DNA of 47,272 nt from a virus: IMG/VR virus record IMGVR_UViG_3300047370_000207, positions 1 to 47,272 of that record; one strand, 5' to 3'. Below are positions 1 through 47,272 of the stretch, piece after piece. A program made the translations under genes and the position numbers. The notes under the pieces are model-generated. The model worked only from the letters and a program-made list of their open reading frames with translations. It did not search any database and had not been told where the DNA came from. How positions within the stretch are numbered: position 1 is the first letter of the stretch; each line of letters starts with the position of its first letter.

Positions 1-468
1 GTAAGTGTCATTGATGATGCAGATCGTAGCATTAACGGCAATCTTACGACAATTAAAATGAGAAAGGATTTCTATCCTAGTATCAATAACAAATTCTTTT
101 ACGAAGTGTGTTTCCAGAATGCATTTGATGACACATGTGATGAGGATACTATAGTTCAATCTACTGGATTTAAGGTTAGCGAATATCCTTTGTATACAGT
201 GTATCTGGAGGATCGTGCTGGTAAAATGGTCCTATATAGAATAGACTCTATAACTAGTGAAAAAATTGTTCTCAACGATTCTGTTGGAACAGTAGATTAC
301 AAGAAAGGTGAGGTTAAATTGTTCGACTTGACGATTATCAAAGGTAGTTTCTTTGACAATCGTATTGAAATTAGATCTGTCCCTTTGAGCAATGATATTA
401 GTGCCATCAGGGAAGTTTATCTTGACGTAGATATCCCTAAGAGTTTGTTCACGATTATCGCAGAGTAA
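1..468 (+). CDS. gp6: Baseplate wedge protein gp6, C-terminal part (5' end outside window)
   Basis: The reading frame is open from base 1 and runs to the TAA at 466-468, so this is the last 155 residues of a longer protein; the ATG at 58 is internal. In T4, gp6 is the core baseplate wedge protein that joins the inner and outer wedge and forms the ring holding the wedges together. The evidence is mainly position: it lies directly before a giant protein at the gp7 site and gp8, as in T4 and its cyanophage relatives. The C-terminal residues, ending REVYLDVDIPKSLFTIIAE, resemble the end of cyanophage gp6 as I recall it. The next gene begins 6 bases downstream. The N-terminal domains cannot be seen, so domain content is not checked. 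Confidence 0.72.
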   Translation, partial: VSVIDDADRSINGNLTTIKMRKDFYPSINNKFFYEVCFQNAFDDTCDEDTIVQSTGFKVSEYPLYTVYLEDRAGKMVLYRIDSITSEKIVLNDSVGTVDYKKGEVKLFDLTIIKGSFFDNRIEIRSVPLSNDISAIREVYLDVDIPKSLFTIIAE

Positions 469-474
469 GTTTAA

Positions 475-3400
475 ATGGTAGAGACCAGAAGAATATCTAC
501 TCTTATTGAATCTCAACTGCCTGAGTTCATTATCAATGAATATGAGAATTTCTCTAAAGTCATTGAGAAATACTATGAGCAGTTGGAGTTAAGAGGCAAT
601 CCTCTTGACGTGATTAGTAATATCACGAAATATCGTGATATTGATTTTTATGAAAAAAATCTACTTAAAGAGTCTACTAAAGTATCATCTTACGTTGATG
701 CAGTTGATACCACTATTCAGGTTGAAGATGCATCTTCCTTCCCTGAAACTGATGGTTATATCTCTATCGGCAGTGAGATCATTTTTTATAAGTCTAGAAC
801 CGACTATGAATTTAGAGAAGTATCCCGTGGTGTCAGCGGCAATCAAAGACTAGGAGATTTGTATAGCTCCAGTCAGTTTGTTACCACTCTGGCAGAAAAT
901 CATGACATCAATGACAATGTACAGAACATTAGTAATCTGTTCTTGTATGCATTTGTCAAAAACTTTGAAAATGATTACCTAGCATCCTTCCCAGAAAAGT
1001 ATCTAAAGGAAGATGTTGATAAGCGTACCCTAATCAAGAATATTACTGATTTCTATCAGGCAAAGGGTACTGATAGGTCTATTCAGTTTATTTTTAATAC
1101 ACTAGTTTCTAATGATAAACCCAAGGTTCTAAGACCTAAAGATAATACTCTAAAATCATCTTTTTCTGATTGGGTTACATCATATGCTCTTAAGGTAATT
1201 GTTTTAGAAGGAAATCCTGATGATTTAATCGGTGAGACAATTATTCAGAATCTAGATCCACTCAATGAATCTATTGAGTATGCATCTGCTATTGTAGACA
1301 ATGTATTCAGTGCTGGGTCAATTGATGGATTATCTTTGTATGAAATTACGATTGATACTGCTACACTTAATAACCAATTCAGTACTGCATCTAAAACACG
1401 CTTAACTGATGGTCTACCAACTAATAGTGATGTTGGTGATAGGATTAATGTATTCTCTACAGAAGGATTTTTACAGCAGGGCAGAATCTATATTAATGGA
1501 GAAGAGGTTCAATATTCCTCTAAAAATGTAGATCAGTTCGTAATTAGTCGTAGGGAAAGATCTGATGGGTATGCTGTAGATACTAACGTCTATAGTTACT
1601 CTACAATCACCTCTGGAGACGTTAGATTACTTTGTCTAGGAGTTCTATACAATCTGGAGCAAGAGACCTCTGCTCCGTATTCAGAACCAGGTGATAGGAT
1701 TCAAATCTCCGAACCAGGATTCACTGATATCGATCCAATTCTTATTGATACTAATGGTAATTTAAGATGGTTTGAAAATGATGGTTATGGATCATCTGGC
1801 GATATCAATGTTGGTAATGTTATTAGTAAGTTAAAAAATAACATTTCTGCTGTATATCGTGATGAAAACTATTATTATCTTGCTACAGGAGGATTGCCAA
1901 ATAGACCTATCTTGTATAGTGGTATTGGACAAACTCTAAGTGATCAAAAAATTCTTAGATTGATTCGTAAGAAACCACTTACGATTACCGAGTCTTATGA
2001 GACTTCACAACGTGATGTTGGTATTTTTGTTGATGGCACCATTGCGTTCAGTCACAAAGACTTTGATCAAATCAAATATGGTAAAATTACTAAATTTAAT
2101 ATTGAAAACAAAGGCAATGGTTATAATGATCCCCCTAACGTTCTTATTAATGGAGCACCAGGATTAGCAAGAACATTTTTGTCTGGCGAGACAATTGGTA
2201 CTATTGAACTAGAAACTGATAATATTTTTACTAGTGTTCCTGAAGTTACGATAACTTCTGGTAGAGGAGCAGAGGCAACAGCTGTTGTAACTTTCGGTAC
2301 TATCACAAGTATTAATGTTATTAATTCTGGAGAATACTATTCAACTCCTCCTAGGGTTGTAATTACAGATAAACTAGGTAAGGGTCGTTTTGCAGAATAT
2401 AAAGCAATTCTAGAAGATGGTAAAATTGTTTCCTTTGAAAGTGTAGATCAAGGTAAATTCTACAGCAAAGGAAATGTAATTGTTGAAATTATCCCAGTTG
2501 GTAGAGATGGTCTGGTAACATGTGATGTGTTCACTTGGACTAAAAACAGATATAATAAATTACAACCAGATCTAGACAATAATAATTCTTACGTATTTCC
2601 TCACTATAATCCAACTAGAGGATTTGGATATGGCGTTTGTGCATCTCCAACTCAATTAAGAACTGAGTTATCTGATGATGGAACTGGACATTCACCTATT
2701 CTAGGTTTTGCTTATGATGGTAATCCCATCTATGGTCCTTTTGGATTTGAAAATCCACTAGATTCTACTAGTACAGTAGGAAGGATTAGATCTGCATATA
2801 GAATTAAAGCAACTAGAACTAATGGACCATCGGTAGATGAATTTCCTATCGGAACATTTATCCAAGATTATGAATGGATAGCAAGTACATCTATCGGTAA
2901 GACTGAACTAGATGAGAATAATGGTAGATTCTGTGTAACTCCAGAATATCCTACTGGCACCTATGCATATTTTATTAGTGTTGATTCTGATGGCAACCCC
3001 GCCTTCCCATACATTTTAGGTAACAATTTTTATTCTTTACCTGTTGATTCTAACTATAATGCAGATTTAACTCAGGACGATCTACCGACAAAAGCAGAAA
3101 GATACAGAATTCCTGGTATGGACGGAAATGGTTCCCAATCCATGCTAACTATTGCTGAGACTTTATCAGGAAACGTTGAAACTTTAAGTATTTTAAATTC
3201 CACGGATCAGTTTAAAGTTGGTGGTAAATTTCAAGTTAGTGATGTAAGAACAGAGGGATCTGGTGCGTCTGCATTTGTTTCTTCTGTTGTAGGTAAAGAT
3301 ATTCTTTCTATGGATTGTAAGTCCTTAGAAACAACTAATACTAAGTCAGTTGCACTAGTACGATTAATTGCTCCAACATACCTATTTGAAAATGATATTG

Positions 3401-6400
3401 TTACACAAGAAGATTCTACATTTACTGGTAAGGTAATTTCTGACATATCTAATAGAAGTGAATTTGTCCTTGAAGAAGTATCAGGAACTTTTGTTGAAGG
3501 TAAGGAACTTAATTCTTCTAGTACAATTATTAGTATCTTAATTGATAGAAATGTATTTTTTACTGCAGAATCAACTCTTCTGTTAACTGATGGCGCAGAT
3601 TCAACCCTTGCTACTGGTAGAGTTTTAGAATCAGTATCTAATCAGAATTCTGTTAAGGTAGAAGTTTTATCAGGTGAGTTTGTTGTTCCTGATAGTGTAA
3701 CCACCGCACACTTTTTGCAGAGCACGACTCTAGGTGATAGTGTTGGTGGTGAAGTTGTAGTTTATTCAAATCTAAGTAAAGAAATTAAAGCTTTTGCAGT
3801 TAGAGATGATCTAGTTCTAGTCGAAACTGATGGAACTCACAATGTAGGAGTTAATAGTTATATCGATGTTGAAGTAGATCCAGATGTAAGTCAGACTACA
3901 ACTGAATATTATGTAAGGAAGCGTTTCTATCAAGAAATTAAACTCAAGACTCCTAGTTTTGGTAGTTTGATGATTGATACTGGTGTAGGTAGAGGAGATC
4001 TCTTAAATGGTGGTCTTTCTTATACTGCTGGAAATTATGTAGATGTAGAATTAATTTTCCTTGATCAAAGCAAGGTCAGAAATGGAATTGGTTCTCCTGG
4101 TGATAGTAAGAACGCAATCGCAACTATTAATGTTAGTGATTTTAATGGCACTGGGTATGGTAGTGTATCTGACTTTACTATTACTAATAAAGGAAGTGAT
4201 TATATTAAAGGTGATGTTCTAACAGTTGCAGATGCCGATCTCAATAGACTTTCAAATTCTGTTTCTTCACAGAGACTAGCAATTAATGTAGATCATATTG
4301 GTCTTGCACAACTTAATACTAAATTGAGTCTCGTTCAGGTCAATAAGCTGTCGGTGGATGATCTTCTTAAAATTGATAGTGAAATTGTCAAAATTGTTAG
4401 TATTGACTCTAGTAATAGAGAAGTAACAATTGAAAGGGGTATTGAAGGTAGTAATATTGTAGATCACTTTGATGGAACGCTTGTATCTCTATACAAAGGT
4501 GTCTATAGATTTGATGCGAATTCAAGACCTCTGGGAATTGGTCCTAACGATCCAACTATTATTTCATATGACTCTACAACACAGAACATTGTGTTGGCAT
4601 ATAATTATAGTTCCACTTCCCCTAGAGAAGTTACTCTAAGTAGCGTATTCCAAGATAATAGTTCTCCTAAGAAGTCTATTGCTTTAAGTTCTGTTATTCC
4701 TGGAGAAAATAGACTAGAATTTTCTAAAGATGTTAATTTTGCTACGTTTGGTGTTAATACTGATATTAGAATTCAAAAATACTACAATTATGTGTTTGAC
4801 ACTAGTCATGTTTCTATGCAAGGTGTCTTCCTAGATTTTTCTGCTAGCAGAACAGGAACTATCTTCACAGAAGAAAAAATAGTAAGTGGCATTCAACCTG
4901 GCAATGCTGGTTCGTTTGTTTCAATTACTCTTGGATTTGGTCCAAATATTGTAGGTCAAACTCAACAGAGATTCCCAGTAAACTTTGACACGTATTATTA
5001 CTTTATTAAATCAAATAGTGATGTTAATACTGATGGTGCAGCTCTACGAGTTATTGATGATCCAATTGCAGGTTCTAAGCAAATTTTGTTCTCTAGTCAA
5101 ACTAAATTTGCATATGCTTATACAGAGATTCCTGATTACAATGGCAAAGGAGATTTAAGGTATAACACTGATTCTCCATTTGCTATTGGTAAAATTAAAT
5201 ATGCAACTATCGACAATAAAGGTATAGATTACAAAAGATTGCCAGTAATTACTGGATGTAATGTTGATTCTGATAATCAACCAAACCTTAATGTTCAATG
5301 GGATTCTATTACAAAAACTATTCTTGGAGTTGAAATTTTACAAGGTGGTAAGAATTTCGTATCACCTAAAGCATATGTTAGTAGAGGTGATGGTACAGGA
5401 GCAGTATTTAATGTATTCCAAGATGCTGGTAGAATTGTTAGAATAGATGTTGTTAATGAAGGTAGTGGATATAATTACATTCCTGAAATTACTATTTACG
5501 AAGGTGGAGTAGAGGCATACTTTGGATCTGATAATATTGGATTACCTAAGAATGTGAGTATTGTTAAAAGTGGTGGTGGATATCATAATGATACTACTAT
5601 TCTACCTAAATTTACATCACACTATGCTCTTATTATTAGAGGACAATCTAAGTTTTTTAAAGGTGAAAGAGTTGAGCAGAGAGATGGTAATCGTTTAGTA
5701 TTCAGTGCAATTATTTCTGATAAGGGATGGAGACTTGGTACTAACATTTTAAGATTAGAAAAAATTACAGGTAATGTAGATTTTAATTTACCGCTAGTTT
5801 CGGTAATGCAAACATCCAGATCTGTTGAAGTAGTAGATGTTTTGTCAACTCAATTTAAACCTACCATTAAATCTTTCTCAGATAACATGGGTAGATTTAC
5901 ATCCGATAAGGGAAAAATTGGTGATAGAAATCAAAGACTTACTGATTCTTTCTTCTACCAAGATTATTCTTATGTAATTCAATCCAAGACTCCTATCAAT
6001 ACATGGAGAGACTTGATCAAGCAAACTACGCATCCAGCTGGTTTCTTGATGTTTGGTGAAGTTGTCATTGAAAGTGAACAAGAAAGTTCAATGCCAATTG
6101 AACAACCAAAGTCGGATAAAATTTCTTTTATCGAACTAGCACCTAAAAATGTTACAGTAGAAAGAAAATCCACTAGAGTTACTCAAAGTTCAATTAGAGT
6201 TAGAGATACCAATCTTCGTAGAGGTATTGGTAGTGTTTCTATTAATGAGTATGATACTGAAGGTATTCTATCTAAAGAATTAATTTTAGCACAAGATTTC
6301 TCTGGTCGCTATGCAACTCAGGAAGATTATATTGGACCTATCAAATCAATTACAAAAGTAGGTGATGGCACTTCTGAGATTGCTGTTGGGTTTGGTGGTG

Positions 6401-9400
6401 GAACTAACTTTACCACTATTGCTGGTGAATATAATCACTGGGTCAAGTTTAAAATGCTTGGCAACACCAATAATCAACCTGCTATCACTCCTTATGTTGA
6501 TGCTACTTCTCCTGCACAATCGTGGAGAGGATCATTACATAACTACTCTATTCTGTCAAATGATGAGTATGTAACCAGTGGAGGTGGCAATTTTGATCTG
6601 TCAAAGATCAATCTTATGACTATTGGTTTCATGCCTGAGTTTGGTGAGTTCTCAAGTAATCAAGGTACTTCAAATACTGAATTTGGTGCGATTATACAAT
6701 CAAACGAATCTGACTTTTCCGAGATTGCATCAGGATTTGAAGTTGGCGATACTATTACTTTTTATGAAAATGCTTCAACGTTTGTTAAAGTTGAAGTTGT
6801 ATCTGTAGATTCTCCAGCATACCACCCAACGCTAGGTGTCATTGGTGATGGTAATGTTCTTGGAAGAAGAACCTTCCAACTTTTAGACAAAGCAAATAAT
6901 TTAGCATACTCACCATATAATGAGCAAGAAACATTCATTACTCTAAATGGTGTTGCACAAGAACCAAAAAAAGCATACGAGATAAGTGGAAGTCAAATTA
7001 CATTTGCATCTGCTCCTTTAGGACCTCAGTATCCTATTACTGGGGAAAATTTTGATGATACTTACACCACAGATCCAACAAAGTTTGTATGTAAATCATT
7101 TAAATTTAAAAATGATACATTTAATGCTAAGTATCTTAAAAAAATTAAAGATATCTCTGGAAGTTTTGATGGCATTTCTACAGAGTTTGCATTAAGTTGG
7201 GATGACGATACTATTGTTAAAACTGACACCAAAGAAAATCTTCTGATTTTTGTTAATGGTGTTTTGCAGGCAGTAAATAGCGCATATACTATTAGAAGGA
7301 GTGATAATGATTCCCAAACAGATATTATTGTATTCATTGAACCACCAAGAAATTTCTATGATGTTATTGACTACACTCCAGAACAATTAGATCAAAAAGA
7401 ATATTTCTATGGATATGGTGTTGGTAGTTATGATAGACTTAGAATTGATGAGAGATTGATTCCTTATCGTGGTGAGGGACCATATCTTGTATTTGATGAA
7501 GAAACTGATACAGTCAAAAATATTAATGAAGCAGATTTTGCTTTAGTGTTTGTTGATGGTGTTCTACAAGCACCTGATACTTATAAGTTAAATGGTCCAA
7601 ATATTTCGTTTACAGAACAACTTATTAAGTATATTCCTAGTACTGGAGAATCTTTAGCAAGCAAAGTAGAAATTATTTCTTTGTTTGGTAGACAAGTTCC
7701 TAAAACTTTATCTGCATATGATTATGATAGAATTATTTTTAGAAATGAAGTTAGTATAGTTCTAACTAAAGTATTAGATGATCCTAATGGAAAAGATGAA
7801 TATATTGAGTGGCAGGAAAACTTTACTGCTTTTGATCCTTCTGTTACTAAGAATGTATTCACATTTGATGATAATGGTAACAGAGTATTCATCGGTAAAC
7901 TTAATAGTGTAAGATTTGATCTTCTAGAAGACGGAACAGCAAATGGTGTAGCAAAACCAGGAGTTGTTGCAGAACAACTAACTATCAAGATTCTCAATGC
8001 AGAAAACCTCAAGTTTACCGCAAATGATTATGACCCAAGAGTTAGCGATGATGATGAACTAAGAATTAAAGGAATCTTCATTACAGACCAACCTGATTTT
8101 ACTGATTTCGTAAGTTTCAACGCAGCATATCCTATCTTTAAAATTGAATGGGATTATACTAAAAATGCTGATGGTGACAGGGTTCTTGTTCAAGATATTC
8201 CCGATTGGTTGAAAGGATCTAAACTAGGTGATGATGCATACTTCAATCTTTATAATAATCTAGTTGACATTGCTCCTGGCGATGAAATTATGATTGATGG
8301 TGAGAAAGATTACAGAAAAGTTTTGTATATCCCGCCAGAAGTAAAAGGAAGAAACTTCAACAACGGACAGACTGCCAAGTTTGAGCACTATAGTCCTATT
8401 GAAGTTACTAACTATAATGATATAGTAAGAGGAGAGGGTCTTAGTGTTACTTGCACTATTGGTGATGGTGGTGCCGTCACTGGTGTTGGTTTTAGTGACC
8501 TTGAGTGGAATAGAAGAGATCTAAAACTCTTTTTTGATACAGGTATTCTACTACAACCAACAGCATATCAGTATTTTGTTCCACCTCAAGTTAAATTTAT
8601 TCCTGTCGATGGAAGAGGTGGTGGTGCAAGAGCAGAAGTTCTCACTATTGCAGGACAAGTTTTAGATGTTATTCTCATTGAGGGTGGCAGTGGATATACT
8701 CAACCACCTAAGGCAGTTGTAACACGAGGATATAACGTTCTACGTAAACCAAATAGAACTATTCAATCTAACTATAGACTTGAGATTGGAACACAAATTG
8801 GTTTACAACAGCAAACCACCATTGCTACAGAGATTATTATTTCTGGTCAGGGACAATCGACTGGTCTCTTCTCTCTCATCTCGTTTGGTATTGTTGGTTC
8901 AGTTACGCCAATTGATAACGATGAAATTGTTAACATCATTACACCTGAGGCAGAAGAAGTTGGCGATCAACTAAGTTTGCCTGAAGGCAACTCTATTATC
9001 TTTACTAAGAGGGATCCATTCACTGCAGTTGATCAGGTTGCATCTGAACTTATTATTAATGAGACTCTCATCACAGTTACACTTGATAACCCAATTGCAA
9101 GTATCACTAACATCAGTCCTGTTGGTGGTGTTGATGTTATTATTAATAATCTACAGAAGATTATTAATACACCAATTGCATACTTCCGTGAAGAATCTGC
9201 ATCTGCAACTGGTGCATTGTTGGATTCCCCACTATCTCCAATAGGTACTACTCTGTATGTTAATAACACGTCTCTATTTGCAGACGTTGGTAAACTACAA
9301 GTTGGTAGAGAGATTGTTGGATATGAAAGAAAACTACAAGATAGATTCCTTAATGTTACTAGAGGACTTGATAGAACTGTAGCAGTTGCTCATCCTGCAG

Positions 9401-10236
9401 GTCAATACATCAGAACTATCCCAGACTCTGTAAGGGTTATTGATGCTGGTCCTAGAAGTATTGTTGCTACTATCGTCAGTGTTGCACAGAGTAATGTATC
9501 CAACATTGAAGTTAAGAATCAAGTTCATTCTGTCAGTGATATTGTAGACGTTCAGGTAGATACTAACCTTAAGATGACTCTACAGAAGGAAATTCAATCT
9601 TCTGTAACTGAAGTATCTGCTGCAATTCAAAATTATGTAATCTCACTAACTGAATCTTCTGTATTGATGAGCAGTGAGAGTGTATCTGTTGCTGCATCTA
9701 CAATTCAATCTATTAATAGTGCTGAACTTCCTCAGCAGGTTCTTACTGATGTTATTGAATATGAGATTGCTCCATACCTAGCATACAATGATCAAGTTGT
9801 AACATTAGAACTGATTTCTACAGCGACTCCATCCGAGTCTTCTGTATTGATGAGTGATGAAAGTGTATCTGTTGTTGCATCTACGATTCAAACTATTAAC
9901 AATTCTGCTATTGTAACAGAAAAAGCACTAGATCTACACACTTCACAAGTTGAAACAACAATCTCTCAATCTCTACAAGTATTTGCAGCAATTCCTCCAG
10001 GCACTGATCCAGGTGGACTGAATTCACCAATTCCAGTTGCTTCTATTCTAAGTACCGAAACTGCTCTATATGCAGTTATTCACGGAACTGAAACTGAAGT
10101 TGCTATTCTTGGCAACCATCTACCAGTTCTTAATGGTAGAGATAAACCTGCAGATATTACGTTAAATAGAGAGATGGGAGTCTTAGACTTCTTTGAAGAA
10201 CTAGTTGTACTAGAAACCAGTGTCCTTCTCCGTTAA
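475..10236 (+). CDS. Giant modular baseplate/virion structural protein at the gp7 position, with YHYH-like domain
   Basis: A 3253-residue protein between gp6 and gp8, the place of T4 gp7 (about 1030 residues). I see no convincing gp7 similarity, so the role as wedge protein is positional. It is a chain of beta-rich modules. A module of the type 'IGSEIIFYKS...FREVSRG' occurs near residues 72-124 and recurs near 322-372, 1292-1342 and 2926-2980. 'GNGYNDPP' glycine-aromatic-proline modules occur near 546, 620, 1665 and 2740. A YHYH-like domain occupies about 705-860 (GHSPILGFAYDGNPIYGPFG, then NGRFCVTPEYPTGTYAYF). Three 'FVNGVLQ'-type modules lie near 2150-2385. A duplicated 22-residue segment (SSVLMSSESVSV / SSVLMSDESVSV) lies near the C-terminus. 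There is no signal peptide or membrane segment. Start ATG 475 follows the gp6 stop by 6 bases. It is probably a structural component of baseplate or fibres rather than an enzyme. Confidence 0.8.
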   Translation: MVETRRISTLIESQLPEFIINEYENFSKVIEKYYEQLELRGNPLDVISNITKYRDIDFYEKNLLKESTKVSSYVDAVDTTIQVEDASSFPETDGYISIGSEIIFYKSRTDYEFREVSRGVSGNQRLGDLYSSSQFVTTLAENHDINDNVQNISNLFLYAFVKNFENDYLASFPEKYLKEDVDKRTLIKNITDFYQAKGTDRSIQFIFNTLVSNDKPKVLRPKDNTLKSSFSDWVTSYALKVIVLEGNPDDLIGETIIQNLDPLNESIEYASAIVDNVFSAGSIDGLSLYEITIDTATLNNQFSTASKTRLTDGLPTNSDVGDRINVFSTEGFLQQGRIYINGEEVQYSSKNVDQFVISRRERSDGYAVDTNVYSYSTITSGDVRLLCLGVLYNLEQETSAPYSEPGDRIQISEPGFTDIDPILIDTNGNLRWFENDGYGSSGDINVGNVISKLKNNISAVYRDENYYYLATGGLPNRPILYSGIGQTLSDQKILRLIRKKPLTITESYETSQRDVGIFVDGTIAFSHKDFDQIKYGKITKFNIENKGNGYNDPPNVLINGAPGLARTFLSGETIGTIELETDNIFTSVPEVTITSGRGAEATAVVTFGTITSINVINSGEYYSTPPRVVITDKLGKGRFAEYKAILEDGKIVSFESVDQGKFYSKGNVIVEIIPVGRDGLVTCDVFTWTKNRYNKLQPDLDNNNSYVFPHYNPTRGFGYGVCASPTQLRTELSDDGTGHSPILGFAYDGNPIYGPFGFENPLDSTSTVGRIRSAYRIKATRTNGPSVDEFPIGTFIQDYEWIASTSIGKTELDENNGRFCVTPEYPTGTYAYFISVDSDGNPAFPYILGNNFYSLPVDSNYNADLTQDDLPTKAERYRIPGMDGNGSQSMLTIAETLSGNVETLSILNSTDQFKVGGKFQVSDVRTEGSGASAFVSSVVGKDILSMDCKSLETTNTKSVALVRLIAPTYLFENDIVTQEDSTFTGKVISDISNRSEFVLEEVSGTFVEGKELNSSSTIISILIDRNVFFTAESTLLLTDGADSTLATGRVLESVSNQNSVKVEVLSGEFVVPDSVTTAHFLQSTTLGDSVGGEVVVYSNLSKEIKAFAVRDDLVLVETDGTHNVGVNSYIDVEVDPDVSQTTTEYYVRKRFYQEIKLKTPSFGSLMIDTGVGRGDLLNGGLSYTAGNYVDVELIFLDQSKVRNGIGSPGDSKNAIATINVSDFNGTGYGSVSDFTITNKGSDYIKGDVLTVADADLNRLSNSVSSQRLAINVDHIGLAQLNTKLSLVQVNKLSVDDLLKIDSEIVKIVSIDSSNREVTIERGIEGSNIVDHFDGTLVSLYKGVYRFDANSRPLGIGPNDPTIISYDSTTQNIVLAYNYSSTSPREVTLSSVFQDNSSPKKSIALSSVIPGENRLEFSKDVNFATFGVNTDIRIQKYYNYVFDTSHVSMQGVFLDFSASRTGTIFTEEKIVSGIQPGNAGSFVSITLGFGPNIVGQTQQRFPVNFDTYYYFIKSNSDVNTDGAALRVIDDPIAGSKQILFSSQTKFAYAYTEIPDYNGKGDLRYNTDSPFAIGKIKYATIDNKGIDYKRLPVITGCNVDSDNQPNLNVQWDSITKTILGVEILQGGKNFVSPKAYVSRGDGTGAVFNVFQDAGRIVRIDVVNEGSGYNYIPEITIYEGGVEAYFGSDNIGLPKNVSIVKSGGGYHNDTTILPKFTSHYALIIRGQSKFFKGERVEQRDGNRLVFSAIISDKGWRLGTNILRLEKITGNVDFNLPLVSVMQTSRSVEVVDVLSTQFKPTIKSFSDNMGRFTSDKGKIGDRNQRLTDSFFYQDYSYVIQSKTPINTWRDLIKQTTHPAGFLMFGEVVIESEQESSMPIEQPKSDKISFIELAPKNVTVERKSTRVTQSSIRVRDTNLRRGIGSVSINEYDTEGILSKELILAQDFSGRYATQEDYIGPIKSITKVGDGTSEIAVGFGGGTNFTTIAGEYNHWVKFKMLGNTNNQPAITPYVDATSPAQSWRGSLHNYSILSNDEYVTSGGGNFDLSKINLMTIGFMPEFGEFSSNQGTSNTEFGAIIQSNESDFSEIASGFEVGDTITFYENASTFVKVEVVSVDSPAYHPTLGVIGDGNVLGRRTFQLLDKANNLAYSPYNEQETFITLNGVAQEPKKAYEISGSQITFASAPLGPQYPITGENFDDTYTTDPTKFVCKSFKFKNDTFNAKYLKKIKDISGSFDGISTEFALSWDDDTIVKTDTKENLLIFVNGVLQAVNSAYTIRRSDNDSQTDIIVFIEPPRNFYDVIDYTPEQLDQKEYFYGYGVGSYDRLRIDERLIPYRGEGPYLVFDEETDTVKNINEADFALVFVDGVLQAPDTYKLNGPNISFTEQLIKYIPSTGESLASKVEIISLFGRQVPKTLSAYDYDRIIFRNEVSIVLTKVLDDPNGKDEYIEWQENFTAFDPSVTKNVFTFDDNGNRVFIGKLNSVRFDLLEDGTANGVAKPGVVAEQLTIKILNAENLKFTANDYDPRVSDDDELRIKGIFITDQPDFTDFVSFNAAYPIFKIEWDYTKNADGDRVLVQDIPDWLKGSKLGDDAYFNLYNNLVDIAPGDEIMIDGEKDYRKVLYIPPEVKGRNFNNGQTAKFEHYSPIEVTNYNDIVRGEGLSVTCTIGDGGAVTGVGFSDLEWNRRDLKLFFDTGILLQPTAYQYFVPPQVKFIPVDGRGGGARAEVLTIAGQVLDVILIEGGSGYTQPPKAVVTRGYNVLRKPNRTIQSNYRLEIGTQIGLQQQTTIATEIIISGQGQSTGLFSLISFGIVGSVTPIDNDEIVNIITPEAEEVGDQLSLPEGNSIIFTKRDPFTAVDQVASELIINETLITVTLDNPIASITNISPVGGVDVIINNLQKIINTPIAYFREESASATGALLDSPLSPIGTTLYVNNTSLFADVGKLQVGREIVGYERKLQDRFLNVTRGLDRTVAVAHPAGQYIRTIPDSVRVIDAGPRSIVATIVSVAQSNVSNIEVKNQVHSVSDIVDVQVDTNLKMTLQKEIQSSVTEVSAAIQNYVISLTESSVLMSSESVSVAASTIQSINSAELPQQVLTDVIEYEIAPYLAYNDQVVTLELISTATPSESSVLMSDESVSVVASTIQTINNSAIVTEKALDLHTSQVETTISQSLQVFAAIPPGTDPGGLNSPIPVASILSTETALYAVIHGTETEVAILGNHLPVLNGRDKPADITLNREMGVLDFFEELVVLETSVLLR
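9652..9900 (+). repeat. Direct repeat of 66 bp encoding SSVLMSxESVSV segments
   Basis: Bases 9652-9717 and 9835-9900 are imperfect direct copies, in frame, separated by 117 bp. They encode the duplicated segment SSVLMS(S/D)ESVSV(A/V)ASTIQ(S/T)IN near the C-terminus of the 3253-residue virion protein. The copies differ mostly by single substitutions, which suggests internal duplication within the gene. Confidence 0.85.
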
Positions 10237-10241
10237 AATCA

Positions 10242-10787
10242 ATGCCACAAACGCAGTTACAATTAGCAAGTCCTTATAATGAGGTACTTAAAAGAAATAC
10301 TTTAGTTATTAAAGTAGAAAATTTTAAGCAAAGAAAACCAGAAGGATTTGATTCGTTTGATTCTGGTAATGCTTTCCATACTCTTGCGGCTTTTGAAAAG
10401 CACATTTTTAGTGGTGATAATGTTATTGATGATTTAACAAGAGAATTTCCTACTCTTCAAATTAGAGATTTTGAAATAAGACCAAATTCTTCATTTACAT
10501 TGACAGGTAGTAAATTTAATTTTGCTGGTTCTACTCAAACATTACCTTTTGGATCTACCATCAATAGTCTACAAGTATTGACTACTGATGAGTCAAATCA
10601 AACAATTCTTGACGCAGACACTAGCATTACAAGATTTGCAAGTGCTGGACATCTTTTTATTGGTGGTAGTGCGCGTACTCTTTTCGAGTATACATCCAAG
10701 ACTGCCACAGGATTTATTGGTTATGTTAAATCTGGAAATGTGAATATTCCGCCTTCTACGGAGTTCATCCAGTATTCTGTTGAATGA
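10242..10787 (+). CDS. Small conserved virion-associated protein between the gp7-position gene and gp8
   Basis: A 181-residue protein starting at ATG 10242, 5 bases after the stop of the giant upstream gene, so very probably cotranslated with it. The N-terminus (MPQTQLQLASPYNEVLKRN) is followed by a mixed region containing FEKHIFSGDNVIDDLTREFP and a beta-rich C-terminal half (SSFTLTGSKFNFAGS, GHLFIGGSARTLFEYTSK). I see no membrane segment, signal peptide or catalytic motif. I do not recognise a family. Its position in the wedge gene block suggests a minor baseplate or virion component. The late promoter for gp8 begins just after it. Confidence 0.7.
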   Translation: MPQTQLQLASPYNEVLKRNTLVIKVENFKQRKPEGFDSFDSGNAFHTLAAFEKHIFSGDNVIDDLTREFPTLQIRDFEIRPNSSFTLTGSKFNFAGSTQTLPFGSTINSLQVLTTDESNQTILDADTSITRFASAGHLFIGGSARTLFEYTSKTATGFIGYVKSGNVNIPPSTEFIQYSVE

Positions 10788-10800
10788 TCAAACTATATTG

Positions 10801-10808
10801 TATAAATA
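10801..10808 (+). promoter_or_regulatory. Late promoter motif (TATAAATA) upstream of gp8
   Basis: TATAAATA lies in the 54-base gap between the 181-residue gene and gp8, 33 bases before the gp8 ATG. This matches the T4 late promoter core read by the gp55-type late sigma factor and the related motif described for cyanophages. No -35 element is expected for this class. Confidence 0.75.
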
Positions 10809-10841
10809 AATCAAGACAACAACGTTCTAGAGAAAAAATAA

Positions 10842-12710
10842 ATGGCTGCAATTATTTCAGACAAATTTAGAATTTTCAATGCTAAACAATTTCTAGAGTC
10901 TCTGTCCGAAGGCAGTAGTGATACTGGATCCGACAGAACTAGAATGTACTTCTTTGTGGGTCGTCCACAAGCATGGAATTCATACTTGGAGATTTACTCC
11001 GCAAACGCAACAGCATTTACTGCTGGTCAGTTTGTTTATGTTTCTACCGATACGAATGGATCGTATACTTGGGCAAATGCACCTTTCAAGGCAAGCATTG
11101 TAGCAGTATACGAAAATTCTCTTATCCTTAGTTCAATTTCTCCAAGTACATCTTCAACTCCTCTCCCCAACTCTGTAGTTGAAGGTTGGAACGGAGCATC
11201 AGATACAGGAGCAGAAGCAAGAGCAGGTGTATATCGCTTTGCTACAGAAGACACCCCTCCTACTCCACTGGATCACCAGTCGGAAAAATTTGATGTTTAT
11301 GATGAAATTATTGCTGCTAAGCGTATCACCGATTCGTTTGCTCGTGGTGTAATTACTCGTTACGATTGGAACACGCTTGCTGCGGAACCTCGTTTCGACA
11401 TGTACAAGCCTGACTACACCGCAACCACGACTGGTCAGATCGGCAAACTAGCACTTACTAATGCCGCATCTCTAGCAACTGCTAAGTACTATGTAATCAA
11501 CTCCAACTACGAGGTATTCAAGTGCCTCTATAATGGTGAGTTCCCTGGCAGAACTTCCCCTAACCCCCAGTACGAACCCAAGACCTCTCCTTCTGCTGGT
11601 CAAGGTACTTATAATGGTAATGTGTTTACCGAAGGTGGTGACCTAGAAGTTTCTAACACTGCGGGTTATGCTTGGAAGTATATGTACACCATCCCAACAG
11701 ATGATGTTCTTCGCTTCCTTTCTACCAACTTCCTTCCCATCAACCTACCATCGGAAAGCACTAGAGCTGCTGTTCAATCCGCTGCGATTGAAGGTGCAGT
11801 AAGCGTTGTTCTGGTAGAAGAAGTTGGCGCTGGTCTTCCTAACGGAACCCACTATGCACCTATTAATGGTGATGGTCAACTTGCTGGTGGTACTGAAGCA
11901 GTTGTAGAAATCGTAGTTGCTTCTAATGCTATCCAGTCTGCTAAAATTGTAACAGAAGGTGCTGGTTATACTTATGGTTCAGTCAACCTTGCTGACGGCG
12001 TAACAGTCGGTGGCATTAAGACTGGTCTATTTACTACTTCTGCACTCACAACTGGACGCACTGGTGTTTCTGGCACAGGTGCTTTGGAAGTTATTATTGC
12101 TCCCGAAGGTGGTCATGGTGCAGACATGGAGTCTGAGTTCGGCGCTAAGCGTGTTATGACGAACATTCGTTTGACCTACGCTGAAGGTTCTGGCGACTTC
12201 CCCGTTGATAACGACTTCCGTCGTATCGGCATTATCAAGGACCCATACAACTACGGCACTACCGATTTCGCAACTAACGACACCCGTAATGGTTTGTTTG
12301 CAGTTAAGATCGAAAATGCAACTGCTGACTACAATGCTGATGAAGAAATTACTCAAGCATTGTCTACTGGTGGTACTGCAAAAGGCACCGTAGTTTCTTG
12401 GACTCTTGATTCTGGTTCTACCACTGCTGGTGTTCTTAAGTACATCCAAGTCCCTGGTCTACATGCAGAAAACGGAGTTGTAAGAGAATTTGATTCTAGT
12501 GCTGCTGTTGTTGGTACTTCATCTCTTGCTTCTGGCACAGTTGATCAAGCAACCACTGCTGTCACACTTCTAGGTGTTAGTTTCACCAATGGTCAAGGTA
12601 ATCCTGAGATCGAAGCGAACTCTGGAGATGTCATTTATGTTGAGAACAGAAGACTCATCACACGTGCTCCTGACCAAATTGAAGACATCAAGTTAGTAAT
12701 TGAGTTCTGA
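10842..12710 (+). CDS. gp8: Baseplate wedge protein gp8
   Basis: A 622-residue protein. The N-terminus MAAIISDKFRIFNAKQFLES followed by MYFFVGRPQAW (about residues 34-44) matches the cyanophage gp8 pattern, and T4 gp8 has the same SKFR...FxxFGRxxxW layout. gp8 is a dimeric baseplate wedge protein that binds gp7 and gp10 in T4; T4 gp8 is 334 residues, so this form is nearly twice as long. The extra length in the C-terminal half includes a 'TEGAGYTYGSVNL' glycine-aromatic module near residue 370, also seen in the neighbouring giant proteins, and a module near 490-530 (NADEEITQALSTGGTAKG). The protein ends ENRRLITRAPDQIEDIKLVIEF, like T4-type gp8 tails. It is preceded by a TATAAATA late promoter. 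Confidence 0.88.
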   Translation: MAAIISDKFRIFNAKQFLESLSEGSSDTGSDRTRMYFFVGRPQAWNSYLEIYSANATAFTAGQFVYVSTDTNGSYTWANAPFKASIVAVYENSLILSSISPSTSSTPLPNSVVEGWNGASDTGAEARAGVYRFATEDTPPTPLDHQSEKFDVYDEIIAAKRITDSFARGVITRYDWNTLAAEPRFDMYKPDYTATTTGQIGKLALTNAASLATAKYYVINSNYEVFKCLYNGEFPGRTSPNPQYEPKTSPSAGQGTYNGNVFTEGGDLEVSNTAGYAWKYMYTIPTDDVLRFLSTNFLPINLPSESTRAAVQSAAIEGAVSVVLVEEVGAGLPNGTHYAPINGDGQLAGGTEAVVEIVVASNAIQSAKIVTEGAGYTYGSVNLADGVTVGGIKTGLFTTSALTTGRTGVSGTGALEVIIAPEGGHGADMESEFGAKRVMTNIRLTYAEGSGDFPVDNDFRRIGIIKDPYNYGTTDFATNDTRNGLFAVKIENATADYNADEEITQALSTGGTAKGTVVSWTLDSGSTTAGVLKYIQVPGLHAENGVVREFDSSAAVVGTSSLASGTVDQATTAVTLLGVSFTNGQGNPEIEANSGDVIYVENRRLITRAPDQIEDIKLVIEF

Positions 12711-12712
12711 CC

Positions 12713-12730
12713 TCCTAAATAACGTTAGGA
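12713..12730 (+). promoter_or_regulatory. Late promoter motif CTAAATA overlapping a short hairpin
   Basis: CTAAATA at 12715-12721 lies 34 bases before the ATG of the 2740-residue gene and directly after the gp8 stop. It overlaps a perfect 6-bp inverted repeat, TCCTAA (12713-12718) and TTAGGA (12725-12730), with a 6-base loop. A direct repeat ACGTTAG follows at 12722-12728 and 12739-12745. There is no T-run, so the hairpin alone is not a convincing terminator. Confidence 0.6.
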
Positions 12731-12755
12731 AAACCAGGACGTTAGTGCATATACA

Positions 12756-15700
12756 ATGCCTCAAAATACTAACTTAAACGCATCGCCTTACTTTGAAGAC
12801 TTTGATTCTCAGAATAATTTCTATAAGGTCTTGTTTAGACCAGGGTTTGCGGTACAGACTAGAGAACTAACAACTCTCCAGTCTGTATTACAAACTCAAT
12901 TAGAATCATTCGGGAGGAACGTCTTCAAGCAAGGCGATCTTGTTGTGCCTGGAGAAGTCGGGTTCAATACGAAACTAAATTACGTTAAACTATCTTCTGT
13001 TTCTGAGGTTGCAATCAGTGACGAAGCAGGAAACGTTGTATATCAAAAATATGACATTAGTCAACTGGTCGGTCTGAAAATTCAGGGTGTATCATCTAGT
13101 GTTATTGCAAGTGTTATTGCTACAGAATTTGGTTCTGATACAGAATCAGATACAATTTATGTCAATTACTTGGACTCTGGCGCATCTGGCGACGAAGAGA
13201 GATTCCGTCAAGGTGAGACTCTAGAAGTAATTGGTGGTGTTAATTCTCCTCTATTGGTTGTCGGAACTGATGGAGTATCTCTTCCTACCAGTATCAGTGT
13301 TACTGATCCTGACACAGGTATTGAACAATTTATTGATAGTCCTGCATTGGGATTTGCTTCTGCTATAAAAGTAGAAGAAGGTATTTACTTTGTTAATGGA
13401 TATTTTGTAAGAAATGCCGAGCAACTTTTAGTTGTTAGCAAATACTATGATGCACCTTCCAGCAAAATTGGTTTTAAAATTGTAGAGTCTCTGGTTACAC
13501 CTGAGGAAGATAGTTCCTTGTATGATAATGCAAGGGGGTATTCTAATTTCTCTGCTCCTGGTGCTCATAGACTTAAAATTAATCTAGAACTTGTTAAGTA
13601 TGGTTACTATGATCTAACTGATAAGAATTTTATTCAGTTACTACTTATTAAACGTGGTACTATTCAGAAACAAATTAAAGCAAATGACTATTCTCTTGTA
13701 GAAGCAGCAATTGCTAAGAAAACTTTTGACGAATCTGGTGATTATGTCGTAGAACCATTCCCTCTACAAGTTAGAGAGTATTATCAAAATGATAATAACC
13801 TAGGATTCTATACTGCCGATGATGATGGACTTGTTAATGGTCTATCAGTAAATCAAGCATCCGCAAAACTCCTAGGAACTATTGGTTCTGGCAAAGCATA
13901 TATTAAAGGATATGAAGTTAAAAATAAAGAGAGTAAGTATCTCGAAATTGATAAAGCAAGAGATACAATTAAAAGAGAAAATCAGACACTAAAAACAACA
14001 GGTCTAACTTCCTTCTATATTAGTAATGTATATGGTACAACTCCACTTAATGCTGAGGGTGCTGAACTAACATCGTATCCTACATTATTTTTAAATTCTA
14101 CTTACAATGATGGTTCTGTCGGTCTTAATGACACAGAAGCAAGTGATGGTGTCAAGCAGACTACCAATCGCCGTGGACAAGGATATGGCGTAGAAGAAGG
14201 AGTCAAGACAATCTATTGTCAGATTGAAGCTGGATCTGGTTTTGGCATCGCAGATATGACTGATGCTAACTTTAAATCTCAGTTTAAAAAATTATATTTT
14301 ATCAAAACTAGAGCTGCTAGTCAGGTTACTAGTTATGGAGAGGTAGATGTTTTAGCATTCTCCATTGTATCTCGCCCAGAAATTTCTGCCGCTGGTGCAA
14401 ATCAATTTGTTGAAATTACAGTAAAAGGAAATAGATCTGAACTAGATATTTTTGTGATTGATTATGATGCATCAGCATCAAATAAACTGAGGAAGTTGTT
14501 TAAATCACAAGCAGATGTTGAAGATAATAGTAGCGAACTATTTGATCTGCGTGATTATAATGAAACTATTACACCTATCGTAGGTATTGCTAAACCAAAA
14601 AATATTGCTTTAAAAGAAATTAGTTCTGGTTTTAATAAAGATCTTGATAAGATTGTATCTAAAGGTAGACTTGCTGGTGGTCTAGAACAATACAATTCTA
14701 TTTTTGACCTTTCATATTTTGCTCCTCAATTTTTCACAAGAATTCTTTTAGAAACAGAAATTACTGGAGATTCTTTTAATCCTGGTAAGTACATTTATGG
14801 TTCCCTAAGTGGTGCTATTGCTGTTATTGAGGGAGGTACGTTGGCTACCTACTCGTCAGTCTCCAAGTTGTTTGTTACTATGGTGTTTGGTGAGTTTAAA
14901 GGTGGTGAAACAATTACATCAGAAACTGGCGAAACAATTAAGATTGCAACGGATAATACAATTTCCCACTTTATTATTCCTACTAGGGGAGATAGTTATG
15001 CTGCAGGAACAAGAATTATCCTTGATGGTGTTACTTATGATGAGTCTTCAATTGCTATTGTTAGATCTGGTGCAGGTGCTTTAGATACGATCTATGTTAA
15101 CGATAGAGCTTCTACAGACACTCTATACTCACGTCCTCCGATTGTTGAGTTTACTGGTACTGTCCCAACTAATGTTGCTGTTGTTACTCCTGTTCTATTC
15201 AGAAATACAGTATATACATATTCTCCAAAGAATATTAAATCTGTATTCTCTCAGTTTGGTTCTGGTAATGCCAATAAATTCTCTGCTGATATTGAACTTG
15301 AAAAGACTGGATATGTCAATACAATTTCAGTAACTGACTTTACCTTCTCAGGCACTGCAGGGTACAAGTTTATCGAGTGTAATGGATTTGGTGGTGATGC
15401 GTCGAAGAACCTTGTTCAAGGCGACGTGGTGCAGTTCTCAGACGTTACTGGTGCTGTATATAAGTACATCGTTCAATATGCTACTAGACCTGACGGAACA
15501 AAGAGATCAAGAATCTATCTAGATAGAGCTCTGCAGGCAAATGTAGAGAATGCTTCTGTTGTTCTGCAAAGACCAATAATTGAAAATCCAAGCGGTACTC
15601 TAGTTTTCCCAACTGGCGATAAGCAGATCAAGACTCTTATTGATTCTTCAGAAGACTCCAAGATCAAATATTATTTCAGAAGAGATTTTATTACGAGTGC

Positions 15701-18700
15701 TGCATCTGCTAGTGGAAACTTAACTTTTGCTGCTCAACTTCCATTTGGTACTCAACGCTTTGCTCCTTTCTCAGATAAGAACTTCTTGATTACTGTTCTA
15801 GAAACAGGTGTTGCTGAGCATGTTATTGATTCGAGTGGAAGTCTTCAATTGTTTGGCGGTCCTCTTAAAAAGGGTGATGTAGTTTACGTTGATCCTGAAT
15901 ATGTAACTATTGCTCAATCAGATAGTAATCTAACTGCAGGAAGTGTCACGATTAATTTCCCTGAAAATCATTTTGGTGATATCACTGCTCTGCGTACTGC
16001 TCTAGAAGCAAGAGCTGCAAATCCTCAATCAGGTGATCCTGATTGGACCCTTCCTGAAAACAACTTCCCTAAGATGAAGTTGACTGCTACTTTAGAAGTA
16101 TCTAAAGCAAAACCAAGACTTAAAACTTCTATTCTGAACAAGCAAATTATTGTTCAATCTGGAGGAACCTCTGTAGTACCACTAAGAGGACAAGAACTTG
16201 GTGGCGAAACTATTCAAATTACTTCTTACTCAGATGTTTTCAAATTAAGATATGTTTATGAAGGATCTATTTCTTCTCCTCCTACTGTAGATGCTGGAGG
16301 TAATCTTATTAGTGGAGTAGATGTTTCTAATAAGTATACATTTGACAATGGACAAAGAGATACATTTTATGATATTGCAAGATTGGTTTTAAAACCAGGT
16401 CTTACTGCACCTACAGGTCAACTTGTAATCGCGTTTGATTACTTCGAGCACTCACAAGGTGACTTCTGTACTATCGATTCGTATTTGCATGAAGCAGGTG
16501 TAACTGAGAAAGACATTCCATCTTTCAACTCATCTGTTAGTGGTTTAGTATCACTTAAAGATGTTATTGATTTCAGACCTAAAGTAGATAACTCTAACAT
16601 ACTTCCTGGATATCAAGATAAAACTTTTCTTTCAGAATCTGACTTCTTGTCATTCTCTGGTGTATCTGGTATTCCCGCTAATTGTCCATCGGATGATTCT
16701 AATCTAGAATTTACTATCAAGTATAATAAAGAACAATACCTTGACAGAATTGATGGTGTGTTCTTGAATACTGATGGAAATTTTGTTGTTAAGAAAGGAA
16801 ACTCTTCACTTAACCCATCACGTCCAGAGACAATCAGCGATTCTACTCCACTCTACTATCTCTACATTCCTGCATTTACAGATTCTTATAGAGATGTCCG
16901 TATTATTCCTGTAGAGAATAAGCGTTACACGATGAAGGACATTGGAAAATTGAATCAACGTGTCGAACGCCTAGAGTATTATACTTCTCTTAGTGTTTTA
17001 GAACAGCAAACACTGAACATGCAAGTTACCGATGATATTGGTCTTGACAGATTTAAGTGTGGTTTTTATGTAGATAACTTTGAAACACATAAAGGAGATA
17101 TCAAATCAGTAGATCATGTATGTTCTATTGATACTCAGCAGTCTGTTCTTAGACCACAAGTTAGTGAAGATAGTTTCCTCGTTAAGGAAATCAATACTAG
17201 AAATGATCAAAGAGAAGTTTCTGGTTATGTTAACAATAAAGGTGTTCTAACACTACCATATACTAATCGTAGATTACTTGGTAATAATTTTGCTACTAAG
17301 ACAATTAATCCAAATCCATTTGTTGTTCTTCAATATGTTGGTGATCTATCCGTAGATCCTAATGTTGATTCTTGGTATGATAGATCTATTGCTCCTCTAG
17401 TTACAGACAACAATACGGATCTATTTGTACCCTTCCTTGCTAAAGAAAATCTAGAAGTGGCATTCGCAAGTCTGTACAATTCCTTTATTGTAACTTGGTC
17501 TGGCACCGAAAGATCTTTCTATAATATTAATCCTCTATCAAAAACCAATACAGAAATATCTGGTGAAGAAGTTATCAAAGCAAATGTTGCGAGTTCTTCT
17601 AATATCAGTCCGATGAATAATGAGATTGGTAAAGGTATTGCTTCTAGAACTAGTCGTGGTAAGTCTGTTGCATCTGCACTGCAATATTTTGCTCGTAGCA
17701 TTCCAGTTAAATTTACCATCCGTAGACTTAAACCAAAAACTGAAGTATACGTATACTTAGAAGGTAAAAAAATTAACAGATGGGTTGTTCCTGATATTAG
17801 ATTTACTGGTATTCCTGGCAACTCATTATCTACTTTCAATGCACCTATCATCACTGACGAAAGTGGCAATGCTAGTGGTATTGTTTTGATCCCTGCTGGT
17901 AAAGCACCTAGAGAATCTGCTGCATGGACAGGAGAAGCAGAAACAGTATCGTATGATAATTCATCCGAAGAAGTTAGAATTACTACTGGAGAAAAAACTT
18001 TACGCTTTACTTCCAGTGCAACGAATCGCAACAAAACAGATGTAGAAACATTTGCAGAAACTAAGTTCTATGCATCAGGTCTTCTTCCAGATAATCCTGC
18101 TAGCATCGTATCCACAAAACCAGCATACTTCAAAGCAAATGAAGGAACTCAATTGGTTACAAATAATACTGAAGTTGAGCAAAAACCAAATCCTTTAGCA
18201 CAAACATTTAAAGTTGAAGAGTATGATGAAGGCGTATTTGCTACTGGTGTAGATCTATACATTTCTAAGAAGAGTGATTCTATTCCTATTAGAGTATACC
18301 TTACCGATGTAGATTCAGAAAAACCAGGTAAAAATATTATTCCTGGCACAGAAATTGTCAAGGAACCATATACTTATGTTAAAGCATATGTATCAGCTTC
18401 TGTAACTGTTATTAAGGAAGAAAATATTATTGGTGTAACAACCAATGCTTCTGGTCCTATCCTTAAAATCTTAGACAAGAACAATAACCAACTTCCTGTA
18501 TCAGAAGATAATGAAATTCAATTGAATAACGAACAAGTATACACTTTTGTTCTATCTAATAACAATGGTACTGCTTTCATAGCAAACGAGGAATTAAAAC
18601 TTAACTCTATTACAGTATTCAATAACGCAAACAATACAGAGATCTCTGCACGTATTGCAAAAGACTCTGGTGTTGTTTCTGTAATGAAAGTAACTAATAC

Positions 18701-20978
18701 AGGATCTAATTATGATTCTGCAACTATCACCATTGAGTCTCCAAGTCTTCCTGGTGGCAGTAACGCTACTGGTAGTGTTAAAGTATCTGATGGTCTCATC
18801 TATGACACTACACTTACACTTTCTGGTAGAGGTTACACAGAACCACCTTCTGTTGTTATTAGAGGATCTGGTATCGGTAACACTGGTGCTACCATTGAAA
18901 CTGAAATTGAAATCACAGAACCTGCTGTCAGAATGGGTGTTGCTGAAGATGTGGATGGCGGTATCCCATCAGTAACTCCAACTAACTTTATGTTTGACTA
19001 TCCTGTATTCCTGCAAAACAATACAGAATATTCTCTAGTTGTAGAAACTGATTCTAAAGACTATAACATTTGGGTATCTAAGTTAGGTGAAACTGAAATT
19101 GCTACAAATACAACAGTTACCACAAATCCGTCACTAGGATCTGTTTACAAATCACAGAATACTGGTTCCTGGGTAGAAGATCTATTTGAAGATATTAAAT
19201 TTACTTTATACAGAGCAGAGTTTGATATCTCCAATACTGCATCCATTGATCTCACAACTATTAGTAAAGGTTATGAGAACATGATCGAGGATCCTCTAGA
19301 AACATATGCATTTGCTAATGCCAATGCAACATCATCTCTCTTTAAAAATAACAATAACATTATTAAAGTAAATCATAAAAATCATGGTTTTGATTTAAAC
19401 AATTCATATGTATTCTTTAAAAATCTAGATACGACTGCTGGGTTCACTCAAGGTTCTTTGAATACAACTCTATTTAAAGTTTCCAATGCTGGTCTTGACA
19501 CATTTAATATCAGTGGTATTGGTAGAGCAGCAGACACAATTACTGGTGGCGGTGCAGATGGATTGATTGCTTCTAATAAAAAATATGAAAGACTATTAGC
19601 ACAGATTGCTTACTTGCAGTCTCCTTCTACAAACATCGAAACTTTTGTTAAATCAACAGATGTTATTGCTGTTGACTCTTTAACTGAAAACTATAACTCA
19701 TATGGTTCAGTAGATTTTGAAAAGACTTTCCTAAATGAAGAGCAATTCTTTATTAATCAAAAAGTAATTGCTTCTGATATTAATGTTTTGATGAATAATT
19801 TAGAAAGAAGTCTTACTTATAGATTAAATCTATCATCCAACAAATCTTATCTTTCTCCAATTATTGATTTAAATACCTCTTCTATTAAAATTTCTTCTAA
19901 TAGAATTGAGAATGCCAAAGGAAAGGAAGGAAGATATGGCAAGAGATTGCAAGTTATTGAATTCTTACCAGTGTATTCATTTGTTGTCGCGGGTAATAGT
20001 GTTGATGTAAGTCTTGGACAAACAGTAGAAGGTGTTGGTTACGAGGCAAGCGGTATTGAGGCATCTGGTGCTCGCGGAGAAATTGTATTCTGGAATCCAT
20101 CAAACTCCACGATACTTGTAAAAGTTAAAAACCAAAGTAACTTTGTATCTGGAGAGCAACTATTCTTCTCCATTCAATCACAAGCAGGTGAAGATTTTGC
20201 AAGCGATACAGTTAGAATTTCTGGTGCAGCACCACAACTCATCAGACCTGACTTTAATTTTGATCAATTAGTTACAGCAATTAATCCTTCTGCTACTACG
20301 ACAAATTATGATAATTTAATTGGAGGAACAATTACTTCCTGGGATGTTCCTAACCAAGTATTGATCTTAGAAAATGATAAAGAACCTATCAATTCTGACT
20401 ATAATTCAGATAATAAATCTGGTTCGTTTATTAGAGCACAGCAAGTTGCAGATCAAGCATCTGATATTCTTAGAGTTGGTGATCTTGTTTCCTGGTCTGG
20501 ATTGATAGCAGGTTATGAAAAGTTATACGAAATTAAATCTATGAGATTTACTGATGGAGTTGACTTTGTTTCTGAAAATAGTGCTAAAGAAACATCTGCT
20601 GTTGCTAAGTACACCACAAAAGAAATTGCTCTTAAGACACAAGCATCAGGAATTGATGTTATCATTACCGCAAACGTATCAAATTCTGAAAATATTAAAC
20701 TATCCTACAAAACAAAAACAACTTCTGTTCAGAAGAAATTTGAGGATATTGAATGGGTTCTATTTAATGATACTGGTATGCCTATCAATCCAGAGAATGC
20801 AACCCCGCAAAATACTATCTCCGCTCAGAAAGAAGAACAATCTGCTTATCAAGAGTTCAGATATAGTGTTGACAACTTAGATGACTTTATTTCGTTTGGT
20901 GTCAAAGTTACCATGTCATCTGATGATCCTGCATATGTACCCAAAATTCAGGATATTAGAGTAGTTGCTTCAGTATGA
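12756..20978 (+). CDS. Giant virion structural protein with DUF4815-type N-terminus
   Basis: A 2740-residue protein. The N-terminus (NLNASPYFEDFDSQNNFYKV, then LFRPGFAVQTRELTTLQSVL and QTQLESFGRNVFKQGDLVVPG) is the pattern annotated as DUF4815 in cyanophage virion proteins. Further landmarks are DVIDFRPK near residue 1270, MKDIGKLNQRVERLEYYTSL near 1392 followed by GLDRFKCGFYVDNFE, and NPLAQTFKVEEYDEGVFATG near 1811 leading into VDLYISKK. Two glycine-aromatic modules (GSNYDSA, GRGYTEPP) lie near 1985-2030. A 'GEFKGGETITSETGE' module lies near 710. No catalytic motif or membrane segment is seen. It occupies the place of T4 gp9/gp10, so a baseplate-periphery or fibre-attachment role is likely by position only. 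Its stop overlaps the next start (ATGA). Confidence 0.82.
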   Translation: MPQNTNLNASPYFEDFDSQNNFYKVLFRPGFAVQTRELTTLQSVLQTQLESFGRNVFKQGDLVVPGEVGFNTKLNYVKLSSVSEVAISDEAGNVVYQKYDISQLVGLKIQGVSSSVIASVIATEFGSDTESDTIYVNYLDSGASGDEERFRQGETLEVIGGVNSPLLVVGTDGVSLPTSISVTDPDTGIEQFIDSPALGFASAIKVEEGIYFVNGYFVRNAEQLLVVSKYYDAPSSKIGFKIVESLVTPEEDSSLYDNARGYSNFSAPGAHRLKINLELVKYGYYDLTDKNFIQLLLIKRGTIQKQIKANDYSLVEAAIAKKTFDESGDYVVEPFPLQVREYYQNDNNLGFYTADDDGLVNGLSVNQASAKLLGTIGSGKAYIKGYEVKNKESKYLEIDKARDTIKRENQTLKTTGLTSFYISNVYGTTPLNAEGAELTSYPTLFLNSTYNDGSVGLNDTEASDGVKQTTNRRGQGYGVEEGVKTIYCQIEAGSGFGIADMTDANFKSQFKKLYFIKTRAASQVTSYGEVDVLAFSIVSRPEISAAGANQFVEITVKGNRSELDIFVIDYDASASNKLRKLFKSQADVEDNSSELFDLRDYNETITPIVGIAKPKNIALKEISSGFNKDLDKIVSKGRLAGGLEQYNSIFDLSYFAPQFFTRILLETEITGDSFNPGKYIYGSLSGAIAVIEGGTLATYSSVSKLFVTMVFGEFKGGETITSETGETIKIATDNTISHFIIPTRGDSYAAGTRIILDGVTYDESSIAIVRSGAGALDTIYVNDRASTDTLYSRPPIVEFTGTVPTNVAVVTPVLFRNTVYTYSPKNIKSVFSQFGSGNANKFSADIELEKTGYVNTISVTDFTFSGTAGYKFIECNGFGGDASKNLVQGDVVQFSDVTGAVYKYIVQYATRPDGTKRSRIYLDRALQANVENASVVLQRPIIENPSGTLVFPTGDKQIKTLIDSSEDSKIKYYFRRDFITSAASASGNLTFAAQLPFGTQRFAPFSDKNFLITVLETGVAEHVIDSSGSLQLFGGPLKKGDVVYVDPEYVTIAQSDSNLTAGSVTINFPENHFGDITALRTALEARAANPQSGDPDWTLPENNFPKMKLTATLEVSKAKPRLKTSILNKQIIVQSGGTSVVPLRGQELGGETIQITSYSDVFKLRYVYEGSISSPPTVDAGGNLISGVDVSNKYTFDNGQRDTFYDIARLVLKPGLTAPTGQLVIAFDYFEHSQGDFCTIDSYLHEAGVTEKDIPSFNSSVSGLVSLKDVIDFRPKVDNSNILPGYQDKTFLSESDFLSFSGVSGIPANCPSDDSNLEFTIKYNKEQYLDRIDGVFLNTDGNFVVKKGNSSLNPSRPETISDSTPLYYLYIPAFTDSYRDVRIIPVENKRYTMKDIGKLNQRVERLEYYTSLSVLEQQTLNMQVTDDIGLDRFKCGFYVDNFETHKGDIKSVDHVCSIDTQQSVLRPQVSEDSFLVKEINTRNDQREVSGYVNNKGVLTLPYTNRRLLGNNFATKTINPNPFVVLQYVGDLSVDPNVDSWYDRSIAPLVTDNNTDLFVPFLAKENLEVAFASLYNSFIVTWSGTERSFYNINPLSKTNTEISGEEVIKANVASSSNISPMNNEIGKGIASRTSRGKSVASALQYFARSIPVKFTIRRLKPKTEVYVYLEGKKINRWVVPDIRFTGIPGNSLSTFNAPIITDESGNASGIVLIPAGKAPRESAAWTGEAETVSYDNSSEEVRITTGEKTLRFTSSATNRNKTDVETFAETKFYASGLLPDNPASIVSTKPAYFKANEGTQLVTNNTEVEQKPNPLAQTFKVEEYDEGVFATGVDLYISKKSDSIPIRVYLTDVDSEKPGKNIIPGTEIVKEPYTYVKAYVSASVTVIKEENIIGVTTNASGPILKILDKNNNQLPVSEDNEIQLNNEQVYTFVLSNNNGTAFIANEELKLNSITVFNNANNTEISARIAKDSGVVSVMKVTNTGSNYDSATITIESPSLPGGSNATGSVKVSDGLIYDTTLTLSGRGYTEPPSVVIRGSGIGNTGATIETEIEITEPAVRMGVAEDVDGGIPSVTPTNFMFDYPVFLQNNTEYSLVVETDSKDYNIWVSKLGETEIATNTTVTTNPSLGSVYKSQNTGSWVEDLFEDIKFTLYRAEFDISNTASIDLTTISKGYENMIEDPLETYAFANANATSSLFKNNNNIIKVNHKNHGFDLNNSYVFFKNLDTTAGFTQGSLNTTLFKVSNAGLDTFNISGIGRAADTITGGGADGLIASNKKYERLLAQIAYLQSPSTNIETFVKSTDVIAVDSLTENYNSYGSVDFEKTFLNEEQFFINQKVIASDINVLMNNLERSLTYRLNLSSNKSYLSPIIDLNTSSIKISSNRIENAKGKEGRYGKRLQVIEFLPVYSFVVAGNSVDVSLGQTVEGVGYEASGIEASGARGEIVFWNPSNSTILVKVKNQSNFVSGEQLFFSIQSQAGEDFASDTVRISGAAPQLIRPDFNFDQLVTAINPSATTTNYDNLIGGTITSWDVPNQVLILENDKEPINSDYNSDNKSGSFIRAQQVADQASDILRVGDLVSWSGLIAGYEKLYEIKSMRFTDGVDFVSENSAKETSAVAKYTTKEIALKTQASGIDVIITANVSNSENIKLSYKTKTTSVQKKFEDIEWVLFNDTGMPINPENATPQNTISAQKEEQSAYQEFRYSVDNLDDFISFGVKVTMSSDDPAYVPKIQDIRVVASV

Positions 20979-21169
20979 TAAAGGTTGAAGGTCATGATGG
21001 TCTTTATCGAGACCCAGATTCAGGGGCGATTGTAACTACACGATCGTCTCCTAATAAGACCGCATCCCATACAATCAAAGGAATGCGGACTGACATAAAT
21101 ACATTGAAGGAAGAACTATCTGATATTAAACATCTTCTTAGAGAGATATTAAGAAATGCCAGCAATTAA
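20975..21169 (+). CDS. Small conserved protein with C-terminal coiled-coil-like helix
   Basis: A 64-residue protein whose ATG overlaps the upstream TGA by 4 bases (ATGA) and whose end overlaps the next gene by 14 bases, a typical translationally coupled arrangement. The N-terminal half is IKVEGHDGLYRDPDSGAIV. The C-terminal half is a helix with heptad-like leucine spacing (INTLKEELSDIKHLLREIL). Similar small proteins with VEGHDGLxRD starts occur in T4-like cyanophages, as I recall, without known function. A small assembly factor or trimerisation helper for the adjacent fibre proteins is possible but unproven. Confidence 0.72.
   Translation: MIKVEGHDGLYRDPDSGAIVTTRSSPNKTASHTIKGMRTDINTLKEELSDIKHLLREILRNASN
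21094..21101 (+). promoter_or_regulatory. Possible late promoter motif (CATAAATA) inside the 64-residue gene
   Basis: CATAAATA lies 55 bases upstream of the ATG of the 1422-residue gene, within the preceding coding sequence. It matches the core of the late motif, but an AT-rich genome will contain such octamers by chance, so this is tentative. Confidence 0.3.
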
Positions 21170-24100
21170 CGTCGCAAAAACAGATACCTTTGAAATTCAA
21201 AGGCAGAAGATCAATAATATTGGAACGCAAATTTTCAATATTTCGGCTGGTGGTAGTGACCTGGCTACTGGAGAATTAAAACTAGGGGACGGAACTAAAA
21301 CAGCTCCTTCTCTGGCATTCACTAGTGAAGGAACTTTAGGTTTATACAAACCAGCATCACAAGAGATTGGTTTTGTTGCTGCTGGTAAAGATATTATCAA
21401 CTATAGACCAGATGGTATTTACTCTTTCCAAGATTTTTATGTTAGAAAAAGAATTCTATTAAATTCTGGTCTTGATATCCAGAATGAAGGTCAAAATTAT
21501 GATCCAGGTGTATATACTAGTGTTGACTTAACAGGTGGTTCTGGTTCTAATGGTTTAATTGACCTAGTTGTCGAAGCATTTAATGGATCTGTAACTAATA
21601 ATGGTAATAACTATCTTTCAGGAGATTATAGTGATATTCCTTTAGTTACTGATGGTAGCGGTACTGGAGTTCAGGTCTCGTTTTCTACTGCCGCACCAGT
21701 AATTGCAATTGGAAACGCTGGTAGTGGTTATGATGATAATGAATATGGTTCTGTTGAACCAGTATCATCTGGAACTGGAACTGGTTTAGTTGTAACGCTA
21801 ACTATTACTGGTGGTTCACTGGCATCTGTCTCTGTAGATGAAACAGGAAGTGGTCACAATTCATCAGATACATTCACAATTGATAACACGACACTAACTT
21901 TTATTGATGAAGCTACAGGACTAGAAACCCAAAGTGGTGGTGCTGGTATTCAATTAACCATTAGTAATAACGTTAATGAAGTTGACGTAGCAACTTTATC
22001 TTTTCAGGAAAAAGGATCTGGTCACGCAGTTGGAGACAATCTAACAACTCCTGGTTCTGTAACTAAAACAGCAGATTTACCTGGTGCGGTAACTGGTCTT
22101 ACGACTACACTTAGTGTCGCTAGTGCAAATATTACAGTATCCTCAACTACTGGTATTGTTAGTGGAATGATTGCTACCCAGACTGCTGGGGATGGCGCTA
22201 TTGAAGGAAGTTCGGTTGTACAAAGTGTTGTTAATGGAACCACTATTCAATTATCCGAGTTGCCAACAGTAGATGGTACTGCAACTCTTGATTTTACCAG
22301 TGATCCTGTTGACACTATAACTGTTAGTGACGCAAGTGATGTAATTAATGGTGGTATTGTTACTGGTGGTGGATATACTGGTGTTGTTGGTGGTATTGAT
22401 TATGAACTGAATACTATTACTTTAGATCCCGCGCCAACAGGTGGTGCTCAATCAGGAGTTACGTTTACTATTGCTCCGCCATACGGATCTGGTAGTGCAT
22501 TTAACTTTGAAATTAATGCTGTTGGTGTTGTTACTACAACAACTTTATCATCTCAAGGAGAAGGTAATGGTTATGCTGTTGGTGATGTACTAACAGTTAA
22601 TCCACTTACTGTTACTCAACCACTTGAATACGAGACTACAGTATTTGCTGGTCAGTTACTTACTGTTGCTTCTCCAATCAATGTTAGTGTCGGTAGTGTA
22701 ATTAACGGATATACACCACCTGATAGTGAAGCAGGAACACCTGCAGAATACGGCGACGACATGCTAGTCATTGCTATTACAGCAGGAAGTCCTGGTTCGG
22801 CAACTGGATTTATCGCAGGTTCTGCTACTCAATTAGATGCAGGTGCTGAGTTTGGTATTAATAGTTCTGGAGTGTTCACAGTTGCTACTTACGAACCTGC
22901 AGGAAGATTCTATATTGATGATGGAAACGGATCAAATCTCCAACCAAATTACACACTATACGCAGGTAACACATACTACTTTAATCAAACTGACGGAAGT
23001 TTTTCAACTCATCCAATGAGTTTTTCGCAGCATCCTGATGGAACTAGGAATCTTGTTGAAAATATTACTACTACGCTATCAGTAGGTTCAACTACTTTTA
23101 CTGCTAGTAGTACTACTGGTATTCTAGAAGGAATGCTTATTGCTGTTACAGATGATGGTCCTGGCGGTGTTACAATCGGATCAACAGTTACTAGTATTGT
23201 TGGCAGTACAATTACCATGTCCGCACCTGCTGCAGCTGATGGAGCAGCAACTCTAAGTTTCACTGGTGCTGCATATACTGATGGCGTAGTACAGGGTGCA
23301 GCAGGAAACCAAATTACAATTACTGCTTCAACACCAAATCCACTTTATTATTATTGCCCAAACCATGATGGAATGGGTGGTGAACATACAATTAATTTAA
23401 ACAACCCTAAAGTATTTGGTTCTAATTTAGAAATTCTTGTCTCTTCTGTTGACATTGACGATATTATTAGTGCGGATATTAACTTAGGTATTTTTGATGC
23501 TGTTAAGTTAACTTCAGAAACTTCTACAATTGGAGCAGCAGATTTTACTACAAGTCTGGTATCACCTCTTGGTACTATTGATACATTAAATACAACTGAT
23601 GTTATTGCTGTTACTGGAGGAAATCTAAATCTCAGTTCTGCGGCAGATATTATATTGCAAGCTGTTGACGTTAAACTTGGTACGGGTATTAAATTAAATT
23701 CTGCTCTCAATTTAATTGAGACTACTGGAGAGATTAAGACAACTACCAAACTTAATGTTAATGATAGACTCAGTATTGTTGATAACAATATTTCAACAAC
23801 TTCTCTTGATGATATTTTACTAACTCCTGGTCTTGGTAAAGTTGCAAAAGTTGATACCTCAACTGCATTCACAATTCCTGTTGGTACTACAAATGATCGT
23901 CCTGGTGTGCTCGATGTAGAGAGTGGTCAGATTAGATTTAATACAGATACTAACCAGTATGAGGGTTATAGTTCTACTGCTGGTGCATGGAATTCTCTTG
24001 GTGGTGTACGTGACCTAGACGGAAATACCTATATTCTTGCAGAAGAATTTATCGGTGCTAACGATAATACACTTTATTTCGTTAATGATGCTGTCACAAC

Positions 24101-25424
24101 AATGAAGTTGGACAGAAACTTCCTTGATTTCTTTACAACTAAAGATATTAAATCTACTAGAATTGGAGCACCAGAAAATAGAAATTGGAACACAAATACT
24201 CCTGTTACTCAAGGAGAGTTCTTAAAGTATGGTTTGAATCTATTTGAGGTAATTACTGCTGGTGTCACTGGAACATCAGGTAATGAACCAACAAATACTA
24301 CTGGAAATAATTTCAATAATGGTAGTGCTGTCCTTAAATATAATTCTCTAGCAGTTGCTCCAATTGACTTCAATGAAGTTGAAATTGTTAGGATTGGTAC
24401 AAGCAATCCAATTCCTCTAGAAATTAACGGAGATCTAAAACTATTCAATAACACCATTTCTACCAATGTCAATGACATGGTGTTTCAACCAAATTCAGGT
24501 CAAAAGGTAAAAGTTAATGCTAATACTTCTTTAGTAGTTCCAGTTGGAGATTCTAACTCCAGAGGAAATGCTGAGCAAGGATCTATTCGCTATAACACAA
24601 GTGACCTAACGTATGAAGGTTATGATGGATCTCAGTGGGGATCTCTTGGTGGTGTTAAAGACGTTGATCAGAACACTTACATTATTCCTGAAACTGCTCC
24701 TGGTGCAAATGAAAATATTCTATACTTCTATAATAATGGTCTGAACACTCTGCAACTTACTGAAAATGCATTAGAGTTTCGTGACATTGATACCATCACT
24801 TCTTTGGGAGCAGGTGGTATCAAAGATTTGCTTAATATTAATGCAAATAAAGTTACATTTGATAATCTCGCAACTACGCTTGATAATACGAGTGCTGATT
24901 CTACCTTCTTATTTTGCACAAAACAAAATTTTGATTTAGGTTTATCTGCTGGTTTGACCACAGATACATTGGTCAGACTTACAGATGACGGAGATGTATT
25001 CTTCAACTTAGGTTTTGGAACAGGAGTTTACAATGGTCTCAAAATTATTGATAGCGAACTGAGTGCATTTGAACTACAAAAATTTGCAGTTCGCACTGAG
25101 CAAAGTAATCTAGTTAAAGATACTATTGATCAAGGTGCCACAGTTCTTTATAATCCTGCAGTAGAAGCATCGGCAAAGGTAACACTAACAGCACACAATA
25201 AAACTTCTGGAAACAAAGAATTTTTAGAATTTGCTGTTATTGATAACGGCACTGATATTTCATATACTGAATATAATAATCTTAAGACTGGACAAGAAAT
25301 TGTTTCAGTCGAATTCGATTTTGATGCTAATAGTGATGTTCGCATTACATATACATTAGATACGAATTTAAATACAGGTAATCAAGTAGACGTTACAGTC
25401 GTCAATCAAGTAACTAAGAGGTAA
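21156..25424 (+). CDS. Large virion structural protein with a cupredoxin-like (blue copper) domain
   Basis: A 1422-residue protein, start ATG 21156 overlapping the upstream gene by 14 bases. The N-terminus (MPAINVAKTDTFEIQRQKIN) resembles cyanophage virion proteins. Several glycine-aromatic modules follow (GSGYDDNE, GGGYTG, GEGNGYAVGD). At about 580-745 there is a cupredoxin-like domain: LYAGNTYYFNQTDGSFSTHP, then YYYCPNHDGMGG. Candidate copper ligands are H619, C734, H737 and M740, with the classic C-x2-H-x2-M end. A 68-residue module sits inside this domain (637-704) and has a second copy at 314-381. The C-terminal third has two copies of a fibre-like segment (VPVGTTNDRPG...IRFNTDTNQYEGY and VPVGDSNSRG...IRYNTSDLTYEGY). 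It is probably a tail or baseplate fibre component. Copper binding is inferred from motif only. Confidence 0.82.
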   Translation: MPAINVAKTDTFEIQRQKINNIGTQIFNISAGGSDLATGELKLGDGTKTAPSLAFTSEGTLGLYKPASQEIGFVAAGKDIINYRPDGIYSFQDFYVRKRILLNSGLDIQNEGQNYDPGVYTSVDLTGGSGSNGLIDLVVEAFNGSVTNNGNNYLSGDYSDIPLVTDGSGTGVQVSFSTAAPVIAIGNAGSGYDDNEYGSVEPVSSGTGTGLVVTLTITGGSLASVSVDETGSGHNSSDTFTIDNTTLTFIDEATGLETQSGGAGIQLTISNNVNEVDVATLSFQEKGSGHAVGDNLTTPGSVTKTADLPGAVTGLTTTLSVASANITVSSTTGIVSGMIATQTAGDGAIEGSSVVQSVVNGTTIQLSELPTVDGTATLDFTSDPVDTITVSDASDVINGGIVTGGGYTGVVGGIDYELNTITLDPAPTGGAQSGVTFTIAPPYGSGSAFNFEINAVGVVTTTTLSSQGEGNGYAVGDVLTVNPLTVTQPLEYETTVFAGQLLTVASPINVSVGSVINGYTPPDSEAGTPAEYGDDMLVIAITAGSPGSATGFIAGSATQLDAGAEFGINSSGVFTVATYEPAGRFYIDDGNGSNLQPNYTLYAGNTYYFNQTDGSFSTHPMSFSQHPDGTRNLVENITTTLSVGSTTFTASSTTGILEGMLIAVTDDGPGGVTIGSTVTSIVGSTITMSAPAAADGAATLSFTGAAYTDGVVQGAAGNQITITASTPNPLYYYCPNHDGMGGEHTINLNNPKVFGSNLEILVSSVDIDDIISADINLGIFDAVKLTSETSTIGAADFTTSLVSPLGTIDTLNTTDVIAVTGGNLNLSSAADIILQAVDVKLGTGIKLNSALNLIETTGEIKTTTKLNVNDRLSIVDNNISTTSLDDILLTPGLGKVAKVDTSTAFTIPVGTTNDRPGVLDVESGQIRFNTDTNQYEGYSSTAGAWNSLGGVRDLDGNTYILAEEFIGANDNTLYFVNDAVTTMKLDRNFLDFFTTKDIKSTRIGAPENRNWNTNTPVTQGEFLKYGLNLFEVITAGVTGTSGNEPTNTTGNNFNNGSAVLKYNSLAVAPIDFNEVEIVRIGTSNPIPLEINGDLKLFNNTISTNVNDMVFQPNSGQKVKVNANTSLVVPVGDSNSRGNAEQGSIRYNTSDLTYEGYDGSQWGSLGGVKDVDQNTYIIPETAPGANENILYFYNNGLNTLQLTENALEFRDIDTITSLGAGGIKDLLNINANKVTFDNLATTLDNTSADSTFLFCTKQNFDLGLSAGLTTDTLVRLTDDGDVFFNLGFGTGVYNGLKIIDSELSAFELQKFAVRTEQSNLVKDTIDQGATVLYNPAVEASAKVTLTAHNKTSGNKEFLEFAVIDNGTDISYTEYNNLKTGQEIVSVEFDFDANSDVRITYTLDTNLNTGNQVDVTVVNQVTKR
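22095..22298 (+). repeat. Module copy 1 (TTLSV...GTATLDFT) in the 1422-residue protein
   Basis: This encodes residues 314-381, starting GLTTTLSVASANITVSSTTG and ending GTATLDFT. The second copy is at 23064-23267. Shared landmarks are TTTLSV, SSTTGI, GxxI, GSxVxSxVxGxTIxxS and ATLxFT. Confidence 0.75.
23064..23267 (+). repeat. Module copy 2, inserted within the cupredoxin-like domain
   Basis: This encodes residues 637-704, starting ITTTLSVGSTTFTASSTTGI and ending AATLSFTG. It lies between the first candidate copper ligand (H619) and the C-x2-H-x2-M ligand loop (734-740), so it appears nested in the host domain. It is homologous to the copy at 22095-22298. Confidence 0.75.
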
Positions 25425-25426
25425 AA

Positions 25427-25936
25427 ATGGCATCTAATTTACAAAATTTAGATTCGCTAGGAGGTTTCTCTGTTGACAATACCACTATTGTCAACGAAAC
25501 TTTTGACATCAAAAATGTTAATACTCTGCAGGTAAAAAATTCTTTTTTTGCAGATAGTTATACAGAGCATTATATTATGAGAGGACTTAACACGTCTATT
25601 CTTGAAATTAATGATACTGGTGGTCAAATTTTTCTACCAGACAATACTATTAATTTTATTGAATCTACTATTGTTGGAGTGAATGATTCTGGTGGAGGAA
25701 ATTTAGTACAGAAACTGGAAAGTGCTATTTCTGTAAATTCTGCTGGTACTTTAGCAGAAATGTCAACAATGACCACTATCATAAAAGATACTGTTCCGCA
25801 AGGACAAACTTGGACTATCAATCCTTTTGTCGGTGGTTCTTCAAATTCATTTAGTTATACAACTTCTAGAGCAGGTACAACCATTTCAATCAAGTGGATT
25901 GCATACACTAGAGTTGTTAGCATTCAATGGACTTGA
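25427..25936 (+). CDS. Small probable virion protein upstream of the giant fibre gene
   Basis: A 169-residue protein, ATG 25427, two bases after the preceding stop. It is rich in Asn, Thr and Ser and predicted to be mostly beta-strand (TLQVKNSFFADSYTEHY, GGQIFLPDNTINFIES, ending TTISIKWIAYTRVVSIQWT). No family, signal peptide or membrane segment is recognised. The composition matches the neighbouring virion proteins. The closing strand pattern resembles a small beta-sandwich cap. A late promoter begins immediately after its stop, so it is probably the last gene of the transcript from the upstream block. Confidence 0.68.
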   Translation: MASNLQNLDSLGGFSVDNTTIVNETFDIKNVNTLQVKNSFFADSYTEHYIMRGLNTSILEINDTGGQIFLPDNTINFIESTIVGVNDSGGGNLVQKLESAISVNSAGTLAEMSTMTTIIKDTVPQGQTWTINPFVGGSSNSFSYTTSRAGTTISIKWIAYTRVVSIQWT

Positions 25937-25938
25937 TG

Positions 25939-25945
25939 CTAAATA
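25939..25945 (+). promoter_or_regulatory. Late promoter motif (CTAAATA) upstream of the 3335-residue fibre gene
   Basis: CTAAATA lies three bases after the stop of the 169-residue gene and 39 bases before the next ATG, in one of the few intergenic gaps of this region. It matches the cyanophage late motif also seen before the 2740-residue gene and gp13. Confidence 0.68.
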
Positions 25946-25984
25946 GATAAGAGAATAAAACCTACGGCAAAGGCTGAGTAAGAA

Positions 25985-28900
25985 ATGAGTTTTCAGTTAA
26001 ATTCCGACAGAGAAACTATTAGAGCCATTGCTCCTACTCTAATTGGATCTCAAGAATTATCCATTAGGGCAGGTTCTGGTTCTGACGAAAAGGAAGTACT
26101 CAGAACTCTACTTGATCCTGGGACAGATTTACCGCGAGTCGGTATCAATAGGACTGGAAATAGAATTGACAGGGTTGTAGTAAATTTAGGTGGTACTGGA
26201 TACACTATTCAACCAACTGTTAATATTGAACCACCTCCAGCTGGTGGTACTCAAGCAGTAGGTTCTGCAATTATTGATGAAGGTTTTGTTACTGCCGTTC
26301 TTATTGACAATCCTGGTAAAGGATACATTACTGCTCCTGCTGTAACAATTAGTGGTGGTAATGGTACAGGTGCTCAAGTCGAAGCATTCCTTGATACTGT
26401 TGATTTTGAACTTGACATTAATGGTGCTATTAGAACATCTACGTCGATTATTTCAGACACGGCGAGAATTCTAAACCTAGATATTGATAACTTCATCACT
26501 CCAGATGCTAAATTTAGAGCACCTGATCTGAAAACTTATATGAACAACACGGGCATCCCATGGACTGCCCAAACTATTGTTCAGAAAGATGCTTATAGGT
26601 ATAGAGGTCCAAACGTTTATCAAGCACTGAATGCTGGCGAAACGGGAACTGTACCACCTCTGCATAAAGATGGTATTGAAACTAATAATGAAGTTCAATT
26701 CAAGCATATTGGTTTTAGAGTAACTGATCCTTCGGCGTTCCAGTATAATGAGACTGGAGAATCTGGAGAGTTCCCTCGTTCTATCACACCTCTACTTGGT
26801 GATAGATCTACTAAAATTGCAACTACAGAATACGTCCTCAACCTAGCAACGAATGACGTTGGTGGTCGTATTTACGTTTCAGCACAGATTGGTTCTGACC
26901 TAAACGATGGTCGTTCTGCTGTTGCTCCTGTTAGAACAATCAAGAAGGCAGCACAACTTGCATGGTCAACTCCTGGTGTCAAGGAGACTCTTATTGTTTC
27001 TGGTGGTGATTACGTAGAAGATAATCCAATTTCACTACCACCTGATGCATCAGTTGTTGGTGATAACTTACGTTTGGTTATCATTCGTCCTGCTAACCCA
27101 AGAAAGCACATCTTCAAGTTCGGTGACAAGAACTATGTCATTGGTGTTACGTATCGCGACCAGGTTGACTCTACTGGAGATGCGGTAGCAACTTGGGACT
27201 TTGCGATGGTCTTTGACGACAAGCAAAGAATCAACTATGACTATACAGCAAATGGAGATTTCGGAACTTCTTTCCCAATTGGAACACAAATTTTTGGACC
27301 AGAAAAATTCCGTGCAGACTTCCAAACAAACACAGGTCTCTCAAATCTTACATCAAATTTAGCAGTCAAAGGTATCAACACTGGTGCTGAAGGTATTATT
27401 AATGAAGTAAACTTTGGATCTATCGTTGGACCACAAGCTTATATTTCTGGTAAACTTGATTTTTCTGTTACCAGTGGCGCATTTACAGCGGGTGAAACTT
27501 TCTTGTTTGGTGGTACAGGGTCTATCAAATGGACTCCAAATACACCATATACAATTGGACAATTACTTTGGGCAACTGATAATGTTTATCAAGTAGCTGT
27601 TGCTGGTACTTCTGCTGCATCATCACCTATTCACACCACAGGAACAGTTGCTACTGGTCCCGATACACTAGAACTTACATTCCTTAGAGATGCATACGAA
27701 TTCGTATCTACTGATATTAGATCAATTAGAGCAGAAGGCGAAGTTGTTTTTGAAGAAACCGACATTACTGATGCTCTGCCTCTCGTAAGAATTGATTTCT
27801 CCAAGCAAGGCACTGCAGAAGTTTCAACTGGTGGTTTCCAAGATCCTAATGTTGTAGAAGATAATGGTGGTATTATATTCTACACCAATGCTTTGGTTGG
27901 TAGGCAGAACACTCATGATTTTAAGGAAGGACAGGAAATCTTTATTGAGGGAATGCCTACCAGTTCTCCTGATCTATCTTTCCTAAATGGAAAGCAAAGA
28001 ATTTACAAAGTTCTGGAAGATGCTGATGGTCGTTCAAGACGTTTTGTAATCCCTAAGAAAACTACGATCACTACAACTGATAATTTTGATCCAGGTCAAT
28101 TTTCATCTGTAAGAGCTTATGGTAAGTCAATTACCATCTCCTTGCTGAACTCTCCTAATAGATTCCCAATGGCAACACCTGTTGCCAGAAGATTCCAAGA
28201 TGCTTGTTTGCAAATTAGAAACAACGTAGAATTTATTGCAGATGAAGTTGTTGGAAAAGTCAATGATCAATTTAAGAAAGAATATTATTCTGTCTACGAA
28301 ATTGGTGGCACTCCAGATTCTACACTTACTCCAACTGATGTAGACTATGATCCTGCTACTGGCATCGCTACATTCACAGTAACTAGTCATGGACTTAGTA
28401 TTGGAGATGGCGTTAGAATTACGGATAATTCTATCACACAAACCTGTGCGATGGATGGATATAAGACAGAACATACTTCACCTAATTCCCATCATTATTC
28501 TAGCGGAAAGACTCTACCAATTCGTTCTTCAGGATTTACAACTGATCAGTTTGAACTTTTTGTTGGCATCTCTGGTCCTGACCAGCAATATACACCTACT
28601 GATGTAACTTACGATCCTGCAACTGGAAATGTAAATCTAACAATTGGTGCTCATACATTATCTGTTGGAGAAGGTATTGTTATTGATGACAATTCGTTGT
28701 CCTTTACGTGTGACATGGATGGCGATCAGTCAGTTAAGTCTTATCCACGTCCTGGTATCGATCCTTTTGCTAGCAGATCTATTCCTATTACAGAAATTTC
28801 TGCAACTAGTATTACTATCAATGGAGGAATTTCTGGTCCCAATAAGTATTTCCAACCATCTGCTGTAAACTATAACGCTGCAACTGGTGACATGACTGTC

Positions 28901-31900
28901 ACAGTTGGTCAGCATGGACTCGGAGTTGGACGCAATGTTGTTCTTGCGGATAACTCATTCACATTCACTTGTGATCAAAATGGATATGCAACCGAGCATA
29001 CTTATCCACGTCCTGGACAAGATCCACAAGCAGGTAAGTCTATTGCTATTACTGATGTAGGAACCAATTCCCTAACAGTATCTGGAGCAACTTACACCGC
29101 TTCAAGTGGTCAAGTTGACATCACTACTTCCGCACCACACGGAATGCAAGAAGGTGATTATATCTTGTTTGAAGATAACTCACTAACCTTTACGTGCAAC
29201 CTGGACGGGAATGTAGTCAGTAAAAATTATCCACGTCCTGGTTATGACTACCCTAGCGGAAGATGGTTCCCAATTAGCAACATTTCAGCAAGTGGTTTTA
29301 GAGTTAATATTGGACCTTCTAGTTATACTGGAGTACATGCTTTTGTTTCCGCAACAAACAATGGTCTAAAACATCAAGACGGAACATTTACAATTAATGT
29401 TGGTAACGCAGGTAGTGCATCAGGATCAAATCATCAGTTTGTAAATGCAACTGCTCAAGCAATTAAGCACGAACCACAATCTGTCCATACGTTTACTGGT
29501 TCAACATCTAATTCAGTAAAACATCTACCTCAATCCGCACATACGTTTGTAAGATCTGCACCAAACGCTCTATCTATTGGTGGTTCTACTCTCAAAATTT
29601 ATCTCGGAACATCTACTTTCGTACACACATATGTAAGTGGTGGTGTTGTAACTTACAATTCTCAAAATTATAATATTACTAATTTTGTTTATGATAATAT
29701 TTCTACTGGCGAAGCAACTATTACCCTAGCATCTCCAGTTGCTGCTTTGTCTGAAGATGCTACTATTAGAATTTCGGATTTAGTTGTAGAGTGTGTAGTA
29801 GATGGTGTTACTACCCAAAAAACTTATCCAAGTTTTAGCATCCCTGTAAACGATAACAAGTGTCGTAGAGATGTCGGACATTTCATTAGTGCAATTACTA
29901 GAGACCTTGAGTTTGGTAGCAACTATAACGTTATTGATGCAGCGAAAAAGTATATTGATGGTACTAACACCCAGATTGATTTTGTCAATACCGAAATTAT
30001 TCAGACAGTACGTGCTCTAGAATATGCAAGAGAACTGATCACTTTTGCTATGAGAAAGTGGCGTACTGGAACTGGAGCTCCTGGTCAAGCAATTTATGTT
30101 CCTCAATATTCTCAACTTGACAGATATTTTGACCCAACAATTATTGATGATATTTCAACTCCTGCTTGTGCTAACGTAGCATCTGCTATTGATACACTAG
30201 CATATCTGTTTATTGATGTTCTTGCTAATGATACCAGTGGAACTTATCTAGATGGTGCTTATCTAATTGCTAGAAATAGAGATTTGATTGCTGATGAAGC
30301 ATACAAACTAGCAATGATCCAATACCCTTCTCTTGGATTAGGTAACATTGATGAGCGTAAGTGTCGTAGAGATATTAACTTAATTACTGGCGCTATAATT
30401 AGAGATCTATCACTGGGAGGAAATGCTGGTATTGTCAATGCAGCAGAATTGTATTTCACAGGAAGTGCCCTAACTGGAATACCTGCATCTGAACTTGCTC
30501 CTACAAGGTTTGCATTCGAGAAAGCAAGAGATTTGTGTATCGCAGCAATGCGTAATTGGACAGATGCATCTGGTGCTGCAGTCACCACACCTAATTCAGA
30601 TATTCCTCAATTTACTGATAGTTCAATTCTTGTAGATCCTACTGGTGTACCTTTATGTGCAAACGTTGAAGCATCTATTACAACTGCATTCCAACTACTA
30701 GATGACATCTTGAGTGGCACTACCTCTCCTGGTGCTACAGTAAGAGATACGGGAACTTTATTTGATACTTCAACTATTGCTACTTTCCCTGATAGCATTA
30801 TTTACGATAGTAAAGGTACAAAACTAACTCCACGTTCTGATTTTGCTGATAATCCTATCATTGAAGCATCTCCATATACTCAGAACGCATCTGTTATCTC
30901 CTTCCTAGGTGGTGGCGGTGCTGAGGTTGATGGTGATAAGGTTAAGCAACCTAACTGCCCCTTCCCTGGTCTTGAGTTAGACGGAACAGCATCCTTCCCC
31001 AATCAGGGTAAGTCGATGGTTGCATCAGCCTTTACTATCGTTTCTTTCGGTGGTACAGGTTACAAAATTACTAATGATGGTTATGTTCAGTTAGTTTCTG
31101 TATTCGTTATCTTCTGTGCCGATGGCGTCCTTGCTGAGTCTGGTGGTTATTGTTCCATCACGAACTCTGCTACAAACTTTGGTATCTTTGCTCTCCGTGG
31201 CATTGGATTTAGAAAAGATGCATATGAATTTGATGTTGGTTTAATTAGTAATGTATCTTCCACTCCTACAGGCAGAACAATCTTCACAGTTTCTGGTTTA
31301 GGAAGAGAACCACTTGAGCATTATATTGTTAAAATTGATGGATTCTCGAACGTAGATCCAGATATTGAATACTTTATTGATACTGTAGAAGGAGTAACAG
31401 TTGGTCCTCCTTTCACTGCTCAACTAACACTTGAGTCTGGTTCTGGTGGTGGCGCAGCTTTAAAAAATGACGCTACTGATAACGCAGTTTCTGTTGGTAC
31501 TTTGGTTGGTGAAACAGTAAGACTTCACAGACCATCTATTGTTAACTCGTCTTCACATACGTGGGAATTTGCAGGATCAGGAACCAACTATAATGCACTA
31601 CCAGAGAACGGCGGTACTAAAATTGAAGCATACGAACAAGTTTCTGAAAACTATGGTCGTGTATATGTCTCAGGTACTGACGAACTAGGCGACTTTAAAG
31701 TTGGAACATTTGCGAGAATTGAAAACAGAACTGGTAATATTACTTTCACAGGTACTGTTACAATTTCGGAAGTTGAATTCTTGAAACTAAAAGGTGGCGA
31801 CGTTGTTGTTACTGGTTTCGACGCATCCAACACACTTGGTGGTGCAAATACTACTAACTCTAAACTGCCAACGCAGAAAGCAGTTAAAGATTACATCACC

Positions 31901-34900
31901 AATAATCTCGGTCCATATCTAAACAAACCATATTCAACTAACCCTGTTCCTAGAGCACTGGTTGAACTTACTGATTCTGGTAAGATCTCGGAAGATCAGA
32001 TTCCCCCTCTACGTCCTTTCCAAGTATTTACGGTTGCAAACCAATCAGAAAGAGTTGCTATTGAAGGAGCACTTGCTGGTGATATTGCAATTCAACAGGA
32101 TACTAACTCTTCATTCATTCTAAACAATGATAATGATAGTTTGTTTGTATCGTTCCCAATTGATTCCACTCTTCAATTCACCATTGGTGACATCTTTACT
32201 GGCAGTAATTCTGGCGGTAAAATTCAATCAACTGAATATAGAGAAGGTGTTGTTTATCAAATCAGTATTACTGATAATGGTTCTGGTTATGTTACTCCCC
32301 CTGTTGTAACTATCTCTGGTGGTAATCCTCAAGCAGGTGCTGTTTCAGCATTTGCTACTTGTTCGATTGCAAATGGTCAAGTTGTCCTGGTCGAGATTCA
32401 ACTATTCAATAACTATATTGGTGGTAAAGGATACACTACTGCTCCTACAGTTACGTTCTCTCCTCCAGCAGGTTCTGGAACGCAAGCAGCTGGTGCTGCT
32501 ATAATTGAGTCCAGACTCTATGGTGATATCGTCAACAATATCAAGATAGAAGATACAGATGATATCGAATCTAGTGATATTCCTGCCGAGACTATTGCTA
32601 TTACCCGTGTTATTAATACTTCTGCGAGTGATAGTAATAACTGGGTATCTCTATCTTCCAATCAAATTGCTGCTAATGACATTACATCTGGTGTTATTTC
32701 TACCGCAAGATTAGCATTTACTTCAGATGCTGCAAACTCCTTCACATTCCTTAGAGGAGATCAGTCATATAATCCTGTTATTCAATCACTCAAGGGTGCT
32801 GAGACTAGATATTTTGCTAAGATTACTTCACAAGCAAACAGCAGTTCTTCGCAATTAGTTTTTGCTACTAATTCAGATGTACTTCTTGGTCATGAAGTTG
32901 TAGCAAACATTAATGGTATTCAACCTAATACTAATATTTCTGGTATTCTTACTGCTGCTGGAACAACCACAGTCTCAATTGATAATCCACTAACAGCTAC
33001 AATTCCAGTCAACACAGTTATTGAATTTGAGCGTGGTTCATCTCCACTAACATTTGAATCATCACTTACTCAAGGAGACTTTATTGAATCCGTTGTTATT
33101 GCAGCGGGTGGATCTGGATTTACTGATGGTCAATTCTTTGATGTAGAACTAGATGGTGGATCTGGTACAGGACTCAAAGCAAATATTATTGTAAGTGGTG
33201 GTACAGTTTCAGATCTAACACTTACTTCTACTGGTGTTGGATTCCTAAATGACTTCACAGTCACTTCTGCTCCAGCAGCTATTGGTTCTGGTACTGGTTT
33301 AGTTCTACTTGCAAAACTCAGTACAGTCAATAAGCAATTTGCAAACGTTGCTGTTGATATCTCTAGAGTTTCTGATCTAACTATTTCTGCTGACGAATAC
33401 GGAACAATTGGTGTTGCTAGATTCTATAAAGATCAATTTAAAATTGGTCTTGCTGGTAATGGTTCTATTCAACTTAAGACTGGAGCAGACTCTGGTCTTG
33501 ATGCTGACCTTCTCGATGGTGTTCAAGGATCTTTCTACCTTAACGCAGGTAATCTAAACGCAGGTGTTCTGCCCGTTGATAGATTATCTGGTACTTATAA
33601 TATTAATATTGCTAACCAGTCTGGTAGTACATTAAGACTCAAGTCTTCTACAAGTAACCCAGCATCGAATCCAAACCCTGATTCGTTTAACGTTGGTATA
33701 ATTGCAGATACTAGAAATAATGCTGCTGATGGTCTAGCAGATGGTGGCACACGTCACGTTACAATGACTATCAGGAATGGTGGATCTGGATTTGATGCAA
33801 CATTCGGTGGTGTAAGACAACTTGCATTCACTGATAATGATAATATGTATCTTAGAGGTTCTGGTTCTACCCTAGCAACCTTTAGTACATGGGCAAAAAT
33901 CTGGTCTTCCCAGAATGATGGCATCAACTCTGGACTTGATGCTGATAAACTTGATAGTCGTCAAGGAACTTTCTATCAAAATGCTATCAATACAAATGAA
34001 GGCACATTCAGTGATCTTAGAATGCCTTCTCACCAAACACAGAAGGACTTCCAAGATAGAGTTAGAATTCTTGATTGGACAGGTCAACCAAGATTTAAAA
34101 TTCTTGTTAGAGATGAACTATTAACGGCATCTCCATTCTTAGTTGGTTTGCCAGTTAACTTGTATGATGCTCAAGGTCTTGCTCCTGGTCGTATTTCAAT
34201 TACTGATATTGCCATCAACCAAGATGCCAATGATCCTTCTAATAATTTCACTCTAATTACAGGTACACTAACAACAGGTAACTTTATTGGAGCGATTGCA
34301 ATTGGTGATACCGCAATCAACTATCCTTTCCAAGATTTTAGTATTGCGGACCTAGACGCTAATGCAGATGGACTACCCGATGGTACATTTGAAGTTGGAG
34401 GACTAGAAAGTAGTGGTGGTAATGCCAGATTGAAACTTGGTAGAAACGATGGTATCTCTGCTTCAGATCCTTCCGTCTACTTCAGATCTTCTCTCAACCC
34501 ATCAACTAACTATAGTTCTGCAATTATTGCTACTGGTGGTAATTCCACCGATGGTTCTGGTTCTCTGGAATTTAAAGTATCAGATGTAAATCAGTTAACT
34601 CTATTAGGCAACATTATTTGGAATGAAGGTAATGTAGTATTCAACTCCTCTAATGTATTATCAACAACATCACTGAAGTCTGCTGTAATGAGAGACACTA
34701 GTGGAGACTTTAGTGCTGGAACAATCACTGCTTCTCTAACTGGTGCTGCTTCACTTAACGTTCTTAAGGCAGGCGATACAATGTCAGGTCTGCTCTCCAT
34801 CTCTGGAGTAGCGGTAGGACAGCAAGCATTGAGCGTATCTGGCAGAGGAGATTTCCTAAGCAATATTACAGTTGCTGCTGACCTAACAGTCAACACGGAC

Positions 34901-35992
34901 ACATTGCACGTTGATGCTATAGATGATACAGTAAGCATTGGCACAACTACTTCTGATTCTGCAGTAAAACTTCTGATTGTAGAAGATGGCGATCAAGATG
35001 TTGTCCTGAGAATGTATTCAACTCCTAATAGTGGAACACAATATGACTCAAGACTTGAACTTCTTGGACAGAGTGGCACTCTAGATGAGGGTCTCCAACT
35101 CATGTATGACAACTCTGTTGGTGACGTGTACTTCAAGCAACTATACAATTCTCTAACAACAGAAGTTGCAATACATTTCAGCACTGGTGCATTTACTGAC
35201 GCTCTAACGATTACTGGTAACGGCAATCTGGGTGTACAGATGACTGCCAGTGATGCATATGAGTTGGATGTAAATGGATCTTCAAGATTCAAGACTGCTC
35301 TTAGCGTTGGTCGTGCAGATAGCAATGCTGGTGCTCCTGCAATTTTCGCAGGCGCAACTGGTGGATCTAATGGAGCAGGTGGTTATCTAAGTAACTTCCG
35401 TGTTGGTAACCAACTTCTACAAGCAGATACTTTTGAAATCACACCTAGTGATGGAACGCAGGGTGCTCTAACTTGGAAATCTACTCCAGCACTTGCTATC
35501 CAAGGTTCCGAGAACCGAGTTGCAATCAATACTCTTCAGTTTGGTGGTACTGATACTACAGTATCTCCACAGGTTCAAAGAGAATATCAACTGAACATCC
35601 AAGGCGATATCAACATCAATGGTCTGGTCTTCCAGAACAACGCTGAGTTCGTTACTTCCAGATGGACAGAATCTGATAATGAACTGGATATCTACAGAGA
35701 GTCTAAGGTCTGGATTAACCCAGATTCAAGTGTTGCTGGATTTACTGGCAACCCCGACTATGATCTACAACTTGGTGGAGGTGGCAATGATGGTCACTTC
35801 GGACTACATGGTGTAATGTACATTAGAGATACCCCTCAGTGGATTGATACTACTGGCATCATCAAAAACTCCGCTAACACATTGTCAGAAAATGTAATTA
35901 TTCCCGCAAATGCTAATGCAATGTCCATTGGTCCAATTACAATTCAACCAGGCATCACAGTAGATGTCGTAGGTAACTGGGTAATTATGTGA
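25985..35992 (+). CDS. Giant tail-fibre-like virion protein with beta-helix-like domain
   Basis: A 3335-residue protein. The N-terminal 140 residues hold two glycine-aromatic modules (GGTGYTIQPTVNI, GKGYITAPAVTISGG). STKIATTEYVLN near 278 is a motif common in phage tail fibres. About 293-400 (GGRIYVSAQIGSDLNDGRSA, then VRTIKKAAQ and GDNLRLVIIRP) resembles the start of a pectate-lyase-type right-handed beta-helix. Its apparent continuation, NDGYVQLVSVFVIFCADGVL, is only near 1697. Between them lie four tandem FTCDxDG/YPRPG modules and two KCRRD repeats. Further on are KLPTQKAVKDYI near 1963, GLDADLLDGVQGSFYLNAGN near 2504 and GLDADKLDSRQGTFYQNA near 2648, the fibre motif also seen in T4-type fibres. 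It ends with NVIIPANANAMSIGPITI and VVGNWVIM, a closing module seen in other cyanophage fibres. No catalytic residues for a lyase can be assigned. Confidence 0.83.
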   Translation: MSFQLNSDRETIRAIAPTLIGSQELSIRAGSGSDEKEVLRTLLDPGTDLPRVGINRTGNRIDRVVVNLGGTGYTIQPTVNIEPPPAGGTQAVGSAIIDEGFVTAVLIDNPGKGYITAPAVTISGGNGTGAQVEAFLDTVDFELDINGAIRTSTSIISDTARILNLDIDNFITPDAKFRAPDLKTYMNNTGIPWTAQTIVQKDAYRYRGPNVYQALNAGETGTVPPLHKDGIETNNEVQFKHIGFRVTDPSAFQYNETGESGEFPRSITPLLGDRSTKIATTEYVLNLATNDVGGRIYVSAQIGSDLNDGRSAVAPVRTIKKAAQLAWSTPGVKETLIVSGGDYVEDNPISLPPDASVVGDNLRLVIIRPANPRKHIFKFGDKNYVIGVTYRDQVDSTGDAVATWDFAMVFDDKQRINYDYTANGDFGTSFPIGTQIFGPEKFRADFQTNTGLSNLTSNLAVKGINTGAEGIINEVNFGSIVGPQAYISGKLDFSVTSGAFTAGETFLFGGTGSIKWTPNTPYTIGQLLWATDNVYQVAVAGTSAASSPIHTTGTVATGPDTLELTFLRDAYEFVSTDIRSIRAEGEVVFEETDITDALPLVRIDFSKQGTAEVSTGGFQDPNVVEDNGGIIFYTNALVGRQNTHDFKEGQEIFIEGMPTSSPDLSFLNGKQRIYKVLEDADGRSRRFVIPKKTTITTTDNFDPGQFSSVRAYGKSITISLLNSPNRFPMATPVARRFQDACLQIRNNVEFIADEVVGKVNDQFKKEYYSVYEIGGTPDSTLTPTDVDYDPATGIATFTVTSHGLSIGDGVRITDNSITQTCAMDGYKTEHTSPNSHHYSSGKTLPIRSSGFTTDQFELFVGISGPDQQYTPTDVTYDPATGNVNLTIGAHTLSVGEGIVIDDNSLSFTCDMDGDQSVKSYPRPGIDPFASRSIPITEISATSITINGGISGPNKYFQPSAVNYNAATGDMTVTVGQHGLGVGRNVVLADNSFTFTCDQNGYATEHTYPRPGQDPQAGKSIAITDVGTNSLTVSGATYTASSGQVDITTSAPHGMQEGDYILFEDNSLTFTCNLDGNVVSKNYPRPGYDYPSGRWFPISNISASGFRVNIGPSSYTGVHAFVSATNNGLKHQDGTFTINVGNAGSASGSNHQFVNATAQAIKHEPQSVHTFTGSTSNSVKHLPQSAHTFVRSAPNALSIGGSTLKIYLGTSTFVHTYVSGGVVTYNSQNYNITNFVYDNISTGEATITLASPVAALSEDATIRISDLVVECVVDGVTTQKTYPSFSIPVNDNKCRRDVGHFISAITRDLEFGSNYNVIDAAKKYIDGTNTQIDFVNTEIIQTVRALEYARELITFAMRKWRTGTGAPGQAIYVPQYSQLDRYFDPTIIDDISTPACANVASAIDTLAYLFIDVLANDTSGTYLDGAYLIARNRDLIADEAYKLAMIQYPSLGLGNIDERKCRRDINLITGAIIRDLSLGGNAGIVNAAELYFTGSALTGIPASELAPTRFAFEKARDLCIAAMRNWTDASGAAVTTPNSDIPQFTDSSILVDPTGVPLCANVEASITTAFQLLDDILSGTTSPGATVRDTGTLFDTSTIATFPDSIIYDSKGTKLTPRSDFADNPIIEASPYTQNASVISFLGGGGAEVDGDKVKQPNCPFPGLELDGTASFPNQGKSMVASAFTIVSFGGTGYKITNDGYVQLVSVFVIFCADGVLAESGGYCSITNSATNFGIFALRGIGFRKDAYEFDVGLISNVSSTPTGRTIFTVSGLGREPLEHYIVKIDGFSNVDPDIEYFIDTVEGVTVGPPFTAQLTLESGSGGGAALKNDATDNAVSVGTLVGETVRLHRPSIVNSSSHTWEFAGSGTNYNALPENGGTKIEAYEQVSENYGRVYVSGTDELGDFKVGTFARIENRTGNITFTGTVTISEVEFLKLKGGDVVVTGFDASNTLGGANTTNSKLPTQKAVKDYITNNLGPYLNKPYSTNPVPRALVELTDSGKISEDQIPPLRPFQVFTVANQSERVAIEGALAGDIAIQQDTNSSFILNNDNDSLFVSFPIDSTLQFTIGDIFTGSNSGGKIQSTEYREGVVYQISITDNGSGYVTPPVVTISGGNPQAGAVSAFATCSIANGQVVLVEIQLFNNYIGGKGYTTAPTVTFSPPAGSGTQAAGAAIIESRLYGDIVNNIKIEDTDDIESSDIPAETIAITRVINTSASDSNNWVSLSSNQIAANDITSGVISTARLAFTSDAANSFTFLRGDQSYNPVIQSLKGAETRYFAKITSQANSSSSQLVFATNSDVLLGHEVVANINGIQPNTNISGILTAAGTTTVSIDNPLTATIPVNTVIEFERGSSPLTFESSLTQGDFIESVVIAAGGSGFTDGQFFDVELDGGSGTGLKANIIVSGGTVSDLTLTSTGVGFLNDFTVTSAPAAIGSGTGLVLLAKLSTVNKQFANVAVDISRVSDLTISADEYGTIGVARFYKDQFKIGLAGNGSIQLKTGADSGLDADLLDGVQGSFYLNAGNLNAGVLPVDRLSGTYNINIANQSGSTLRLKSSTSNPASNPNPDSFNVGIIADTRNNAADGLADGGTRHVTMTIRNGGSGFDATFGGVRQLAFTDNDNMYLRGSGSTLATFSTWAKIWSSQNDGINSGLDADKLDSRQGTFYQNAINTNEGTFSDLRMPSHQTQKDFQDRVRILDWTGQPRFKILVRDELLTASPFLVGLPVNLYDAQGLAPGRISITDIAINQDANDPSNNFTLITGTLTTGNFIGAIAIGDTAINYPFQDFSIADLDANADGLPDGTFEVGGLESSGGNARLKLGRNDGISASDPSVYFRSSLNPSTNYSSAIIATGGNSTDGSGSLEFKVSDVNQLTLLGNIIWNEGNVVFNSSNVLSTTSLKSAVMRDTSGDFSAGTITASLTGAASLNVLKAGDTMSGLLSISGVAVGQQALSVSGRGDFLSNITVAADLTVNTDTLHVDAIDDTVSIGTTTSDSAVKLLIVEDGDQDVVLRMYSTPNSGTQYDSRLELLGQSGTLDEGLQLMYDNSVGDVYFKQLYNSLTTEVAIHFSTGAFTDALTITGNGNLGVQMTASDAYELDVNGSSRFKTALSVGRADSNAGAPAIFAGATGGSNGAGGYLSNFRVGNQLLQADTFEITPSDGTQGALTWKSTPALAIQGSENRVAINTLQFGGTDTTVSPQVQREYQLNIQGDININGLVFQNNAEFVTSRWTESDNELDIYRESKVWINPDSSVAGFTGNPDYDLQLGGGGNDGHFGLHGVMYIRDTPQWIDTTGIIKNSANTLSENVIIPANANAMSIGPITIQPGITVDVVGNWVIM
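28331..29328 (+). repeat. Four tandem modules with FTCDxDG and YPRPGxDP motifs
   Basis: Modules of roughly 75-88 residues start near 28331, 28595, 28856 and 29078 in the fibre gene. Each has Y-x-x-x-x-G, then HGLxxGxxxxxxDNS, then F/QTCxxDG, and modules 2-4 have YPRPGxDP followed by SIPI-like residues. There is one cysteine per module at the same place. The DNA is diverged, so the duplication is old or under selection for difference. Confidence 0.8.
29858..30780 (+). repeat. Two copies of a KCRRD repeat in the fibre gene
   Basis: Copies start at 29858 (KCRRDVGHFISAITRDLEFG) and 30359 (KCRRDINLITGAIIRDLSLG), 501 bases apart. Both continue with an Ala- and Tyr-rich helix, an ALEYARELITFAMRKW or AFEKARDLCIAAMRNW segment, and a CANV motif. 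They appear to be helical modules repeated within an otherwise beta-rich fibre. Confidence 0.75.
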
Positions 35993-35998
35993 TAAATA
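35991..35998 (+). promoter_or_regulatory. Late promoter motif (GATAAATA) upstream of the first glycine-rich gene
   Basis: GATAAATA overlaps the TGA of the 3335-residue gene and lies 34 bases before ATG 36032. It is the last late-type motif I find before the enzyme cassette at 37094-40984, so it is the likely promoter for that cassette as well. Confidence 0.65.
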
Positions 35999-36031
35999 GA
36001 TAAAGCAAAGAACTCATAAGCAGATTGAAAT

Positions 36032-37090
36032 ATGTCTAGTCTAAACGTAGGAACTGTAACTCTGTCTAACGGACTGACACTTCCTTCATATACATCAAGT
36101 CCAGATAACAGACCATCACATAGTGCTGGTAGGACTATCTATGATTCGACTTCGGATACTATTCAGATATCTGATGGATCACAATGGATTAGTGCGGGTT
36201 CTGCGGGTAGTGGTTTGATTACTGCTACTGGCGGTGAAGTTACATTCTCTGGTGGATATAAAGTTCACACATGGTACAATGTAGGAGAGTATAATTTTAA
36301 TGTAACGGGAGCTGCTGGTGGTGCTACTGCCGAAGTTCTTGTGGTAGCAGGCGGTGGTGCTGGTGGAACTATTGGTGGCGGTGGCGGTGGTGGTGGCGTT
36401 TGCTACCATGGAACTTACCCAATCTCAACTGGTTCTTATGATGTAAAAGTTGGAGCAGGCGGATCTACACCTTTGTCTGGTTATCCTGTTGCTAAAGGTC
36501 AATCTGGAGGTAATTCTGAGTTTGGAACACATACCGCATTTGGCGGAGGTGCTGCTGGATCATGGGGACCTAATGCTAGAGAAACTGGAGAACCAGGAGG
36601 TTCTGGCGGTGGTGCATCTGGTCCTGCTCCCAGACAACCACAAAGAGGAGAAGCAACCAAAGGTAGTGCTCCTGGTGGCGGTGTTACTCATGGAAATCCT
36701 GGTTATAGAAACGGCAATAATACTTCTGGAACACACTCTGGTACTCATACTGGCGGTGGTGGCGGCGGTGCTAACCCCAACAATACAGTTAATGGAAGAG
36801 TCGGTGGTGATGGCATCACCTACATGGGTCTAACTGTTGGTGGTGGTGGCGGTGGTGGAACCCACGAAAACTATGGTACTGCTCCAATCACAACTCCTGC
36901 TGCTCCTGGTGGCGGTGGTCGTGGTGGATCTAGATCATCGCAATATGCAGGTGGCGGTGGACAAGGTTGGGGCGAACCAGGACAAGTTAACACTGGTGGC
37001 GGCGGAGGCGGCGGCTGGTATAATGGTACTGGTAATGGTCAAGGTGCTGCTGGTGGTCCTGGCATCGTTCGTGTTCGTCATACAATCTAA
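36032..37090 (+). CDS. Glycine-rich tail-fibre/adhesin-like protein 1
   Basis: A 352-residue protein. Residues 1-56 (MSSLNVGTVTLSNGLTLPSY, then GRTIYDSTSDTIQISDGSQW) form a short fibre-type attachment module shared with the second glycine-rich gene at 41004. A beta segment (EVLVVAGGGAGG) then leads into about 240 residues dominated by Gly with runs such as GGGGGGGGV, interspersed with Asn, Thr, Pro, Tyr and Trp. It ends GGPGIVRVRHTI, the usual closing strand of phage glycine-rich domains. Glycine-rich sandwiches of this kind occur in adhesins such as gp38 of some T-even-like phages, so a receptor-contact role is plausible but inferred. The exposed Tyr and Trp are candidate targets of the enzyme genes that follow 3 bases later. 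Confidence 0.8.
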   Translation: MSSLNVGTVTLSNGLTLPSYTSSPDNRPSHSAGRTIYDSTSDTIQISDGSQWISAGSAGSGLITATGGEVTFSGGYKVHTWYNVGEYNFNVTGAAGGATAEVLVVAGGGAGGTIGGGGGGGGVCYHGTYPISTGSYDVKVGAGGSTPLSGYPVAKGQSGGNSEFGTHTAFGGGAAGSWGPNARETGEPGGSGGGASGPAPRQPQRGEATKGSAPGGGVTHGNPGYRNGNNTSGTHSGTHTGGGGGGANPNNTVNGRVGGDGITYMGLTVGGGGGGGTHENYGTAPITTPAAPGGGGRGGSRSSQYAGGGGQGWGEPGQVNTGGGGGGGWYNGTGNGQGAAGGPGIVRVRHTI

Positions 37091-37093
37091 TAT

Positions 37094-37591
37094 ATGTTTT
37101 ACAATGTAGAGGAAAATTTCCTCAATAGTGAAGAGTTTGAACAACTAACTAAACAAACAATAAACAATCCTTATTTCCCGTTGTATTTGAAGAACCGAGT
37201 AGCGTCGGCGTCTTCAAACGACGGGATTTATTTTACCCACAATTTTTTCTTTGCTGGCGAGGTATGTAGTGATTACTACGATCATCTTTCTCCTATTATA
37301 GAAAAAATTAAAACTAAAAAATTTCTAAGAATTCAATTAAATTTATTTCCCAAAACCACTGAGATCGTGCGCCACGACTGGCATACAGATATGCTTTGGG
37401 ATCATAGAGGTTGTATAGTCTACCTAAATACTAATGATGGGTCAACGTTATTAAAAGAAGATGATGAGAATGCTATAAGCATTCGTTCTATATCAAACAG
37501 AGCATTATTTTTCAATCCAGCAAAACCTCATTGTAGTACAACATGTACTGATTCTGAATTCAGAAGCAATATTATTTTTAATTATGAGTGA
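37094..37591 (+). CDS. Predicted Fe(II)/2-oxoglutarate-dependent oxygenase (cassette enzyme 1)
   Basis: A 165-residue protein starting 3 bases after the glycine-rich gene. The fold class is inferred from a facial-triad pattern: H97-T-D99 in RHDWHTDMLWDH, distal H146 in NPAKPHCSTT, and R157 in SEFRSNIIFNYE as the candidate 2-oxoglutarate-binding arginine. The strand between them, RGCIVYLNTNDGSTLL, fits the double-stranded beta-helix core, and the length fits a minimal enzyme of this superfamily. The substrate is unknown. Its end overlaps the next start by 8 bases (37584-37591). It is one of four putative non-haem iron oxygenases around the halogenase. A catalytically active enzyme is likely but untested. 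Confidence 0.72.
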   Translation: MFYNVEENFLNSEEFEQLTKQTINNPYFPLYLKNRVASASSNDGIYFTHNFFFAGEVCSDYYDHLSPIIEKIKTKKFLRIQLNLFPKTTEIVRHDWHTDMLWDHRGCIVYLNTNDGSTLLKEDDENAISIRSISNRALFFNPAKPHCSTTCTDSEFRSNIIFNYE

Positions 37592-38255
37592 ATTATATAA
37601 TGTTTTTTCTATACCCGTATGGAAAACAAAAATAACTAAAAATGATTATGACAAAGATCTCATTCTCAATGAGATGCTGTACAATTTTAATGTAGATCCC
37701 AAAAGAAATACTTGGGATAAGGTAATGCCAACTACCATGAAAAGTAACTGGCACCATTCCAATAATGACGAGGCAGACGAAAAATTTAAATCTATCAGTT
37801 ACAAAGACTCTGGATTGACTTCTGTTATAGACTCAAAGGTTAGAGAATTTGTTTCTCACCTTGGATTAAATTCCAGCATCAATTATTTTTTTCAAATAAC
37901 TAATTATACAGTATCTACAGAAGGTTACTTCCTCACCAGTCATGGTCATGGTTGCGACTCTTTTAGTTCTGTGTTATTTGTGCAATTTGATAAACTTAAT
38001 CACCCCTCTACATATTTTAATAATCCGTTTAGTTCATCAGATCAAACTAGATGGTTACAGAAAGACCTATATGATTCGTTTGATAACAAAAATTCATTTT
38101 TTAGTTACATGCAAGATACATGGTCAATTGATACTGACGAAGATGATTACATGATTTTTCCAGGACATGTCAAACACGAAGTTCCTACTGTAGGAAAATC
38201 AAACAAAGAACGAGTAACTATTTCATGCAATATTAAGGTGTACAAAAATGTCTAA
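37584..38255 (+). CDS. Predicted 2OG-Fe(II) oxygenase-like protein (cassette enzyme 2)
   Basis: A 223-residue protein. The opening MSELYNVFSIPVWKTKI and the core pattern H120-G-H122 (TSHGHGCDSFSSVLFVQFD), H198 (FPGHVKHEVP) and R210 (NKERVTISCNIKVY) follow the layout of the TIGR02466 family of putative 2OG-Fe(II) oxygenases, common in marine phages and bacteria. The metal site appears to be H-x-H...H rather than the usual H-x-D...H, as I understand is normal in this family. Such a site could favour halide or another ligand at iron, but that is speculation. The gene overlaps both neighbours by 8 bases, consistent with translational coupling with the upstream oxygenase and the downstream halogenase. 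Confidence 0.72.
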   Translation: MSELYNVFSIPVWKTKITKNDYDKDLILNEMLYNFNVDPKRNTWDKVMPTTMKSNWHHSNNDEADEKFKSISYKDSGLTSVIDSKVREFVSHLGLNSSINYFFQITNYTVSTEGYFLTSHGHGCDSFSSVLFVQFDKLNHPSTYFNNPFSSSDQTRWLQKDLYDSFDNKNSFFSYMQDTWSIDTDEDDYMIFPGHVKHEVPTVGKSNKERVTISCNIKVYKNV

Positions 38256-39804
38256 TGAAATTAATTCAATTACTATAGTTGGTGGCGGTAGTGCTGGATG
38301 GATGTCTGCCGCTACAATGATTAGGTTTTTTCCAGACAGAAAAATTACTATCATAGAAAGTCCAGACTACCCAATCGTAGGAGTTGGTGAAAGTACACTA
38401 GGACATATCAATCAGTGGTTAGATCTGCTAGGAATTCATGAAGATGATTTTATGAAGGAGTGTGATGCTTCTTACAAATTAAGTATTAAATTTACAGACT
38501 TTTATGCAAAAGGAGATGGTGGTTATCATTACCCATTTGGACCACCAATGTTGGATGGAACTGAACTTGGGTTTAATGATTGGCAAGTATTAAAACATTT
38601 TTCTCCTGGTATTCCTGTACAAGATTTTGCCAGATGTTATAATCCTATAACCCTTTTGGCAGAGCAAAATAAAATTGATAAAAATGAGAGTGGTCACTTA
38701 GATAATTTTAATTTTGCAAAAGATGCTGCATATCACTTTGATGCTGTTAAATTTGGACAATGGTTGAAAAAAAATTATTGCCTTCCTAAAGGTGTAGAAC
38801 TTATTTCATCTTCTGTAAAGAATGCTATCGTAGGTGCAGATGGAGTAGAATCATTAATTCTTGAAGATGGTACAGAGCATTCTGCTGACATGTATCTTGA
38901 TTGCACAGGATTTAAAAGTATGCTGTTAGCAGGTGCTTTAAATGAGGAGTTTGTTTCTTATAGAGATGTTGTTCCTAACAACAGAGCATGGGCAACTAGA
39001 TTACCTTATACAGATAAAGAAAAACAATTAGAACCATTTACTAATGGAACTGCTTTATCATCTGGTTGGGTATGGAATATTCCTTTGTGGAGTAGAATTG
39101 GAACAGGTTATGTGTATAGTGATGATCACATCACACCAGAGGATGCGTTAAAAGAATTCCAAGAACACATAGGAAGAGATGATCTTGAGTTTAGAGATAT
39201 CAAAATGCGTATTGGAATTCACAAAAATGTGTGGAGTAAAAATGTAGTTGGTATTGGTCTAGCAGGAGGTTTTATTGAACCTTTAGAAAGCAATGGATTA
39301 TTTACTGTACATGAGTTTCTACTCAAACTAACAAAATCTATTTCCAAACCTTTTGTAAACCAATTAGATAGAGACATTTTTAACATGTCTGTCCGTGATA
39401 TATTTGATACATTTGCTACTTTTGTAGGTCTTCACTATAGACTTAGTTCTAGAAACGATAGTCCTTATTGGAGAGATATTACAGAGAGATCTAATCTATG
39501 CGAAGAAATTTTAAAAATTCCCCAAATGCAAACAGATTTTAGACATCTAGCAGTAGCAAAAATGATTGATGATAAATTCTGTAACGGAGGACAACCTTAT
39601 ATTGCTACAGGTATGCATTATCCAATTGCAGATGAATCAACAATTTGTGCATGGGGATATCATAATGAGGTAAACTATAAAAAAATAGCACAGGAATCTG
39701 CGTTACGATTCTCTAGAAGAAAACATTTATGGCAATGTGTGGCGGACATTGCTCCAACATTGTATGCACATTTGGCAGATAAATATGAATATGAGGTAAA
39801 TTAA
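38248..39804 (+). CDS. Flavin-dependent halogenase (tryptophan-halogenase family, VirX1-like)
   Basis: A 518-residue protein of the usual length for FADH2-dependent halogenases, which make hypohalous acid from a C4a-hydroperoxyflavin and halide. All family hallmarks are visible: the FAD-binding GGGSAGWMSA (residues 12-21), GVGEST (45-50), the catalytic lysine K77 in ECDASYKLSIKF (aligned with K79 of RebH and PrnA), the W-x-W-x-I-P motif in SGWVWNIPLWSRIGTGYVYS, and FIEPLESNGLF, which carries the conserved active-site glutamate. The C-terminus lacks the FWNNSNYYC-type segment that binds free tryptophan in RebH, so the substrate is probably not free Trp. The cyanophage Syn10 halogenase VirX1, which prefers iodide and has broad substrate range, is the nearest characterised enzyme I know. 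It needs a flavin reductase, not seen here. It overlaps its upstream neighbour by 8 bases. Confidence 0.92.
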   Translation: MSNEINSITIVGGGSAGWMSAATMIRFFPDRKITIIESPDYPIVGVGESTLGHINQWLDLLGIHEDDFMKECDASYKLSIKFTDFYAKGDGGYHYPFGPPMLDGTELGFNDWQVLKHFSPGIPVQDFARCYNPITLLAEQNKIDKNESGHLDNFNFAKDAAYHFDAVKFGQWLKKNYCLPKGVELISSSVKNAIVGADGVESLILEDGTEHSADMYLDCTGFKSMLLAGALNEEFVSYRDVVPNNRAWATRLPYTDKEKQLEPFTNGTALSSGWVWNIPLWSRIGTGYVYSDDHITPEDALKEFQEHIGRDDLEFRDIKMRIGIHKNVWSKNVVGIGLAGGFIEPLESNGLFTVHEFLLKLTKSISKPFVNQLDRDIFNMSVRDIFDTFATFVGLHYRLSSRNDSPYWRDITERSNLCEEILKIPQMQTDFRHLAVAKMIDDKFCNGGQPYIATGMHYPIADESTICAWGYHNEVNYKKIAQESALRFSRRKHLWQCVADIAPTLYAHLADKYEYEVN

Positions 39805-39806
39805 TT

Positions 39807-40403
39807 ATGGCATATGAAGCGATGTGGTATCAATCACATTTACCAGATGAGTTAATTGATCCATTGGTATCAACTTTAGAACAATCTGATAATTTTATTG
39901 ATTCGGAAACTAAAGGTGGATTAGCATTAGCAGTTAGAGATAGTTCAAACCAATGGATTCCTGATACTCATTGGATTTGTGGATTGTTATGGCATTATGT
40001 TACTCTGGCAAACGATAGTAATTTTGGTTATGACATTAAAGAATTTGATCATAATTCAATACAATATACTAGATACAAAACTGGTCAATATTATGGATGG
40101 CATAAAGATGACGGAGTGGGAAGTATAATTTCTCCTGATCCTAAGCACCCAGTTGAATCTTTTATTGATAGAAATACTAAACAGATTAGAAAATTGTCTG
40201 TAGTTGTCCAGTTATCTTCACATGAAGATTACACTGGCGGAGAATTTCAAATGCTAGAAGATCAAAATAAAACTTTTTTTGCACCAAAAACAAAAGGAAC
40301 TATTATTATTTTTGATAGTAGACTTCCTCATAGAGCTAAAAAAGTATTGTCTGGTGAAAGACGATCTTTAGTTGCTTGGGTAACTGGACCCCAGTGGAGA
40401 TGA
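39807..40403 (+). CDS. Predicted PKHD-type prolyl hydroxylase-like 2OG-Fe(II) oxygenase (cassette enzyme 3)
   Basis: A 198-residue protein starting 2 bases after the halogenase stop. The triad is clear: H99-K-D101 in KTGQYYGWHKDDG, H175 in FDSRLPHRAKKV, and R185/R186 in SGERRSLVAWVTGPQWR for 2-oxoglutarate. The core IRKLSVVVQLSSHEDYTGGE, with the following KGTIIIFDS, is the prolyl-4-hydroxylase-like pattern of PKHD proteins (PiuC/YbiX type). An insertion at about 104-125 (GVGSIISPDPKHPVESFIDR) follows the HxD. The family hydroxylates peptidyl or free amino acids where known, and the substrate here is unknown. ATG 40400 or 40406 of the next gene overlaps or abuts its TGA. Confidence 0.85.
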   Translation: MAYEAMWYQSHLPDELIDPLVSTLEQSDNFIDSETKGGLALAVRDSSNQWIPDTHWICGLLWHYVTLANDSNFGYDIKEFDHNSIQYTRYKTGQYYGWHKDDGVGSIISPDPKHPVESFIDRNTKQIRKLSVVVQLSSHEDYTGGEFQMLEDQNKTFFAPKTKGTIIIFDSRLPHRAKKVLSGERRSLVAWVTGPQWR

Positions 40404-40405
40404 GT

Positions 40406-40984
40406 ATGAATTGGAATGATTGGTCTGTTATTGTAGTAAAAAATATTATAAATCCTGTATTTTTATTTGAACCTGTTCCTTGGGAACGAGGACAATATAG
40501 TTATGAGTCCAAGGGAAATGTTATTCATGTTCCTGATGAAGGACAAGTTAGTGGTAGTTTGTCTAGATATAATCACCCAAAATTTAGGCAATTGCATTTT
40601 GATGTAAAATCTAAAATAGAAAATGTAATTAATGATCCTCTGTATCCAACATACTTTTATGATAGATTTTATTTTAAAAAACAACTACTAGAAAAACATG
40701 TGGATAGACCTGCATGTGAAGTAAGCATCTCTATTAATTGCTCGCATAATTTAGATTATGACTGGCCAATATGGTTTACAACTCCAGATGGAGATGATAT
40801 CCCGTTGATTACAAATCCTGGCGATGGGGTAATTTACAAAGGATGTGAACGACCTCATTGGAGAGAACCAATGGAAGGAAATTCAGAATCATACTATCAT
40901 CAAATGTTCATGCACTACGTGCGTAGAGATGGTCCTCATCTAGAACATGCACATGATAGATGTAATACTATAAATAGAGTATAG
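40406..40984 (+). CDS. Predicted 2OG-Fe(II) oxygenase-like protein (cassette enzyme 4)
   Basis: A 192-residue protein. I chose ATG 40406 because GGAG at 40396-40399 stands 6 bases before it; ATG 40400 (overlapping the previous TGA as ATGA) and an upstream TTG at 40376 are alternatives in the same frame. Candidate metal ligands are H98-V-D100 in LEKHVDRPACEVSISINCS and H151 in NPGDGVIYKGCERPHWREPM, with R153 or a later arginine for the co-substrate. The PGDGxIYxGxExPHWREP pattern is common in cyanophage proteins annotated as oxygenases. The substrate is unknown. It closes the enzyme cassette, and its 3' end contains the late promoter for the second glycine-rich gene. Confidence 0.7.
   Translation: MNWNDWSVIVVKNIINPVFLFEPVPWERGQYSYESKGNVIHVPDEGQVSGSLSRYNHPKFRQLHFDVKSKIENVINDPLYPTYFYDRFYFKKQLLEKHVDRPACEVSISINCSHNLDYDWPIWFTTPDGDDIPLITNPGDGVIYKGCERPHWREPMEGNSESYYHQMFMHYVRRDGPHLEHAHDRCNTINRV
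40969..40976 (+). promoter_or_regulatory. Late promoter motif (TATAAATA) upstream of the second glycine-rich gene
   Basis: TATAAATA lies at the very end of cassette enzyme 4, 28 bases before ATG 41004. It would start a new late transcript at the second glycine-rich gene, separating it from the enzyme cassette. Confidence 0.7.
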
Positions 40985-41003
40985 CAAAAAGTCTTGACAG
41001 AAC

Positions 41004-42218
41004 ATGTCCGAAATTAATGTTGGTGATTTAAACGTATCTACCGAATTTAACTTACCCCTTTATAATAGTTCTAACAGACCCGTGAATCCTGCTACAGGAT
41101 TCATGATATTTAATACTACCGAAAATAAATTGCAGGTATGGACTGGATCTCAATGGAAGAGTTTTGGTCAACAAAATTATGATATTAGTGCAACTGGCAG
41201 CGTAGTTACTAACGATTTAACTGGTGACTATAACGGATACAGAGTTCATAGGTTTACTGGGGATGGAACTATAACAGTCAACCAAAGTAATCAAGATGGT
41301 GGTGTAGAATTTCTACTAATCGCTGGGGGAGGCGGTGGTGGTGGCGTCATCGGCGGTGGTGGTGGTGCTGGTGGTGTAATCTATAGAAGAGAACTTTATC
41401 TAGCACCAGGTACTTATAATATTTCCATTGGTGGTGGTGGCGCAGGAGGAACTGGATGGAATAGTCCACAGCAAGAAGGTCGCGCAGGGACTCCATCTGT
41501 ATTTACCGATAATGCTGGATTTAGTTATGAAGCAGTAGGCGGTGGTGGAGGTTGTGGTCATGGCGGTGCTACACCAAATAGAATTGCTGGTCAAGGTGGT
41601 TCTGGTGGTGGTTCTGCTAATATCTCTAGAAGAGGTGGCAATGCAATTGGTAAAAACTTCGGACCTCAAGCAACAGATAAAGCACATGATATCAGATCTG
41701 TGTACTTGAGTAGTAACGATGCTATGGCTGATGGTGATGCACTTGGTAGAAGTGCTCAAAGTTGGGATGCCATCGAAACATCAACTAATGAACACCAAGG
41801 AGTTCAAGGAAACGCTGGTGGTATCTGGGGTGATGGAGACGCTGGCGCTGGTGGTGGTGGATTTGGCACTAATGGTGGCAATGGTGGTGCTCCCAGAGAT
41901 ACTGGTGGCGAAGGTGGGCACGGAGGATACTTTGATATCAGTGGATCAATGGTTGGTTATGCTGGCGGTGGTGGTGGCGGTGTCCGAGGCACAGGTCGCC
42001 GTCGTGGCACAAAAGCAGGTGACTATGGTGGAGGAGATGGAGGCAGGGCAACTGGTGCCCCCGTCAATTTTGGTAGTCCCTCACCTAACAATGCTGAAGC
42101 TGGCGCAACTAATCGCGGTGGCGGTGGCGGTGGTGGCGGTTATAACGCCCCACGTGGCGGTGCTGTAGGTGCTCCAGGTGGATCTGGAGTTTGTATTATT
42201 CGATATAGGAAATCATAA
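41004..42218 (+). CDS. Glycine-rich tail-fibre/adhesin-like protein 2
   Basis: A 404-residue protein. Residues 1-58 (MSEINVGDLNVSTEFNLPLY, then GFMIFNTTENKLQVWTGSQW) match the N-terminal module of the glycine-rich protein at 36032. Then FLLIAGGGGGGGVIGGGG-like strands lead into roughly 300 residues of Gly-rich sequence with GGGGGGV, GGNGGAPRDTGGEGGHGG and a basic patch (RGTGRRRGTKAG). It ends GAPGGSGVCIIRYRKS, the closing strand of this domain type. The glycine-rich parts of the two proteins differ in detail, as expected for fast-evolving receptor-contact parts. Function as a fibre tip or adhesin is inferred. It has its own late promoter and is followed 2 bases later by a 107-residue gene. 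Confidence 0.8.
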   Translation: MSEINVGDLNVSTEFNLPLYNSSNRPVNPATGFMIFNTTENKLQVWTGSQWKSFGQQNYDISATGSVVTNDLTGDYNGYRVHRFTGDGTITVNQSNQDGGVEFLLIAGGGGGGGVIGGGGGAGGVIYRRELYLAPGTYNISIGGGGAGGTGWNSPQQEGRAGTPSVFTDNAGFSYEAVGGGGGCGHGGATPNRIAGQGGSGGGSANISRRGGNAIGKNFGPQATDKAHDIRSVYLSSNDAMADGDALGRSAQSWDAIETSTNEHQGVQGNAGGIWGDGDAGAGGGGFGTNGGNGGAPRDTGGEGGHGGYFDISGSMVGYAGGGGGGVRGTGRRRGTKAGDYGGGDGGRATGAPVNFGSPSPNNAEAGATNRGGGGGGGGYNAPRGGAVGAPGGSGVCIIRYRKS

Positions 42219-42220
42219 AA

Positions 42221-42544
42221 ATGGCATTAGATTTAACGTACATGGCTTCACTATCTGAAGCACAAAGAGAAGTTTTTGTAACACTTATCAATGATATTGA
42301 AAGTGAAGAACCTTTTGGTCCTGGTGTAACTTCTGATTGGGTTGACGAGATGAGAGAAAAACTCAGACTATCTGCTCCACGTCAAGAAGATATTGACAAA
42401 TGCGAAACTTTGAAAAAAATTGCTCCAAGCGATTTAACTTACTCTATTAATAGACTTGCTGATAGTCAGGGATTACCTGTTATTAGTATTATAGGTAACT
42501 CTTTGGAATTGGATAAAATTTTCTGTTCTGAAAAAGAAAACTAA
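42221..42544 (+). CDS. Small protein of unknown function (107 aa)
   Basis: A 107-residue, mostly helical and acidic protein (MALDLTYMASLSEAQREVF, then NDIESEEPFGPGVTSDWVDE and MREKLRLSAP) ending with a strand-like PVISIIGNSLELDKIF. It starts 2 bases after the glycine-rich gene, so it is probably cotranslated with it. I do not recognise the family and see no membrane segment, signal peptide or catalytic motif. A chaperone or accessory role for the fibre gene is possible by position only. Confidence 0.65.
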   Translation: MALDLTYMASLSEAQREVFVTLINDIESEEPFGPGVTSDWVDEMREKLRLSAPRQEDIDKCETLKKIAPSDLTYSINRLADSQGLPVISIIGNSLELDKIFCSEKEN

Positions 42545-42547
42545 ATA
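42541..42547 (+). promoter_or_regulatory. Late promoter motif (CTAAATA) overlapping the stop of the 107-aa gene
   Basis: CTAAATA contains the TAA stop at 42542-42544 and lies 29 bases before ATG 42576. It follows the same pattern of a late motif at a gene end that is seen before the other late genes. Confidence 0.58.
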
Positions 42548-42575
42548 GTAAAGTACATCATTTTATATTACTACA

Positions 42576-42761
42576 ATGGACACTGAACAACTGAGAAAGA
42601 ATTTTGATGAGCAAATCGCTAGTACAGATAAGCAAATTTCTGAACTAGAAGCAAACCTTGCTAAAGCAAAAGAATACAAATTGAAACTAATTGGTGGTAT
42701 TGAAACTCTAGATTTGCTCAACCCCAAAGAGGAAACTCCTTCCGAAGAAGAATCTGAGTAA
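42576..42761 (+). CDS. Small coiled-coil-like acidic protein (61 aa)
   Basis: A 61-residue protein that is almost entirely predicted helix with heptad-like spacing (LRKNFDEQIASTDKQISELE, then ANLAKAKEYKLKLIGGIETL) and an acidic tail (EETPSEEESE). It is flanked by its own late motif upstream and by a terminator-like hairpin that starts 4 bases after its stop, so it may be a single-gene transcript. Small coiled-coil proteins of this kind next to gp13 are seen in cyanophages, as I recall, without known function. Confidence 0.65.
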   Translation: MDTEQLRKNFDEQIASTDKQISELEANLAKAKEYKLKLIGGIETLDLLNPKEETPSEEESE

Positions 42762-42764
42762 CAC

Positions 42765-42800
42765 AAATCCCTGCTTCCTAAATAGAAGTAGGGATTTTTT
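42765..42800 (+). terminator. Strong stem-loop with T-run; loop is the late promoter motif
   Basis: The left arm AAATCCCTGCTTC (42765-42777) pairs with the right arm GAAGTAGGGATTT (42785-42797) over 13 positions, one being a G-T wobble (42773 with 42789). A run of six T ends at 42800. The loop is exactly CTAAATA. This has the form of an intrinsic terminator for the 61-residue gene, 4 bases after its stop. Confidence 0.8.
42778..42784 (+). promoter_or_regulatory. Late promoter motif (CTAAATA) upstream of gp13
   Basis: CTAAATA forms the seven-base loop of the terminator-like hairpin and lies 28 bases before ATG 42813 of gp13. The spacing is like that of the other late motifs in this window, so it probably drives gp13-gp16. 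Confidence 0.65.
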
Positions 42801-42812
42801 GTATCTAGGTGC

Positions 42813-43643
42813 ATGGCTACACCAACAACTAAAGCAGAACTAATTGCATATTGTGAACGCCAATTAGGTGCGCCTGTCCTGCAAATCAATATGGATGCCA
42901 CCCAAAAGGATGACATCATAGATCAGGCGTTGCAATATTATCACGAATACCATTTTGATGGTGTCGAAAGGATGTATCTAAAGCATCAGTTTACTGCTGC
43001 AGAGGTAACTCGTTTCACTGAAACTAATGCTGCATCCACGTCACCTGATGGAACTGGGTGGGAGAACAGGAGTAACTACATTGAAGTTCCTGAACTTGTT
43101 ATAGGTATTCAAAAAGTTTTTGGAGTCTCTTCAAATTTCTTGAGGAATAACCTTTTTGGTATGAGCAATCAATACTATTTGATGGACCTGTTTTCTTTCT
43201 CATCAGGTTCGGCATTTAGTTTTGGTAATTTTGACTTAACAAATTACTATATGATTAAACAGCACTTTGAAACTATTGATATGGTTATCAATACAGGTGC
43301 GTTTGTTGAGTATAGATTTAATAAAAGACAAGATAGATTATATGTAGATATTGATAAATCTAGAATTATAGAAGATCAATATTTACTTATTGATTGCTAT
43401 AGATACCTGGATCCAGATGTACATACTCAAGTTTATAATGATAGTTTTGTAAAGAGATATGCTACTGCTCTCATGAAGAGGCAGTGGGGTCAAAACTTGA
43501 TTAAATATAACAACGTTTCACTTCCTGGTGGCATTAATCTTAATGGTCGCCAACTATGGGAAGACGGAAACAGAGAAGTTCGTGAGTTGGAATCTAGAAT
43601 GATGATAGATTATTCACTCCCACCAATGGATATGATCGGATAA
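42813..43643 (+). CDS. gp13: Neck protein gp13
   Basis: A 276-residue protein (T4 gp13 is 309). The N-terminus ATPTTKAELIAYCERQLGAP, followed by INMDATQKDDIIDQALQYYH, is the characteristic start of gp13 in T4-like phages. In T4, gp13 and gp14 complete the packaged head and form the connector to which the tail joins. The gene opens the neck block gp13-gp14-gp15-gp16 in the T4 order, with one base between it and gp14. No unusual insertion is seen. It is transcribed probably from the CTAAATA motif in the preceding hairpin. Confidence 0.92.
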   Translation: MATPTTKAELIAYCERQLGAPVLQINMDATQKDDIIDQALQYYHEYHFDGVERMYLKHQFTAAEVTRFTETNAASTSPDGTGWENRSNYIEVPELVIGIQKVFGVSSNFLRNNLFGMSNQYYLMDLFSFSSGSAFSFGNFDLTNYYMIKQHFETIDMVINTGAFVEYRFNKRQDRLYVDIDKSRIIEDQYLLIDCYRYLDPDVHTQVYNDSFVKRYATALMKRQWGQNLIKYNNVSLPGGINLNGRQLWEDGNREVRELESRMMIDYSLPPMDMIG

Positions 43644-43644
43644 A

Positions 43645-44529
43645 ATGCCTACCAGTTCCTATTTCCCAAGTTACTACGGCGGTACTAGTGGCGAGCAAGG
43701 TCTCGTCCAAGATCTTGTGGACGAACAAATTAAATTGTTCGGCACGGATATCTACTACATGCCTAGAACTATTCTTAGAGATAATACTCTAGATGATATT
43801 ATCTACAACAAATATACAGAGCAGTTTCAAATTGAAATGATGCTGCAGAATGTAGAAGGTTTTGGGTCTCCATCAGAATTTATCAGTAAATTTGGACTTC
43901 GTATTACAGACGAAGTTAGATTTTCTGTGTCACAAAGAAGATGGGATGAAGAAGTAACTGAACATAATCCAACATTAACTGTTGATGGAAGACCCAATGA
44001 AGGAGATCTTCTTTATTTTCCACTGACTAAAGATCTCTATGAAATTAAATTTGTAGAAAGAGAAGATCCTTTTTATCAGTTAGGTAAGGTCTACTACTAT
44101 ACAATGACTGCTGAAATCTATGAGTATGGTAGTGATGACATCTCTACAGGAGTTGCAGAGATTGATGTAATTGAGACTCTGTTTAGTAATTCTATTGCTC
44201 TCACTATGGCAGTCGGTGGTACTGGAGACTTTACCATCGGTGAAGCAGTTACAGGATCAACCACAGGCACAGAAGCAGAAGTAAAATCTTGGGATGCTGG
44301 CACAAGAGTTTTACAAGTCATCAACAGAACTGGTACATTTGCTACTGGTGAAGCTATGACTGGGAATGACAGCGGTGCTGTTCATGTAGTCGGAACGTTT
44401 GACACTCTAAATAATACCAACAGCGAATATGATCAAAATAGAGTCATTGAAACTGCTGCTGATGACATAATTGATTGGACTGAGGGCAACCCTTTCGGTG
44501 AATCAGGTAACTTTACAGGTAGTATCTAA
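43645..44529 (+). CDS. gp14: Neck protein gp14, with an inserted beta module
   Basis: A 294-residue protein (T4 gp14 is 256). The N-terminus (SYFPSYYGGTSGEQGLVQDL, then VDEQIKLFGTDIYYMPRTIL) is typical of T4-like gp14. It acts with gp13 in head completion. About residues 190-255 hold a module, GDFTIGEAVTGSTTGTEAEV ... GTFATGEAMTGNDSGAVHVV, that is also common in the giant virion proteins and may explain the extra length. The end returns to a gp14-like DDIIDWTEGNPFGESGNF. Its stop overlaps the gp15 start by one base (TAATG). Confidence 0.92.
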   Translation: MPTSSYFPSYYGGTSGEQGLVQDLVDEQIKLFGTDIYYMPRTILRDNTLDDIIYNKYTEQFQIEMMLQNVEGFGSPSEFISKFGLRITDEVRFSVSQRRWDEEVTEHNPTLTVDGRPNEGDLLYFPLTKDLYEIKFVEREDPFYQLGKVYYYTMTAEIYEYGSDDISTGVAEIDVIETLFSNSIALTMAVGGTGDFTIGEAVTGSTTGTEAEVKSWDAGTRVLQVINRTGTFATGEAMTGNDSGAVHVVGTFDTLNNTNSEYDQNRVIETAADDIIDWTEGNPFGESGNFTGSI

Positions 44530-45332
44530 TGTTTGGGTCACATTTTTACAACGAAATTATTCGTAGAAATATTGTTGGGTTTGGAACCCTATTCAATAAC
44601 ATTTCTTTGAAGAAGGTTGATCCTACTGATGGAACTACTGTTCTTGAGGAAGAAAAAGTTCCTCTGGCATATGGTCCTAAGCAGAAATTTTTGACACGTC
44701 TAGAACAAAATCCAGATGTTGATAGAAAAATTGCTATCACACTACCACGTCTTTATTTTGAAATGACTGGTATTGATTATGACGCCGCTCGTAAAACATC
44801 TCCTATTCAAAAATATAGAACCATCATTCAAAATGATGGCACAGAAGTAAAGGAACAATATGTTCCTGTTCCTTATAACATTGATTTTGAACTTGGTATT
44901 ATTGCGAAGTCTCAAGATGACGGACTTCAGATTCTTGAGCAAATTTTACCATACTTTCAACCATCATTTAATATTACTATTAACATGATCCCAGACATGG
45001 ATGAGAAAAAAGATGTTGCTATTACATTAAACAATGTCAGTTATGAGGATGAATGGGATGACAATTTTCTTGAGCGCAGATATATCACATGGATTTTATC
45101 GTTTACTGCTAAGTCTTACATCTACGGACCATTTGATCAAACAAGTGTTATTAAGAAAGCAATTGTATATGAAGGACTTGGAACTTCTGTACCAAATAGA
45201 ACTACAAAAGTTACTTACACACCTAGAGCACTGGAAGATAAGAACAGCGATGGAAACATCGATGCTCTGGATGATGCACTACTAACATCTTCAGATGACT
45301 TTGGATTTAATGAAGGCATTGAACTACTATGA
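44529..45332 (+). CDS. gp15: Tail sheath stabiliser and completion protein gp15
   Basis: A 267-residue protein, nearly the length of T4 gp15 (272). The start MFGSHFYNEIIRRNIVGFGT, followed by LFNNISLKK and later YEDEWDDNFLERRYITWILS, matches gp15 of T4-like phages. In T4 the gp15 hexamer caps the tail tube and sheath and contacts the neck. The gene overlaps gp14 by 1 base and gp16 by 4 bases, in the conserved 13-14-15-16 order. Confidence 0.93.
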   Translation: MFGSHFYNEIIRRNIVGFGTLFNNISLKKVDPTDGTTVLEEEKVPLAYGPKQKFLTRLEQNPDVDRKIAITLPRLYFEMTGIDYDAARKTSPIQKYRTIIQNDGTEVKEQYVPVPYNIDFELGIIAKSQDDGLQILEQILPYFQPSFNITINMIPDMDEKKDVAITLNNVSYEDEWDDNFLERRYITWILSFTAKSYIYGPFDQTSVIKKAIVYEGLGTSVPNRTTKVTYTPRALEDKNSDGNIDALDDALLTSSDDFGFNEGIELL

Positions 45333-45748
45333 GCAAACTTGAGGATAATATGGAAGATCTATTTGACATTGAAATTGAATCTACTGCTATCGAACCATCT
45401 AAACCAGTACCACCAACATCAGATAAAGACGACCAGACAAAAGATTACGAATATACCAGAGGGTCTTTGTACTCGCTCATAGACAAGGGCAGAGAGGCGC
45501 TAGACGGGGCGTTAGAGGTTGCTCAGGAGTCAGGGCACCCTAGAGCGTATGAAGTCGCTGTGAACGCCATGAAGCAGGTAGCAGACGCTACTGATAAACT
45601 TCTAGATCTACAGAAGAAGATGAAAGATCTAGAAGCACCCACAAAGAACTCTGTCAATAACAAGACCACAAACAATTTATTTGTTGGTAGCACAGCAGAC
45701 CTACAGAAAATGCTCAAGCAAATAAATAAACAAGAAGAGTCGGAATAA
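45329..45748 (+). CDS. gp16: Small terminase subunit gp16
   Basis: A 139-residue protein (T4 gp16 is 164). It has an acidic, disordered-looking N-terminus, a central helical part (YTRGSLYSLIDKGREALDGA, LEVAQESGHPRAYEVAVNAM, KQVADATDKLLDLQKKMKDL), and a polar tail. The central paired helices match the oligomerisation core of T4-type small terminases. It helps gp17 start DNA packaging. It starts on ATGA overlapping the gp15 stop. Four small genes separate it from gp17, whereas in T4 16 and 17 are adjacent. Confidence 0.88.
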   Translation: MSKLEDNMEDLFDIEIESTAIEPSKPVPPTSDKDDQTKDYEYTRGSLYSLIDKGREALDGALEVAQESGHPRAYEVAVNAMKQVADATDKLLDLQKKMKDLEAPTKNSVNNKTTNNLFVGSTADLQKMLKQINKQEESE

Positions 45749-45750
45749 AT

Positions 45751-46029
45751 ATGAAGTCTTTTAAACAACTACGTATTGACATCACCGAAGCAGCAGCCTG
45801 GACCAAAAAGTCAGGAAAGAAAAAGTCTGGAGGACTCAACGAAAAAGGACGAAAGTCTTACGAAAAGGAAAATCCAGGATCTGACCTCAAAGCACCAAGC
45901 AAAAAAGTTGGAAACCCCCGTAGGGCATCCTTCTGCGCTCGAATGAAGGGCATGAGGAAGAGGCAGAAAAAATCTAATAACACAGGTGATGATCGCCTGT
46001 CAAAATCATTGAGAGCTTGGAATTGTTAA
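45751..46029 (+). CDS. DUF6321-type small basic protein
   Basis: A 92-residue, very basic protein starting 2 bases after gp16. The segment AAAWTKKSGKKKSGGLNEKG, then RKSYEKENPGSDLKAP and NPRRASFCARMKGMRKR, is the pattern named DUF6321 in marine T4-like phages. It has two cysteines (SFCARM and the terminal NC). The composition suggests DNA or RNA binding. No function is known to me. Its place between small and large terminase could suggest a packaging-related job, which is inference. Confidence 0.8.
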   Translation: MKSFKQLRIDITEAAAWTKKSGKKKSGGLNEKGRKSYEKENPGSDLKAPSKKVGNPRRASFCARMKGMRKRQKKSNNTGDDRLSKSLRAWNC

Positions 46030-46031
46030 TC

Positions 46032-46145
46032 ATGACTGAAAAAAAACCAATCAAAAAAGATTACGATGGACCATTGTATGCTCCGTGGTCTAAAGTAGTT
46101 GCTGGTAAGAAAGCATTTCAAGATAAGAACATAAAACGTAGCTGA
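46032..46145 (+). CDS. Very small protein (37 aa) between gp16 and gp17
   Basis: A 37-residue reading frame starting at ATG 46032, 2 bases after the DUF6321 gene stop, and ending TGA 46143-46145. The sequence begins MTEKKPIKKDYDGPLYAPWS and is basic at both ends. The tight spacing and the DYDGPLYAPWSKV motif, which I associate with cyanophage small proteins, support a real gene. The function is unknown. A clear candidate promoter lies just after it. Confidence 0.55.
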   Translation: MTEKKPIKKDYDGPLYAPWSKVVAGKKAFQDKNIKRS

Positions 46146-46161
46146 CTGATACAATTTATTA

Positions 46162-46189
46162 CACTACATACACTATAATGTTTGTAGTG
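46162..46189 (+). promoter_or_regulatory. Sigma70-like -10 box (TATAAT) framed by an inverted repeat
   Basis: TATAAT at 46174-46179 is a perfect bacterial -10 hexamer, 20 bases before ATG 46200. No good -35 box is present at 16-18 bases upstream. CACTACA (46162-46168) and TGTAGTG (46183-46189) form a perfect 7-bp inverted repeat around it, with a 14-base centre. This could be an operator over a promoter or a transcript hairpin. It lies in the largest gap of this part of the window. Confidence 0.45.
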
Positions 46190-46199
46190 GAATATTATC

Positions 46200-46421
46200 A
46201 TGCTTGGCATATATGTAATCGTCACTCTCATTATTCTCATGGTAGCGTATGCTGGCATAGAAGAAACTATTCGCTTATTTGCTTATACTGATCTGGTGAT
46301 CAGATATCAGTGGATCAAATTTAGAATGTTTATGATGAGACGTAAATTAGAACAACAACTAATAAAGGACTTACCAGACTACAACAAACTCATAAAGGAA
46401 TTAAAAGATGACCAACGATAA
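46200..46421 (+). CDS. Small membrane-anchored protein (73 aa)
   Basis: A 73-residue protein. Residues 2-18 (LGIYVIVTLIILMVAYA) form one hydrophobic membrane segment, followed by EETIRLFAYTDLVIRYQWIK and a basic, helical tail with FRMFMMRRKLEQQLIKDL. The layout suggests a single-pass inner membrane protein with a cytoplasmic C-terminal helix. The family is not recognised. It has a possible sigma70-like promoter of its own and overlaps the next gene by 14 bases. Confidence 0.68.
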   Translation: MLGIYVIVTLIILMVAYAGIEETIRLFAYTDLVIRYQWIKFRMFMMRRKLEQQLIKDLPDYNKLIKELKDDQR

Positions 46422-46707
46422 GGAACTGTCGGATCTCAAACTTGAGAGAAAAGAATGTCCTAAATGTGGTGCTATTTGGATTAACGGCAAACATGTGTTT
46501 AGTGGCACAGCCGCATCATACGATAGAAGTGAACTAGATCTTGCTGGACTAGTTTGCAATAAACTAGGCAACGAGGAATGTATTAATCCATCTAAAGGAA
46601 AGGAAGGTGGAACTACTTGGGAATATCGTTCTGGTTTCATTGATGGTGCTTATGCACAAAAGAAAAAAACAATGGAAGACTTGCGCGATCAATTCGGAGA
46701 CTTATAA
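46408..46707 (+). CDS. Small protein with zinc-ribbon-like cysteines (99 aa)
   Basis: A 99-residue protein. C17-P-K-C20 in ERKECPKCGAIWINGKHVF, with C50 and C58 in LAGLVCNKLGNEECINPSKG, could form a four-cysteine zinc site. The C-terminus WEYRSGFIDGAYAQKKKTME is helical. Its ATG overlaps the previous gene by 14 bases and has an AAGGA ribosome site upstream. I do not know a function; similar small proteins sit before gp17 in cyanophages, as I recall. The late promoter of gp17 overlaps its stop. Confidence 0.7.
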   Translation: MTNDKELSDLKLERKECPKCGAIWINGKHVFSGTAASYDRSELDLAGLVCNKLGNEECINPSKGKEGGTTWEYRSGFIDGAYAQKKKTMEDLRDQFGDL

Positions 46708-46710
46708 ATA
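46703..46710 (+). promoter_or_regulatory. Late promoter motif (TATAAATA) upstream of gp17
   Basis: TATAAATA overlaps the TAA of the 99-residue gene and lies 22 bases before ATG 46733 of gp17. It matches the T4/cyanophage late motif exactly. Confidence 0.72.
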
Positions 46711-46732
46711 GTAGTGGTGAACTAGTTTTTTT

Positions 46733-47272
46733 ATGGCATCCGATCAGATTTATCTTGGCAACCCGCTACTAAAAAAAGCAAACGTCAAGATTGACTTTAC
46801 ACCTGAACAGGTTAAAGAATTTATCAAGTGCAAGAACGATCCGATATATTTCACTAAGACTTATGTCCAGATCGTTTCACTCGATGAAGGTCTGGTGCCA
46901 TTTAAAATGTGGGACTTCCAGGAAGAGTTAATTAGGAAGTTTCATAAAAGCAGATTTAACATCGCAAAACTACCACGACAGACTGGTAAGTCTACTACTG
47001 TTGTGTCTTATCTTTTGCACTATTTAATTTTTAATGATAGTGTTAACGTAGGTATTCTAGCAAACAAAGCATCGACTGCGCGAGATCTTTTAGCAAGATT
47101 AGCTACAGCATATGAGAACCTACCTAAGTGGATTCAGCAAGGTGTGGTAGTATGGAACAAAGGTAATATTGAGTTAGAGAATGGCAGTAAAATATTGGCA
47201 GCTTCTACATCTGCATCTGCTGTCCGAGGCATGTCGTTTAACATCATCTTTCTCGACGAGTTCGCTTTCGTC
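46733..47272 (+). CDS. gp17: Large terminase subunit gp17, N-terminal part (3' end outside window)
   Basis: The frame is open from ATG 46733 to the last base, giving 180 residues. It starts MASDQIYLGNPLLKKANVKI. The packaging ATPase motifs are clear: Walker A RQTGKST at 82-88 (K86) and Walker B IIFLDEFAF at 171-179 (D175, catalytic E176). FQEELI near 62-67 precedes Walker A, as in other T4-like terminases. gp17 is the motor that drives DNA into the prohead and cuts the concatemer; the nuclease domain would be downstream of the window. In T4 the Walker A lies near residue 161, so this N-terminus is about 80 residues shorter, as I recall for cyanophage gp17. Confidence 0.96.
   Translation, partial: MASDQIYLGNPLLKKANVKIDFTPEQVKEFIKCKNDPIYFTKTYVQIVSLDEGLVPFKMWDFQEELIRKFHKSRFNIAKLPRQTGKSTTVVSYLLHYLIFNDSVNVGILANKASTARDLLARLATAYENLPKWIQQGVVVWNKGNIELENGSKILAASTSASAVRGMSFNIIFLDEFAFV

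Follow-up and report, generated by a model that had tools for sequence, protein, structure and literature searches.

A viral halogenase-oxygenase cassette linked to glycine-rich tail adhesins, with a possible role in tailoring the adhesin tips

In the viral DNA analysed here (the window, all 47,272 nucleotides of the stretch taken from IMG/VR record IMGVR_UViG_3300047370_000207), a predicted VirX1-type flavin-dependent halogenase (FDH) and four predicted non-haem Fe(II) oxygenases are encoded between two genes for predicted glycine-rich tail adhesins, and among related viruses the linkage between such halogenases and one adhesin family was found to be near-obligate. Because one large adhesin family accompanies the enzymes in many viruses, they most likely decorate the adhesin tips, and we consider it probable that they halogenate and hydroxylate these tips late in infection, the linkage being what was observed and the chemistry what we infer.

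The tight run of a halogenase and four oxygenases at 37094-40984 described in the earlier note was recovered with the same ORFs, families and spacing (Table 1): the G1-oxy1 gap is 3 nucleotides, oxy1-oxy2 and oxy2-halogenase overlap by 8 each, the halogenase-oxy3 gap is 2, oxy3-oxy4 overlap by 4, and the oxy4-G2 gap is 19. For oxy4 the ATG at 40400 was used as the start, which the ORF list places at an upstream TTG (40376). The flanking by two glycine-rich fibre-like genes was likewise borne out by PF21722 matches in both, and the run lies upstream of gp13, two small genes separating Gly-rich2 from gp13/Ad2 (42813). The Sf-CH11 counterpart of the 3335-aa giant tail protein carries the annotation 'structural protein', while that of S-RIM44 lies inside a block differing between isolates.

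Table 1. Features of the cassette and its surroundings in the window
Feature	Position	Strand	Evidence or remark
Giant distal tail structural protein, 3335 aa	25985..35992	+	Upstream of cassette
Late-promoter-like ATAAATA, 40 bp 5' of Gly-rich1	35992..35998	+	Motif match only
Gly-rich adhesin 1 (G1)	36032..37090	+	PF21722 E 7.4e-9; Pam3 fibre fold match; proposed substrate
Oxygenase 1 (oxy1), 2OG-Fe(II) type; H97, D99, H146, R157	37094..37591	+	phrog_274, conserved motif
Oxygenase 2 (oxy2), PF13759; H120-x-H122 ... H198 ... R210	37584..38255	+	Pfam, alignment
VirX1-type flavin-dependent halogenase (predicted); K77, E347; GxGxxG; WVWNIP	38248..39804	+	PF04820, alignment
Late-promoter-like ATAAATA inside cassette, 28 bp 5' of oxygenase 3	39779..39785	+	Motif match
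Oxygenase 3 (oxy3), PF13640 prolyl-hydroxylase-like; H99, D101, H175, R185	39807..40403	+	Pfam, 3DKQ
Oxygenase 4 (oxy4); H100, D102, H153 invariant	40400..40984	+	Motif, model fold
Late-promoter-like TATAAATA, 34 bp 5' of Gly-rich2	40970..40976	+	Motif match only
Gly-rich adhesin 2 (G2)	41004..42218	+	PF21722 E 4.7e-13; independent G2-only search
Small gene 3' of G2, function unassigned	42221..42544	+	ORF; occurs in 12 loci
Neck protein gp13 / head-tail adaptor Ad2; fixes tail locus	42813..43643	+	phrog_211 E 4.5e-42

The cassette had been thought to contain no late promoter, which is contradicted at the motif level by the ATAAATA at 39779, in the 3' end of the halogenase gene, a motif kept in 8/8 loci compared, the window counted among them and some being close relatives. 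The codons at this position specify a conserved Lys-Tyr. In the whole window ATAAATA occurs 8 times as compared to 17.4 expected from shuffles, and is not rare overall. Taken with the locus, these motifs suggest late expression of the cassette.

The halogenase matches PF04820 (E 2.3e-101), and both its nearest solved sequence (6QGM, E 2.4e-108; approximately 38% identical) and its closest solved structure are those of VirX1 of Syn10, a member of the same clade, on which basis we predict a VirX1-type FDH. Its catalytic motifs are intact, as had been claimed: K77 and E347, the latter of which we take to be the catalytic Glu partner of the former, are invariant in 17/17 rows of the halogenase alignment, the WxWxIP tryptophan motif is present as W274-V-W276-N-I-P279, and the GxGxxG dinucleotide-binding motif (G12, G14, G17) is nearly invariant in halogenase alignment A1. 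The GxGxxG motif is named for VirX1, whose K79 is the catalytic Lys from which K77 was assigned, and whose open active site accommodates bulky substrates (PMC8407142, partial text). VirX1 has been characterised as a biocatalyst, and that part of the source does not name its natural substrate. Comparison of the alignment and the structure-database match side by side placed its gene at 10511-12103 of locus L009, as the second of two halogenases 3' of glycine-rich adhesins and a small gene; an oxygenase array follows the two halogenases.

The assignment of four non-haem Fe(II) oxygenases is upheld at family level, and the HxD...H of oxy1, oxy3 and oxy4 is invariant. Oxy2 and oxy3 score above the Pfam cut-offs, whereas oxy1 stays below them (E 0.03) and oxy4 has no Pfam match at E 0.1. 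The 2-His-1-carboxylate triad of the 2OG-Fe(II) superfamily is present in oxy1 (its motif conserved in 25 sequences including that of the window), oxy3 and oxy4; oxy2 shows HxH...H, and its iron ligands are thus not assignable from sequence. Oxy3 matches the PKHD-type hydroxylase 3DKQ (E 2.3e-4). An AlphaFold2 model of oxy4 (pLDDT 84.7) retrieved 513 PDB matches at E <= 0.001, the top one a prolyl-4-hydroxylase (4J25, E 4.4e-8, TM 0.61/0.63), with protein hydroxylases, among them the EF-Tu prolyl hydroxylase, ranking among its closest folds; the double-stranded beta-helix fold is accordingly assigned by model for oxy4, and by Pfam/HMM for oxy1-3. The PHROGs labels 'DNA endonuclease V' (oxy1) and 'ferrochelatase' (oxy4) were not borne out by motifs, nor the latter by the model fold. 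The oxy4 fold and the triads of oxy1, oxy3 and oxy4 are shared with protein-modifying 2OG hydroxylases (P. putida P4H acting on EF-Tu, PHD2, viral collagen P4H), and unlike these the cassette has several oxygenases in one locus beside adhesins. Roles in DNA repair or in 2-oxoglutarate/nitrogen modulation, with the halogenase unrelated, were proposed for cyanophage 2OG oxygenases (PMC2984593, PMC3037559, partial texts); we hold them very improbable for the window, whose array lies in the tail locus, away from repair genes.

The earlier note had suggested a search for the five-gene order in other cyanophages, and this order was found in window-type loci and not in more distant ones. Sf-CH11 matches 99% of 36032-42544 at 79.6% DNA identity and has its genes in the same order, Sf-CH1a gives the same DNA match, and 31 window-type loci, several of which share contigs, keep the order as far as each contig extends, down to 52-81% protein identity in L101. 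Three more distant loci (L023, L032 and L103; halogenase 50-55% identical) have an adhesin and a halogenase with 0-1 oxygenase, so the set of five genes is not constant. From these comparisons the shared gene order is judged not to be due to chance, and the cassette to be a recurrent phage module.

The linkage was approached from the adhesin side with query profiles derived from adhesins first met beside halogenases. Searches covering the best 80 of 358 relatives, and the best 80 of at least 103 (74 loci new), gave 80 and 74 loci (154 in all) with a halogenase in 79 and 67, respectively, at a median distance of 575 and 844 bp from an adhesin (maximum 3257); among the remainder, 6 contigs end less than 2.5 kb from the last adhesin and 2 have no halogenase. 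Merging of overlaps left 108 groups (6 of which overlap halogenase-found loci): a halogenase is present in 103 and missing from 2, and the other 3 break off too early. The 138 usable halogenases form 56 clusters at 70% identity and 16 at 50%. An independent G2-only search likewise finds this adhesin linked to the enzyme cassette. Among whole genomes, 21/28 halogenases lie within 10 kb of a PF21722 match as compared to 3.5 expected (16 records with a match), and 5 further records have a halogenase and no PF21722 match. Auxiliary metabolic (AMG) cargo placed independently of a particular structural gene does not account for these best-80 and whole-genome counts. Cotranscription with a tail gene, the link envisaged earlier, is not required: in 13/146 halogenase-bearing loci, or 7/103 non-overlapping groups, the enzyme genes run on the other strand, so that cotranscription alone fails to explain the linkage. 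The cassette also contains a late-promoter motif of its own.

Concerning the possibility, raised in the same note, that such cassettes are commonly far from tail genes, of the 50 enzyme arrays for which 3 kb or more is visible on each side, 32 have a fibre gene no more than 3 kb away and 18 do not; two or more oxygenases are present in 23/32 near arrays as compared to 4/18 far ones (Fisher p 0.001), such that 23/27 multi-oxygenase arrays are near. One halogenase lineage sits among recombination genes (S-H35) and another near psbA (S-MbCM6), and together with the far arrays these indicate that the halogenase family can serve elsewhere. An ACG-2014b-type adhesin search found a halogenase in 1/13 loci, located upstream of the fibre, and 2/4 loci found with adhesin query A3 have none.

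In S-RIM44 the distal-tail block and its enzymes change together: before gp13, one isolate encodes two halogenases and six recognised oxygenases alongside three adhesins, the other a different adhesin and one oxygenase in that block, and the flanks are 92% identical over the 1.2 kb compared before it and 94.8% over 3.7 kb after it. Such a wholesale difference would also be expected if the gap between distal tail and gp13 were a hypervariable site of insertion, with the enzymes as unrelated cargo recombining with tail blocks; non-core gene hot spots were described by Sullivan 2010 (PMC3037559, partial text), and 2OG oxygenases are scattered genome-wide as well (up to 12 PF13640 matches per record). 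We nevertheless regard hitch-hiking as unlikely, as the cargo is almost always of the same enzyme classes and the adhesin-halogenase order is kept across the 16 clusters at 50% identity, on both strands and in contigs as long as 354 kb (L388).

G1 and G2 are predicted glycine-rich tail adhesins, supported by PF21722, the glycine-rich layered domain of Pam3 gp24/gp38 type, in both and by a fold match of the G1 AlphaFold2 model (pLDDT only 65.6, pTM 0.68) to the fibre of cyanophage Pam3, gp24 (7YPX, E 1.2e-6, TM 0.39/0.53); S16 gp38 was absent among the 50 matches listed for this model. Pam3 has an adhesin and chaperone pair, its adhesin loop tips are proposed as receptor-binding, and the available part of PMC9608196 speaks of neither a halogenase nor an oxygenase. 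There the tips are much less conserved than the stem, whereas two loop His columns of the halogenase-linked family are approximately 98% conserved. Both His columns are found in at least one adhesin of 165/167 linked loci as compared to 0/3 unlinked loci (p 1.2e-5), these three being the only halogenase-free relatives compared, all distant from the rest, and the strong covariation being that of a sub-family other than that of G1 and G2. At profile column 243 of the main adhesin family, H, Y or W is present in 412/412 halogenase-linked adhesins and in 0/3 unlinked relatives (one Ala and two gaps, the loop missing or unaligned). The candidate residue in G1 is His278, within GGGGGGTHENYG, its column being His in 5/5 G1-type rows and a gap in the halogenase-free L004. 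His is enriched in halogenase-linked glycine-rich domains (2.47 vs 1.02%, GC-adjusted p 0.007), whereas no enrichment is seen for Trp or Pro, or for Tyr once GC is corrected for. The earlier guess of Tyr, Trp or Pro thus fits only in part.

Action on the glycine-rich adhesins, one of two options in the earlier note, is favoured by the reciprocal and opposite-strand linkage, the tail-block co-change and the residue covariation. Late in infection, receptor-binding adhesins would be produced together with the halogenase and several 2OG-Fe(II) oxygenases, which would respectively halogenate and hydroxylate exposed loop-tip residues during folding and assembly, His being the leading candidate and Tyr or Trp possible; the modification may change or protect the host-contact surface. 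Carbamoyl-, glycosyl- or methyltransferase-like genes share arrays in some relatives, glycosyltransferase-like genes being near 11/81 halogenases only, and their products may extend the modification. It is close to an even question whether halogenation of conserved loop His/Tyr/Trp and a bank of 2OG hydroxylases constitute a previously undescribed phage system maturing adhesin tips; with equal reserve, some lineages might then carbamoylate, glycosylate or methylate them, giving side chains that are not genetically encoded at the receptor-binding surface. Phage-encoded glycosylation of virions exists, and likewise modifies the phage's own virion surface; the cassette would differ in using halogenation and hydroxylation in place of sugars.

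Halogenases have been recognised in phages for some 20 years. To our knowledge, action of FDHs on intact folded proteins is not established, which weighs against adhesins as substrates. FDHs usually act on small aromatics, which would accord with the second earlier option, in which the enzymes ride along in the late tail operon and their late product is a small molecule or RiPP carrying halogen and hydroxyl groups, which might for example protect the infected cell. FDH substrates are listed in PMC8407142, and antibiotic protection was suggested in PMC2984593 and PMC9964418 (all partial texts); the carbamoyl- and glycosyltransferase-like genes of some arrays would also fit. This option gained no positive support here and is given a low probability: no scaffold-making, carrier or export gene was found among the window neighbours scanned, and no precursor peptide turned up beside the tailoring enzymes in the scanned window genes, although a short one, or the adhesin itself, might fill that role; the option also leaves the near one-to-one adhesin linkage in either orientation and the residue covariation unexplained. 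Other virion or host-surface proteins or receptors could instead be modified late, for example in a superinfection block, which late expression would fit. Also in its favour are bacterial tryptophan-halogenase loci, three of which were scanned, though these are cellular and have another surface protein: a TonB-dependent receptor is near the halogenase in 2/3, namely L193, which has DUF6445 and SapC genes as well, and L208, and a Cupin_8/JmjC gene is beside the halogenase in L187; phage-derived oxygenase profiles match in only 4/80 cellular loci. As the linkage and covariation are adhesin-specific, we find targets other than the neighbouring adhesins quite improbable.

Tailoring of adhesins would answer what viral halogenases do, for which antibiotic protection and metabolite tuning have been proposed in print, DNA repair and 2OG control being proposals for the oxygenases, all in sources available in part. 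If adhesin-tip maturation holds, the natural substrate of VirX1 would be the adhesin a few genes upstream, and as the VirX1 gene has the same adhesin setting, that substrate becomes testable; the near-obligate adhesin partner and a named position make this a mass-spectrometry question in cultured Syn9, Syn10, S-RIM44 and Sf-CH11. If true, phages would take the chemistry of the surface that binds receptors past the 20 amino acids. This would matter for host range, for particle stability and for how phages escape receptor mutation, and it would bear on the many phage 2OG oxygenases that at present carry the labels AMG, endonuclease or ferrochelatase.

In silico analysis of gene order identified the window as a stretch of a T4-like cyanophage, the 47272-base virus record being most closely related, within the phage collection, to Synechococcus phages Sf-CH11 and Sf-CH1a (99% of 36032-42544 matched, at 79.6% identity). 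Between the 3335-residue tail structural gene and gp13 the gene order is Gly-rich1, oxygenases 1 and 2, halogenase, oxygenases 3 and 4, Gly-rich2 and two small genes, and the tight run described in the earlier note was borne out, with gaps or overlaps of 2-8 bases within the enzyme run and 19 bases preceding Gly-rich2. The halogenase matched PF04820 (E 2.3e-101) and, among solved sequences, was best matched by VirX1 of phage Syn10 (6QGM; E 2.4e-108). Its motifs are intact, as had been claimed: across 17 phage halogenases K77 and E347 are invariant, and GxGxxG and WxWxIP are invariant or nearly so, except for the Ile. The count of four oxygenases is likewise correct, as oxygenases 1-3 belong to one HMM superfamily, as the motifs are conserved (the loose pattern Hx[DEH]...H...[RK] is kept in 780 of 782 full-length oxygenase ORFs from the loci gathered by that step, and HxD...H is invariant across 39 oxygenase 4 sequences), and as oxygenase 4, for which no Pfam hit was obtained, gave a confident predicted model (pLDDT 84.7) whose structural matches are topped by prolyl-4-hydroxylases. 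Motif conservation ruled out the label 'DNA endonuclease V' for oxygenase 1 and, together with the fold, 'ferrochelatase' for oxygenase 4. Proteins carrying these names (phrog_274 and phrog_2954, respectively) are 2OG-type oxygenases, and phrog_1644 'minor coat protein' (DUF6445) comprises proteins occurring within the same arrays as the oxygenases; all three PHROG names misdirect phage annotation here.

Coordinates of the features discussed, by locus or record
Feature	Locus or record	Position	Detail
Giant gene in tail region	window	475-10236	3253 aa
Giant tail gene	window	25985-35992	3335 aa
Gly-rich1	window	36032-37090
Enzyme cassette	window	37094-40984
Oxygenase 1 (phrog_274)	window	37094-37591
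Gene with misleading PHROG name (phrog_2954, phrog_274 or phrog_1644)	L008	15384-16001
Gene with misleading PHROG name (phrog_2954, phrog_274 or phrog_1644)	L036	12191-12856
Gene with misleading PHROG name (phrog_2954, phrog_274 or phrog_1644)	L009	18635-19177
Gly-rich2	window	41004-42218
c9	L012	8496-8996
c9-like small protein	L146	17561-17926
Genes before gp13; halogenase	L147 (HTVC008M)	46-2919, 6436-8395	gp13-side genes on reverse strand
Genes before gp13	L148 (S-SSM7)	3072-8482
Remote halogenase	L002 (Sf-CH11)	170005 of record
Remote halogenase	L146	167744 of record
Remote halogenase	L152
Remote halogenase	L014

Gly-rich1 and Gly-rich2 both match PF21722 and, as judged from their sequences, these neighbours are adhesins. 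The predicted model of Gly-rich1 is only partly reliable, given a pLDDT of 65.6 and a pTM of 0.68; a search with it ranked the fibre of cyanophage Pam3 at the top (E 1.2e-6), followed by glycine-rich domains of ALK (E >0.1). In the available text of the Pam3 study the authors liken this fibre to ALK and S16 gp38 and propose a receptor site at the loop tips of its glycine-rich domain (PMC9608196). No useful match was obtained with the adhesin profile among solved-structure sequences.

The linkage of adhesin and halogenase was determined from the adhesin side with profiles derived from adhesins first met beside halogenases, the halogenase itself being unused in the searches. With 14 adhesins of the Syn10/S-RIM44 and related type as query, the best 80 of 358 relatives were kept, and in 79 of these 80 loci the adhesin is followed by a same-strand halogenase, mostly with the small protein c9 (phrog_1787) between; in the remaining locus the contig stops short of the halogenase position. 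A broader adhesin profile (best 80 of at least 103 relatives) yielded 74 further loci at 33-100% identity, with a halogenase in 67 (54 on the same strand, 13 on the opposite), while five contigs end within 2.5 kb and two loci, L426 and L434, are without a halogenase. Two or more oxygenases were present in 58/80 and 47/74 loci, respectively. Merging of the 154 overlapping loci by shared exact 400-mers left 108 groups, 103 with a halogenase (on the opposite strand in seven), the others being L426, L434 and the short L435, L446 and L447; only 6 of the 108 overlap with the 131 loci found from the halogenase. At 70% identity the 138 usable halogenases (of 146 loci) fall into 56 clusters, at 50% into 16. 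The window adhesins as queries gave 13 loci for Gly-rich1 only and 11 for Gly-rich2 only, the order being unchanged as far as the contigs reach. Two results count against a general linkage: the adhesin of ACG-2014b found 13 loci of which one has a halogenase (several have oxygenases adjoining the adhesin), and the A3 profile, which holds Gly-rich1-type and Gly-rich2 rows, found four loci only, two of them without halogenase. Within the phage set 103 of 104 non-redundant glycine-rich proteins are halogenase-linked and one is not, too few for a within-phage composition control. By tblastn against phages the L426 adhesin matched 47 records, none covering more than 80% of the query, and the best-covered matches (S-CREM1, P-TIM40, Syn9 and Syn10) are all halogenase carriers; the L434 adhesin matched no phage record.

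From the halogenase side, two query sets (each the best 80 of about 590 relatives) gave the 131 IMG/VR loci, which together with named phages held 222 halogenase ORFs (380 aa or longer) in 156 clusters at 90% identity, and the cluster representatives defined 111 enzyme arrays. Among the 50 of these with at least 3 kb visible on both sides, 32 have a fibre or glycine-rich gene no further than 3 kb away (on the opposite strand in nine), and in a looser set 68 of 86 are near one; two or more oxygenases were found in 23 of the 32 near arrays as compared to 4 of the 18 far ones (Fisher p 0.001). In 16 whole records with PF21722, 21 of 28 halogenases have a PF21722 hit no more than 10 kb away against 3.5 expected, a count in which tandem copies are not independent, split remnants (records W09 and W16) are scored once each, and halogenase-free W03 and five halogenase records lacking PF21722 are excluded; with those five as misses it becomes 21/33. 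Halogenases away from fibres include the S-H35 type amid recombination genes, that of S-MbCM6 near psbA, the P-SSM2 and Syn1 types and several metagenomic groups. On a quick tree with flagged long branches the fibre label is clustered, yet requires 14 changes, indicating that the linkage was gained or lost repeatedly. Several cyanophages also carry additional halogenases remote from the tail locus, at about 160-176 kb, which adjoin talC, psbA or tRNA genes where inspected and may differ in role from those at the tail locus.

Two isolates of the same species, S-RIM44, differ in tail block and enzymes together. In Np_42_0711 three adhesins and c9 come first, then two halogenases and seven genes, followed by two small genes and gp13, with six oxygenases recognised in the array. 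In W2_10_0709 the adhesin is a different one, accompanied by a 121-aa protein that bears a c9-like QLDTLW motif and by one oxygenase, and the tail locus has no halogenase. In the 1.2 kb compared that reaches to about 87.1 kb of Np_42_0711 the pair shows 92% identity, then 65-72% or undetected identity in the distal tail genes, and 94.8% (3.7 kb) again starting just upstream of gp13. Some 25 kb of distal tail genes and enzymes (L006 and L336 versus L146) thus differs between two conserved sides, the enzymes varying along with the distal tail. Each isolate carries one more halogenase elsewhere.

A conserved stretch, ..AYGxxGxQLDMLYKD.., characterizes c9, which usually follows these adhesins, including those of halogenase-free L426 and L434. 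No Pfam family was found in more than one of 16 members; position and a shared QLDxLW-like motif suggest that c9 is probably a chaperone of the adhesin (fibre), and its place is taken in one lineage by a tail assembly chaperone (PF16778). Among 81 halogenases with 5 kb visible on both sides, a Nol-like carbamoyltransferase occurs near 12, a weak GT9-like glycosyltransferase near 11 and a methyltransferase-domain protein near 6, and JmjC_2 and DUF6445 proteins are also found in some arrays; these added enzymes are compatible with tailoring of a surface, and also with synthesis of a small molecule. In five loci (L388, L392, L402, L436 and L445; one contig of 354 kb) the adhesins and c9 are followed by a protein with a methyltransferase domain (by profile of the phrog_1458 type), in some cases by an oxygenase as well, and lastly by the halogenase. 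Pelagibacter phage HTVC008M has five reverse-strand genes before gp13, four oxygenases/dioxygenases and one 'putative ferrochelatase', its halogenase lying between the terminase genes. In S-SSM7 a halogenase, carbamoyltransferase, Nol gene, nucleotidyltransferases and phosphoheptose isomerase precede gp13, a set that resembles a sugar-modification island. Among cellular relatives of the halogenase, TonB-dependent receptor genes lie near L193 (also with DUF6445 and SapC genes) and L208, and a Cupin_8/JmjC gene beside L187, a possible parallel link of halogenase and surface protein.

The late-promoter-like motif ATAAATA is located 40 bp upstream of Gly-rich1 and 34 bp upstream of Gly-rich2. The statement in the earlier note that no late promoter lies inside the cassette does not hold at motif level, as the motif also occurs within the halogenase gene, at 39779, 28 bp before oxygenase 3, in 8/8 compared loci, the window counted. 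Late motifs provide position evidence only, since the window has 8 as compared to 17.4 by chance, which is no excess; predicted sigma-70 promoters in the window (27 versus 26.1 expected from shuffles) were uninformative. The arrangement is real and recurrent, and cotranscription alone does not account for it.

As to the residues that may be modified, the adhesin family has two His columns, about 98% conserved, in loops separating the glycine-rich motifs, the candidate loop His standing in ...NQHSGG... and ...YGGGGxxH... (Gly-rich adhesins of Syn9 being gp38/gp39); in Pam3, according to the available text of its authors, loop positions are much less conserved than the stem (PMC9608196). Covariation was counted in adhesins aligned over 120 columns or more. 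Of the 432 that qualified, 412 are linked and three unlinked; the other 17 lie on contigs whose shortness permits no verdict and were dropped. The linked ones come from all searches, window and cellular loci excluded, with repeats included (297 different sequences). Their column pairs are HH 402, RY 4, HY 3, HW 1, RH 1 and YH 1, the second column thus being His, Tyr or Trp in 412/412, while in the unlinked adhesins the pair is Ser-Ala in L426, gap-gap in L434 and Ser-gap in L341. By locus, both His columns are present in at least one adhesin in 165/167 linked versus 0/3 unlinked cases, a lead and not proof, as all three unlinked adhesins are only distantly related and two are gapped there. In Gly-rich1 of the window the candidate is His278, in GGGGGGTHENYG; its column is His in 5/5 Gly-rich1-type rows of A3, a gap in halogenase-free L004 and Arg in the Gly-rich2 rows. 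When 62 non-redundant linked adhesins were compared with 24 PF21722 domains from Pseudomonadota loci without these enzymes, an absence known only nearby as the control loci are short (first five 2.8-3.7 kb), His content was 2.47% versus 1.02%, a difference that survives adjustment for GC (p 0.007). Of the residues put forward in the earlier note, Tyr loses its enrichment once GC-corrected, and Trp and Pro have none; the difference in Asn was also lost on GC correction. His-rich tips could alternatively serve metal binding.

Other roles have been proposed, in the available portions of the respective papers, for such phage enzymes: antibiotic protection by a halogenase and DNA repair by oxygenases (PMC2984593), host protection by PrnA (PMC9964418), 2OG/nitrogen modulation (PMC3037559), metabolite stability (PMC10452541) and host reprogramming by 24 oxygenases (PMC9602691). 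In the available text of the open-access literature no tie of halogenase or oxygenases to tail fibres was found. We consider enzymatic modification of the adhesins, with His as the candidate residue and halogenation and hydroxylation as the candidate chemistry, to be the best reading of these arrays and a reasonably probable one.
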